Below, piece by piece: positions 1 through 64,000 of a DNA stretch of 64,000 nt. The first letter of the stretch is position 1, and each line of letters begins with the position of its first letter. The DNA is taken from assembly GCF_032854445.1 (NCBI RefSeq), contig NC_088296.1, positions 9,522,706 to 9,586,705 of the forward strand, written 5' to 3'. A model generated the notes under the pieces. That model had not been told where the DNA came from and searched no databases. It was given only the letters and a program-made list of their open reading frames with translations. This DNA comes from Liolophura sinensis (taxonomy: Eukaryota > Mollusca > Polyplacophora > Chitonida > Chitonidae). Both the position numbers and the translations under genes were made by a program.

Positions 1-332
1 ATGGGTCCCAAACTGAAGATGTAAATTTGCATGGTGAAGACATGCACAAGAAATCAATTCAGTACGATGAACCATTTAAGAAAAACCTCTGGAAGGCTCA
101 TTCGTTGCGGACGGATTGGCGGATGACAGAGGAAGTGTTCATCAATAATGCCCTAGGTGGTATCATCTTTTGCCTGTTGTGATATTTTGTAACACGACAA
201 ATTTTTGTACTTGATTTACTTGAGCCTAGAATTCATGACTGATATGTAACTATTTCACCTTTCAGCTCTCGACCAGTAGAGGGTTGCTAGAAAGGGAAAA
301 CGTTTGCCAACTTGTCCAGTGTCTATTCTTAC

Positions 333-578
333 CTCTTTCGCAGGAAATGTAGTCGAAAGATGGCAGGAAATCTGTTTTGCAATAACATATGTCACCGTCA
401 CACCCTCGCTGTTTGCATTCTGCATTCTTGTCCAGACATCCGTATAAACTCGAACAGGGAAAGAACAGTGCCGCTTCTGAGGTAATTGTGATATTCGATG
501 TACCATTTTGCATTTGTTCCAGCAGCACGTTGGATTCGATCCCACTTTGAAGGGGCCAGTCTTCCGTGTCACATTTAT
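333..578 (-). CDS. EB-module gene, last exon visible in window
   Basis: Bounded by TCTTCAG before 578 and GTAAGA after 333; 246 bases, phase 1 at both ends. A divergent N-terminal part carries two potential N-glycosylation sites (NGT, NIT). It is followed by the signature CKQRGCDGDICYC and then KTDFLPSFD, matching the exon at 3098-3310. I see no other exon in the 1.9-kb intron between 578 and 2496, which contains SINE-A fragments. Confidence 0.7.
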
Positions 579-3500
579 CTGAAGACGAAATAGTGATATG
601 CAAAGATGTCTTACTTATTTATTTGATTGTTGATTAACGCCATACTGAAGCTATGGCATTGTTTTTGAGTTATACGATAGGTTTTAAAGGAAAGCGGAGA
701 GCCAGGCGTAAGGCATCTACCCTTGGCAAGTTAATGACAAACTTACATAACATGTCAGTAGAAAATAAGTGAATTTCTGTGAACATTGGAGGAGCCAGTG
801 TGATGCCTGTAAGTTCAAGACCAGCTCGTGCTGGTTTCCTCTCCGGCCGTCTTCCAGCCACCAGCAGATGGTCGTGGGTTTGCCTCTGGCTCTGTCCGGC
901 CATAATGCTAGCCATTGTCGTCTAAATGAAAAATTCTTGAGTACGACGTAAAACACCAAGCAAATAAATAAACTTCACAAACGAGCGCCTTCGGCAATTT
1001 ATTGCTGCCAAGACCCAGCAAGCAGAGAGGATGGGGGAATCTAATATTCCCTGGTTCGATACCAGCTGAAACGCGCATTTTGTGTGCCCAACTGACTTAA
1101 AGGCAAGCACCTACCAACTTAATCACCTATATTCAAGGGTAAAATAACATTTAAAAAACATTAACAGCTACAACTGAAATGTTTTATATATTCACTTCGA
1201 TCCTGTTTAGTTTAACATGCTGGCAGAAGTGGAGGAGGGAAAGCATTTTATTAAACATTTATTATTTATTTATTATTAAAGTTAAACAATTCTAATGTTT
1301 CAGAAAATTCCAACATTACAAAATGCTTACAAAAAATATTAAAGTTTATAACACCATTTTGTGTCAAATTAACACTTGTGTTTTGCATTGTTCAAAAAAT
1401 GTTATAAATTTTGCTGTCTAACAATGTGGTAACAAATTCAAGGAAGGATGGCACTCCAAGTTAACATGCTGTATTTAAACCCTTCGGAAAGTGTGGACAT
1501 TTTTTTAAGATTTGCTTCTTACCATTGAATACATTGTAACCATTGAATACATTCTTACCATTGAATACATTAGTAACTTCTGTAACTTTAACTCAAATAC
1601 CTGATCGACCTATCCCTGTCATCTGGCACGATTCTGGTCACAAAAAACACCCCAAAGCATAAAATGTACTGGTTCATTACTGTACTGCCATCGCTCAAGT
1701 TAAACTCAGGTTTATCCGTAGAGGAAACCTGAGTGTCCGGAAGAAACCATCGCACTTCCTCAAGTATAACGTAGTCCTCATGACTGAATTAGCGCCTCAT
1801 CCGAATTAATGAGAAATGGATTCCACCCACGATCTCGTTCTTCAGCGACAGACAGGCTGCTGCTGAGGTAAAGCTTGGTACTAATGAGACAGCAAGGTCC
1901 TCATTGTGGCTGAATATAAGCACTGAGGTATATTCATTTTCACAATTCCCTGCACTTAAATGCGACAATAGGATTGTACATAAATATCGTTATTAAAATT
2001 TATTTTTTATTTGATTGGTGTTTTACGCCGTACTCAAGAATATTTCACTTATACGACGGGGCCAGCATTACGTTATTAAAATAACGAGGATATATTAAAA
2101 TAACGAGGTATTACGGTGATAATAGAAAAGAGAAGAATATGGTGAAACGAAAACAGCTACGACTATGTGATGATTGGCAAAGAGTTAAACGTAACCTGTG
2201 AAGTACGGGCTTTATTCTACATCGTTATGTGAATGTTTAAATAGCAGAAACTTATACAGTCCCTATCACCATGGCTTAAGCGGAATTAGGTGGGAAAAAA
2301 AAACAAGGCAGAGGTGTTAATAGTCATGTATTGGACGTCATCTAGTGTAGACTTGCACCAAATACTGCGCTGTTTTCTTATCCCATGCATACGCCAGTTT
2401 GCTCCACGCGTAAAACTGACTCGCGTAATAGAAAGGTAAAAAATTCTTGAGCAAAGTTGTACAACAACTCCAAAACTGACCACCATTGTGCTTACCTAGA
2501 GAATAAGCCAGTGACCTGCACTGTGATCCTTCCCAGAACGAGGCTCGTATCTCCTCGTCACTAGCTTCTCGTAGACCGTCCCGACAAACGCACTGACCGT
2601 CAACGCAGGACTGTTCTTCTTCCAGGTAACACCTACCATCACAAGTTTCACCGAGTAGTGCGAGTCCTGGGATGGTGCAGCCTCTTCCCCCGGTACTGAC
2701 CACCATCCCGGGCGGGCACACGCACACTTTGGTCTCCGAGTCGCACTGTTCCTTCAGACCGGCACACTGTGTGACGCACGTCTCACCGTGGTAAGCGACT
2801 GGAATGCAAAACACAGGGTCATAAATAAGCAAACACTGCATTGCGAAGACAAATACACTTAATGACGAAAAGTCTGAACGAAGTGAGCGGCTGGAAATAT
2901 GTCATACAGCAACAAATAAGCTAACTTTGTGACAGCTAAGATATAACTCGTTCCTGGAGGCTCCAGTTTGTCATAATCGTGTGCACAGTCACCATTGCTT
3001 GTTATAAATCTATGGTCGGATTCACCAAAATTGCTACAGTTATATGACCCAGTCAGAAATTTTTATAGCACAGTGAACAGCGACACAAAATGCCTACCTG
3101 TCTCGCATGCGCTGTTGTCTACTGAAGGTACATATCCGGTGTCACAGTAACAGATCGTCCCGTCACACGTGCGCTGCTTGCACGAGGCATGCTCTGGACA
3201 TTGCGTGTTGAGGTCACATTGTTCAAAGAGGGACAATGTTACATCTTGGCCTGTGTCTACCGCTGCCGTCCTCTCCACGCCACTCTTGAATGTTCCGCCC
3301 AATAGCAACACTGAAATGGGAATTCGGAATCCCGTGAATATGTACTTATTTGTGTAATTGGTCTTTCATGCGGAAATCAAAACTCTTTAACTTATGTGAC
3401 GGTGATCGTGTTTCTAAGAGTTGCAAACCCACAGAAGCCACCGCATTTCACTTTGCGTTCTGACTTAAAGCCGCAAAAAAAAAACAATAACGTATTTGAA

Positions 3501-4005
3501 CCCATGATCTCGTAAGCCAAAACAATTGGATATCGGAAAGAATTGAATTTAATTTAAATAATTATTTAAAACATGTAAATAGTGTATTTAAAATTTCACG
3601 ACGGCAGCCGGCATTATGGTGGGTAGAAAAAGAACAGCGCTCAAGGGAACCTACGACCATCGTGATTGCTGGCAGACCCGTTCGGCCAGATAGGAAGCCA
3701 CCATGAGCTGACGTTGAACACACAGCAGCCTCATTGGTGAGAGCCTCCTGGGTCATACATACTCTAACCACTTGCCAACCAGGGCTTCACTTTATATTAT
3801 GGTGTCCCACATGTAGGCAACCTATTCTTGATCTTTATAAACCTTTTTCAGTCCTCAGAAAAACTGAATATTGTCCCTGGAAAGCTGATCACGTGATCAC
3901 TGTCCTTTACTGAAAGATAAAGGAGAGCTTACCTAGTCCGATGGCAGGGAGCCACGATGCTGGCTTACCCGGCGTCTTCATAAGGTCCGCCATTGGTCCG
4001 GGGAC
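333..4005 (-). CDS. EB/EGF-like cysteine-rich secreted or membrane protein, 5' part of gene (gene-level entry)
   Basis: Four coding exons read on the minus strand: 4005-3933 (ATG at 3993-3991), 3310-3098, 2798-2496 and 578-333. The gene continues past the left edge, because the last exon ends in a good donor (G|GTAAGA). All three internal introns and the exit intron are phase 1, the usual arrangement for shuffled extracellular modules. The joined product starts MADLMKTPGKPASWLPAIGL and runs straight into VLLLGGTF, giving a hydrophobic stretch fit for a signal peptide or signal anchor. About 274 residues are visible. Cysteine-rich modules follow, with paired C-x4-C spacing and a C-x-C motif, as in EB-module/EGF-like proteins. 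Function is not recognisable; extracellular adhesion, matrix or receptor roles are possible. Only 12 bases lie between a splice acceptor (4006-4011) and the ATG, so a 5' untranslated exon must lie further right. Family assignment is by motif only. Confidence 0.75.
791..973 (+). mobile_element. SINE-A, diverged, in EB-gene intron
   Basis: Box B region AAGTTCAAGACCAGCTCGTG to AAATAAATAAA tail, with a partly deleted body. Confidence 0.8.
2000..2068 (-). mobile_element. SINE-A 3' fragment in EB-gene intron
   Basis: Only the tail and about 50 bases of body remain, in reverse orientation. Confidence 0.8.
2496..2798 (-). CDS. EB-module gene, exon with two cysteine-rich modules
   Basis: Bounded by ATTCCAG before 2798 and GTAAGC after 2496; 303 bases, phase 1 at both ends. 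It holds two modules: GETCVTQC..CDSETKVCVCPPGM, then GETCDGRC..CVDGQCVCRDGL. The tandem GETC starts and the C-x-C motifs followed by a Pro/Gly or Asp/Gly turn are typical of EB/EGF-like repeats. The ORF runs on past the donor into intron sequence, which is not part of the protein. Confidence 0.75.
3098..3310 (-). CDS. EB-module gene, exon with first cysteine-rich module
   Basis: Bounded by TTTCAG before 3310 and GTAGGC after 3098; 213 bases, phase 1 at both ends. The module carries the signature CKQRTCDGTICYC followed by DTGYVPSVD, with cysteine spacing x5, x5, x4, x4, x1. The same signature recurs in the exon at 333-578, so the two exons are paralogous copies within one gene. Confidence 0.75.
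3604..3783 (-). mobile_element. SINE-A, old, lacking the 3' tail
   Basis: GGCATTATGGTGGG through GGTGAGAGCCTCCTGGGTCA in reverse orientation, heavily mutated. Confidence 0.75.
3933..4005 (-). CDS. EB-module gene, first coding exon
   Basis: On the minus strand an acceptor (TTGTAG) precedes position 4005, ATG is at 3993-3991, and the exon ends at 3933 before GTAAGC. It codes for 20 residues plus one base. Its end, WLPAIGL, joins in frame to VLLLGG of the next exon to complete a hydrophobic segment, which supports both the start and the splice. Confidence 0.65.
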
Positions 4006-4102
4006 CTACAAGGAAAAGAATGAAACATAAGACTGGATTTTTTTATTGTAGTAACACAGTTATGAATGCTACTTGTGGCTGCATCGTTTTTAGCAATGCA
4101 CG

Positions 4103-4277
4103 TAAATAAGACTGGTTGGCCCGGTGTCAGGATAATGTAACTGGGCGGCGTATCATGCCTGGTATCTTAGGTATGATACTTCTGTGAGGGCTCGCCCTGC
4201 CACAAGCGGACACGATATATGTATTTAAAACTGCCAAACGACTGCTAAAAACTGCTAAAACCCCAAGCATACATACG
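4103..4277 (+). mobile_element. SINE-C 3' part
   Basis: GGCCCGGTGTCAGGATAATG, TGATACTTCTGTGAGGGC and AAACCCCAAGCATACATAC, without head. Confidence 0.75.
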
Positions 4278-6046
4278 TGTGCGGAAACTCCGGTTTATCG
4301 GTTTTCTCGTATGTTGTGTAATCAAATCACATTGTAAAATGGTATGGATTAAATTCTGATGATTAAATTCAATTTTTCAATTGTCTTTTATTTCACCAAA
4401 ATCACTGGGTACTATTTTACATCAGAAGACATAAAGTTTTCACAAATAGAAACATGTTAATATTATTGCTGCAATGGCGATATGGCTGGAATAAAGCTCC
4501 AAAAGAGCTTGTGTTAGCCCAGTTCATCGGTCTTGTGCAGCTAAAAAGTAATCTTCACATTTCTTGACAAAGACAAGCCCAGTTTCCAGCAGGCCATTAA
4601 AATAATATACAATGTTAGCAACAAAGTGTAAGCAAAGCAAAGCGAAAAAACACTGAGTGCATTCTGTTTATCTTTTCCACCATTATATACGTGACAATAT
4701 TCGTGAGCCTTGTGTTAAAGGCAAAGATAACACTAAAATGAGGTATGTATCAGAAGAAAGACCAATAAAAATGTCCAGGAAAATAGTTGGATTTTTTTTT
4801 TGAGGGGGAGAGGGGTGGTAATTTGTTCAACCTAGTAAAATGCATGTGAATATTTTATTCTGTGGTGGCCTTTTCTGACCACATTGGGACCAGTGACGTC
4901 ACATGAGGTATTTGTGACTTAAACACATTAGACGTTTACATTCCTTAATTCAAAATGCGTATAGATATAGAACTAGCTTATTTGACATTCAAACGAATTA
5001 TTTCAGGCAAACAGTATAGACGTGACGTAATCGATACCTTCTGGATCCCAACAGGCCACCGTTGTTTCTAAGCTTTTAAACAATTTTACTTGGTTAGACA
5101 AATGCTAAAAATAAAACCAACTATTTCCTGGTGTTTCATCGGATATATACTTCATTTTAGAGTGGTTTTTGGCTTTAAGCAACCATCAATCAGTCAATCT
5201 ACGAATCTGAATTCAAACGTGAGCAAGTGTTTATTTAATTACTTATTTATTTGCGATATATTTAGGACTATTCATGTCAGCACCTCAACAATATTGTTCC
5301 AGTGAGCAGAAGTCTGTGATCTTCGACTACAACGAGACAAATTTATTTTAATAATTGATTGATTTATTAAGTTTGCTTGAGCTGACTGGACGAATGAGTA
5401 AGCTAGTGAGTAAACCTTTTTTGGCAAAAGCTCAAAAAGAATTGTACAGGTGTGCGTATATCGGCGTAACCAAGGTAACAAAAACTGTCATTTTTAAGTG
5501 ATTACATTGGCGGGAACAAAGGTCACCCCTGTGCCCCAAGTACATTCTCTCACCTTAATTGTCGGTAATACCTTACTTTCCGATGACGCACATATAGACA
5601 CCGTGTATATACTATCTGATCTGAAATTTACATGTTTTTCGAAGTGCTGTTGTTGTTATTCATGAATTTAACCCGCACCCAGTGTAATGCTGTATGGAAA
5701 GAAACAAGGAACAAGGAAGGAGTGTTGCTTCTGGGCTGAACAGACGTTCAAAGTTTTTTAAGGACAGATTTACAAAATGTATGTATAGCATTCAGCTCGT
5801 CGCATGACAGGCGATTATCTGAAACTGTTATCTTCTAAGGTATGATGAATTATTTATACTCCTACGTCACATATCCAGATAAGATATTCTTTGATCGTTT
5901 TTCTCATTCTACAAGTATTAAAACTCGACTGTACTCATTTTCAGAGGCACCCTGTTATCTGTTCAATATGTGAGCCTGAATTCAATTGCGACATTATGCT
6001 CGCCCGGCTATCGAGGCTTAGGAAGCGCTGTCCAGCGTATAATGAT
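4278..6046. other. Gene-free stretch
   Basis: Moderately AT-rich unique sequence upstream of the EB-module gene. The gene's promoter and 5' untranslated exon probably lie here or just right of 4011, but I can point to no element. ORFs here are short and lack protein-like character. Confidence 0.5.
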
Positions 6047-8045
6047 GAATTTGCATCTAATCGTGTAGCGTCTATTCATGATAAAATGCTGTGTATAATC
6101 GTGTATCGTCTGGTCATGATAAAAGTCTGTGTATAATCGTGTACACTCTGATCATGATAAAATGCTGTGCATAATCGCGTAGCGTCTGATCATGATGAAA
6201 TGCTGTGTATAATCGTGTAGCGTCTGATCATGATGAAATGCTGTGTGTAATCGTGTAGCGTCTGATCAAGATAAAATGCTGTGTATAATCGCGTAGCCTC
6301 TGATCATGATAAAATTCTGTGTATAATCGTGTAGCGTCTGATCATGATAAAATGCTGTGCATAGTCGTGTATCGTCTATTTATGATAAAATGCTGTGTGT
6401 AATCGCGTAGCGTCTGATCATGATAAAATTCCGTGTATAATCGTGTAGTGTCTGATCATGATAAAATGCTGTGCATGATCGTGTTGCGTCTGATCATGAT
6501 AAAATGCTGTGTATAATCGCGTAGCGTCTGATCATGATGAAATGCTGTGTATAATCGTGTAGCGTCTGATCATGATAAAATTCTGTGTATAATCGTCTAG
6601 CGTCTGATCATGACAAAATGCTGTGTATAATCGTGTAGCGTCTATTCATGATAAAATGCTGTGCATAATCGTGTTGCGTCTGATCATGATAAAATGCTGT
6701 GTATAATCGCGTAGCGTCTGATCATGATGAAATGCTGTGTATAATCGTGTATCGTCTAATCATGATAAGATGATGTGTATAATCGTGTAGCGTCTGATCA
6801 TGACAAAATGCCGTGTATAATCGTGTAGCCTCTGATCATGACAAAATGCTGTGTATAATCGTGTATCGTCTAATCATGATAAGATGCTGTGTATAATCGC
6901 GTAGCGTCTGATCATGACAAAATGCTGTGTATAATCGTGTAGCGTCTGATCATGACAAAATGCTGTGTATAATCGTGTAGCGTCTGATCATGATAAAATG
7001 CTGTGCATAATCGTGTTGCGTCTGATCATGACAAAATGCTGTGTATAATCGTGTATCGTCTAATCATGATAAGATGCTGTGCATAATCCTGTAGACTCTG
7101 ATCATGACAAAATGCTGTGTATAATCGTGTAGCGTCTGATCATGACAAAATGCCGTGTATAATCGTGTATCGTCTAATCATGATAAGATGCTGTGTATAA
7201 TCGTGTAGCGTCTGATCATGATAAAATGCTGTGTATAATCGTGTAGCGTCTGATCACGATAAAATGCCGTGCATAATCGTGTTGCGTCTGATCATGACAA
7301 AATGCTGTGTATAATCGTGTATCGTCTAATCATGATAAGATGCTGTGTATAATCGTGTAGCGTCTGATCATGATCAAATGCTGTGCATGATTGTGTATCG
7401 TCTGATCATGATAAAATTCTGTCTACCATCGTGTAGCGTCTAATCATGATAAAATGCTGTGCATAATCGTGTTGCGTCTGATCATGACAAAATGCTGTGA
7501 ATGATCGTGTATCGTCTAATCATGATAAGATGCTGTGTATAATCGTGTAGCGTCTGATCATGATCAAATGCTGTGCATGATCGTGTATCGCCTGATCATG
7601 ATCAAATGCTGTGCATGATCGTGTAGTGTCTGATCATGATAAAATGCTGTGTATAATCGTGTAACGTCTGATCATGATGAAATGCTGTGTATAATCCTCT
7701 AGACTCTGATCATGATAAAATGCTGTGTATAATCGTGTAGCCTCTGATCATGACAAAATGCTGTGAATGATCGTGTAGCGTCTGATCATGATAAAATTCT
7801 GTGTATAATCGTGCAGCGTCTGATCATGATAAAATGCTGTGTATAATCGTGTAACGTCTGATCATGATCAAATGCTGTGTATAATCCTGTAGACTCTGAT
7901 CATGATAAAATGCTGTGTATAATCGTGTAGCCTCTGATCATGACAAAATGCTGTGAATGATCGTGTAGCGTCTGATCAGGATAAAATTCTGTGTATAATC
8001 GTGCAGCGTCTGATCATGATAAAATGCCGTGTATATTCGTGCAAC
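6047..8045. repeat. 38-bp minisatellite, about 52 copies
   Basis: Direct tandem copies of a unit containing AAAATGCTGTGTATAATCG and GTAGCGTCTGATCATGAT. Variation is confined to a few positions (GTGTAT/GTGCAT, GTAGCG/GTATCG/GTTGCG, GATAAA/GACAAA/GATGAA). Variant units recur at regular spacing, showing higher-order structure. No start-to-stop coding potential. Confidence 0.95.
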
Positions 8046-8319
8046 ATAACCCTATATATATAATCGTGTGTAATCATTTTGTTCAGGGTAAAATGCTGCT
8101 CCAAATCGTGTAAACATTAAGAAAGCAACAACTTATTTGTGGAACATGGATAATCCATTACAAGGCGATGTCAACAGATATATCATATTACAGACTTTCA
8201 TACACATAAAATATTGAATATCGGGAAATTAAAAAGAATTATTTTATTAACACCTTCTGCAATGAACTCATCGAAAGCTAATCCATGATTCGACGCTACC
8301 AACAGATAATTCCTAATTT

Positions 8320-8487
8320 TAGTGCTATGGGTATTTGTACCGTGTCTTCTTCTGCCAGGGAATCCATGCCGCCACTGAAGTATGATATCGAAGACACCAG
8401 ACATGACACCCCACCCAGTCACATTATACTGACAATGTGCTTCCTTTCTCTACCCCTCAGTGCTGAGTGCCAAGTGAGTTAGCAACA
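8320..8487 (-). mobile_element. SINE-C middle part
   Basis: CCGCCACTGAAGTATGATAT, ACACCAGACATGACACCCCA and CAGTCACATTATACTGACA in reverse orientation. Confidence 0.75.
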
Positions 8488-8530
8488 AGTACCAGTTTGA
8501 GGCGGACACTAAATCTACAGAATCACTTCA

Positions 8531-8535
8531 CTTAC

Positions 8536-8606
<71 letters not shown>

Positions 8607-8745
8607 TTTCATTGGTGTTTTACACCATACTCAAGAATATTTGACTTATACGGCGGAGGTCAGTAATATGATAGGAGGAAACCGGGCAGAGCCCGGGGGT
8701 AATCCTCGTTATGGTGGGAGGAAACCGGACATAGCCCACATCCAC
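8531..8745 (-). mobile_element. SINE-A with tail expanded to (TTTA)n
   Basis: A tail microsatellite of about 75 bases precedes the reverse-oriented body. The copy lacks its head and repeats GGGAGGAAACCGG twice by internal duplication. Confidence 0.85.
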
Positions 8746-9767
8746 CTTACTTAGCGTTATAAAATGCGTTCAAGTTTGGTCTGTAAAATCTTGAAGAAGT
8801 CGGTTGAAAACCATTCACACGGCGTCAACAATTACATAGTTGTGTCCTTTTTTGTTATATACTGGGGTTTTTTTTCATGTACACACTATTTTTGAAGAAA
8901 AGCTTCACTTAAGATTTTGAACTAAGAGCATCCCGTGTACAACATATACCATATGCCATCAACATATACCAAAGTTTTTTTCTGAGGAGACACATGACTA
9001 CAGATTTTGCCATTTTACGCTTAAGCCAACAGACCAATTGCCTAGGCAACAGATACCCAACAAGAAAACATTTTCTTTTTCCAATGTACAAATCCGCTCC
9101 AAAAGGATGCCTATATACCAAATTGTGTTTATTGACGCAACTATTATGCTGGCATTACTAACGCCCAGATGACGGTTGACATGTCAACAATGGCTTTTTA
9201 CTGACAGCTTTGTGGAAAAAGTCAGAAGGCTTGCTTGTTGCTTTTAACAGCAGGGTTTATAGGTCAGCGAAGAAAGACCGTACACATTAAGTAGGTAGGC
9301 GTTCAATGCATTAGCTCAAATCTGATGCTATGAATTCAATAGCATTACAAGTGGGCGGGGTTATCATGTTATATCTTATTCTGATATGAATAATGTAACA
9401 AACCGATAAAGGTAATACATGGATATATTACTATAGGGCTATGCAGCGATTCACATTTTTGCCCATGAAATACTGGTCACTGAGTATACAGGGGAAAACT
9501 CACCTGTATCATATTTAATATACATGAGGACGTTTCGTTTAGCAACGTGCACGTGCCCTTTATTAAAATAAAAACTAGGGTTCTCGATTCCGTTGTTGTT
9601 AAAAAAGAAGTCTTCAGTTTTTGGTTACTACTTTTAGTTTTTAGTTTGTTAAGTCATTTAGGATAAGTTTTTTCCTAACAATAATTTCATTTTTAAGTTT
9701 GACATATCCATGTATCAAATTGTCATTTTCATGTTATTACGTCTAATTAATTGCGTCCATCCTCACA

Positions 9768-9945
9768 GCATTCTTTTTATCTAATGCTGCTTAAGCCATG
9801 GAACTAATGTTCGTGTACTTTGTTACTTTTTTTCTTATGAACAATCGGAATAAAACCCCGACAGGAAAATTGACAAGGGGGACCATTTTACCGGCAGTAT
9901 GTGTGAACATTTGCCAACCATGACATTGTCTTCGTTACTATAATT
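9768..9945 (+). mobile_element. Repeat D
   Basis: CTTAAGCCATGGAACTAATG, GGAATAAAACCCCGACAGG and ACATTTGCCAACCATGACAT; diverged. Confidence 0.75.
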
Positions 9946-11354
9946 AAGCTCTAGTTGTTATGAGATTTCATACTGAAGAAATAATATTCCAAACAGAAAT
10001 GTTTACAACTATCTTATTCAGACCGCAACCATAATGCTCTGCGTTGACAGATTTTTCAAACAATGCATAGTAACTAGTCTAAGATAATCTCCTTGAGACT
10101 TCTTAGATTATGAAATTTTCAGAAAAAGCAAAGGAATTATTTCAAAACGTGATGAACAGCAAGAAACATGACAGGCCTGTCCTTAATCCTTCAGATTTGG
10201 ACAAACTAGATAGATGAAGAGACATGCCTAAGGTTGCAGAATACTACAGAAGTAAAGCATTATGCTTCATTCTATAGGACAGGCAAAAATTATGTAAATG
10301 AGCTATGAAGGAACCGGCAGACTAGAAGGGTAGATATGATTTAGTGAGGTACCAGAAAACCTACAGATTAAGGAAGATATAGAAAAGTTCAGCAGATATG
10401 ACAAAGTCTAAAGGTTGTGAAAAAAGGAACTGTTTGAAATGTCAGACGCGTGTATGGGCCCATACATTATGAAGACTAGAAAACTTTACACAAATTTGAA
10501 AGGGGGAGAGGAGGGGGGATTTAAAAGCTACGCTCATGCTTACCGAAGCCATGCCTGCCCCGAGTTCGGGAAAGTTAAAGAGAACATAAAGTCAGCCACT
10601 AAATTTTAATTAATTAATAAAGCAGTATTCCAGAAATACTGATGTTTTAGTTTGGCGCTCGATCAGGGTGATGTTCGTGAACACAAGTGTCGTGTTTTAG
10701 CAGCCGTTCTCGTCCGCGTCCTGCATGAGCGTAAGCAATACGCCTAGCTGGCTGTGCCGACTTCAGGGAATTTAACGAACGTTGCGGGACCTTCTTTTTT
10801 ATGACTATTACATTCAAGTTTTAGGAAGATACTTTCGTAAAAAATTTGACTTTGCTAAGGAAAAATAATGCAAAGTAGCAATATTTTTCTTGAAGCAATG
10901 ACTCCACCGAGGTGGTTTTCTTGCTTGCTCACCTTGACAAGTTACTACAGTCCTCCTGTCCAACATATACGCATTGTGACACAGGCAGCTGTTCTCAGTT
11001 CCCGGATCATAAATGTGTGGTCCAAAATGCACCAGTTTAACACTTAAACTAACCGTGAAAATCCACTTTATTGCATGGTTGTCTCTCTATCCACTATAAG
11101 AAACTACACTGACAATCGAGAGTTAATAGGTTTTCTTGACGTGCAGCAAACTATTACGTGACGCTTTCGGCGCTGTTGATTGGCCAAGTTCATAAGGGCT
11201 ACTCGGAAATTGTCCATCAGTGCCATATCTATCCCCAATACTAAACTTCATGTTCTCGGCTTTCAAAACTGTAAAGAATTTTTTACATATTTTCTGTGAT
11301 AACTGTGTCCAATATAATTTTTTTCTATGTATATATGTTCCATCATTGCTGTTG
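9946..11354. other. Gene-free stretch
   Basis: Unique sequence between repeat D and the 24-bp array, including the short unexplained ORF at 10110. Otherwise I see nothing I can name. Confidence 0.5.
10110..10217 (+). other. Short unexplained ORF in a possible decayed coding stretch
   Basis: ATG to TGA, 35 codons (starts MKFSEKAKELFQNV, with KKHDRPVLNPSDLDKL). The next 200 bases in other frames still give protein-like fragments (PKVAEYYRSKA). Not recognised; possibly a relic of a gene or transposon, possibly chance. Confidence 0.2.
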
Positions 11355-12470
11355 AGTATTAAAGGTCCTATCATTCCGGTTGAGTAATGTCCTATCATGT
11401 CATATCGACCAGGGTCCTACCATTCCTGATGAGCGGGATCCTGTCATTCCTGTTCGGTAGGGTCCTATCAGGTCATATTAACCAGGGTCCTATCATGTCC
11501 GTTGAGTAAGATCCTGTCATGTCATATTGGCCAGGGTCCTATCATTTCCGTTGAACGGGGTCTTATCATTCCTGTTGAGTAAGATCCTATCATGTCATAC
11601 TGACCAGGGTCCTATCGTTCCTGCTGAGCGAGGTCCTATCATTCCTATTGAGTCCTATCATTTCTCTTTAGTAAGGTCCTAGCGTGTCGAATTGACCAGG
11701 GTCCTATCATTCCTGTTGAGCGGGGTCCTATCATTCCTTCTGAGTAAGGTTCTATCATTCCTGTTGAGTAAGGTCCTTTCAGTCATGTTGAGTATGGTCC
11801 TATCATGCCATATTGACCAAGGTCCTATTATTCTCGTGGAGTAAGGTCCTATCATTCCTGTTGAGTAAGATCCTATCATTCCTGTTGAGTAAGGTTTTAT
11901 TGTGTCATATTGACCAGGGTCCTATCATTCCTGTTGAGTAAGGTCCTTTCAGTCATGTTGAGTAAGGTTCTATTATGTAATACTGGCCAGGGTTCTATCA
12001 TTCCTGTTGAGTAAGATCCTATCATTCCTGTTGAGTAAGGTTTTATTGTGTCATATTGACCAGGGTCCTATCATTAATGTTGAGTAAGGCCCTTTCAGTC
12101 ATGTTGAGTAAGGTTTTATTGTGTCATATTGGCCACGGTCCTATCATTCCTGTTGAGTAAGGTTCTATTATGTCATACTGACCAGGGTCCTATCATTCCT
12201 ATTGAGTAAGGTCCTATCATCCTGTTGAGTAAGGTTCTAATGTGTCATATTGGCCAGGATCCTATCATTCCTGTTGCGTAATGTCCTATCATTCCTGTTG
12301 AGTAAGGTCCTATCATTCCTGTTGAGTAAGGTCCTATCATTCCTGTTGAGTAATGTCCTATCATTCCTGTTGAGTAAGGTCCTTTCAGTCATGTTGAGTA
12401 TGGTCCTATCATGCCATATTGACCAGGGTCCTGTTAATCTCGTTGAGTAAGGTCCTGTTAAATCACACTG
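11355..12470. repeat. 24-25-bp minisatellite
   Basis: Tandem copies of GGTCCTATCATTCC + TGTTGAGTAA, mixed with a variant whose second half is ATATTGACCAG. The two variants alternate irregularly, pointing to an array built from multi-unit blocks. It gives spurious ORFs such as 12250-12450. Confidence 0.92.
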
Positions 12471-12755
12471 GTTTGAATCGTTTTCGCCTTTATCCTATTA
12501 GACCATGTTGCTCTATATTAGATTTACGCACAAAGGTTTAATACCAAAATACCTGGGTGAACTGGGTATGACCCAACTCTGTGTCCAGTTTAATCATATC
12601 CTGATTTACATCTAGTGATGAAGATTTTAAAAAAAACCTGATACCAGTTGAGTAAGATTTCGTAATTTCCTCTTCACGCTTGTAAATGTTTCACATGTAT
12701 CTTATTAAACTTTACCGCTTTATTTCTGATTCACTTCACTGACGACTCCATAAAT

Positions 12756-12822
<67 letters not shown>

Positions 12823-12909
12823 TTTGATTGGTGTTTTACGCAGTACTCAAGAATATTTCACTTATACGACAGCGGCCTGCATTATGGAGGGAGGAAACCG
12901 GGCAGAGCT
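12756..12909 (-). mobile_element. SINE-A 3' fragment with expanded (TTTA)n tail
   Basis: About 68 bases of TTTA repeats, then body to GGGCAGAGC. Confidence 0.88.
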
Positions 12910-13057
12910 TTGTGTCGGTTTCACATTATTGTATTCATTCTCAGCTAACTTTATTCCTTGTTCACATCTAAAGAAGATCTGTGTGGGTAAGACATTATTG
13001 TAAGCATCTGCGAAGCCTAGTCCCTTTGCATTGTTTTGACATGAGTAATTCTATACC

Positions 13058-13261
13058 AGAGACGTCTAATAAATTGCAATTAACATCACTGCATATCTAT
13101 TTTTACCTAATTCTGTTAACGTCATAGTGCTAGGGTTGTGTAATTTGCTACTTTTTAAGCACTGATATAAACAGTTAGAATAAAACCCTAACTGGAGTAA
13201 ATTGACAAGAGACCGCATTTCACCGGTTACGCGTGACCATTGTCACACTGTCCTCGCTGCT
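13058..13261 (+). mobile_element. Repeat D, parent of the 81-bp array
   Basis: GACGTCTAATAAATTGCAAT at the left, AGAATAAAACCCTAACTGG in the middle, and CTCTGGTTTTACTCTCTATG leading into the array. Confidence 0.88.
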
Positions 13262-13940
13262 CTGGTTTTACTCTCTATGTTGTAGTCGTATTTCACCGGT
13301 TACGTGTGACCATATGCCAGCTATCACACTGTTGTTGCTGCTCTGGTTTTACTCTCTATGTTGTAGTCGTATTTCATCGGTTACGTGTGACCATATGCCA
13401 GCTATCACACTGTTGTTACTGGTCTGGTTTTACTCTCTATGTTGTAGTCGTATTTCACCGGTTACGTGTGACCATATGCCAGCTATCACACTGTTGTTGC
13501 TGCTCTGGTTTTACTCTCTATGTTGTAGTCGTATTTCACCGGTTACGTGTGACCATATGCCAGCTATCACACTGTTGTTGTTGCTCTGGTTTTACTCTCT
13601 ATGTTGTAGTCGTATTTCACCGGTTACGTGTGACCATATGCCAGCTATCACACTGTTGTTGCTGCTCTGGTTTTACTCTCTATGTTATAGTCGTATTTCA
13701 CCGGTTACGTGTGACCATATGCCAGCTATCACACTGTCCTCGCTGCTCTGGTTTTACTCTATATGTTGTAGTCGTATTTCATCGGTTACGTGTGACCATA
13801 TGCCAGCTATCACACTGTCGTTGTTGCTCTGGTTTTACTCTCTATGTTGTAGTCGTATTTCACCGGTTACGTGTGACCATATGCCAGCTATCACACTGTC
13901 GTTGCTGCTCTGGTTTTACTCTCTATGCTGTGCGTCTTAA
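13262..13940. repeat. 81-bp minisatellite derived from the 3' end of repeat D, about 8.5 copies
   Basis: Units run from GTATTTCACCGGTTACGTG through CTGGTTTTACTCTCTATG at 81-base spacing (for example 13287, 13368, 13449). The unit is the terminal part of the repeat D copy at 13058-13260. Because 81 is divisible by three, two frames stay open for 235-303 codons; this is arithmetic rather than coding. Confidence 0.93.
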
Positions 13941-13983
13941 ATTATACTACTCCTTCCTTTTTAACTATATTATTTCTTATACT

Positions 13984-14134
13984 TATTTCTTTATTTATTT
14001 GATTGGTGGTTTAAGCCGTGCTCAAGAATATTTATCTTATACAACGGCGGCCAGCTTTATAATGAGAGGAAACCGGGCACAGCCTGGAGGGAAACCCATG
14101 ACCAACCGCAGGTTGCTGCAAGACCTTTCCACGT
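13984..14134 (-). mobile_element. SINE-A 3' half
   Basis: TTGATTGGTGGTTTAAGCCG to TTTCCACGTACGG, reverse orientation, directly right of the 81-bp array. Confidence 0.85.
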
Positions 14135-14350
14135 ACGGCTCATATCAATAAGAAAAAAACTAGACAAAATAAAATCAACCATGAACATAGTGAGCTTAGT
14201 ACCCGATCTCTTCTTATCTATCAGAATAAAATTTGCTATAATCTCTGATTCACATCCACATCTGACAGTTTCATACCCGACAATCTGGACCAATTAAGTA
14301 TGACCTAGCCTCATCCTCTTTAACTCACGTGAGTTTAGGTTTCTGAGTTA

Positions 14351-14472
14351 AAGGACTTGAGTCATACTCAGTTGGTTACAACTAATGATAAAGAAATCTA
14401 AACCAACTGAGAAGGACTTGAGTCATACTCAGTTGGTTACAACTAATGATAAAGAAATCTAAACCAACTGAG
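14351..14472. repeat. 61-bp tandem duplication, each copy with an 11-bp inverted repeat
   Basis: Two identical 61-base units beginning AAGGACTTGAGTCATACTC. Each contains CTCAGTTGGTT and, 25-30 bases on, its reverse complement AACCAACTGAG, able to form a hairpin. Confidence 0.9.
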
Positions 14473-14596
14473 TAAGGTCCGGCCATACCCCATTAAAAAA
14501 AAACACCATTTTTGTATCTCTTTCAGGTTTATCCTGTTAAACTTTGTGAGAATCTTTCGGAGTCACTTCTAACAATTTCATTCACAGTAACATAGC

Positions 14597-14779
14597 GTAC
14601 CAGCGCAGCACAATGACACACGAACAGCTCGCGCTGGCATCCCCTACGATTGTTCTGGAGAGTTGTAACTTTTCCTTGGGGCCTGTCCGGTTTCCTCCCA
14701 GTGTAATGCTCGCCACCATGATTTAAGTGAAATATTCTTGAGTACATCGTAAAATTCCAATCAAATAAATAAACAAATA
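14597..14779 (+). mobile_element. SINE-A, diverged, short
   Basis: AGCGCAGCACAATGACAC, then body and AAATAAATAAACAAAT tail; much of the central domain is altered. Confidence 0.75.
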
Positions 14780-16376
14780 ATTCAAGAACTCACAACCTGT
14801 GGGTTCTAACCTAGTTTTAGACAGGGAATTTATAGATTCTTTTGCTCTCTCTTTTTTATGGAGCCTTGGTCTATTAAGCGGTAGAGAACGCTTATATGGC
14901 TGTTTACGGAGTCTAGCGACCTTGGCAGTGCATTCACCATTCTCTCATATGGATATGTGTGAGTGATTTGTGAAAAAGTTCGTCAGAAACTTGCCAATGG
15001 TCAGTGGTTTACCTTGAGTATCCCGGTCTCCAGCACCGATAGAAACTGACCGCCTTTGCATAAGCGCAAAATTATTTGAGCGTGAATTTAAACAAGAGAA
15101 ATCAAATAACTAACTGAAAAAATTAAATACAATAGATATACATAAAAAATACTTACCATGGAATCGTTTGTTTAACACTTCAGTTACAGGTTTTCTTAAA
15201 AGGGTTAGTCACTGGAAAACAAAACACACAAGACCGCTTTTCTGCGCACCAATGCAGCGACGTCCACGACGTCAACAGCCAGGAACACGGATTATACTGT
15301 TAGCCGCCGACACACAAACGTCTTACATTTCAAAATTTGAAAACGAAATCTTTATGCTGCAAAGCAGCAAAAAGTTTCAAGTTTATGTTTCAGCGTTCAG
15401 GTATGTGTAAAGATTTTCCCACACTTCTCAAGACTGAAATCTGTAATTGCACCAGATGCGCAAGTCTTTGGTGAGAAACCCGGAAAGCAGTAGATTTTTC
15501 TATGCTTACGTCGCAGTACTTAAAAGCAACGCCCGCGTTGCGCACTGCTGTTTCTCGTGTGAAAAACATACGTGTCCTCCTAATGTATTTATCCAAAAAT
15601 GATGGGTTAACTATTTAAATATTCGCATAATTTTAATTTCAAATACATGTCTTTTGTGAAAAATGACTTTTTGGTCAAAAAGATATGTTAAACGTTATTA
15701 CTCAGTACAAAGGCTGTCTCCGAGCAATGGGGTACAGATACTGAATGTCTATTCATGGCATTTGTAAAAGAACGCTATAGTGGTAATGAAATCCGCCGTG
15801 TTCATATATCAGGAACGCCTGTTACAGAGCAAATTCAAATGATTGGAAAGTATTTACTAATACAGCCATAAATAACAATGCAATTTTGACATTTCTTTTT
15901 GTAAAAAACGCAAGGTGCGTAGCTTTTGTCAGCATGTTTTATTTGTTTACAGCCAGATTTCTCTGGAATGTCTCGCCCGTAACAGAAAGACTCGCACTTC
16001 ATTGCAGCCTTGTTAATAAATTCTAATCGTATTTTTAGCATTGTATGTTGTTTGTATCATTTTTACATACCTAGTGATGGAGATGTCAGTTGATTTGCTC
16101 GTTCCATTGCACTAAGCACGTCTACACCAGTAAAACATTGTCCGTAAAATATATTTTTTCAAAAGCTCGGTCACATTAAAATTTAATACGTTTTATTTTT
16201 CAAAGCAGCACTGTCCGGCGAAAATATAGCAGTCAATCACTAAACGCTCTGGAGTCCAGGCTATTGATTTTTATACTTCATTTTTTTACAAATGTTTTTG
16301 TCAAGGTAATTTGAAGTACATCTGGCCCATTGTATAACACAGGAAGATACTCATCTTCTCTACTCACATCCGACCG
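14780..16376. other. Gene-free stretch
   Basis: Unique AT-rich sequence with a faint SINE-A-like relic at about 14940-15055. ORFs on both strands (15168-15410, 15390-15596, 15835-16041) show no domain or splice context. Confidence 0.5.
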
Positions 16377-16712
16377 GCCCCCGATGGCTCATATAGTAGA
16401 GCGCCGGCTTCGGGGACGGTAGATCCAGGGTCAACCATGGGTCATTCCTTAGTCGGGTCACACCTGACCTTAAAGAGAGAAGGTTCATCATTAAGGGGAT
16501 AGTGCTTAATGGTTGACCCGTATCAGTACATTGGCTAAGGTGGGGAGATTTATTTGCCGGCGATAAGTCGTCTCAGTGAAGAAGCACTAGATAAAAGAGC
16601 CTTGGAAATCCGTCCTGCAACAAGGAGGTACACTACATGCATTCTGAGGGTTCCTTCGTTGTTGTATGACTGAAAAATTGTTAAGTATGACGTAAACCCT
16701 AAGCACTCACAC
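16377..16712 (+). mobile_element. SINE-B, full length
   Basis: tRNA-like head GGCCCCCGATGGCTCATATA with box B GGTAGATCCAGGGTCAACC, body with CGTCCTGCAACAAGGAGG, and 3' end ATTGTTAAGTATGACGTAAA followed by CACTCACAC. A SINE-A remnant abuts it at 16775-16850. Confidence 0.85.
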
Positions 16713-16865
16713 TACTTACATTCGTTCTAATCTAAATGCCATGGTCATCGCTGCATGGCACATGCGCTTATTGGCTTCCTCTCACCGTAATACAGCCTAC
16801 GTCGTATGAGAAGAATTGGCATAAAACACTAATAAATAAATAAAGCCACAATGAAGCTGGGACTG

Positions 16866-17089
16866 CTTCGGTAGCTTAATGGATAGCTAGAGGATCCGCC
16901 TTGAAGTCGGGAGACTCGAGATCAAACCCTGGTCGGGTATACTAAACACATTAAAAATGGTAAGAAAACAGGACTGATTGGCCCAGTGTCAGTATAATTT
17001 GACTGAGTAGGGTGTCTTCGGCAGTACTTTGGAGGTATGGACTCGTTAAGTACGACGTTAAACCCCAAGCATTCATTCATTCATTTATA
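16866..17089 (+). mobile_element. SINE-C with tRNA-like head
   Basis: CTTCGGTAGCTTAATGGATA head, box B GAGATCAAACCCTGGTC, then GCCCAGTGTCAGTATAATTT and AAACCCCAAGCATTCATTCA. Shortened between the middle and the tail. Confidence 0.85.
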
Positions 17090-17133
17090 ATGAAACCGAA
17101 GAAGAAACTGCGAGATCTGGATAAGAGTGTGTG

Positions 17134-17327
17134 AGTGAGTGAGTGCTTAGGGTTTAACGTCGTACTTGACAATTTGTCAGTCATATGACGACGAAGGAGT
17201 CCTTAGAGTGCATGTACGTGTAGTGTGCCTCCTTGTTGCAGGACGAATGTGGCCAGCATTGTGGTGGGATGAAACCGGGCAGAGACTGTGGAAAATCCAC
17301 CATCCGCAGGCTGCTGACAGATCTTTC
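17134..17327 (-). mobile_element. SINE-B/SINE-A junction fragment
   Basis: A SINE-B 3' end (17134-17247, to TTGTTGCAGGACGA) changes abruptly into SINE-A body (17249-17325, GTGGCCAGCATTGTGGTGGG to CTGACAGATCTTTCG), which meets the next SINE-B copy directly. Confidence 0.78.
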
Positions 17328-17690
17328 GAGTGAGTGAGTGCTTGGGGTTTAACGTCTTACATAACAATTTTTCAGTCATATGACGACGAAGGAATCCTTA
17401 GAGTACATGTAATGTGCCTCCTTGTTGCAGGACGGATTTCTACCCCTCTTTCATCTAGTGCTGCTTCAATAAGATGACTTACCGAAGAGAAGTAAGCTGC
17501 CCCGCCCGAACCATTATACTGATACAGGTCAACCAGTCGTTGCACGACCCCCTTAATGGTGAACGCCAAGCAAAGAAGTTACAACTTCCTCTTTTTTAAG
17601 GCCTCAGGCGTGACCCAACCTAGGATTCACCCTGGATTTACCGATCCCGACGCGGACGCTCTACCAACTGTGCTGTCGGGGCTTTTATCT
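17328..17690 (-). mobile_element. SINE-B, full length
   Basis: Reverse orientation: GAGTGAGTGAGTGCTTGGGG through CGGACGCTCTACCAACTGTG. The complementary head gives box A and box B. It ends 80 bases before the 48-bp array. Confidence 0.9.
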
Positions 17691-17771
17691 GGATAAGATA
17701 ACGTGACCTCTTTGTTCAGAAGTCACATATTCGCACTGACCCTGACCCAGGAACGTCCCTCTGGTCTCTCC

Positions 17772-20700
17772 CTCACAATTATCACAACACATAACAGACA
17801 TACAAACATCATCTGCTGGGTCACAATTTTTACAACACATAACAGATATACAAACATCAACTTCCGGTTCACAATTTTCAACACATAACAGTCATACAAA
17901 CATCAACAGCTGTCTCACAATTTTCACAACACATAACAGACATACGAACATCAACAGCTAGGTCACAATTTTCACACCACATAACAGACATACAAACAAA
18001 AACTGCTGGGTTACAATTTTCACAACACATAACAGACATGCAAACATCAACTGCTGGCTCACAATTTCCACAACACATAACAGATATACAAACATCAACA
18101 GCTGTCTCACAATTTTCACAACACATAAAAGACATTCAAACATCATCTGCTGGCTCACACATTTCAACACATAACAGACATACAAAAATCAACTGCTGAG
18201 TCACAATTTTCACAACACATAACAGACATGCAATAAACCAACTTCTGGGTCACAATTTTCAACACACAACAGACATACAAACGTCATCTGCTGGGTCACA
18301 ATTTCCACAACACATAACAGACATACAAACATCATCTGCTGGGTCACAATTTTCACAACACATAACAGACATGCAATAAACCAACTTCTGGGTCACAATT
18401 TTCAACACACAACAGACATGCAAACATCATCTGCTGGGTCACAATTTCCACAACACATAACAGACATACAAACATCATCTGCTGGGTCACAATTTCCACA
18501 ACACATAACAGACATACAAACATCATCTGCTGGGTCACAATTTCCACAACACATAACAGACATACAAACATCAACTGCTGGGTCACAATTTCCACCACAC
18601 ATAACAGACATACAAACATCATCTGCTGGGTCACAATTTCCACAACACATAACAGACATACTAACATCATCTGCTGTGTCACAATTTCCACAACACATAA
18701 CAGACATACAAACATCATCTGCTGGCTCACAATTTCCACCACACATAACAGACATACAAACATCATCTACTGGGTCACAATTTTCACAACACATAACAGA
18801 CATACAAACATCATCTGCTGGGTCACAATTTCCACAACACATAACAGACATACAAACATCATCTGCTGTGTCACAATTTTCAACACATAACAGACATTTA
18901 AACATCATCTGCTGTGTCACAATTTCCACAACACATAACAGACATACAAACATCATCTGCTGTGTCACAATTTTCACAACACATAACAGACATACAAACA
19001 TCATCTGCTGTGTCACAATTTCCACAACACATAACAGACATACGAACATCAACTGCTGGGTCACAATTTCCACAACACATAACAGACATACAACATCATC
19101 TGCTGGGTCACAATTTCCACAACACATAACAGACATACAAACATCATCTGCTGTGTCACAATTTCCACAACACATAACAGACATACAAACATCATCTGCT
19201 GTGTCACAATTTCCACAACACATAACAGACATACAAACATCATCTGCTGTGTCACAATTTCAACAACACATAACAGACATACAAACATCAACTGCTGGCT
19301 CACAATTTTCACAACACATAACAGACATACAAACATCATCTGCTGTGTCACAATTTCCACAACACATAACAGACATACGAACATCAACTGCTGGGTCACA
19401 ATTTCCACAACACATAACAGACATACAAACATCATCTGCTGGGTCACAATTTCCACAACACATAACAGACATACAAACATCATCTGCTGTGTCACAATTT
19501 CCACAACACATAACAGACATACAAACATCATCTGCTGTGTCACAATTTCCATAACACATAACAGACATACGAACATCAACTGCTGGGTCACAATTTCCAC
19601 AACACATAACAGACATACAACATCATCTGCTGGGTCACAATTTCCACAACACATAACAGACATACAAACATTAACTGCTGTGTCACAATTTTCACACCAC
19701 ATAACAGACATACAAACATCATGTGCTGTGTCACAATTTCCACAACACATAACAGACATACAAACATCATCTGCTGGGTCACAATTTCCACAACACATAA
19801 CAGACATACAAACATCATCTGCTGGCTCACAATTTCCACAACACATAACAGACATACAAACATCATCTGCTGGGTCACAATTTCCACAACACATAAAAGA
19901 CATACAAACATCATCTGCTGGGTCACAATTTTCACAACACATAACAGACATACAAACATCAACTGCTGGGTCACAATTTTCACACCACATAACAGACATA
20001 CAAACATCAACAGCTGGGTTACAATTTTCACAACACATAACAGACATACAAACATCAACTGCTGGCTCACAATTTCCACAACACATAACAGACATACAAA
20101 CATCAACAGCTGGGTCACAATTTTCACACCACATAACAGACTTGCAAACATCAACAGCTGGGTCACAATTTCCACAACACATAACAGACATACAAACATC
20201 ATCTGCTGGGTCACAATTTCCACAACACATAACAGACATACAAACATCATCTGCTGGGTCACAATTTTCACAACACATAACAGACATACAAACATCACCT
20301 GCTGGGTCACAATTTTCACAACACATAACAGACATGCAAACATCATCTGCTGGGTCACATATTTCACACCACATAACAGACATACAAACATCAACTGCTG
20401 GGTCACAATTTTCACAACACATAACAGACATGCAATAAGCCAACTTCTGGGCCACAATTTTCAACACATAACAGACATACAAACATCATCTGCTGGGTCA
20501 CAATTTTCACAACACATAACAGACATACAAACATCAACAGCTGGGTCACAATTTTTACAACACATAACAGACATGCAATAAATCAACTTCTGGGTCACAA
20601 TTTTCAACACATAGCATACATACAAACATCTGCTGGGTCACAATTTCCACAACACATAACAGACATACAAACATCATCTGCTGGGTCACAATTTCCACAA

Positions 20701-21893
20701 CACATAACAGCCATGCAAACATCAACTGCTGGCTCACAATTTTCACAACACATAACAGACATACAAACATCATCTGCTGGGTCACAATTTCCACAACACA
20801 TAACAGACATACAAACATCATCTGCTGGGTCACAATTTTCACACCACATAACAGACATACAAACATCAAGTGCTGGCTCACAATTTCCACAACACATAAC
20901 AGACATACAACATCATCTGCTGTGTCACAATTTCCACAACACATAACAGACATACAAACATCATCTGCTGGGTCACAATTTTCACACCACATAACAGACA
21001 TACAAACATCAAGTGCTGGCTCACAATTTCCACAACACATAACAGACATACAACATCATCTGCTGTGTCACAATTTTCACACCACATAACAGACATACAA
21101 ACATCATCTGCTGTGTCACAATTTCCACAACACATAACAGACATACAATCATCAACTGCTGGCTCACAATTTTCACACCACATAACAGACATACAAACAT
21201 CATGTGCTGTGTCACAATTTCCACAACACATAACAGACATACAAACATCATCTGCTGGGTCACAATTTCCACAACACATAACAGACATACAAACATCATC
21301 TGCTGTGTCACAATTTCCACAACACATAACAGACATACAAACATCATCTGCTGGGTCACAATTTCCACACCACATAACAGACATACAAACATCATCTGCT
21401 GTGTCACAATTTCCACAACACATAACAGACATACAATCATCAACTGCTGGCTCACAATTTTCACACCACATAACAGACATACAAACATCATCTACTGTGT
21501 CACAATTTCCACAACACATAACAGACATACAACATCATCTGCTGGGTCACAATTTTCACAACACATAACAGACATGCAAACATCATCTGCTGGGTCACAA
21601 TTTTCACACCACATAACAGACATACAACATCATCTGCTGGCTCACAATTTCCACAACACATAACAGACATACAAACATCATCTGCTGTGTCACAATTTCC
21701 ACAACACATAACAGACATACAAACATCATCTGCTGGGTCACAATTTCCACCACACATAACAGACATACAAACATCAAATGCTGGGTCACAATTTCCACAA
21801 CACATAACAGACATACAAACATCAACAGCTGGGTCACAATTTTCACAACACATAACAGACATACAAACATCAAGTGCTGGGTCACTTTGCCCC
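17772..21893. repeat. 48-bp minisatellite, about 85 copies
   Basis: Unit: ACAATTTCCACAACACATAA, CAGACATACAAACATCATCT, GCTGGGTC. Substitutions cluster at fixed sites (TTTCCA/TTTTCA, ATCATC/ATCAAC, GGG/GGC/GTG). One unit type lacking a single A (CATACAACATC) recurs at about 19088, 19617, 20908, 21050, 21528 and 21625. The 48-base period leaves long ORFs in several frames on both strands. The array ends sharply at 21893. Confidence 0.96.
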
Positions 21894-22135
21894 TGAGCAA
21901 CACTATTACCACTGACTGCCATGAAACTTGTAATTCTTCTGAGGACTTGTGAAGTTGAAATTGCTGCTGTAAACTTACGTCTATTTCATCGCAGAGTCCG
22001 GTTTGTCAACCTTGTATTTAACTAGTAACGATACCACTTCTTTTTGATGGGTTTTTCTGGTTGTTTGGTAACTTACGACACAAAGTCAGATGATACATTA
22101 GGAATATTTGGCATTTAACTGCATACTAGTTCGAA

Positions 22136-22466
22136 CTCTTCTAGAGCGGTAGATTCACGGCCAATCCTGGGTCGAGTCACACCTAAGACTTTACAAGAGG
22201 AAATTGTAACTTCCTCGCTTAGCCTTCAGCATGAAGGGGATAGTGCATCGACTGGTTGACCTGTATCAGTATAATGGCTCCGGCGGGGCGGCTTACTTGC
22301 CTTCGGTAAGCCGTCTCAGCGAAGTAGCATTAGATAAAAGAGCGGTGGAAATCCGTCCTGCAACAAAGAGGCACATTACATGCACTCTAGGGATTCCTTC
22401 GTCGTCATATGACTGAAAAGTTGTTAAGTACGACGTTAACCCCAAGCACTCGCTCACTCACTCACT
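22136..22466 (+). mobile_element. SINE-B
   Basis: From AGAGCGGTAGATTCACGGCC to GACGTTAACCCCAAGCACTC and (CACT)n. It carries a chance ORF. Confidence 0.88.
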
Positions 22467-22506
22467 CTTCAGCCGTGATGTTTGTTTATGATGAAGTTCT
22501 TAATGC

Positions 22507-22662
22507 ACTGATATTTATTTAATTTGTGTTTTACGCAGCACCCAAGAATATATCACTTATACGATGGCGTCCAGCATTATTGTGGGAGCAAAGCAGGCAA
22601 AGCCCTGGAGAAACCCACGACCATCTGCAAGTTGCTGGCAGAGGCAGACCTTCCCAGGTACA
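22507..22662 (-). mobile_element. SINE-A 3' half
   Basis: GTGTTTTACGCAGCACCCAA through AGACCTTCCCAGG, reverse orientation. Confidence 0.82.
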
Positions 22663-24761
22663 CATACATATACATCCATCATGCATGTAACAGACAGCTG
22701 CCGACACCCTTGCTGGGCGAGCTTACACCTAAACCCTGCACAGTGTTTAACGATCCCTACATTTCATTGGTATCTTCCTACACTTTAATATCAAGTGAGG
22801 TATTTCTGCATTAAAGCTCTTGAGCGGTATTTCCTACAGTCAATTTTTCTGAAGATGGACAGAAAACTTTTCTTACGACATTTACAGAAAGGACAATTTA
22901 CAGCCACTTGAATATTTACACAAGCAAGCTGCAGTAAACCTACTGTATCAACCCATTTTTTTAGCAATTAAAGTGCTGTATAGGGAAAAACAGCTATCAG
23001 ACATACACCAACAATATGTAAAGTTACATCTAAAATCAGAGTACGTAATTCGACAGTGTGTCAGTAATGCAAATCGTGTCTCACAAGAAGGGAGTTGGGA
23101 GCTCATGTGGTGTGAGAAGCACGGTCTCAGCCGATAGAAGGCAGTAGTTTCCACTCTCCAGCGGTTGCAAATGTTAAAGTATATAGAGGGACGAGAGACT
23201 GTGACAGTATACATAGCATATACCAGAGCAGCGACGAAAGTGTGATGGTTGGCAAATACCGGAGTTTGCTCCAGTGCACATAGTGCGCCGAAATATAAAG
23301 CATAAAAAATATGACGTCAATATTCGGAGTTATATTCATGTTGGATTAAGCTTAATCTTGATAAATTCATGTATAGTTTTAACTAAGACGTCCCGGGTAT
23401 ACACCAGTATGTGTATAAATATATTTTATTCTAATATTTACTCAGTACTCCGACATATGAAGAATAAAAAAAGATCTGATGTCAACAATCAGAGTTACAA
23501 ATCATTTTGAAATGATAACTTCAGCCATGTTTTTCACTAAAGGATCCCATACATATACTAATATGGTGATCGACTTTCGGTGACTCCAGGCAAACCCTCT
23601 AACAATACGGGCCAGCAGGCTTTGTAGTGTTATTGTTGACTGCATAATGACAGGGTTAAGTAAGCAACGTTATGTCAATGGGGTCGCCTAGAGCACTTTT
23701 TATGTCTGAATCAGGGTTAGGTCCCGCATTCAGGGTGGAAAAAGTCATATAATAAACACACCATTGAATAACACACACCAAAGAAGCCCGACGTCAGCGA
23801 GTTATCAAAAGAAAGTTTTATGTTATTTCATACACGCCATTCACACGCAATGCCCTCTTTTGTCAGGGAGGTAGATTTTTCCCCCCGAACGACCGGTTAC
23901 CAGTAATTTTTACCTTTGGACGCTTGGCTACTTGGAGGTTGGACGTTCTATTATACAGGCTAATAACATATATAGGCATATAGGTTAGATCATACAACCA
24001 GGTCGAGTGTATTGAAAATATATACTTTGGATAGCAAAGGAAAAAATCTTCACGTGCAATATAAATAAAGTTTATGACACAGCCCAAAGAATAAACTAGA
24101 CCAAGCCTGGTTACATTCCAGGGGTTAACAGTCGGTTTCACCTAGTTATCCGTTGTGTGATGTTGACCACTTAACATAGCTGGACCCTAGTTTTCAGAAC
24201 ACCAACTTCTGTCCCAGGGAGCAAAACCTCAAACAACTTGTAACAGTACGGTATGATTTCTTTTCCTATTTTTTCTTTCATTTTACATGTATTACAATGT
24301 TTTAGTTAAATTACAAGTGGCAAGGTTCCCATGGCCGATTCTACAATATCATTTCTGACTTAGATCAAAATTTAAAAACCTTTTTAAAATGTTTAATGTA
24401 ACAATGCTTGTTGCAATGTACTAAAGTTGACATTTTGACCCATTTAATGTGAAATAACATATGTGGTCAAGTAGTCAAAATTCCCACACCCCAATAATAA
24501 AAATCATTTTTCAAATTTTAATTAATAAAAATTGACCTAGGGAATCAATCGCAGTATCGTAAAACTGCCTTCCACTTGAGTAAGACTTACATAAGGAAGC
24601 CTCAATCTGTTTTAAAGTTACTGTCATTATGGTAAGTCACAATTTTAGCCCAGTAAACTGTTTTTAATTTAAAACTAACTCTAACTTAGGACAACTTAAG
24701 ATTTTAGGACCAGTCTTACCTACTTACTAGATCACATATATAGTCTTAACCTCACAGTTGG
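22663..24761. other. Gene-free stretch
   Basis: Holds a repeat D fragment at 23195-23270. The rest is unique AT-rich sequence with no convincing exon. Confidence 0.5.
23195..23270 (-). mobile_element. Repeat D 3' fragment
   Basis: ACCAGAGCAGCGACGAAAGT and GTGATGGTTGGCAAATA only. Confidence 0.75.
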
Positions 24762-25082
24762 TTTTCTCGAAATCTTGAGACCTGAGGTCAAATCCCGGTC
24801 GGGTCATACCAAAAGATTTTTAAAATGGTACTTAATTGTTGCCGACTGAGCCCGTAGAGGTCAGAGCAAGGAACCTAGTTGGCCAGGTGTCGGTATAATG
24901 TGAGTGGGTGGGGTGCCATGTTGGCATGATACTTCAGTGGCGGCACCACTCTAAAGTTTGTCGCATGGATTCGCAACGCCCCAAGAAGACACAATATATG
25001 TACCGTACACACACCTGATGACTCCTCATATGACTGACGAAATTGTTAGGTTCGACGAAAAAGCCGAAGCATACATACATAC
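24762..25082 (+). mobile_element. SINE-C, full length
   Basis: Box B GAGGTCAAATCCCGGTCGGG, GTGTCGGTATAATGTGAGTG and tail GAAGCATACATACATACC. Confidence 0.87.
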
Positions 25083-25199
25083 CCAACTGTTCCAACTTTA
25101 TGACAAACCACTGTAATTTTCATATTAACACAAACTGTCGTGCCAAACGTGGGAAATTATCATTTAGGGCCAAACCTACACAAATTAATCCGTTAATTT

Positions 25200-25412
25200 T
25201 AAAAAAAAAGTCTGTTGCCTGAGTGATGCTTGAATGTATTTTGTTATTGTCACACAATATTCTTTCATATTCTAAATAATATAATGTCAGACTAAATAGA
25301 AACTTGTTGAATTAACAAAATATGTGTGTTATGATTAACAGAACAATCTGCTACAATAACAGAATACATGCTAACGTTTCCCATGCTCCATCTGTTAAAA
25401 TTAACAGATTAC
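25200..25412 (-). mobile_element. Element E, second copy, reverse
   Basis: AAGTCTGTTGCCTGAGTGAT here is the complement of the right end of the copy at 31.7 kb. The far end is CTGTTAAAATTAACAG. More diverged, with internal AATAACAGAATACATGC. Confidence 0.7.
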
Positions 25413-25476
25413 TGTTTAGTGTAAGAACATGATGAAGTGGCTAAATGCTTGCTAAGATTTAAACAGCTTTCTGATA

Positions 25477-25741
25477 TTTATTTATCTTATTTTATTTCAT
25501 TGGTGTTTTACGCCGTACTCAAGAATATTTCACTTATAAGACGGCGGCCAGCATTATGGTGGGCGGAAACCGGGCACAGCCCGAGGGAAACCCACGACCA
25601 TCCGCAGGTTGCTGTCAGACCTTCCCACGTACGGCCGGGGAGGAAGCCAGCATGAGCTGGACTTGAACTCACAGCGACCGCATTGTTGAGAGACTCCTGG
25701 ATCATTACGCTGCAACTATCCAACTGAGCCAAGGAGGTCCC
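25477..25741 (-). mobile_element. Full-length SINE-A with 11-bp target duplication
   Basis: 265 bases in reverse orientation, flanked by GCTTTCTGATA at 25466-25476 and 25742-25752. It ends in the complement of the tRNA-like head (GAGCCAAGGAGG). Confidence 0.93.
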
Positions 25742-26721
25742 GCTTTCTGATACGACAGGTGTTTAAATTAACACCCTGCAAATTAAAATGTTGCTGTTTT
25801 CATACTGGTCGTTATGGAATATGGCATGCCGTTTCAGAAGGTGAAAATTTTCCGATTTGTACAGATGGTTTAATTACGCCTACGCCCCGGGACGTGACTG
25901 ACGTCTTTGTTAGTTAGTCATTTTTATTATGCGTGGGGTGAGTTGTTGGATTTAAAAGTTTTCCACCTTTATTTTTCATTTTTTAATCTTTTTATATATG
26001 ACAAAATTAGTTATTTTACCATTGAAATGGATGGGATAATTTCCAGTGACAATTAAATAAAATAAAAACATTTATACACCATAATTTTCAAAGATGAAGG
26101 CCTGTCCTCTTTTTGTGTTTTTCAAACGCGCACGGACTGCTGTGCCTTCATGTTCAACACCCCATATGTGCCCCTGTTTCCATGGCGACAAGGGGTCATG
26201 TTGAATTAGGTCACCAGGTTAGATGTATAAACAGTTGCAATCAAAGCGCAGCTGAGATCCATATTTTCATTATCTAACACTTTACATACTGGCATAGTAC
26301 ATGATTTGAATACCGATTTTATTCATTCGCCTAGAGCATTCCCCGCGTTTTCCCAACATCATTGAAAACTGATGAGTCCCTCCCTTTGCGTGGACGTGAT
26401 CTGAGGACTTGACCTTTAACCTCTAAGACAAACGAGGTGCGGGGATTTGCAGATTTTCCAACTCTCAGTATTTGTGACACTAACCCATCGGCAACACTTG
26501 TTTGGGCGTTTGCACAGTATAACGACAGTTTGTCCTTCACCAATACGGTGTCACATGGAGGAAGTTCGTTAGCAGCTTGCCCAAGGTCTGTGGTTTACGC
26601 CGGACACTTTGACCCATCACTCATGAAACTGACCTCCATCGTATGAATGAATGGATGCATGCATGCATATATGAGCAGTGGAAAACACACCTTCTGTCAG
26701 TGATAATTATTTTGAGTAACT

Positions 26722-26943
26722 GTGACGTCTAATAAATTGCAAGGGGCATAACTGCGTTTTTTTGACTTAATCTTGCTTACGTTATCAGGGGGCGAGTAAG
26801 TGACTTAATGAAGTCTTAAAACCAAAGTTAGAATTAAACCCTGACGGAGGAGTCAAGAGGCCATATTTGTTGGTTGCTTGTGACCATTTGCCAACAATCA
26901 CACTGTCGTCGTTGCTGTGGGGTTTTTTCTCTATACTGTAAGT
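26722..26943 (+). mobile_element. Repeat D, full length
   Basis: GACGTCTAATAAATTGCAAG to CTCTATACTGTAAGT. Confidence 0.85.
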
Positions 26944-27509
26944 TGTTTATATTATACAAAATAAGCGGTGTCAATGAAAATAAGCCAATGACAGAGTGTC
27001 AAAATATATTTGTGTTCAATATATACCTTCATAGCACATCGACATGTGGACTTCACCACATTGTTTACTGTCATAAATGTTTTTAACAGTCATTGTTCAG
27101 ACTGTCATTCCTTCTGTTTCGTAGTCTGTCAATTAATCGTGCCATTGTGGTCTGGCGTCCGACAAAGTCCTCTCGCCACCACCCCCACCCCCACACACCC
27201 ATTCCATCTCCGCCCCATCTCAATCAAGTTCCTCCCATACATTTAATCCCACCACAAACACGAATATGCAATTATACAGGAAATGTTCCATACAGCACAC
27301 GGTAAAAATAGATGGCACGTGTCATGAGTACTAAGTGTGAGAAGCTGCTGTCGGAAACCTTTTAAACTGCCACCATCTGGAAATGGTTAGAGCATACACT
27401 AAGGGTTTCCCACACCGAAAGCTCACATGACGGTATTCTAGCTTATATTTTTACCAATATACATTCTGATATATTATTAAAAAAACAGCTTATCCAGATT
27501 TCTGGAATA

Positions 27510-27596
27510 TTTATTTACTGATCATTTGATTGGCGTTTTAATCCATATACTCAAGAATTTTTACATTTATACCACGGCGGCCAGCAGTATAATTTC
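27510..27596 (-). mobile_element. SINE-A 3' fragment
   Basis: TTGATTGGCGTTTTAATCC to GCGGCCAGCAGTATAA only. Confidence 0.8.
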
Positions 27597-27811
27597 TGGA
27601 ATAAGCATACATGGCATTCGTATTAGGAGCTCGTGTAACCAGATGGTACCACCTGAGCGTTTATGTTTTTCGTGTATACAGCTTTATATGCAAGCTAACA
27701 CAAACGTTCCATGAGGGATACGGTTTGATACATCTAGAACACATGTGTGGTTACAGGCACCATGACGGATAGTCACATGTACGTGTGTCTATTCATTACT
27801 CTACACGTTCC

Positions 27812-28041
27812 CAGGAGCCTCTCACCAATGCAGTCGCTGTGTTCAAGTCCAGCTCATGCTGGCTTTCTCTTCGGTCGTATGTGGGAAAGTCTGACAGCAA
27901 CCTGCGGATGGTCGTGGGTTTTCCCTGGGATCTGCCCGGTTTCCTCCCATCATAATGCTGGTCGCCGTCGTATAAGTGAAATATTCTTGAGTATGGCGTA
28001 AAACACCAATCATATAAATGAACAAATAAATAAATAAGATA
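27812..28041 (+). mobile_element. SINE-A without tRNA-like head
   Basis: Begins AGGAGCCTCTCACCAATGCA and runs to an AAATAAATAAATAAG tail. Confidence 0.88.
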
Positions 28042-28930
28042 ACTAGAAAATAGTTAATCGAGGCGTCACTACGACCCTTTTGCCGGGTTCTTGACATTTA
28101 TCCCGATAAGATGGTGGAAGACTTGTGAAACCGTTTGCACTTATGTGGTGTGGCCTCGATTTTTTCATTAATATCAATGAATCTGTGCATGATTGAATAT
28201 AAAACAGTACAGAATAAAAAAGACTTGGGAGTAAACCCAGAGCAAAATCAACAGTGTGATGCTGGTACTAGCTGGGGATTTGAAAGAGCGATCTCTGAGT
28301 TTGAAGCCTACGATTCTGGGGATAGACTAAAGAGAAACTCCCGGCTGTGCTGAAGTACATATGGCTTATGTACCACCCTGTTACTCTGGTATATGACCAT
28401 ACGTAAGTTTACCTCAATTAAGACTTTATTCTAAATATATACATGTAAATTCTTATACAGTAGCATCTTAGACACCCTTTGGCACCATGGCTTGACCAAA
28501 ATTAGGTGAGACAATGCGGCGATGTTTGTAAGAATTCATCAGACGTACAGGAAACTACTGTAAATCTTCAACCTTTTCTACCACTAAAGCACTGTTTTCA
28601 GTGGAATTTATGAAGACACGACTTGGTGTGAAAATGGTGCTAAAAAGTATTTGTTTATGTCATTATGCCATAGTTTTTTTCAGAATGTTTCAAAATATTG
28701 GTTTTAAAGGCGGTTGAAAAGGTTGAAGAATATGAATAGTGTCCACATGCGGATTAGCACCTAAATATAATGAATCGGTGTTTCCACCGAGACACAAAGT
28801 TTTATCCAGATTTGTGAATAACTTCTCTTTCGTGAATTTGCTGATACTCATTTAACAATAGTGAGAAATTGTTCGTTAATTCCGTAGCATTTGGGTTTTA
28901 CAATTCTTATGTACTTGGCAAATATTATAC

Positions 28931-29085
28931 AATTTATTTATTTATTTATTTGACTGGTGTTCAAGAATATTTCACTTATACGACGGCGGCCAGCATTATG
29001 GTGGGAGGAAACCGGGCAGAGCAAGGGGAAAACCCGAGACCATCCGCAGGTTGCTGGCAGACCTATTGTACAACATATGGCCTGA
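28931..29085 (-). mobile_element. SINE-A 3' half
   Basis: TTTA-rich tail, then body to GCAGGTTGCTGGCAGACC; a short deletion in the tail motif removes TTTACGCCGTAC. Confidence 0.85.
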
Positions 29086-30054
29086 GTCGTGGAGAAATGT
29101 GCAGCTAATGAGCAACATGCGTTATAAATGTCTACAGAAACAGGTGAGAATGAATGAAAGAATGAATGAATGAATTGATAAGGCCTATGTATATTATATA
29201 TTGATTTTAGCAAATATTTCAACCATATCGTGGCGACAAAAAAGATGAGAAGTTGTCCCTGTTTTTGTATAAAAGAAATATCTATCAAAATTGCCACCGT
29301 AACCAATGACATGTAAACACAGGGTCAGGTCGAAAACAACTTTAAAACGTTATTTTTAAACCATTATAAATTTAAAAAAAAATTTTAAAAAAATTAATAA
29401 ATGTGTTGGGATGTGTAACTGGAGCCTGCACGGAAAAAAGGCTTACATATTTATTCGCATGGAATTCAGTTTTAAGGCCTGAATCCGCTTCTGTTGTGCT
29501 TAACCCAGTTTTCGTGATGTTTACCCCGGGTGCAGGTTACCCTTTTTAAGGGCAACACCGGACCGTACAGGGGTCAGTCAGTTGGGGTATCGTGACCTTA
29601 GATGACCTTACGGGCACTCGCGAGCTTTTATTCCCGTTTGAAATCTGAAGCGCAGAAGACAAAGAATGGCCATGGGTACAGAGAAAAAGTATGCAAAATG
29701 CCTCCGCACGCCTTCTTGGCGATGTGAATGTCAAACGCCTGAGATTTAATGAATTCGACATGAGCGCGACCGCAAACGGTAAAATCTCGTGAAACCCGAG
29801 ACACAGTATATGGCACCTCTCTATAACCTCTGCTCTTATTATTTGTTCAGCACATCTATAGTCAAAAGGCACTTCCGATAAAGGGCTGTATATCCATCAA
29901 GAGACTACAGCTTGCTGAAACGAGATCGGGCGGGGACATCGGTCAAACCGATGTTACTTCTCTCGGGCAACTGCCGAGATACATGTTCGGTAAGTAGACG
30001 ATTTAACCACTTAGCTATTATCATGATATATTTATAGAGGCTTCCACATTAGAA

Positions 30055-30115
30055 CATTGATAAAGAACATTGATATAGAACATTGATATTGAACATTGAT
30101 ATAGAACATTGATCA
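30055..30115. repeat. Short tandem repeat, 14-15-bp unit
   Basis: Five copies of AGAACATTGATA with ATAG/AAAG/ATTG linkers. Confidence 0.8.
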
Positions 30116-30371
30116 CAGACCCTGCACTATCTTCATGACATTCCATCACTGAAAATGGGTTTAAGTATTTTGATTTTATGTTTTTAAATAACGTAGTGAA
30201 TTCAACTTTTAACTACTGTTACCCCGCTTCACAACCGTTTTATCTTATGCCGTCTAGAACCAGGATACGTTTTAATTTATTTATCTTCCTAGGAGCAGAA
30301 TTAACAGCCGAGGTAATAATTTATGCAGCAGAATATAGATTTCTTTAATGTATCGATCAAACTCCATTCGA

Positions 30372-30590
30372 GGCATACCTAAGATTTTAAAAATGGTACT
30401 TAATTGTTGCTGCCTTGTTTGGCGCTCAGCACTGACAGGTGTCGGTTTGTGACTGCGTGGAGTGTCATGTTTGCTTGGTGTCATCGCCATGATACTTCAG
30501 TGACGGCAGTACTATGGAGCCATGGACTCAAACGTGGTCATGACAAAATTGTATAAGTGCCTATACCGAAACGTCGCTCACTGAATAAAC
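30372..30590 (+). mobile_element. SINE-C, diverged
   Basis: GGCATACCTAAGATTTTAAA, GACAGGTGTCGGTTTGTGAC and ATGATACTTCAGTGACGGCA; the tail is degraded. Confidence 0.7.
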
Positions 30591-31075
30591 AGAAATTGTG
30601 ATCCATATATTTGTTGTAATAAGTGAAACATTCTCCAGTACGGCGTCAAACTTTTATCAAATAAATAAATAAATAAACAGATATTTTTATACTATTATTT
30701 TTGCAATGTATTTGTATTTTTGTACGTATTTACTGCTGAAGAGTTTAGTTTTATGATGATATGTTATTTCATCCGCTATGTTACTGGGCTCTAACAACCT
30801 GTTGAGACTTTAAATTGCACAGCATTAGCTTACATATAATACGAAGGAATGGAATCCGACACCTACACAGAGCTTCATCCAGCCAAGTGAACTATAAAGC
30901 TGAGGCGCATTCAAAGAAGTGAGAAATTGTTAAGCAAGGTGCTAACAAGTTTATATTTATACTGTATTGTGTTTCGTGATGTCGGTTTATGAACTTTACA
31001 ATTCTGCCTCATTAACATTAATTAATCATTAGGCTCATTAACTGTTGGTATGGTATAAGAAATTATGAAGTGACC

Positions 31076-31455
31076 AGTATTATAATTGTTAATAGACATT
31101 ATAACCATTGCAATACAATAGGCCTACATCGGACGTCGCCGAGGTAGGTACTGTACATATATTTATCTAATTCCAGTGTTGTAATTGTGAATAGACATTA
31201 TAACCATTGCAATACAATAGGCCTACATCGGACGTCGCCGAGGTAGGTACTGTACATATATTTATCTAATTCCAGTGTTGTAATTGTGAATAGACATTAT
31301 AACCATTGCAATACAATAGGCCTACATCGGACGTCGCCGAGGTAGGTACTGTACATATATTTATCTAATTCCAGTGTTGTAATTGTGAATAGACATTGTC
31401 ACCATTGTAATACTATAAGCCGAGATCGAACCTCGACGAGGCAGGTACTGTATAG
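31076..31455. repeat. 99-bp tandem repeat, about 3.8 copies
   Basis: Units carry GGCCTACATCGGACGTCGCC and GAGGTAGGTACTGTACATAT at 99-base spacing (31131, 31230, 31329). The first three are almost identical and the last is diverged (GAACCTCGACGAGGCAGG). Confidence 0.93.
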
Positions 31456-31694
31456 TAATCTTATTTGTGCTATATGCGATCTGATAAAGATACTTAGCTT
31501 GACCAATACCTTCCTCACAGTCTGTGCGATATAGTCTCTTTAGATTTCATTTTGATTTCTCAAACTTTCTCAGATAAATATACCATTGATTAGAAAGGTT
31601 TGTATATAAAGCAATGTCATCGATACAATATTGTATATTCGTTGATTCACTTAATACTCTCCGTAGTCTTAACACATAAACTCCAAAAATTAAG

Positions 31695-31906
31695 CTGTTA
31701 AATTTAACAGAAGACTGACTGATGCTAGGATGCATTCTTTTTTTCAACAGACTGTGCTAAATATAATATACATATTCTATTAATTCAACATAACCATTCT
31801 ATTAGACTAACAGGGTATTGTGTTTAATATGTCACAAAATTATGTTATAGTAACAGAATGCATTCTGACATCACTCAGGCAACAGACTTTGTGTTAAATT
31901 TAACAG
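31695..31906 (+). mobile_element. Element E: MITE-like repeat with terminal inverted repeats
   Basis: Starts CTGTTAAATTTAACAG and ends with the inverse GTTAAATTTAACAG. The similarity extends inward for about 50 bases, to ATGCATTCT on one side and its complement AGAATGCATTC on the other. No ORF. Confidence 0.72.
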
Positions 31907-32162
31907 TTTAACTTTTTGAGTGCACAAGTTGCTTGACCAAGACGAGTACAGAATCACTGCTGAACTTCCCGCGGCCACGTGCCAATTGTATCTCTACATT
32001 TCTCTGCACATGTCTACGAGTGTACCCTGTATACTGTCAGATTGTAAGTGTACAGATTTACCAGCGGTTCCGCTCTGCCCGGTTTCCTCACACCAACATG
32101 CTGGCCTCTGTTACAAAAGTAAGATATTCTTGAGTATACCGAGTGAAAATCCAATCGCCGCC

Positions 32163-32690
32163 GTTACATGATTAAGCGCATGATTTTACCATGATCAGGC
32201 GCCGTTACTTGATTAAAGACAGGATTTTACCATGGTTAAGCGTCGTTACATGATTAAGCGCAGGGTTTTACCATGATTAGTCGCCGTTACTTGATTAAAC
32301 GCAGTATATTGCCATGATTTGACACCGTTACATGATTAAGCGCAGGATTTTACCATGATTAGGCGCCGTTACTTGATTAAAGACAGGATTTTACCAAGGT
32401 TAAGCGTCGTTACATGATTAAGCGCAGGATTTTACCATGATTAGTGGCTGTTACTTGTTTAAAGGCAGTATATTACCATGATTAGACGCCGTTACATGAT
32501 TAAGCGCAGGATTTTACCATGATTAGGCGCCGTTACTTGATTAAAGACAGGATTTTACCAAGGTTAAGCGTCGTTACATGATTAAGCGCAGGATTTTACC
32601 ATGATTAGTGGCTGTTACTTGTTTAAAGGCAGTATATTACCATGATTAGACGCCGTTACATGATTAAACGCAGGATTTTACCATAGTTGG
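32163..32690. repeat. 41-bp minisatellite with 164-bp higher-order repeat
   Basis: About 13 units of the type GCGCCGTTACTTGATTAAAG + ACAGGATTTTACCATGGTTAA. A block of four distinguishable units repeats at 164 bases (32341 and 32505), including the shared odd unit GTGGCTGTTACTTGTTTAAA. Confidence 0.92.
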
Positions 32691-33329
32691 ACGTAATCAA
32701 ATGAACAAATAAATACTCCACATATGCGTCACGCTGTGCCCAGTCTTCGTTACAAATGCATGATTTCAAAACAGCACTTTCTATGTGATAGACTAAAATC
32801 GAGAAAGTGCACTATCTGACTCTGGAGATTAAACGCTTGCTAGCCCTTGACTATTAACTGTATCGGCTGTGGCTGTTAGTCAAAAGGTTTGTCAAGGTGG
32901 TGCTCAATGCTGTTGGTTACATTACACTTAAAATAAATAAATAAATAAACAAATAAATAAACAAATAAATAAATACAAAATAAATAAATAAACATCAGCG
33001 TTAAAAACGTACAGAACCGCGGAAGGGACATAGCCTTATAATTCTCTTTTTTCCGTCGGCCAAACAAAAAAGAGATATTATGAACTAAATTTTTTTTCAG
33101 GAGGGAGAGGAGTATTGTCCCTGTGATAGTGATCCAGACAGAAGTGGCATTATTTAAAATGCAGCATGGCCCATTGGTTCACTAAGTGTGGAGAAAGTAG
33201 GCCTACTTAACCTAGCAGGCATATCCCCGAGTTAACACGTCAGTTACAAACGTTCTTTTAAACATAATTTTACAAGTTTGCTTAATATCTGTGTAACGAT
33301 TATCTCCCCTTAAACTGAGAGACTTGAGA

Positions 33330-33332
<3 letters not shown>

Positions 33333-33383
<51 letters not shown>
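33333..33383. repeat. (GT)n microsatellite
   Basis: About 24 uninterrupted GT dinucleotides. Confidence 0.97.
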
Positions 33384-33384
<1 letters not shown>

Positions 33385-33910
33385 CTCATGCAATCAGTAT
33401 ACAGGGACCGATCCAATCTATCTCCATGGTTCGATCAACTCTAATAATCTTATTCAAATTTATTCAGAAATGACAAACGACAAAGATTACCAAAGTCGCT
33501 CTGAATATACCACATGTGGTGTATTTCCTTAATTATACGGTTATGCCTCATTTGTTTTCTCTCCAGCATATCTACATCCTTAGGCCTACTGTATAGGCCT
33601 ATAGGTCTACCTAGCTGACCTTGTCATTTTATTTATCTTAGATCTGAGTAAAAATACATATAAATAAGCTGATCTCGGTAAGTAGAATCCATCTTTCAAG
33701 GACGTATGTTAACCATTGTGCAGTATGAAAGCTAATCTCGGTCCTAAAGCAAGCGCCGATGGCACTGGCTGCATGACTAACAGGGGGATAACTCTGCTAA
33801 CCAGGGTGCAGTACTTTCTCCCGATTTAGTGAACCACTGGGCATGCTGCATTCTAAATAGCGGTATTTCTGATTAACTCACTATTACACTGGGGAAAGTA
33901 ATACAATGAA

Positions 33911-34121
33911 AGACATACAGCATAGAGAGTAAAACCAGAGCAGCGACGACAGTGTGATAACTGGCAACTGGTCACACTTTACCGGTGAAATACGGCCTCT
34001 GGTCAATTTACCTCAGGCAGGGTTTATTCTAACTGTTCATATAAATGCATAAACAGTGTCAATTTACACGCCCCCTAGCACCAATGACATAAAGTGTTGA
34101 TTGCAATATATTAGGCGTCAC
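33911..34121 (-). mobile_element. Repeat D, full length, reverse
   Basis: GACATACAGCATAGAGAGTA to TTGCAATATATTAGGCGTCA. It lies about 320 bases upstream of the P450 first coding exon. Confidence 0.88.
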
Positions 34122-34491
34122 TGTTTTAAAAAATTTTAGTTAATAAATTCTCTTTCTTTTGGATGTCGGAAAAAAATAATAAAGAAACTAAATCTGTTAT
34201 CTCGGGGCAAGGTACTTCCCCCGTGGCCAATGAGAAATTATTTCTTTTTTTGTATGGCTAAAAAAATAAAGGTCATCAACCGCTTATGTCGGTTCGTCCA
34301 AACCTTGCCATTTTCTGAGGTCCCACCTAACCACAGCTTACCGCGAAAAACGCACCTTTTAAACGGGGAGATGGTGATCATGGGAGTTAATTCGTTGTAA
34401 TAAGTTAAACTGTACAATTTGTCTTTATGTTATATTTTTCAGATCAAAGGGATCTAAACATCTATTAAGAGTAAAAAGACTAAAGCAAGAA

Positions 34492-34981
34492 ATGGCTAAA
34501 ACCTGGAGAAGAACACCGCGACATTTGATTGAGAACAACTGGTTTCTAAGAAAGCGCATGCAAACAACTGAAACGACTGCCCTATCCGTGACCGCCAACA
34601 GCGGCAACGACTTACCAAACATATCATCGCATTCGCGCGAGGGTGTAAAAAAAAAGAAAATATAAAACTTGACAATGCAGATGATGTTTTGCGCAAGCCG
34701 ACTTCCATCCCTCAACCATTCAAGCTTCCGCTTCTGGGAAATGTACGAGATTTCATAGGAAGTTTTGGTTCTGCAGCTCATACCTTTCTTCAAAAGCGAG
34801 CCAGACAAATGGGAGAAATTTATCAGTTCCAGGCCCTCGGGGAGAAAATGGTGTTCCTTTTCAATTACAAGGACGTGGACGCTGTGCGAAAAGCGGAAGG
34901 AAATTGTCCAGAGCATATTGAATTCAGACACCTGAAGAAATACCGAGAAGAAAGGGGACTGCCATTAGGAGTTCTTATAAG
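34492..34981 (+). CDS. P450 exon 1 (presequence to helix B region), interrupted by a one-base frame break
   Basis: ATG at 34492 has a purine at -3 and G at +4. An acceptor (TTTTTCAG, ending 34442) lies just upstream, implying a separate 5' untranslated exon. The first 55 codons are open and Arg/Lys-rich, then reach TAA just past a run of nine A at about 34647-34655. Adding one A would carry the frame straight into ENIKLDNADDVLRKPTSIPQ and the long open frame ending at 34981 (AG|GTAAGC). Alternative: the exon begins at 34681 after TGCAG and the true N-terminus is in an unseen exon, but that acceptor lacks a pyrimidine tract. Confidence 0.75.
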
Positions 34982-37900
34982 GTAAGCTTTCGTCGCTTGT
35001 TCGGCCCTGCTGGAGCAAGCAGCAAGCGACGCTCGTGTGGTCATTTGCGCAATCTAACGTTCGTTGAAGACCACATGTCTTCCGCCAATATGGTGTGCAG
35101 ATCTGTACCCCATATATGGGAAAGTTGGTAGTAACTTGCCATAGGTCAGTGGTTTTCCCCAGGCACTCTTGTTTCCTCCACCCACGCTTACCGTCGTATC
35201 GTATATATTCTGATAAATAAATGAATATGAAGACACCAGAGGCAGTTTCCAGAAAGAGATTTTCGATTTAAATCAAAACTTGAAAACTTGAAATGATTAG
35301 AAAAAACTGCACATGTGTTATATGTTAAGTCAGCCATGTCAGAATGTGAGTTCCTAAGCTACTTATTACATCGAGGTTTTAAGTTTTGAATTAAGTCAAA
35401 CATCACTCTGTGGAATTGGCCCCAAGAACAGAGCCTCGTTGCGCAGCGTACCCAGTTTCGGGTGTTTTCATGGAGCCTTTAGGGTACCTTTCAAGGTCAT
35501 GTTTTCAGGGAGCCTTTAGGGTACCTTTCAAGGTCATGTTTTTTAGGGAGCCTTTAGGGTACCTTTCAAGGTCATGTTTTCATGGAGCCCTTAGGGTACC
35601 TTTCAAGGTCATGTTTTCAGGGAGCCCTTAGGGTACCTTTCAAGGTCATGTTTTCATGGAGCCTTTAGGGTACCTTTCAAGGTCATACTTGAAAGGTCCT
35701 GTGCCTCCAAAATACCGTGACATAAACTTCAGACACGGAACACCACGTAGTCACAGTATACCGAAAATCGATTCACCATGAACATTTCCTAAACACTGGT
35801 TAATCATTGATAAATTCAATAGAGTCTTTGTATTTTAAATAGGTTAAACCTGGCCAAGACTGGGCATTTGGTTGCGGGGATTTTCAGCTGTCCATTTCCA
35901 TGGGGATCGTATCAAAGATGCTTTTATGAGAAAGCACAGAAAAACTTCTTTACCCGTCTTTCTTTTTCTTCTCCTTATTATTATTTATTTATTTAATTGG
36001 TGTTCGAAATCTGCAGTTCGTTGTGCTGTCGTGAATTTGTCTTCAGTTTTCTTTGTCTTGCATTTCGTTGCCAGCAAGGGCCAGGAATGGCGCAAGCAGA
36101 GACGGATACTGGCGGAGCCGATGTTAAAACCTGAATCTGTGTCCAAGTACTTCACCGGTCTTCACGAGGTGGGCGTTATTCCGATGCTTTCGTGTCTCCG
36201 TTATGTAATCTGTTATGACGTTTTGGTCATGTGGTTTTTAAACCTTCTATTTCGCATTTAATCGCATCCGTTTGTAAGACTATTTATTGTCAAGCAGAAA
36301 TCAACTGATTGATTTATGGATTAACTTTATTCCTTAAATTCTGTAATGCTGCTTTAAGATGCAATATGATTTCAACAATTATCGGTGAAACTTCAAAACG
36401 TATTAAAGGGCGCCCTTGGTTAACTTGGTAGAGCGCCCACTTCTGGGGCGGTAGGGTCATTACTGGGTCGGGTCACACCTAAGACTTAACAAGAGGAAAT
36501 TGTAGCTCCCTCACTTGGCGTTCAACATTTTGATAAGGGGATAGTGTAACGACTGTTGATATACACGGGCATGCACTCCAAGGATTTCTTCGTGGTTAAA
36601 TGACTGACAAATTGTCAAGTGCGACATTAAACCTTAACCAATCACTCACTCAAAGGGGGTTCATCTTGATGCGCTACGCTAAATAAAATTCCCTGTGCTC
36701 TAACACAATTCTGTAATATTAAATTATATGTCTTTTTCCACATTGAATGGACAGGTAGCGCGAGATGCCGTCAGTCATCACGTGACAAGAACGAGAGCGG
36801 GTAGACGCCTGGACATAGAGCGGTTAACAGGGAAATATGCGCTTGAAGGTAGGTCAGTGCGGTCATCTTGGCATCATGTAATAAATCTGTACAACGTATA
36901 GCATATTCTAGCCCATTGCCTATAATATGTTGCAGTTAACATCACTGCATATTTTGCCTATTTTCTGCTTAAGACATGGTGCTAAGGGATGTGCAACTTG
37001 TTACGATTTAAGCATTTACATGAACATTTAAACATAGCTACTATGTGAATCCCCATACATATATCTGAGCAAGGCATAAGCACCAATACAATTTGAAACT
37101 GTCTTCGGTTTGCTTTTTTTTTTTTCTTAAACAGGCATTGGACGAGCGTTATTGGGGGTGAGGCTTGGCTGTTTCCGTGATTCCGACCCAGAGTATCTGC
37201 AACGTTTTGTGTCTTTGGCCCGGTATGGGGGTTATCATTCGGGGATCGATTCCACCAAGGCATTTCTGACTTAAGGGATACATAATCGACGCCGGTTGGC
37301 TGACGCTGAGTGTATGGTTCTTCGACCATGCAGTCTTGGTCACGCTTGAAGAAATCTACCTAAAATTCAGTTAAGGCTACAAGTAAGCATAGTCTGGACA
37401 TGCCTGTCTCTGACACCAGCCAATCAGAGTCAAGTATGTATACCTTTAAGTCAGAATTTAAAAATTTGATGCTTAAATTTTGCTGATGAGAGTTGCAATT
37501 TTGATACATATATGTCCTATGTTGATACATATATGTCCTATGTTGATACATGCGATAACATTTATGAGGTTGTCACACTTTTATTTATCCAACATCGGGA
37601 AAACTGTTAGGGTTTTCATTAAACAGTAGCACACACGTGGGGGACGTGTATATTCGGATGTGAAAACAATGGTCACATTGTTGAAGCGGCCTAAAGTTAA
37701 GGTTACTGACGCCATATTTTTCGTTATACTATCACGGAGTAGCCATGTAACTAAAGAAAAGTTTGGGCCCTATATGTATAAAAGTTAAAACTGTATTTCA
37801 AAATTTGGCTTTTGAAGTCCGAAATGGGTTTGGTGGAGTCAACCCCTAAATGTATACCACGTGCTTTGTGATAAAGACAAACTGCTCAGTACCGCATGAA

Positions 37901-40900
37901 CGTAGACAAGTGAACCTAGACAACCTTTATAATTGCATGGCTCTTGCAAGTTCGCCTGTAGCTGCAGATCAGAAGGTTTGTCAGGTTTGTCAGTGGTTTA
38001 TCCCGGGCTCTCAGTTTCCTTCACTCATAAGCCTGACCGCTGTCATATAAGTGAAATATTGCTGACTGCACAAATCAAAAAGATAAATAAATAAGTTTTA
38101 CAACAATCGTAAAAGACAACTCAAACACCATACTCGAGATACATTCAGAAGAAATGTGCTCTTGGCAGCGGGAGGAGAAAAAGACTGCTTTTGGTAGATG
38201 CAAATGTAACTTTATAAATATTTAAACCACATAACAGCTTGCTGGTACAGGGAAAACATTTTTCACAGTGATATATCTCAAACTTTATATGATGATTAAT
38301 TGAGTGGTGCTTAACGCCGTGATTAAGGATTTAATGCCAGACATTTAATCAAATAATTAAATAATAAATTATGGGTGGGGATTAATTTCTGATTAGAAAC
38401 TGTAACGATACTACATTAAATTCTGATACTATCAGTAATACAATAATACAATAATCTGATCGTGAGGACATATTTCCCTTTAGCAGGATATATGCATTTT
38501 CCATTTATTTGTATACTACACATATACGACCGTGAAACAGCCGGAACTTCCAAGATGCTAAACAGCTACTCATTGTTCCGGATTGTCTGTGGGGATTCTT
38601 ACCTGCCTGGGAACGTCACAATGACGGATGGAATTACATACTGGATGTAGGTAATGCGTGTTAATCAAATTTACAAGATTCCTTCGGTGACCTGATGGTT
38701 AGACCAATGGTGCTCAGAACAGTATTCTTGAATACACCACACAACTGGAGTCGAATATATATATTTGTCAAACTATACGATCTCAATGGCAACTTAAGCT
38801 GTATACTCCAATCAGGCACACCGATTCCGCCATTCCTAATGGTTAGAAAAATGCGCCTCTAAATCGGGTCGGGTCATACCAAATACCTAAAGGATGGTAC
38901 TTGTTACTGAGGGGTTAGAGCAAGGAAACAGGACACGGCTGACACGGTGTCAGTATAATGTGACTGGGTATGGTGTCATGTTTGGTGTCTTTGACATGAT
39001 ACTACAATGGGGGCAGCACTTTGGCGCCATAAAGTCGCCCTGGCACAAGAGGAGACATTATATATACACACACCTAATGATTCGTCGTCGTCGTCATATG
39101 ACTGAAAAATTGTTAAGTTCGACGTAAAACCCCAACCATACATACATACTGGAACTTACAAAACCAAGTCGCTAAAAATTCAGCTGTTCTAACCAGGTTA
39201 ATATGCAGGTTAGAATGTGTCCTTGCATATGAAAGTACAACAAAGCCGTGGACCATGCGCTGGTCGAAGGTTCAAATCTTGATATTGTCAGTTTTGGCTC
39301 CGGGCTAAGCATTCCTACTGTATCATGTGACTTTTCATTAATGGTACCGACCACCTGTCTCAGCAAGGACCACCTTGGCCGAGGTGGTTCGTCAGCGTTG
39401 TAATGGCCCAAGAGCCTCTCACCGATGCGGTCGCTGTGAGTTCGTCCAGCTCATGCTGGCTTCCTCTCCGGCTGTACGTGGGAAGGTTTGTTAGCAACTT
39501 GCGGTTGGTCGTGGGTTTCACCCGGGTTCTGCTCGGTTTTCCCCCACCATAATGCTGGACGTTGTCGTATAAATTAAATATAAGTGAAAAACACCTGTCA
39601 AATAAATAAATAAATAATGAAGTAAATTCTGTTTTCATACTTAGCTAGTCATCATGTAGATAACCAGATAGAACGATGGAAGGCGGAAGGCTATATACCA
39701 GAAGACTGCATTCTGGGAATGCTGTACAAGTCAAACAGGATGTCACGTGATGAGCTGCACGTGAACATCGCTGATCTTCTGCTGGCTGCCATTGATACGG
39801 TAGGATCACTTGATCGTTCCGACATTACCGCAATATATATGGAAGCTGATGCAATGTTCTGACTTATAAAGAAAGTCAGGAGGCAGAAAATTAATATTAA
39901 TCCTAATTAGTCCTTAAAGGTCACTTTCCATGTAATGTCCGACAGCACCGCTTCATCCAATATAAAAGTCAAACAATACACCGTCACATACCTTAAATAA
40001 ACAGGTACAACATGATTCATGTTTCAAGAAATGTTTAATTTTGCGGGCACGTATCTTTATTTCAGTAACAAAATTTAGTTGTTAATACACAGTAATTTTA
40101 ATTTTCTTAACAAAACTATCCTTGTCATTCTTTTTGGCGATCTGTAGACGTCGAGCGCAATTTTGTGGGCATTGCACGAGCTTTCACAGCATCCGCAGGT
40201 TGAAGATGAAATCCTAAGAGAGTTTGACCACAAACAAGGGACACAACCTCTGACGTACAAAGATTTACACAATCTGGAATATCTCCGCGCAGTACTTAAG
40301 GAAACCCTGAGGTAGGCGTATTATCTTTTATTTGTACACATATTCTTATTTTTTCTGTTAAAAATGACCACCATTGTATATAAGTGAAAAATATTTAAGT
40401 ATGGCGCTTAAACCACAGTAAATAATTAATTCATAGAAAGAAAACATTGTGGTGTGTGTGAGGATTTTTCCCATAATTGGGATTAACAACTGTGGCTTCC
40501 TGTTATCCAAAGGTTGAAATCAAATTTATATAGAATGTTTATGGAATAAAAGGATCTTAAATGGACCTAGACATTATTATTATTATTATTATCATTATTG
40601 TTATTATTATTAAGTTGTTATGAAATGTTAGTTGTGGTCTAGTACATGTATGTGCAGCCTCTGGTGGCATTTAGCAGAAAAACTCGTTCACTCTTTTTTC
40701 GTCTGATGTAAGAAAGAAACGTTTCGAATACAAACTGATTTTTATTACCTGTATGTTTATTTTAATTTTCCCTTGGAGCAATGTATCGTTTTTGTTTTGT
40801 ATGTTTAATATGGGAGAGGTATTAGTTTTATAAATATTCGGATTTATGGCACTTCATTTTGTCGTCAATTCCCTTTTAAAGATACCAAAAAAAAGTGTAT

Positions 40901-43900
40901 GACCTTCTTTAAATGTTTAGTTTAGACTTATTCTATAGACATTTCATCAAAAATATTGGGTACCAAGTCTTACAACTTATATAACTCTTCTATACAAACT
41001 TTTATACAACATTTGACTAAAGGCACATTTATAATATAGTAATAGTGTAGGAAAAAGAGAGGCAGGCAGAGGAAAGTATAGAAGAGTGTGGTGTAATTTT
41101 GGATCGTCCTATAGATTACTGAATCGGTGTAACAGTGAAAAGCAAAGCACATTGTACTCAGTACTAGTTTTTAACATAACGCTCATTTATTAGTCGGTAT
41201 GTCATATTTTAAAAATTGTGTTTATTGCTTTGTAGTTCAACAATGTTATTATTTACAGACTCCATCCAGTTGCCTTCTTCAGTAGCCGCATAACAGAACA
41301 TGACGTCACAATACAGGGATACGACATTCCAAGAAAGGTACTCGTCACAGGTTTACGACATGGTGTATACAGAAGGTATTTATGTACCTGACTGGTGTTA
41401 CGTGCCTTTCTGATGGAGTTTTCACTTGTACGACGTTATCCAGGGTGGAAAACTAAAGGGTCCGGAGGAAAAAATTATAACACCCTTTGCCAGGTTACTG
41501 AACTTCCGGATGAAGACCCCATGGATTTGATCGGGTGTTGCAGGAACAAAGCTTCAAAGCTGGGCAGGGGCCTCCGTGGCTCAGTTGGTTAGGGCGCTAG
41601 TGTTACCCATGTATGGGTAATAGACGGGGGGGTCGGGGGTAATAGACGGGGGGGTCGGGGGTAATAGACGGTAGTAGAAACAACACCAAAGCCCTGAAAG
41701 TGATGTAGAAATCATGTATTATAAAGTGCAAGTATTATACAAACGTCTCAACATGCTGCCGTTCGCTTACAGCGGACATGCAGTCTAATGTGATTAAAAT
41801 CACAACGGGAAAATTACTACTAAGACATATTCCTCTAGTTTCTTAAGAAAACTTCAGCCAACATCTATGCCAATTAGGGTGCTCATTACATAGGTATTAT
41901 CTATTTCCTCTACATATGAACGTCTGTGTCTTAACATATCTCATGTTATTAGTCTGAGGCTATAATGTCATTAATTATTGTACGCATGCAACCATACATG
42001 ACCGTTTATATCCATACATATCTTGAACTCATTGTGAACATTCAGACTGAGGATGTCTACGATTTAGAGGTCACGATGAGACGCTAGTTTACCCCTAACT
42101 ATTGCACTAGAAGATACAATATCTCCGAGTTCGCTTCTATGGATAAATGTTAGCGATCGATTAAATAACCATTTACAATACTTATGTGACACTCCTGATC
42201 GAATTTTACCTGAAAGTGATGTAGGAATCATGTATTGTAAAGTGCAAGCATGCTACAAACGGCGTAACATGCTGCCGGTCGCTTACAGCGGATATGCAGT
42301 GACGTCACAGCGTCAACAACCGTTACCGCAGATATTACGACATCTACATCCCCTGATATCTACCTACGCAAATTTCAGGTCCTGACATACTATCATTTCC
42401 CTTAGGTAGGAAACCGCTCGTACAATTCCACAGTTACCCAAGAATCAAAGAATTATTTCCGGCCAAGGAATAAACTAGTAATGCTTCTTTCAGTAAAACT
42501 AAACAAATCTACCGTAATTCCAGACAACTATCGACTTCGGTAACAACTGAGTACGAAATGATTATAAGAGTTACTTCCCTGGAATAACATACATTCCCAT
42601 ACATCACACTAGCGCAGCGTAATGACCCAGTAGCCTCTCACCAATGCGGTCGCTGTGAGTTCAAGTCCAGCTCATGCTGGCTTCCTCTGTGGGAAGGTCT
42701 TTCAACAACCTGCGGATGGTCGTGGGTTTCCCCCCGGCTCTGACCGGTTTCCTCCCACCATAATGCTGGCCGCCGTCGTAGGCCTATAAGTGAAATATTC
42801 TTGAGTACGGCGTAAAACACCAATCAAATAAATAAATAACTCAAGCTCGGCGTACCGGGAAGAAGACTCAAATCAACTCTACTGCTGCGTTGAGTTCTAA
42901 CAGCTCGTGTATGTGGATGTGACTCAAATGGAGTTGAGTACTCATGTCATTAGGTGTATGCCGGTCAATTTTAAAGGCATATAGCAACGAACGACTGGGA
43001 CTAATGTCGTACGACCAGTTGGATTAAGTTCAGTCGCGCCTTGAGTTCTCTGTCTGTCGAGTTTTAGCCAAATAATCTAGTGCTCCCGAAAATTCCTTGA
43101 AGTGAAAGACAGCACCTGACTAATGCTTATGTCCGCTGAAAGACTTCCATGCAAAGTAACTTTAACCGGCATAAATTATTTTTTTTAGATTTTTTTCAAT
43201 CCCGTGAAAGTTTTATGATACTTTGTCTTAACGCAGCTTCAGCGCGTCTCCATTATGGACTGCAAGTTGACGTCACGTTTACTCTAGCTCTCTAATGTCG
43301 AAGGTATTTTCCGCATTATAGTCAACGCGGTAGAGTATGGCAGATACAAGTGGTGGACTTCAGCGATGAAGGTTCAAGTGATAAATAGCTTACTGGAAGG
43401 ATATTTCTTCCACGGTTTGAACTGTTGATACAGTAAGCCTGCTATATCATTTATACAGTTTACAAGTAGCCTCCAGATGCACGGCCGGGGTATTCCTGGT
43501 TCAGGTTAGCTCTGTTGGGCTGTGATTACGTATACTATCACAACCCTGTCTTGATCCATAAGCTTACCTGACCACCTCTGTGCTTCCCGTGCGGGCTTCA
43601 ATACACTACTGTTGGCCACCAAATAATGTGTCTGTCCGTACTCACATTCGTCTCAGACATCGATTCCTGCTAGGTGTCCCAATATATCATCCCTAATAAA
43701 TCCACACAAGCATGAAACTGGTTAAAGCTGGATAAATTCGAATTCTAACCGCCATGTTTGAATGCATACCCTTCACAGCCCATACAAGGGAGATAACTAC
43801 TGACACTACTAGCATTTGGCATATTTTATACATCTTGTTTAATCTTTAATTATTTGAGAAACTTTTCAGTGATCAGTCTTGATTATTGGTTCCCTCTAGG

Positions 43901-46900
43901 CCATTACTGGTACGACTGATCCTAAACAATTAGCTCATGTGTGTCAAAAGGTCAAACAAGCTCAGTAGTAGTAGTGGCAGTGATTAACCTCGACCAGCTT
44001 ATAAGATGAGAGCAGTGCTGACCTAGTCAGCGCGGACGTCAGAGAAAGCACCTCGGCTTCCACACGGCATTTCAATAAATTTGCTGTAATTTATACAAGA
44101 AAACAGGGAAAAAATCAATCTTTGTATGCGATAAAGACAAAGGAGTGAAATTTAAATTCCTCAATTCTAATAAATTTAGAGAAAAAAAGTTATATCATAA
44201 GTAATTTTAAGCATTGTCCGGTGAAATGAGTTCTTCTTATCCCCATAAACCTTCGGCATTCCAAATGAAATTTTCACTGATTCTGATATTTATTATTTAG
44301 AAACTGCTGACTAAACGTTAAAATGAACGACAAAAAAATTCGTATAATTTGAACAGCGTGTCTAAGTAGGCCTAGGGTCTACTGGGGAGATGAATGTGGT
44401 TTGGGCCGAGACGGTATGCTACTGTCTGACATAATTTGTGATACCGTCGTTGAATATTACACGGCTTGTAAATCAACTAATTTTACATCTGTGGTGGTCC
44501 GTAAATGATACAGACCTGTCCCACAACACTCTGTGAAATAACTCTTCGGCTACACGTAACTAAATCGTTGTAAACGATCTCAAAATCATGTCTTATGCGG
44601 TAATTCTGTATTATCGTATGTCACTTCATAGAGTGAATGGGTAAAGGCTGCGTCACAGCTTAGGCCACTCAACCTGATAGCATCGTGTTTGATTGAATTT
44701 ATAAAATTCTCAAGATGTCTGCCTGGATTCACACCAGCCATTTGTGCAATATTGTCATTTTGATCTACATGTTCTTCCGCGAAATTCCAGTAAAATAATA
44801 AAGTATGATACCGTTTAGAAAGCTTGAGAATCCTGTTTTCGATTGAAATATGTTTTAGCCAGGTGCTGTCTTGTCCTTTAAGGGCTTTCAGGGCACGAAT
44901 GGATTAAGTTTCATATCATTAATTCCTTTATCGATATCGATGATCTATTTGTGGACATCAGTAATTCTCGAAAAAATGTTAATGGATATATGAATAGGTA
45001 ATATAAAACGACGAAGTTGGTTGTAAGAAAAATGAAGAAAAATATGCCAAAAAATGAGAAAAATTCATTTTGAGGCATGTTTTATATTTCTTAATATATT
45101 TTATTACGATTATAGACCCATCTGGCATGTTCGATGTACGTCATGGGAAGAGACGAGACATTATTCCCTGAACCAGATCGCTTTAAACCAGACAGATGGC
45201 TGGGAGGTCGAAACCTAATAGGAGGCTTTTTTACAAAAGTCCCATTCGGATCCGGAGTTCGCATGTGTTTAGGTAAGACGTAATAAATACTGATTTTCTC
45301 TTCTACAATCGCTATGATAATTAATGGGATATTCAGTACAACTCAAATATAGTTGCATTCATTTTCCTACTTATTATTTGAGCTTGTAAAGGCCCTCGTT
45401 ACGGCCGTGGCCTACATTATTCTGCTCACATCTGCAAGCTTTTAAGGTTGAGGGTTCAAATTCAAGATATTCTGCATTTTAATAACAAACCTTTACAACA
45501 TTGTTTTAAACTATTAAAATTTAACTTAATTTAAAAGTCATAACTTTATATTTAACTTTTAAATTTATTTTAAAAGTCGTAACTTTATATTTTAATTTTA
45601 AAATTTAATTTAATTTTAAAAATCGCAACTTTATTTTAAATTTATAAAATTCAGTTTAATTTAAAAGTCAGTAGTTAAATTTTGATTTCATTCAGTAAGA
45701 CACATCCATTCGTATGTTGGTTCCGCTGTGGTTGTACCTGAGTTTTTCAAGGTGAAGGACGGTGGTTTACTATGGGCACTCCTAAACCTGACAATCGTTA
45801 CATCAGTGAAAAATTGTTTAGCGCGGTGTTAACTAGAAATCAAATAAATAAAATCCATTCAAATGTTTAATATACGTGTAGTATAACCCTAAAAAGTACG
45901 ACTTGTTGTATGTTTCGGAGTTATGGCATTTCATTTTGTCATTATTAATCTTCTAACGATACCAAAGTAAAGTAGGTCCTACTGTAAGAGTGTGTCAGAG
46001 TGTATTATACTTAAAGACGTACAGCACAGAGAGTAAAACCAGAGCAGCGACGACAGTGTCAAAGACGTACAGCACAGAGAGTAAAACCAGAGCAGCGACG
46101 ACAGTGTCAAAGACGTACAGCACAGAGAGTAAAACCAGAGCAGTGACGACAGTGTCAAAGACGTACAGCACAGAGAGTAAAACCAGAGCAGCGACGACAG
46201 TGTGACAGACATACAGCATAGAGAGTAGAGCCAGAGCAGCGACGACAATGTCATAGACGTAGAGCATAGAGAGTAAAACCAGAGCACCGACGACAGTGTG
46301 ACAGAAGTACAGCATAGAGAGTAAAGCCAGTGTAGTGACGACTGTGTGACAGACGTACAGCACAGAGAGTAAAACCAGAGCATCGACGACAGAGTGACAG
46401 AAGTACAGCACAGAGAGTAAAAAAAGAACAGCGACGACAGTGTGATATCTGGCAAATAGTCACACGCCTAACCGGTGAAATTCGCCATCTTGTCAATTTA
46501 CTTCAGTCAGGGTTTTCTTCTCTTCATGTACGTATATAAATGGTAGAAATTTACACGCCACCAAACATCATGGCTTAAGCAGAATTAGGTCAAAAAAAGA
46601 ATTACTCAAAATTATGACTATAGTAATAACAGTGCTCGTTTTAAACATAAACCTGTATGGTTTCTCTCTGGCTCTGTTCAGTTGGATATTTCCCTGCAAT
46701 CACAAGCTAATATTAGGGAGATTCGGCGACACGTTACGTTCGCGTAACATTAAATCCTTGTGAAGAAAACTCGTTATGGTATCTTCCTTCTGCAAACTGA
46801 GATCGTTGTACGTCTAGTAAAAGAGCTCAAGATAACACGTATTTTTTTCTTTAGGTTTAAGTTACACATATACGTACACGTATACGTACACGTAAAACGT

Positions 46901-48029
46901 ATAGACAAACTTCTCTAACGATTACTGACTTGAATCGTTGAAAACAGTTTTATAATTTTCGTCGGACTTTCTGTTTGTGCCTCACCAGGTCGGAGAATTG
47001 CGGAAACAGAAATTTTGCTCTTTCTGCTGGAGGTAAGTGAGCGGTTTTTTTTCTTAGAAATACTTCACGTTGGATTTGTAAGATATAAAGATCTAAAGCA
47101 TTGCAGGTTTTAATTCTGTCCCAAGCCATAGCGCTAGGATTGCGTGCAATTTGCTTCTGTTTTTGCATTTACATGAGCAGTTAGAATAAAACCCTAACTT
47201 AAGTGAATTGACAAGAGGCCATATTTTCACCTCTTTCTTGTGACCATTTGCCAATTATCACACTGTCCTGGCTGCTCTGGTTTTGCTCCCCATGTTGTAG
47301 GCTGTATGTTAGATGAAAGCGAAAAAAACAGGATGCTAATGTCTTTTATTTGGAAAGTGTATACAATTTTTGAACATTTTAGAAACGCATATCATCCTGG
47401 AATACCGATTTAAGATGATGCTAGTAAATAGTGATTCATTAGAAATTTTATGAAACGTGTCTCAAAGGTTTGTGTTGAAATAGTTTTCAACACTTTCTTC
47501 TATCCGGTTTATCGGCCTAATAACACAGTTAGTCGACCGTCCCGCTTTGGGAGCGGTAGATCCAGGATCAATCCTGGGTCGAGTCACACCTAAGACTTCA
47601 TAAGGAGGAAGTTGCCTTCGGTAAGGCCGTCTTGGTGAAGCAGCACTAGATAAAAGAGCAGTGAAAATCCCCCTGCAACAGGAGGTATATTACATGCACT
47701 CTAAGTATTCCCTTCGTCGTCATACGACATCAAACCCCAAGCACTCAACTCACTCGGTTTTATTGCTTTTGTGATTGACTTTGTGTTCCTTTGCAGATGT
47801 GTAAAGCGTACAGAATAGAGGCAGAGTCAAAACACTCCTATTGAGCCGACGTTTTCGTATTCTCATGGTTCCCAAGACACCTCTCAGACTAAATTTTTGT
47901 TCCCAGAGAGAGACAAGACGAGACTCAAAGCTTCAGGATATGACTCTTAACCGAGGCGCTCTTAAATCAGTGCCAAAGTTTAAACCATCGATGTCACAGT
48001 CAGATATGGACACATTTTTGGTGGGATAA
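34492..48029 (+). CDS. Mitochondrial-clan cytochrome P450, complete gene with two frame breaks (gene-level entry)
   Basis: Haem-thiolate monooxygenase of the mitochondrial P450 clan (the clan holding CYP10, CYP11, CYP24, CYP27); substrate unknown. Exons: 34492-34981, 36075-36168, 36755-36848, 37135-37222, 38541-38650, 39645-39799, 40148-40311, 41259-41337, 45116-45272, 46989-47032, 47797-48029. All introns are GT..AG with matching phases. Allowing one missing base in exon 1 and one in exon 11, the total is exactly 570 codons, slightly longer than usual for the clan. Landmarks: basic N-terminus (MAKTWRRTPRHL) as in mitochondrial presequences; IPQPFKLPLLGNV near residue 75-90; I-helix ADLLLAAIDTTSS around 334-346; KETLR with ExxR at Glu396/Arg399; FKPDRW at 448-453; haem loop FGSGVRMCLG with Cys476; C-terminal VPKTPLRLNF. 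The breaks may be assembly indels or real lesions. The clan call rests on the presequence and overall motif pattern; the exact family is not resolved. Confidence 0.88.
35466..35690. repeat. 37-bp minisatellite in P450 intron 1
   Basis: About six copies of GAGCCTTTAGGGTACCTTTC + AAGGTCATGTTTTCAGG, with CTTTAGG/CCTTAGG and CAGGG/CATGG variants. Confidence 0.9.
36075..36168 (+). CDS. P450 exon 2 (helix C)
   Basis: TTGCCAG acceptor, GTGGGC donor. It encodes SKGQEWRKQRRILAEPML, the helix C motif W-R-x-x-R that contacts the haem propionates, then KPESVSKYFTGLHE. Phase 2 in, phase 0 out. Confidence 0.88.
36409..36652 (+). mobile_element. SINE-B with internal deletion, P450 intron 2
   Basis: Head GGGCGCCCTTGGTTAACTTG intact; the middle, from the region TATCAGTATAATGG to CCTTGTTGCAGG, is missing. 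Confidence 0.85.
36755..36848 (+). CDS. P450 exon 3
   Basis: Acceptor GGACAG, donor GTAGGT. It encodes VARDAVSHHVTRTRAGRRLD then IERLTGKYALE, consistent with the helix D-E region. Phase 0 in, phase 1 out. Confidence 0.8.
36920..37030 (+). mobile_element. Repeat D 5' half, P450 intron 3
   Basis: GCAGTTAACATCACTGCATA, CTTAAGACATGGTGCTAAGG and GCATTTACATGAACATT. Confidence 0.8.
37135..37222 (+). CDS. P450 exon 4
   Basis: A pyrimidine tract and AACAG acceptor precede GIGRALLGVRLGCF and RDSDPEYLQRFVSLAR, matching the conserved helix E-F segment (ALGTRLG type) of mitochondrial P450s. The donor is taken as GTATGG at 37223, chosen because it leaves two bases that complete the first codon of exon 5. 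Confidence 0.78.
37498..37552. repeat. 21-bp tandem repeat in P450 intron 4
   Basis: TTGATACATATATGTCCTATG occurs in two and a half copies. Confidence 0.85.
37965..38094 (+). mobile_element. SINE-A-related fragment in P450 intron 4
   Basis: Diverged body (CAGTGGTTTATCCCGGGCTC) and GTGAAATATTGCTGA with AAATAAATAAG tail; may be a subfamily. Confidence 0.6.
38541..38650 (+). CDS. P450 exon 5
   Basis: Acceptor GAAACAG, donor GTAATG. It encodes RNFQDAKQLLIVPDCLWGFL then PAWERHNDGWNYILDV. Both splice phases match the neighbouring exons (phase 2 in, phase 1 out). The weak pyrimidine tract makes this one of the least certain boundaries, but the reading frame and the W-rich helix F-G pattern fit. 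Confidence 0.7.
38822..39149 (+). mobile_element. SINE-C, full length, P450 intron 5
   Basis: GTCGGGTCATACCAAATACC, GGTGTCAGTATAATGTGACT, GTCATATGACTGAAAAATTG and AACCATACATACATAC. Confidence 0.87.
39366..39618 (+). mobile_element. SINE-A in P450 intron 5
   Basis: Near full length with a variant head (TTGGCCGAGGTGGTTCG). The tail ends 26 bases before exon 6, so it lies very close to the acceptor. Confidence 0.88.
39645..39799 (+). CDS. P450 exon 6 (start of I-helix)
   Basis: Acceptor ACTTAG 27 bases past the end of a SINE-A copy, donor GTAGGA. It encodes SHHVDNQIERWKAEGYIPED to MSRDELHVNIADLLLAAIDT. ADLLLAAIDT is the oxygen-binding I-helix signature (A/G-G/A-x-D-T), cut exactly after Thr by a phase 0 intron. 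Confidence 0.88.
40148..40311 (+). CDS. P450 exon 7 (I-helix to K-helix ExxR)
   Basis: Acceptor TCTGTAG, donor GTAGGC. It begins TSSAILWALHELSQHPQ, continuing the I-helix, and ends DLHNLEYLRAVLKETLR, the K-helix ExxR. Phase 0 in, phase 2 out. Confidence 0.92.
40571..40612. repeat. (ATT)n microsatellite in P450 intron 7
   Basis: About 14 ATT-type triplets with single-base interruptions (ATC, GTT). Confidence 0.88.
41259..41337 (+). CDS. P450 exon 8
   Basis: Acceptor ATTTACAG, donor GTACTC. It completes KETLR and encodes LHPVAFFSSRITEHDVTIQG then YDIPRK, the beta-1 region between ExxR and PERF. Phase 2 in, phase 0 out. Confidence 0.9.
41571..42838 (+). mobile_element. SINE-A copy split by the LTR-like insertion
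   Basis: Head at 41571-41600 (GGCCTCCGTGGCTCAGTTGG, the A-box region) and body plus AAATAAATAA tail at 42609-42838. Apart from the insertion and one short internal deletion it is close to full length. Confidence 0.88.
41601..42608 (+). mobile_element. Solo-LTR-like insertion (1008 bp) inside a SINE-A copy, P450 intron 8
   Basis: Starts TGTTACCC and ends CATCACA, the TG..CA form of LTRs, with a 3-base perfect terminal inversion (TGT/ACA). It is flanked by a perfect 4-base duplication CTAG (41597-41600 and 42609-42612). Removing it rejoins the SINE-A consensus GCGCTAGCGCAG. Inside, a segment of about 93 bases is present twice (about 41692-41785 and 42209-42303). No coding region, so a solo LTR or non-autonomous element is inferred. 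Confidence 0.75.
42839..45115. other. Right part of P450 intron 8
   Basis: More than 2 kb of unique sequence with no repeat I recognise and no exon-like segment. The joined flanking exons leave no missing coding segment here. Confidence 0.6.
45116..45272 (+). CDS. P450 exon 9 (PERF region and haem-binding loop)
   Basis: Acceptor TATAG, donor GTAAGA. It encodes THLACSMYVMGRDETLFPEP, FKPDRW and VPFGSGVRMCL, with the cysteine thiolate ligand in the F-x-x-G-x-R-x-C-x-G loop. Phase 0 in, phase 1 out, after a 3.8-kb intron that is the largest in the gene. Confidence 0.93.
45495..45680. repeat. AT-rich imperfect tandem repeat in P450 intron 9
   Basis: Three to four degenerate copies of about 55-60 bases sharing TTTAAAAGTC..AACTTTATATTTAA. 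Confidence 0.7.
46012..46450. repeat. 48-bp minisatellite derived from the end of repeat D, about 9 copies, in P450 intron 9
   Basis: Units of ACGTACAGCACAGAGAGTAA + AACCAGAGCAGCGACGACAG + TGTCAAAG. This is the reverse complement of the same terminal segment amplified at 13.3-13.9 kb, but with a different period. The left copies are most alike and the right ones more diverged. The parent repeat D body follows to 46610. Confidence 0.93.
46440..46610 (-). mobile_element. Repeat D, parent of the 48-bp array in P450 intron 9
   Basis: GTGATATCTGGCAAATAGTC, CCGGTGAAATTCGCCATCTT and CATGGCTTAAGCAGAATTAG. Confidence 0.88.
46989..47032 (+). CDS. P450 exon 10 (L-helix)
   Basis: A 44-base exon with acceptor CTCACCAG and donor GTAAGT. 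It finishes the haem loop Gly and encodes RRIAETEILLFLLE, the helix following the Cys ligand. Phase 1 in, phase 0 out. Confidence 0.88.
47098..47312 (+). mobile_element. Repeat D, P450 intron 10
   Basis: CCAAGCCATAGCGCTAGGAT, AGAATAAAACCCTAACTTAA and ACACTGTCCTGGCTGCTCTG. Confidence 0.87.
47521..47755 (+). mobile_element. SINE-B with internal deletion, P450 intron 10
   Basis: GGTAGATCCAGGATCAATCC head, then GAAGCAGCACTAGATAAAAG and AAACCCCAAGCACTCAACTC. It ends about 42 bases before exon 11. Confidence 0.85.
47797..48029 (+). CDS. P450 exon 11 (C-terminus), interrupted by a one-base frame break
   Basis: Acceptor CCTTTGCAG. The natural frame gives MCKAYRIEAESKHSY then TGA at 47842. One base earlier, a second frame gives LLSRRFRILMVPKTPLRLNF and is open to TAA at 48027-48029. 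Both halves match the expected P450 C-terminus (FRIE motif, then RL..VP..PL..F), so a one-base loss near 47835-47840 is the simplest reading. A cryptic acceptor at GTACAG before 47811 would restore frame but would delete the MCKAYRIE segment. Confidence 0.75.
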
Positions 48030-48122
48030 CTCCGATTCTCTGGGTGCCACGTTCATGGAAATCTCGCTTGAAATTTCCCTATACTGTGGAAAATTAGATA
48101 GGTAGCAATGTGGGCTAAAACC

Positions 48123-48128
48123 AATAAA
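48123..48128 (+). terminator. Polyadenylation signal of the P450 gene
   Basis: A canonical AATAAA lies 94 bases past the stop codon at 48027-48029, a normal distance for a short 3' untranslated region. Confidence 0.55.
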
Positions 48129-48220
48129 CAGATTGAACTTACTGTTTATATACCTCCACGTAATGGAGGTACATGCACCTAGATAGAGGATTTCGTCAAA
48201 ATTCTTCGGCTTTTTATCAA

Positions 48221-48257
<37 letters not shown>

Positions 48258-50057
48258 TGTAGTAGGTCACATTTTTATGCATAGATATGCTCATAAAACA
48301 TTGAATGACTCGAGAACGGGTTACACAGAGTCAGGGGGCTAAAGGGCTATGGTGGCGGGCCCACCCCCCACCAACCCCCACCCATCGGGGATTTCCCATG
48401 TAATAGCGCTATTAGTTAATAGCCTTTCGATTTGACGTCTCGGAAAGGGGATTAAACGTCCGTCTTAACTAATCTAAAATTAAGAGTTAATATGTGATAT
48501 TAGTGTTTAATTTTAATAGGTCGTCGAACAACTGTAAAACGCATAGTTTTCTTCTGTGACGCTGTAGTGCGCGCGTACTTGATATATGTTTTATGAGCAC
48601 ACATACACCAATAATTGTGACCTTATAAAGGGAAAAACAAATGACTTCACAGCTTTGAAAAGTTTTGATAAAGGCTTGAAGGAGTTTTACGAGTAATTTC
48701 CCATTACATCGTACATAAGCACTCCAGCGATTTAGATCTCTTTGTGTAGCTGTATAGCCCACTTGAGTCTCTTAATAAATACCATACATAATTCAATATC
48801 TATGCAGATTTTTTTGAATATAGGTCAAAGTTCACTACCACAGTAAACTATGGAATATGAAATTATCTTCCATTCTGATGAGTCCGGTTGCATGCACATT
48901 CGCGCAGAGAGTTTTCTATTAAAGTATACGTTGTGTTTGTGTTGTGGTGTAGCGTCATATGGCGACGTGATAGAATGACGTCATAAGGTGACGTCATCTA
49001 AGTAGAAATTTCTCCGCACGGAGGTTTATTACAGCGATATTATAAGTTTAAAACACACAAATTCAGTCAGCATGTCGGCACATATTTGATAACCTTAGGG
49101 TATTGTGCAGTCGAATTCGGTCACTGAGCTACCTTTTCCCGCGTAACATAGACTCGAGGACAAGCTGAACTGACGACATTGCAATGCATGAGCAATATGT
49201 CATCAGTTTGCACTCAAAGCACTATCGCAGAGGTAGAAAATACCAATAGAGTGCACAACCTTAATCGTTCAGAGTTACTTTAGGCCGTAAAGGTTTTCAC
49301 CCTAACGAAAACACGACTTTTTCCATAGGTTACTTCCCTTTTCAAGGACATGTCTCTCTTGAGGGTAGGTATCTGTTCTTCATTTTTGCATAAAAGCGTG
49401 TGGGACTATGGAAAGTATTACCGTTTACTTTGTCAGTTTCTCAAGTCAATTGCAACATGATTCAAAAGTAATAAACCTGATTTTACAGATGGATTAGCCG
49501 AGGTTAATCACATCGGTTGTTGAAATTACACCACACCGGTAGCTCCAAATGCTCTAAATGTTAATCACAAATTACGTACATATCCTATATCAACTATATA
49601 ATCCAGGGACAAGCTATAATGTCGTGAATGTTCGATTTGTCTATTTATTGTTAAAGGAAAAGACAAAAACAATACATGTTGACATCAATATAATGACAGT
49701 TTCGCTCTAATTTGAAAGATAATTTTCAGTAGTTCTGTAATTTTTTTTTGTTTTTAGTGTGAACAAATAGCAATTGTATTATACGTTGGATTTTCCTACT
49801 TCAGGCATTGTGGAACGTCAACGGGTCTAAACAGCAGAGACGCACGCTTCGGAACATACCCGCGTCACGACTCGCGTCACAAAACTCCACCTTGGGCGAC
49901 ACCATTTTAAAGTAGGGGGTTATCACACGTATTCAGGCCACAGATTCAATAACGCAGACGACAACAAACTCATGCTAATTGCTTTACCCCTCCGCTTTGT
50001 GTGTGTGTGTGGTCCTTTCCATGACGCTCTCGAAGTGCTTTTGACAGCGGACGAGAG
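48129..50057. other. Gene-free stretch after the P450
   Basis: Poly-T at 48228 and a C-rich patch at 48360-48385. A slightly GC-rich patch at about 49800-50040 has no clear gene. Confidence 0.5.
48228..48255. repeat. Poly-T tract
   Basis: About 27 consecutive T downstream of the P450 gene. Confidence 0.9.
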
Positions 50058-50215
50058 AGCAGTGATCGCAGTCTCGTCGTGATCGCAGTCTCGTCGTGAT
50101 CGCAATCTCGCAGTGATCTCTGTCTCGTCGTGATCACAGTCTCGTCGTGATCACAGTCTCGCAGTGATTTCTGTCTCGCAGTGATCCCAGTCTCGCAGTC
50201 TCGCAGTGATCGCAG
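50058..50215. repeat. 17-bp minisatellite
   Basis: About nine copies of GTGATCGCAGTCTCGTC with CGTC/GCA endings and ATCGCA/ATCACA/ATCTCT variants. Confidence 0.88.
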
Positions 50216-50311
50216 TGAGGGAGTCCTGGGTCACTGTGCAAGAACTGAAAATGTGAAACAAATAGTATGCGTATATCATGCGACTAGAAATCATTGTGTG
50301 TGTGTAATTAT

Positions 50312-50490
50312 ACTATCTTCCTGCGGCATGGCGAGTCCATGCCGCCAATGTCCTGCCGCCACTGAAGAATCATGCCGAAGACACCTGGCACGACACCTCA
50401 CCCAGTCACATTATACCCACACCAGGCCAACCGTCAAGCTTTATTGCTCTAACCCCTCAGTGATCAGCGCCAAGTGAGGCAGCAAAACAT
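50312..50490 (-). mobile_element. SINE-C middle part
   Basis: CCGCCACTGAAGAATCATGC, ACACCTGGCACGACACCTCA and CAGTCACATTATACCCACAC in reverse. Confidence 0.8.
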
Positions 50491-50680
50491 ACCTCTAACC
50501 TGTAGGCAACCGAAGAATATCTGTCTTGGTTCTGGTAACATTTGTAGGTAAACTTGAACTTGAAACCGCGTGCACGAACACTGAATTCGATTTAGTAACC
50601 GCTTTCATAGCATATATGACTTGCAAAGTTTTTGCGAAGATATACTATTCTGAAACAGTAGGTGACTTTCGACTTCCCTA

Positions 50681-50880
50681 GTTGACTAAATTTTGTCCTT
50701 GCCTCGTTTCCCTTGTCGGATATCTGAGTGTTGACTAAATTTTGTCCTTGCCTCGTTTCCCTTGTCGGATATCTGAGTGTTGACTAAATTTTGTCCTTGC
50801 CTCGTTTCCCTTGTCGGATATCTGAGTGTTGACTAAATTTTGTCCTTGCCTCGTTTCCCTTGTCGGATATCTGAGTGTTG
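50681..50880. repeat. 49-bp tandem repeat, four essentially identical copies
   Basis: GTTGACTAAATTTTGTCCTT, GCCTCGTTTCCCTTGTCGGA, TATCTGAGT repeated at 49-base spacing. The lack of divergence implies recent amplification or a collapsed or expanded assembly. Confidence 0.94.
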
Positions 50881-51063
50881 ATTAACTGTTTATCTATGAA
50901 TAGATATGAAGATATGAATATCAAATAGTGTTAGATGTGGTTCATTTATATTAAATACCGTGTACTTTTTCATTTAGTATGTATGGTCCCTGTCATTATT
51001 TATTAAATGTTACTGTTTATTAAATGTGTTGAAAACACAGTAATTGAGTAATTCTACACAAGT

Positions 51064-51257
51064 GGCATTTAATATATTGCGATTAAAATCACATCATTTT
51101 TTGCCTAGTTCTGCATAAGCCATGATGCTAGGTGGCGTGTATAATTTGCTACTATGATCTACATGGACAGTTAGAATAAAAACCATTAACTGACAAGAGA
51201 CCTGATTTCATTGGTTGTAACCCTTTACTAATTACCACAATGTCCATGTTGTAGACT
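51064..51257 (+). mobile_element. Repeat D
   Basis: ATATTGCGATTAAAATCACA, ATAAGCCATGATGCTAGGTG and TACCACAATGTCCATGTTG. Confidence 0.82.
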
Positions 51258-53080
51258 TTTATGTTATATGGCAACGAAAGAACCAGTTATCCGGCATCCA
51301 GATTCCCCAGATGGTGCCCACAAACATGCCCGCCCAAACCACGTGCGGTTAATGGCTCCTCTGTTTGACAGTAGTGTTTAACAAGTGTTAATAGGCCATG
51401 TAGTCTGGTTTATCGCTTTTCTACTGCAAGGCCTTCCCTGACACGTGCAAGGCACCTGACACACGAAGAACAATCCCTAGCGTAAATAAACGCCATTGAT
51501 AACATTCTAAAACAGACTATGCTGAGAAGGCGGCTCTAACGTTATTGACGGCCGTTTTATTCCCCATATTAGGAATGACCATACAGTATGCTCCCCATAC
51601 AATCCCTGTTTTGGGGGTTTTCTTTGGCCTTTTCTATGGTAGTTTTTTTTTTGTTCGTTCTACAGCATGTTGAAACATTTTTTTCTGATTTTGTGGCCTA
51701 CAAGTTAAAACAAAACTATACCAATAGGGGTCTATATATGGACATGAAAGTTGATGCCAAAAACGTATGGAAATTCTCAAGATGACGACGGTTAAAACAC
51801 AAATGTTGCGATAACAACAGCCGTTAAGTGGTGGAAGTCATGTTAGGGAATTCAAAATGGCTGTTAATTACAGCAAAGGCGATATTCCTCTGCCTTGCCG
51901 AAAAAGAATTTAGTATCTGTGATAAGAATATTATAGCTATAGGCTTGACAAGACATGTCTGTGGTGAAATATACAAGGAAATGAACATCGATGGAAGCGT
52001 GTCAAAACATTTTGGCACCAACACACACGGCGATCTGGACTGTACAGCACGTGTCCGGTGTCAGCAGCTTATCACGGGTGGCTGAAGTGATATCTTGCCC
52101 GAGATGGGCCATTCAGTGTGAGTTCGGGTGATGGTGGGCAGGTGCACAAAGTCCGTGGGCAAAGAGGTGGAACCCGTGTCTTCCATTGTCAACGGGACTC
52201 ACAAGATGAGATGGTTAAATTATGGCCCAATGCAACAATCAGGCCCTTGACCACTGAGGTTGCGAGTTCGAATCCAGCTCTCTGTGTTTCTATCAAGACC
52301 TTATGCCAAGACTTTTGTCAGGTAAATGTCGAAGATCTGAAGTTTTCTACACCCAGGGAACCTCGATTCCCTCACCAACGCGAAAAATTCTTGGGCACGG
52401 CGTTAAACTCCAGTCAAATAAATGAATTGAAATTCTCTAAAGTGAATATTAGCCTGATTACAAAGTTACGGTTTTGGTAATTTCTAAGTAAGTTCCAAAA
52501 AGTGGATACAGATGTGAGGATTACAGATCAGACCATCGCTCTTCACCAGGTGACCTATACCTGACACACCTGACAAGGAACAGATCAGTATTTGACAAAT
52601 GCCAATGTGATGGCGGTTCCAAAAACTATTTCTCACACGACTGAACCACGTTCAAATTTGTCAGACTGTTGCAGTATTTATGTATTAGTTCGATTGTTAT
52701 TTTACGCCGCACTCAAGAATATTTTACTTATATACTTATGCAGGCGGCCTGCATAAATCGGGCATAGTACGTCCGGGGTAATCCCACGAATGCCCATAAA
52801 ATATCTAAAAGAAGACCTTATTCTGCAGTTACATTCGCCTACAGTTTATCGGATGGGGCGGGGGGGGGGATTAAGTATGCTTTCATTTGTTCTTATTTGT
52901 AATAATGTAATAATACTTCAAATGAAAGCTAAAATGTAACGTCCGGTTCATGTGACTGTCAGCAATAAACTATAAGTAATAATGAATTTTTGTTTTAGAA
53001 TTTTAAAGAGAGCCCGTGCGCTTAAATGTAAAAATTCTAATATGATGGACTTTCTTAACCATAAAGGTTGTTTTCAGCTT
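51258..53080. other. Gene-free stretch
   Basis: Includes a SINE-like relic at about 52235-52430: a tRNA-like GGTTGCGAGTTCGAATCC box B and a tail CACGGCGTTAAACTCCAGTC related to SINE-A but with a different body. Nothing coding is supported. Confidence 0.45.
52675..52793 (-). mobile_element. SINE-A 3' fragment, diverged
   Basis: TTTTACGCCGCACTCAAGAA and GGCGGCC..GGGCATAG..CCACGA in reverse orientation. Confidence 0.75.
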
Positions 53081-53094
53081 TATTATTCACAAGT

Positions 53095-53360
53095 GGAGGC
53101 CTCCGTGGCTCAGTTGGTTAGCGCGCTAGCGCAGCATAATGACCCAGGAGTCTCTCACCAATGCGGTCGCTGTGAGTTCAAGTCCAGCTCATGCTGGCTT
53201 CCTCTCCGGCCGTAAGTGGGAAGGTCTGCCAGCTACCTGCGGATGGTCGTGGGTTCCCGCCGGGCTGTACCGGTTTCCACCCACCATAATGCTGGCCGCC
53301 GTCGTATAAGTGAAATATTCTTGAGTACGGCGTAAAACACCAATCAAATAAATAAATCAA
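53095..53360 (+). mobile_element. Full-length SINE-A with perfect 14-bp target duplication
   Basis: 266 bases from GGAGGCCTCCGTGGCTCAG to AAATAAATCAA, flanked by TATTATTCACAAGT at 53081-53094 and 53361-53374. The head holds pol III box A (TGGCTCAGTTGG) and box B (GAGTTCAAGTCC). This is the best reference copy in the window. Confidence 0.95.
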
Positions 53361-54094
53361 TATTATTCACAAGTAACAGATCGTGTATTAATAAAGATTT
53401 TACAAAAAAATTCAACTATAGATGATTAAAACGACAAATGGGTGTGACCTCAGAGTTCCTGCCATTGGCTGTGTTGCGGTCCTAATAACCCATATAATGC
53501 AATTCACATATTTGAATATTCATTTACTTCCACGTCAAAGAAGTTTAGAGATAAGAATAATAATACTCTTCAGTCTAGATCTATCTGGAGACGCTCACTT
53601 CAATTTTGAACATATTCCTTTAAAGTATATTTTTTCTAATATTATCTATGTCAATTTTGAACACTATAACTAACTGCCAACTTCCGTTCTCCTGTCTGTT
53701 TAGTGGTTATCATATCAGGCGAATTACACGTATACACTTACTCCCCATCTGTTACTCTGTCTGGCACGTGTTGTGGTGTGTCACGTGACAGACGCAGGCT
53801 TTCACATGTTTTCGGAGCTTACCAATTATCATATAAACCTTTCGAGTCAATGAAGAGATAGAGGGATCTTGATACACCGGTCTTCAGTTTCGGTATACCT
53901 CCCGTGGATTCGGCTGGCGGCCGTTTGAGTATCCTCGTTCGTCTGAACAAGGTTTGTACGCGTACAGTGTGCTCAGCGCTGAGGATAGACCAGACTGTAA
54001 GTACAAACCTTATGGCTTGTTTGTAATTCACGGAGAGACAAGGTGTAAAGTCTTGGGATTTAGCGGCAGTAAGCAATTTTTACCCTTATTAATC

Positions 54095-54352
54095 ATTTAT
54101 TCATTTGATTGGTATTTTACGTCATATTAAAAAACATTTCACTTACACTACGGCGGCCAGTATTATGGTGGGAGGAAACTAGGGACAGCCCGGGGGGAAC
54201 CCACGACCATCCGCAGAATTCTGGCCGATCTTCCCAGGTACGGCCGGGGAGGACGTCAACATGAGCTTGAACCCACGCCGATCGCACTGGTGAGAGGCTC
54301 CTGAGCCATCGTGCAGCCCAAGCACCGTTAAGCGCTAGGTCACGTAAGACCC
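54095..54352 (-). mobile_element. SINE-A, near full length
   Basis: Reverse orientation, with a possible ATTAATC duplication at 54088-54094 and 54353-54359. Moderately diverged, with an AA-rich change in the tail motif. Confidence 0.85.
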
Positions 54353-54540
54353 ATTAATCCTGTTAGTCGGGTGACAGTGTTACTGGAATTACAGCATGAC
54401 AAGATGTCTGTCTTAACTGTCTTCAGTTAAGACAGAAACGCTGAAATAGCCAAAAAAAAACTAACAGGTAAGTTGAAAGCAGGGCTGACATTTTAGGTGA
54501 AGCATTTGTAATTGCCATCTGTTGTAGCTTAGGAAGAGAT

Positions 54541-54870
54541 TGAATGAATGAATGAATGCTTGGAGCTTAACGTTGTATCGGTACGTTTTTACCAGTACAA
54601 TTTTTCATTCATATGATGACAAGGCGTCATTAGGTTGTGTACATATACTGTGTCTTCCTCCAGAGTGGTGCCGCCACTGAAGCATCATGCCGAAGACACC
54701 AGACATGACACCTCGCCCAGTCACAGTATACTGACACCGGGCCAACCAGTAGTGTTTCCTTGCTCTGATTTCCCAGTGCAGAGCACCAGCGAAGCAGCAA
54801 GAACTACAGTTTTAAAAGTCTTTGGTATGACCCTACCTGGGCTTAACCCAGTGTCTCACGCTTCGAAAAG
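54541..54870 (-). mobile_element. SINE-C, full length, reverse
   Basis: (TGAA)n then GCTTGGAGCTTAACGTTGTA, CCGCCACTGAAGCATCATGC and a terminal tRNA-like part CCTGGGCTTAACCCAGTG. Lies about 900 bases upstream of the A2M start codon. Confidence 0.85.
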
Positions 54871-55769
54871 AGCGTGAAAATACTTTTTTACGATGTACGA
54901 TAGATAATCAGGAGTAGGTAAGTTGCTCGAAAGACGTAACACACATTGCACAAACGAATCACGTGCTAATAATCAGGTTAGTTAAGGTTAAGCCATAGTT
55001 AAAAACAGGGAACAGCATACTTCAAACATTTATTTGCATGTGACAGTATAAGCCTATTACAAGCCGTCAAACTTTAAATTAAGCCTTAGCTGAAGTGCCA
55101 AGAGTATCGACTAAGTTAACTGCCAAAAATGTTACTTCGTTTTTCAGCACAATATTTCACGTTTTTTGTTTCGCTGTCAGATAATTGAGAGTACTGCGCA
55201 GAACAAGGTGGCATTTGTTTACGACAGTACAGTGAATGGAGCAGTGGAAATGCATTTACTATAGCAGATGAAGTGGAAGAGAAACACCGACCTGTTTAAC
55301 AAGACACAGTGAAGGGCGTTTCATCTTGGCGCGTACATGGTACTTTGGGTAATGCTCGCCATGCTTGCAGTTTGTGTTTTTTCTGATGGACACTGAACGC
55401 TGGGATGGAGTTCTGAAGGCGACGTCGGATTAATTCTGCTTGTAAGATTCGTGTGCCTTATCCGAGAACAAGTGTATATCTTTCTTACCACTGCATAAAT
55501 AATACTTGTTGCTGTTAGTAAGATTACTTGAATAATGAAGACGATTACCACTTTGCTAAGGCTGTCGGATCGGGATTTTGTCAAACTATTTTAAGATTAC
55601 TGTCAATCGATGCATTATTCAAGCTGATTCATTTGACTTTATTCGCTGCATCGAATCGTGGCATCTCGTTAACGACCGACGCAAATTCTAAACCTGTGTC
55701 ACGCAGTCTTGTGATGAAAAGAACTACCTTCAACAGAAACAATATGGAATCGTATTCTGTTGTGAGATT
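54871..55769. promoter_or_regulatory. Presumed promoter and 5' untranslated region of the A2M gene
   Basis: Unique sequence between SINE-C and the start codon, inferred from position only. I can identify no TATA box or transcription start with confidence. Confidence 0.3.
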
Positions 55770-55855
55770 ATGACCCGAACAGACGACATGACTTCCCACG
55801 TGACTTTCTGGATATTTTTTCTCGCCGTTTGTCCATGGAGTGTGAGTACAAATGA
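55770..55855 (+). CDS. A2M-family exon 1, signal peptide
   Basis: ATG at 55770, with a second in-frame ATG at 55788 that may be the real start since it places the hydrophobic core (VTFWIFFLAVCPWS) near the N-terminus. The donor is TGA|GTAAGT at 55856. The two leftover bases GA plus T of the next exon make Asp, so the mature protein begins about STND-GYLIVAP. Another donor, GTGAGT at 55842, would give the wrong phase. Confidence 0.7.
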
Positions 55856-58800
55856 GTAAGTAGGCAGTGTTTTTCTGATCATTTGTAAATGTGATTATAC
55901 TGTTATAACTGTAGGTGACTTTATGTATCTGTGGGTTTTAAAGCATACAGAATCAATTCTGAATTGCTGGTGAGAGAGAAAGGCTTTGTCTAGTCAAAGC
56001 TGAATTTTAGGTATGGCAGATTTATTCAAGCGTAACCAAAGCTGAGGATTTAACCCAGGGAACTCTATCACCACTGTCAACCAATCAGCGTCGATTCCTT
56101 ATCCATTTAATCTGGTTTTGTGTTATGTGTCATGACCAAACAGGATTGTGAGTAAATGAACACAGGTGACGTCTAATAATTCTCAACTATCATCACTGCA
56201 TTTTTTTTACCTAATTCTGATAAAGCCATGATCCTAGGTGCGTGCACTTTGCTACGTTTAGGCATATCCATGAACAAAAATGTATACATGAGGTAAATTG
56301 ACAAGCGGCCGGGTTTCGCCCTTAATACGTGTGACGATTTGCCAACTAGCACACTGTGGTCAGAGCTCTGCTTTTGCTTTCTACGTTGTAAGTCTTTCAC
56401 TGTATTGTATTTTTCTTGTAGAACAGTTCGTAAAAGCACAGCAGTGGAAACAGCAGAGTTATCAGAAGGCGTTTATAGTTTTACGGGCAAAAAGATTAGT
56501 ATGCCAGATACTGTACCGTTGTTTTGGAATCGAGCCAAAACAAATTTTTCTGTCGCTGTGATAGAAATTTTCACTAAGTGCAGATTGACACAAGCAAAGC
56601 TAAGCATGTAATCTACCTAGTTTGATCTTATAAGCTAGTGTGGGAACATAACTTTAGAGCATTATAGTTGGAATTGTTACTAACCATTCACGCAGAACAA
56701 CAATCATGGCTGGAGCTCTACTTATAGTTAGTTACATATTTGACATCGCGCTCAAAAATTTTATTTTGGACTTTTACTTCGTTAATTGTAAATATTTCCC
56801 GTGGATACACCTGAATATACATGTATAATATTCTATTCTTCGAGAGAAGACTTATTTATTTAATAATATTTTATGGCGATTTAATAGAGTTAAATGGAGC
56901 AAACCGTGCAAAACCACAGACCTTTGTAAAGCACTTGGCACACCTGCTCACTTATACCTGAATATACATGTATAATATTCTACTCTTCGAGAGAAGACTT
57001 ATTTATTTAATAATATTTTATGGCGATTTAATAGAGTTAAATGGAGCAAACCGTGCAAAACCACAAACCTTTGTAAAGCACTTGACACACCTGCTCACTT
57101 ATACCGCAACAGTGAAGTGGAATTACATAGAACATGGTGGCAAACTCACCTTGACGTCAGGGTACCTCTCCCTTGCAAAATGAATTAACCAGTGTTAATA
57201 CTCTTGTCATCATTGGGTAATACGTTTCTTCGCAAAACGTCATCTAAGGGGCAGGAATAAACAAAAGATTACAAAGCTTGGATCCAAATAACTGTAGACG
57301 GGAAAGACTTTTCAGTACAGCAGCTTCCAAAATTTCGAAATTTTTATCAGTTTGTCGGTGATAGTTTTCGTTTTCTCATCAAAATCTTTATTATCTTGTG
57401 GATTTTGTTGGTCTATTCATTTCATATCTTCATCAAAAAAAAAATATTATGACGGTGAAGGATTTGTAATTATTGACTGTTTACACTGGCCTACATATTC
57501 ATTGTTATTGGAGCCACGCATACTATGGTTTTGAAACGGTATAGACCAATCGTTGAGATTGACGTCAAGCGCAACACAGACAGACATGCAGACATGTGGT
57601 TTCATCTTCCGACGTATTATCAGGGGCGGCATAAGTGAGGTGTATGGAATTTTGACAAGACTGCTGCTTAGCGGTGTTAAGACATGTAAACAAGACGCCC
57701 AGATGGCTGAGCACTTAACTAGAGGGCAGACCTGGCTGCTTGAATCAAGTGCCGATCACAGAGAGTAAATCACGACGGCGGCAGCAGAGTGTCTATTTAC
57801 ATTACCTTCACACTGTCTAACAGGCCTCAGGGATTCAACTGTGGTGTATTTCTGGCCACGTTAGTGGTTAAGGTGCCCTTCTTGTATACAGCTGCCTTTT
57901 TACATACACATGCTCCTTACCCCATCCTCGACACAAGAGCCTCTCACCAATGATGTCGCTATGGGTTCAAATCCACCTCATGCTGGTTTCCTCTACGACC
58001 GCACGTGGGAAGGCTGTCTAGAACCTGGGGATGGGGGTTGGCTTTCCCCGGGCTCTCTCGTCGTTGACGGCTGACTGACGGAGCGGCTTACATAGCTGCA
58101 TGTAGCAGGGGATTTGCATGAGGTGCATATCAACCGGAATGGCGTGCATTTTTGAAATGTGCATTAAAACTTGTTAGTCAGTTGTTTAAATAAGACCCAT
58201 TAAATCATCTTTAACTTGTCCGTACAAATATTTAAAACGACAGCAATACAATGCTATATATACACGAGCAGTAATGTGGCTTTTTGACTCATTTCCTGTT
58301 GTATTCCTGCATAAAGCGGGATTACTGATGGTGGCTAAGCATTTTTGAGACCTGGTACCCTTGTATTTATTTATGTTATTTGATTGATGTTTTACGCCGC
58401 ACTCAAGAATGTCTCATTTATACGACGGCAGCCAGCATTATGGTGGGAGGAAACCGGGGGAAACCCACGACCATCCAGAGGTGACTGGCAAACCTTCCCA
58501 CCTACGGCCGGAGAGGAAGCCAGCATGAGCTGGACTTGAACTCACAGCGACTGCATTGGCGAGAGGCTCCTCTCATTACGCTGGTCACAGCGCGTACTTA
58601 ACGTGATGATAGCACGGTATTTGAATACATTAGTAACATCTAATACATTTGCAATTAACATCACTGCATATTTTTAAAGCTTATTCTGCTAAGGCCGTGG
58701 TGAACCAAGTGAAAGTGTAAATTTGCTACACGAATACATGAATGGTTGAATAAAACCCTTAGTGAGGTAGACATGGGACCATATTTCATTTGCATCGTGT

Positions 58801-61800
58801 CACCATTTGGCAACTTTCACACTGTCGTCAGTGCTCTGTTTTTTACACTCTGTGCGGAAATCTGGTTGTGAATTGCACGACTAATTTGGGACGAGAAGTC
58901 GAATGGTGCCAACCGTGCCATATGCCCTCACTCCCAACGTTCTCTCGACTGCAGTACAAATTACAAAACAGCGTGGCACCAAAACTTGTATTAGTTCCGT
59001 AGGCCTACATCATTAAGTATAATCATTAGCACCCTAAAATGCATAACCGGAAAAAATAACGGACCTTCTGACGGGTAAAAACTAATGTCAAGTTAACTCA
59101 TGTCAAATGTATAAAAAGGGAAGAAATGGGAAGAAATTGACAAAAAACAAAAGAATTTTAAAAACCGTAGCCAGAAGTACGCACCAAGAACGAGTCTTGC
59201 GTTATGGCGTGTGGCTTAAGTCCTGTGACAATTGAGGCCTATAATCAGCGTTAGCATTTGTGTGCGACAAACTGTTTAACATGGAAAACATTTAGCGTTC
59301 TGCTTCATGGGGATTAAGGAAGCAAATCTTGCAACCCATGGGACAGGATTGCCTGCCACCTACTTGAAATAACAATGCTGCAGTCATTTCAATAATAATA
59401 AATCTGCCAGGCGCTGCCCAAGGTCCCACAAGCAGTGAGAGTGTGGGAATCTACAAATTCCCTGTCCAGTGAGTGAGTGAGTGAGTGAGCGAGTGCTTAG
59501 TCTTTAACGCCCTACTTAACAATTTTTCAGTCATATGACGACGAAGGATTCCTTAGAGTTCCTTGTTCGTGCAATGTGCCTCCTTGTTGCTGGACGGATT
59601 TCCACGGCTCTTTTTTCTAGTGCTGCTTCACTGAGACGTCTTACCGAAGTAAAGTAAAGCGCCTCGCCCGAGCCATTATACTGATACGGGTCAACCAATC
59701 GTTGCACTATCACCTTAATGCTGAACGCAAAGCGAGAAAGCTACAACTTTCTCCGTTAAGGTCATAGGTGTGACCCGATACGGGGTTGACCCTGAATCTA
59801 CAACCGCACCCGACGCAGATGCTCTACCAATTCCTTTCCAAGAGATGACATGCATGTAAATTCCGTGTTGCTTTTGTAGCGTGACAGTAGAGCCACCCAG
59901 TCGGTAAGCAATCATCCAACTTTCTTATCTTTTCATTCAGTGGTTACCTGATAGTGGCCCCGTCCGTTTTTAGACCCGGCGTCCGGGAATTGATCAGCGT
60001 CACCATTCTACACCCTACCGCCCCCATCACGGTCGAATCCAAGTTGATCACCGATAAAGGGGAGATCATAGCGCATGAAGGACGCGAAATATTCGGTATG
60101 TCGAAGGATCAGATGTTAATAAATTGTACTCCTCTTGTAAACTCCTTTAAAACGTATCCATTCTGCTTTCATTTGTTTGTTGTTCGATTCAATTTGAAAA
60201 ATCAATTTATATTGAGTACTAAAGTTTCTGAGCTGTAATTTGACCTAAATTATAAAAAAAGAAAATAGAAAACGCAAAGAGTAGTATTATGATTACGTGT
60301 TTTATCAAGGTCTCCTTTTAAATTATGCCTCGCAGTTGGTATGACTCATTTATTCCATTATAATTGTGTTTAACGCCAAATGGGATAAAGTTTCACTTAT
60401 CTAACGGCGGTCCGGTATATGGGTGGAATACACCGGATACCCTGGAGTGAATCGCTTCGCTGGCTACCTGACAGACCCTGCTTTCTCTGTCATTATATTT
60501 ATACTGCATGCATCTCACCAATGCGGTTGCTGTGAGTTCAAGTCCAGCTCATCCTTGCTTCCTCTCCAGCCGTACGTGGGAAGGTCTGTCAGAAACCTGT
60601 GGATGGTCGTGGATTTATCCCGGGCTCTACCCCGTTTCCACCCACCATAATTCTGGCCGCCATCGTATAAGTGAAATATTCTTGAGTACGGCGTAAAACA
60701 CCGATCAAATAAATAAATAGATAAATAAATATACTGCATGCACAAAATTTAAAGTGATTTTCTTATACAATATTTTACTTACAGGCAAAGGATCACTTGT
60801 TTTAGAGGTAAATATACATTTGTTTTGTATTGTCTAAATTTTTTGTTGTTTCTACCGTAAAGTCACAGGTTCTGATTCGTACCATTTTAGGGTGGTGTGC
60901 AGGGAATAAGAAAGAATATACGTTCTGTGAATCAGTGAATTTTGTAAAGAGTCAGTTTGGAGATCAAATTCCCAAAACTGTTATGCATTCTTGGGAATCA
61001 TCGTGTTAACAAGCACGATACAGACGCATTAGAATAACAGTACTTTTGGTAAACGCGATGAAGGGTGTCTCATGGAAGCCATACACCCCCATTGTGTATT
61101 ACACAATTTTCATTCTCGTTTGCAGAAATGCTTACGAAAAGACTTCTTGTAGTAGCTCAGAGGGGCCTCCTTGGCTGAGTGCGATGCAATGCCTCAGGAG
61201 CCTATCGCCAACGCGGCCGCTGTGAGTTCAAGTCCAGCTCATGATGACTTCCTCTCCGGCCGAACGTGAAATATTCTTGAGTACGGCGTAAAGCACCAAA
61301 TAAATAAATAAATAAAAGACATAATGCGTAACAGTGCACTCATAACTGCCTGACCGAAATTGTCAATTATAATCGTGCATACAGTTCCACATAACAAGAA
61401 AGTAATTCAGAACAAACGTATACTAAATACAGGTCTGCCAGCAGCCTGCGGGTGGTTGTGGCTTTCCCCCCGGGCTATGTCAGGTTTCCTCCCACAATAT
61501 TGCTGGCCGCCGTTGTATCGTTGAAATATTCTTGAGTACGACGTAAAACACCAATCAAATAAATATATACATATAAATAGTAGCTCAGGGGTTTTAAAAT
61601 GCACAGGTGCCAATGAATGCCAAAGGACTTGCGCAGTTGAAAGTTTGTGGGAACTGCCTGTCTACGGAAAAGAGAGACTACTCGTTCTTCAATTCCAGTT
61701 CTGTGGTGATCGAAAAGCGACGGTCGGTGCTGTTTATAGATACAGACAAACCGATGTACAAACCGGGACAAACAGGTACGTCATCATCAGCATCACCACC

Positions 61801-63568
61801 ATCACCACCATCAGCAGAAGCAGCATCAACATCACTGTCATCTCCCAGAGTACTAGGGTCGTTACCGTCATCATTGCAGTCATCCAAAACATCTGACAAT
61901 CTGCATGATATATATACATTGTTCTGTGCTTTCAACATGTATCATTATGCCGTTTACCGTAAAACCTACATTGTATTTCTTTATTTGCAGAATGGCGAAT
62001 AGGTATTTTGGGCACATAAATGTGATCGTTTATTCCATTTAATATATGTTTACCTCTGAAACCAAACTAGTGGTGCTCGCTGGCCAGATGCTGGGTTTCC
62101 TTGCAACCAATGGGATCGTGTGCACGAATCCACCTCTTACTCTTTTGGTTGCAGATTTAAGCCAGTAGGTTTTCAGATATACCTGACAGTCTACAGTGGT
62201 TTTCTCTGGACTATTAAATATAAACAAAAGAATAAATGAGTGCATAATTAAGGTTTCATAGCACATAGACAGAACTTCAGCCAAATATAATTACATGATC
62301 TTTAGAGCACATGTACCCATCACTTCTCTCGTTGTATCACTGCCACCACTAGATAATCTTGACCTTTGGAGCCTTTGATACGCACGTAAGTTTGTTAAAA
62401 CTTTGCCTCACCACTGATCTCCTCCCGTGGATCCTTCATCAGCATTATTCAGTAAAACTGTTTTACATGTCCGTTAGAATCACGTTGTGCATTTTTTAGA
62501 TAAGAAGAATGCTTTTGTATTGATTTATTTATTTATTTGATTGGTGCTTTACGCCGTACTCTAGAATATTTCACTTATACAATGGCGGCCAGCATTTGTA
62601 CTGAGAATAAATAGAGAGGCTAAAAGAGAGTGTTTGTGGTTTCTGACATAACTTTAATCCAGTCTTATCACCGTGACCCAAGTGACTTGATGGCGTTGTC
62701 TAAGGTTTCTGCACAAAATTTTCCAGTGGTGACAGCGATTAAAGCGAAATGTAGAGAGTTGCGCATGCGCTGTAAGGAGTGTAATATATTTTTGTATACC
62801 GCAGTTTACATCACAGCCATAACGACGGGCATCGACCTCAAGCCGGTGAACGAGGACGTGTTACTGTACATAGAGGTAACTTACTTAAAATCGGACTTCG
62901 CTTTCGTGAACGAACCTTCTATTCCGCGTACTTCGTAATAAAATGTAATGACCTACAAAATAACTTTCTCATTCGCACCTTTCCATAAGCTGCTGTCCAA
63001 CTGTAAGTGTCTTCTTGTTGTGGAGAGAAAACCAACTAGCCTTAGTTATCCTACTGAGAATAAAAAAAAGGATCGAAATCCTTTTAAATGCTAGTAATGT
63101 GTTTAACATTGACTTCATATAGTGTTAATTCCAGTGCACGATGGTTCCTTACCTTTGGCCTGTTACAGGTGCATTTGTAGTTAATTGTTCAGTTTTTGGG
63201 CTTTAAGCCAGTAGGTTTGTCAGGTACCTGGCAATAGTCGGTAATTTACTCAGCGCGCACCCCTTTCGTTACAGCACACTTCTGATATCTGTCATACAGG
63301 TGAAAACTCATTGATCAACAGTCAAGCAGCCAAGCCAACCTGTATCGGAATATTTCCCAAGTACATAGTATTTTCTTTCCTGTCGTTTGAAGTATAAGTG
63401 AAACAGTTTTGGGTAAAACCTGGCCCACAAATCAACAAAATTATTCTGTTTTTTTTTTCTACATCTATGATAAAACTTGTTTAAAAAATTGTTAAAATTC
63501 TGTTTTTTTACAGGACGGACACGGAACAAGGGTTGCACAATGGACCAAGCTACCTGAAATATGTAAAG
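55770..63568 (+). CDS. Alpha-2-macroglobulin/thioester-protein family, 5' part of gene (gene-level entry)
   Basis: Six exons: 55770-55855, 59941-60095, 60785-60807, 61607-61775, 62805-62875, 63514-63568; the gene leaves the right edge after a donor at 63569. Phases join without conflict into about 186 residues: signal peptide, MG1 domain, start of MG2. Key segments are GYLIVAPSVFRPGVRE (strand A of MG1), GKGSLVLE, FIDTDKPMYKPGQT (the MG2 hallmark found across A2M, CD109, TEP and complement C3-like proteins) and DGHGTRVAQWTKL. The family consists of large secreted protease inhibitors or opsonins. The bait region and thioester (GCGEQ) would lie outside this window, so A2M, CD109 and TEP types cannot be told apart. 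Confidence 0.9.
56164..56392 (+). mobile_element. Repeat D, A2M intron 1
   Basis: AGGTGACGTCTAATAATTCT, TAAAGCCATGATCCTAGGTG and TTTCTACGTTGTAAGTC. Confidence 0.85.
56808..57105. repeat. 147-bp tandem duplication in A2M intron 1
   Basis: Two copies starting CTGAATATACATGTATAATA at about 56811 and 56958 differ at only a few bases. Confidence 0.92.
57930..58062 (+). mobile_element. SINE-A middle fragment in A2M intron 1
   Basis: AGAGCCTCTCACCAATGATG to TTTCCCCGGGCTCTC, without head or tail. Confidence 0.8.
58363..58600 (-). mobile_element. SINE-A in A2M intron 1
   Basis: Reverse orientation, tail to GAGAGGCTCCTCTCATTACGC, lacking only the head. Confidence 0.9.
58636..58852 (+). mobile_element. 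Repeat D, A2M intron 1
   Basis: AACATCTAATACATTTGCAA, GAATAAAACCCTTAGTGAGG and CACACTGTCGTCAGTGCTC. Confidence 0.83.
59468..59834 (-). mobile_element. SINE-B, near full length, A2M intron 1
   Basis: (GAGT)n then GCTTAGTCTTTAACGCCC through GACGCAGATGCTCTACCAAT in reverse; it ends about 100 bases before exon 2. Confidence 0.9.
59941..60095 (+). CDS. A2M-family exon 2, MG1 domain
   Basis: Acceptor CATTCAG, donor GTATGT. It encodes GYLIVAPSVFRPGVRELISV, ILHPTAPITVESKLITDKGE and IIAHEGREIF, the first macroglobulin domain. Phase 2 in, phase 1 out. The open frame continues past the donor into intron. Confidence 0.9.
60513..60730 (+). mobile_element. 5'-truncated SINE-A with 12-bp target duplication, A2M intron 2
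   Basis: Lacks the tRNA-like head and begins at CATCTCACCAATGCGG-type sequence. Flanked by ATACTGCATGCA at 60501-60512 and 60731-60742. Truncation with an intact duplication fits incomplete target-primed reverse transcription. It ends 55 bases before microexon 3. Confidence 0.9.
60785..60807 (+). CDS. A2M-family exon 3, 23-base microexon
   Basis: Acceptor TTACAG and donor GTAAAT flank 23 bases giving GKGSLVLE in frame with both neighbours (phase 1 in, phase 0 out). It matches the MG1 beta-strand that follows the previous exon in this family. It is too short to be found by ORF scanning. Confidence 0.75.
61161..61577 (+). mobile_element. Composite SINE-A (head, tail, spacer, body, tail) in A2M intron 3
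   Basis: A SINE-A head (61164-61268) jumps directly to a tail (61269-61312). A 115-base unique spacer follows, then the SINE body resumes where the head stopped (GTCTGCCAGCAGCC at 61433) and ends in a second tail. TAGTAGCTCAG flanks the whole unit (61150-61160 and 61578-61588). Confidence 0.75.
61607..61775 (+). CDS. A2M-family exon 4, end of MG1 and start of MG2
   Basis: Acceptor GCACAG, donor GTACGT. It encodes VPMNAKGLAQLKVCGNCLST then the hallmark SVLFIDTDKPMYKPGQT. Phase 0 in, phase 1 out. The acceptor has almost no pyrimidine tract and lies 18 bases past the end of a SINE target duplication (see findings). Confidence 0.9.
61776..61850. repeat. (CATCAC/CAGCAT)n simple repeat just inside A2M intron 4
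   Basis: A low-complexity CAT/CAC/CAG triplet tract immediately after the donor of exon 4. It produces antisense Asp-rich ORFs that are not genes. Confidence 0.8.
62519..62600 (-). mobile_element. SINE-A 3' fragment in A2M intron 4
   Basis: TTTATTTGATTGGTGCTTTA to GGCGGCCAGCAT. Confidence 0.85.
62805..62875 (+). CDS. A2M-family exon 5, MG2
   Basis: Acceptor ACCGCAG, donor GTAACT. It encodes VYITAITTGIDLKPVNEDVL then LYIE, the MG2 strand following KPGQT. Phase 1 in, phase 0 out. The open frame upstream of 62805 is intron. Confidence 0.85.
63514..63568 (+). CDS. A2M-family exon 6, MG2
   Basis: A run of T and ACAG acceptor, then DGHGTRVAQWTKLPEICK, donor GTATAA. It corresponds to the D-P-x-G-x-R-I-x-Q-W segment of the family. 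Phase 0 in, phase 1 out; the following exon is beyond 64000 or unseen. Confidence 0.82.
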
Positions 63569-64000
63569 GTATAAAACAGGTTCATATTTATTAAGGTATT
63601 TAGAACTTAAGTCATAAAATGCAAGTGCTCTTAGAAACAGTCTAAGAACAAGCAAAACTCCAATTGTGGTTGGTATATTGTTCCGCAGTAAATAATCCGT
63701 GTACAAATTTTAAACTTCCTAGAGCAAAACACTTTAATTGTAGTTGTGTTTGAATTTTTGACTCGAGTGTAAAAATTTGTGTCGAGATTTATTCCTCGCT
63801 GTCTTTATATGAGTTTCCATCTACGTATAATTGCAATGGACATTGGCTCGCGCGTACAATAACGGAAACTCACGTTTCTATTTATAGACCAACTAGTCGC
63901 GACGCATTCTGGTAGTTCGTTTTACAGGAAAATGGCTAAATGCAGGAATATGTAATTAAACCTGTACATAGATATACTTTCACACCCGAGTCTGTTTGAC
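63569..64000. other. A2M intron 6 (partial)
   Basis: AT-rich intron after the donor at 63569. No further exon is recognised before the window ends; the long minus-strand ORF overlapping here (63308-63706) is intronic. Confidence 0.6.

Follow-up and report, generated by a model that had tools for sequence, protein, structure and literature searches.

Two minisatellites with units of 48 and 81 bp, found in the 64-kb stretch of DNA analysed here (the window), are probably secondary, each born after insertion within a separate copy of one dispersed repeat of about 280 bp (repeat D). Both arrays are bordered inwardly by the native body of a D copy and outwardly by D-like terminal bases, and, as in secondary minisatellites derived from transposable elements (TEs), their unit matches part of a dispersed repeat, the remaining copies of which carry no array. 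The initial annotation had reported at the second locus an array in reverse orientation, formed from the end of D with a unit of 48 instead of 81 bp, and Tandem Repeats Finder together with the core sequence common to both arrays confirms it. The features concerned are collected in Table 1.

Table 1. Positions of repeat D copies and of the arrays formed from them in the 64-kb window
Position	Strand	Feature	Basis
2142..2357	-	D copy, unamplified, distal end not reached (model positions 2-235)	HMM
9725..9978	+	D copy, unamplified	HMM
13043..13242	+	Body of the D copy bearing the 81-bp array	HMM
13243..13931	+	81-bp minisatellite, common core plus about 35 inner D bases	Tandem Repeats Finder, register alignment
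23204..23257	-	Solitary D end, one unit	HMM, E 2.2e-7
26714..26952	+	D copy, unamplified	HMM
28226..28550	-	D copy, two segments taken as one locus	HMM, 28550-28403 (E 9.2e-20) and 28263-28226 (E 0.007)
33898..34131	-	D copy, end single and unamplified	D HMM; single end 33898-33957
36906..37055	+	D copy, truncated (model positions 7-163)	HMM
45998..46012	-	Outermost part of D beyond the 48-bp array, AAGTATAATACACTC in D orientation	HMM 46061-45999, model positions 207-278
46013..46443	-	48-bp minisatellite, nine units, from an apparently subterminal segment of the D copy	Tandem Repeats Finder, register alignment
46444..46607	-	Body of the D copy bearing the 48-bp array	HMM match 46639-46395
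47060..47324	+	Single-ended D copy within the next P450 intron, inverted relative to the copy bearing the 48-bp array	HMM
51046..51279	+	D copy, unamplified	HMM
56150..56407	+	D copy, unamplified, nearly full-length (model positions 1-274 of 280)	HMM
58625..58871	+	D copy, unamplified	HMM

Repeat D and the two arrays

Repeat D is present at 13 loci of the window, as 14 HMM segments that cover 2,825 bp (about 4.4% of the sequence), with the two segments at 28 kb taken as one locus, array units counted with the locus to which they belong, and model matches with E-values of 0.86 and 4.8 left out. The model was built from 11 copies, so the E-values of those 11 are by construction; pieces outside the model-building set also match, two of them clearly (at 28 kb and 23 kb) and a third weakly (28263-28226), and the best E-value obtained with the reversed window as control was only 0.76. 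Since the bodies of seven copies are 74-83% identical in pairwise comparison (differences of 17-26%), D is regarded as old. Arrays are present in two of the 13 loci, or in two of the 10 that reach model position 245.

The array at 46 kb has a period of 48, 9.0 copies and 89% matches; its outer four units (46013-46204) are almost identical and the inner ones more diverged. The range first assigned to it, 46012-46610, does hold the array, and it also takes in the body of the same D copy; positions 46607-46599 correspond to the far end of this copy, GAGTAATTC. Near this far end an internal deletion joins GAGTAATTC to a T-run. The array at 13 kb has a period of 81, 8.5 copies and 95% matches; the core occurs nine times in it, and its first copy measures 73 bp, with 8 bases missing.

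A 42-nt core (consensus by eye TSACACTGTCGTCGCTGCTCTGGTTTTACTCTCTRTGCTGTA) is common to the 48-bp units, the 81-bp units and the single D end at 34 kb. A 28-nt core pattern, allowing up to three mismatches, was found at 20 places in the window (nine in each array and one in each of two single D copies, at 33916 and 47272), against a mean of 0.00 in 100 shuffles; an exact search of viral contigs with the same pattern gave no match, which says little on a eukaryotic repeat. Among five single copies, the one at 34 kb has the core closest to the units of either array (ungapped mean distance of 0.069 for the 46 kb array and 0.077 for the 13 kb array).

The outermost unit of each array continues, as judged by eye, into 10-15 further D-like bases (following the 81-bp array, AAATTATACTACTC; following the 48-bp array, TAAGTATAATACACTC). 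The likeness of these bases to the ends of the unamplified copies at 34 kb and 56 kb (TCATTGTATTAC and TCACTGTATTG), and that of the remnant outside the 48-bp array to the sequence following the 81-bp array, were likewise judged by eye, and a continuation of this kind was not clearly seen in five other copies (26, 47, 58, 9, and 51 kb). On this reading of the sequence the amplified part of D would be subterminal rather than terminal: the description of the amplified sequence as terminal is right in placing it near the end of D and needs amending in that the arrays stop before the outermost bases of the element.

The left end of D reads GAGTAA at the aligned place in four of 12 left ends, all four with a preceding T, and also in the array-bearing copy at 46 kb. 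The right end is less clear; GAGTAAT occurs at both inferred ends, the right one having been placed with that match in view. The inverted match between the inferred ends was equalled in 269 of 2000 shuffles and is not significant. Inspection by eye revealed at the ends of D no subTIR of 11-12 bp, such as HINE and Helentron elements have along with insertion between T and T, and no evident target-site duplication, the ends being uncertain and the copies old. A 3' palindrome or stem-loop, a feature of HINE and Helentron elements, was not found at the inferred end, a result that holds only if this end is correctly placed, and the array, a regular part of such elements, occurs in two of the 13 D loci. 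With neither significant terminal inverted repeats nor a hairpin at the inferred end, the proposed comparison of D with Helitron-like or MITE families was not borne out. Other identities were also considered: as a tRNA-type SINE, D yielded no tRNA (ARAGORN, bacterial code), and as an Rfam-type SINE it gave no Rfam match at gathering scores. A single element with long inverted ends spanning 46404-47299 was suggested by two inverted D copies with the look of terminal inverted repeats and was rejected as well; because no such inverted partner accompanies the other D loci, the inverted D pair in this interval is read as two insertions.

Origin of the arrays

Two independent array births are the best reading of the data and, as the initial annotation proposed, are well supported by differing unit junctions, by the divergence of the two D bodies and by flanks that, over the stretches compared, share repeat E only. 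The outer 48-bp units retain the native GTCTT at the junction and the 81-bp junction joins GTC to the inner sequence GTATTTCACC; the 48-bp unit is therefore not simply a deletion of the 81-bp unit, or the reverse. The bodies of the two array-bearing copies are 81% identical (108/134). Core divergence is 0.107 and 0.073 within the arrays against 0.143 between them, and the within-array values are also below the differences among the seven D bodies, which concern a different part of D. Gene conversion could give an old array such a young look. A tree of the units (42 sites, mixed support) fails to resolve the arrays as distinct groups: the last unit from 13 kb is placed next to the 34 kb copy and the units from 46 kb, and array units are interspersed with the single copies from 26, 47, 56, and 58 kb. 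Such mixing is possible where the two arrays have a single ancestral end sequence and the ancestral state is retained in the outermost unit; the tree does not prove that the arrays are independent.

The derivation of one array from the other, either by duplication of a locus or by a 33-bp deletion in the 81-bp array that created 48-bp units which then spread, is very improbable. The arithmetic (81 minus 48 is 33) suits it, and an 81-bp unit deprived of its inner part would have a junction resembling that of the 48-bp unit; the native GTCTT of the outer 48-bp units, absent from the 81-bp junction, and the 81% identity of the bodies argue against it. Repeat E is found outward of each array, at 59 and 161 bp, and its orientation with respect to D is the same in both cases, an arrangement that would also fit a common locus, but E has 30 merged hits in the window and given this density its placement is taken as chance. 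The comparison of flanks, which covered about 2 kb for three of them and 416 bp for the remaining one, gave no further match, and shared flanks were rejected as a sign of one duplicated locus, both matches being to repeat E.

Nor is it probable that D has the arrays as a built-in module, as a Helentron-derived HINE or a tandem-repeat MITE would, and that they were carried along by transposition. D is short and abundant, and oyster Cg_HINE elements, which are non-autonomous Helentrons, are described as likewise short and abundant, with short, dispersed satDNA-like arrays at their center (PMC7492417). In the description of Cg_HINE, however, the array is a permanent component, located between left and right flanks and accompanied by subTIRs and a 3' palindrome (PMC7492417), whereas 11 of the 13 D loci are array-free and the inferred D end lacks a palindrome. 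The two arrays moreover differ in period and junctions, no hairpin was detected in six end stretches and the inverted ends are not significant. The foldback transposon Tetris, with its TIR-220 repeats, resembles D in having tandem repeats in the terminal part of a non-autonomous element; its terminal inverted repeats, as reported, hold repeats of about 220 bp (PMC4079207), whereas no significant ones occur at the inferred ends of D, whose units measure 48 and 81 bp.

For the preferred secondary origin, the following course is proposed. D would have spread long ago as an element of about 280 bp with a single-copy end, the state still found at the 11 array-free loci. Later, a stretch of this end may have been tandemly duplicated in two separate copies by replication slippage or unequal exchange, with inner starting points that differed, lying 48 bases from a nearly common outer point in one copy and 81 in the other. 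Growth to about nine copies would have followed by unequal exchange or gene conversion between units, and the near-identity of the outer four 48-bp units is as local homogenisation would leave. Nothing noticed in the window suggests that D requires either array or that the arrays themselves serve a function.

Events of this kind are ordinary, and the two D arrays are a new example of TE-derived minisatellites, a class well documented in human, where at least 7,276 arrays, 23% of minisatellites and satellites, are reported to derive from TEs (PMC3389668). As in D, those described begin inside single dispersed repeats after insertion, some segments being spanned more often than others, and most are without founding direct repeats, which are given for 300 of the 7,276 cases; established founding mechanisms fit only 6% (PMC3389668). 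That account leaves the start of the minisatellite unexplained for most human cases (PMC3389668). D is a different repeat from those in the human account (PMC3389668), in an apparently molluscan genome, and the cases here are two; they form a tidy natural instance of two minisatellites raised with different periods from one repeat segment.

Tandem growth at the end of D

The further claim that this end of D is prone to tandem growth is hinted at by the placement of the arrays; founding repeats and folding were respectively not significant and not unusual. Seventeen arrays were kept from Tandem Repeats Finder after removal of periods 1-4, overlapping rows of one array and four short arrays (29147-29175, 30696-30731, 46863-46894, and 61782-61813), and two of the 17 have units inside D. 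Two arrays were founded anywhere in D in 11.5% of random placements (P 0.115), or 15.1% with looser edges (P 0.151), so their presence inside D is not in itself surprising. The placement of both on one 40-nt D segment in different copies is less expected (P about 0.011), in a test designed after the result was seen and with n=2.

Founding direct repeats were listed for five unamplified D copies and tested against shuffles in two of them (34 kb and 56 kb). Near a spacing of 48, the best repeat in the 56 kb copy had 6 nt (CACTGT, 46 bases apart, equalled in 45 of 500 shuffles), and that in the 34 kb copy had 3 nt (496 of 500). Near 81, the 34 kb copy gave a best repeat of 5 nt (130 of 500) and the 56 kb copy one of 4 nt (344 of 500). 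Founding microhomology, whether CACTGT 46 apart or TTTCA 79 apart, was consequently discarded as not significant against shuffles. The short direct repeats of the Haber-Louis model, a feature not essential to secondary TE-derived minisatellites, were thus not found in the two copies compared with shuffles. Five copies supplied six stretches of the inferred right end for DNA folding, a seventh stretch being a left end, and folding of the six was no better than in shuffled sequence (z from -0.25 to +1.64), which leaves hairpin-driven growth unsupported.

That the end of D is a true hotspot, a segment or outer boundary that repeatedly provokes tandem duplication, is compatible with a secondary origin of the arrays and is considered unlikely, though less so than a built-in module. 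The same-segment placement and the outer breakpoints of the two arrays, about 2-3 nt apart by eye, speak for it, as do comparable hotspots in human, where AluS and LTR12 are reported as preferred array segments (Ahmed and Liang, 2012; PMC3389668); the same authors suspect that LTR12 elements already contained arrays (PMC3389668). Against it stand the post hoc nature of the test with its two cases, the unremarkable frequency of two founding units anywhere in D and the absence of significant microhomology or of a folding signal in the copies analysed. A more specific form, held with still greater reserve, would place an intrinsic boundary near GTCTT, inside the outermost 15 or so bases of D, at which recurrent breaks or nicks might yield duplications sharing an outer breakpoint and differing in their inward reach. 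Were such a boundary real, D copies would seed a genome-wide class of minisatellites with one edge fixed and the other variable, and if many D arrays across the genome share the outer breakpoint, D would be useful for studying how minisatellites begin.

Genomic setting and other repeats in the window

The 48-bp array lies inside an intron of a cytochrome P450 gene, the preceding exon ending at 45272 and the next beginning at 46989; the joined exon reading matches PF00067 with an E-value of 2.2e-16. An open frame at 34572-34982 may be an earlier P450 exon, to judge from a weak match to the same family (E 0.00029, 20.2 bits against a cut-off of 22.8). The P450 exon at 46989-47033 is flanked by an inverted pair of D segments (46404-46464 and 47239-47299; 61 nt, 79% complementary), whose base pairing in the transcript might promote skipping of the exon or formation of circular RNA.

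Repeat E (TTTATTTATTTGATTGGTGTTTTACGC...), a very abundant repeat that may resemble one common in mollusc genomes, is found at 12815-12990, at 13990-14140 and in 28 further merged hits. A 2341-2901 segment on the minus strand contains a cysteine-rich open frame with a weak match to the Pfam EB module (E 0.00041, below the curated cut-off). Several other arrays occur in the window. One, at 17773-21885 (4.1 kb), comprises 86 copies of a 48-bp unit for which no relative was detected elsewhere in the window at E 1e-4, and both of its strands are traversed by long open frames. An array at 11362-12456 is based on 24 bp, with higher-order periods of 49 and 73. The arrays at 6058-8041 and 32159-32684, with units of 38 and 41 bp, match at about 69% in opposite orientation and are possibly another pair derived from one source.
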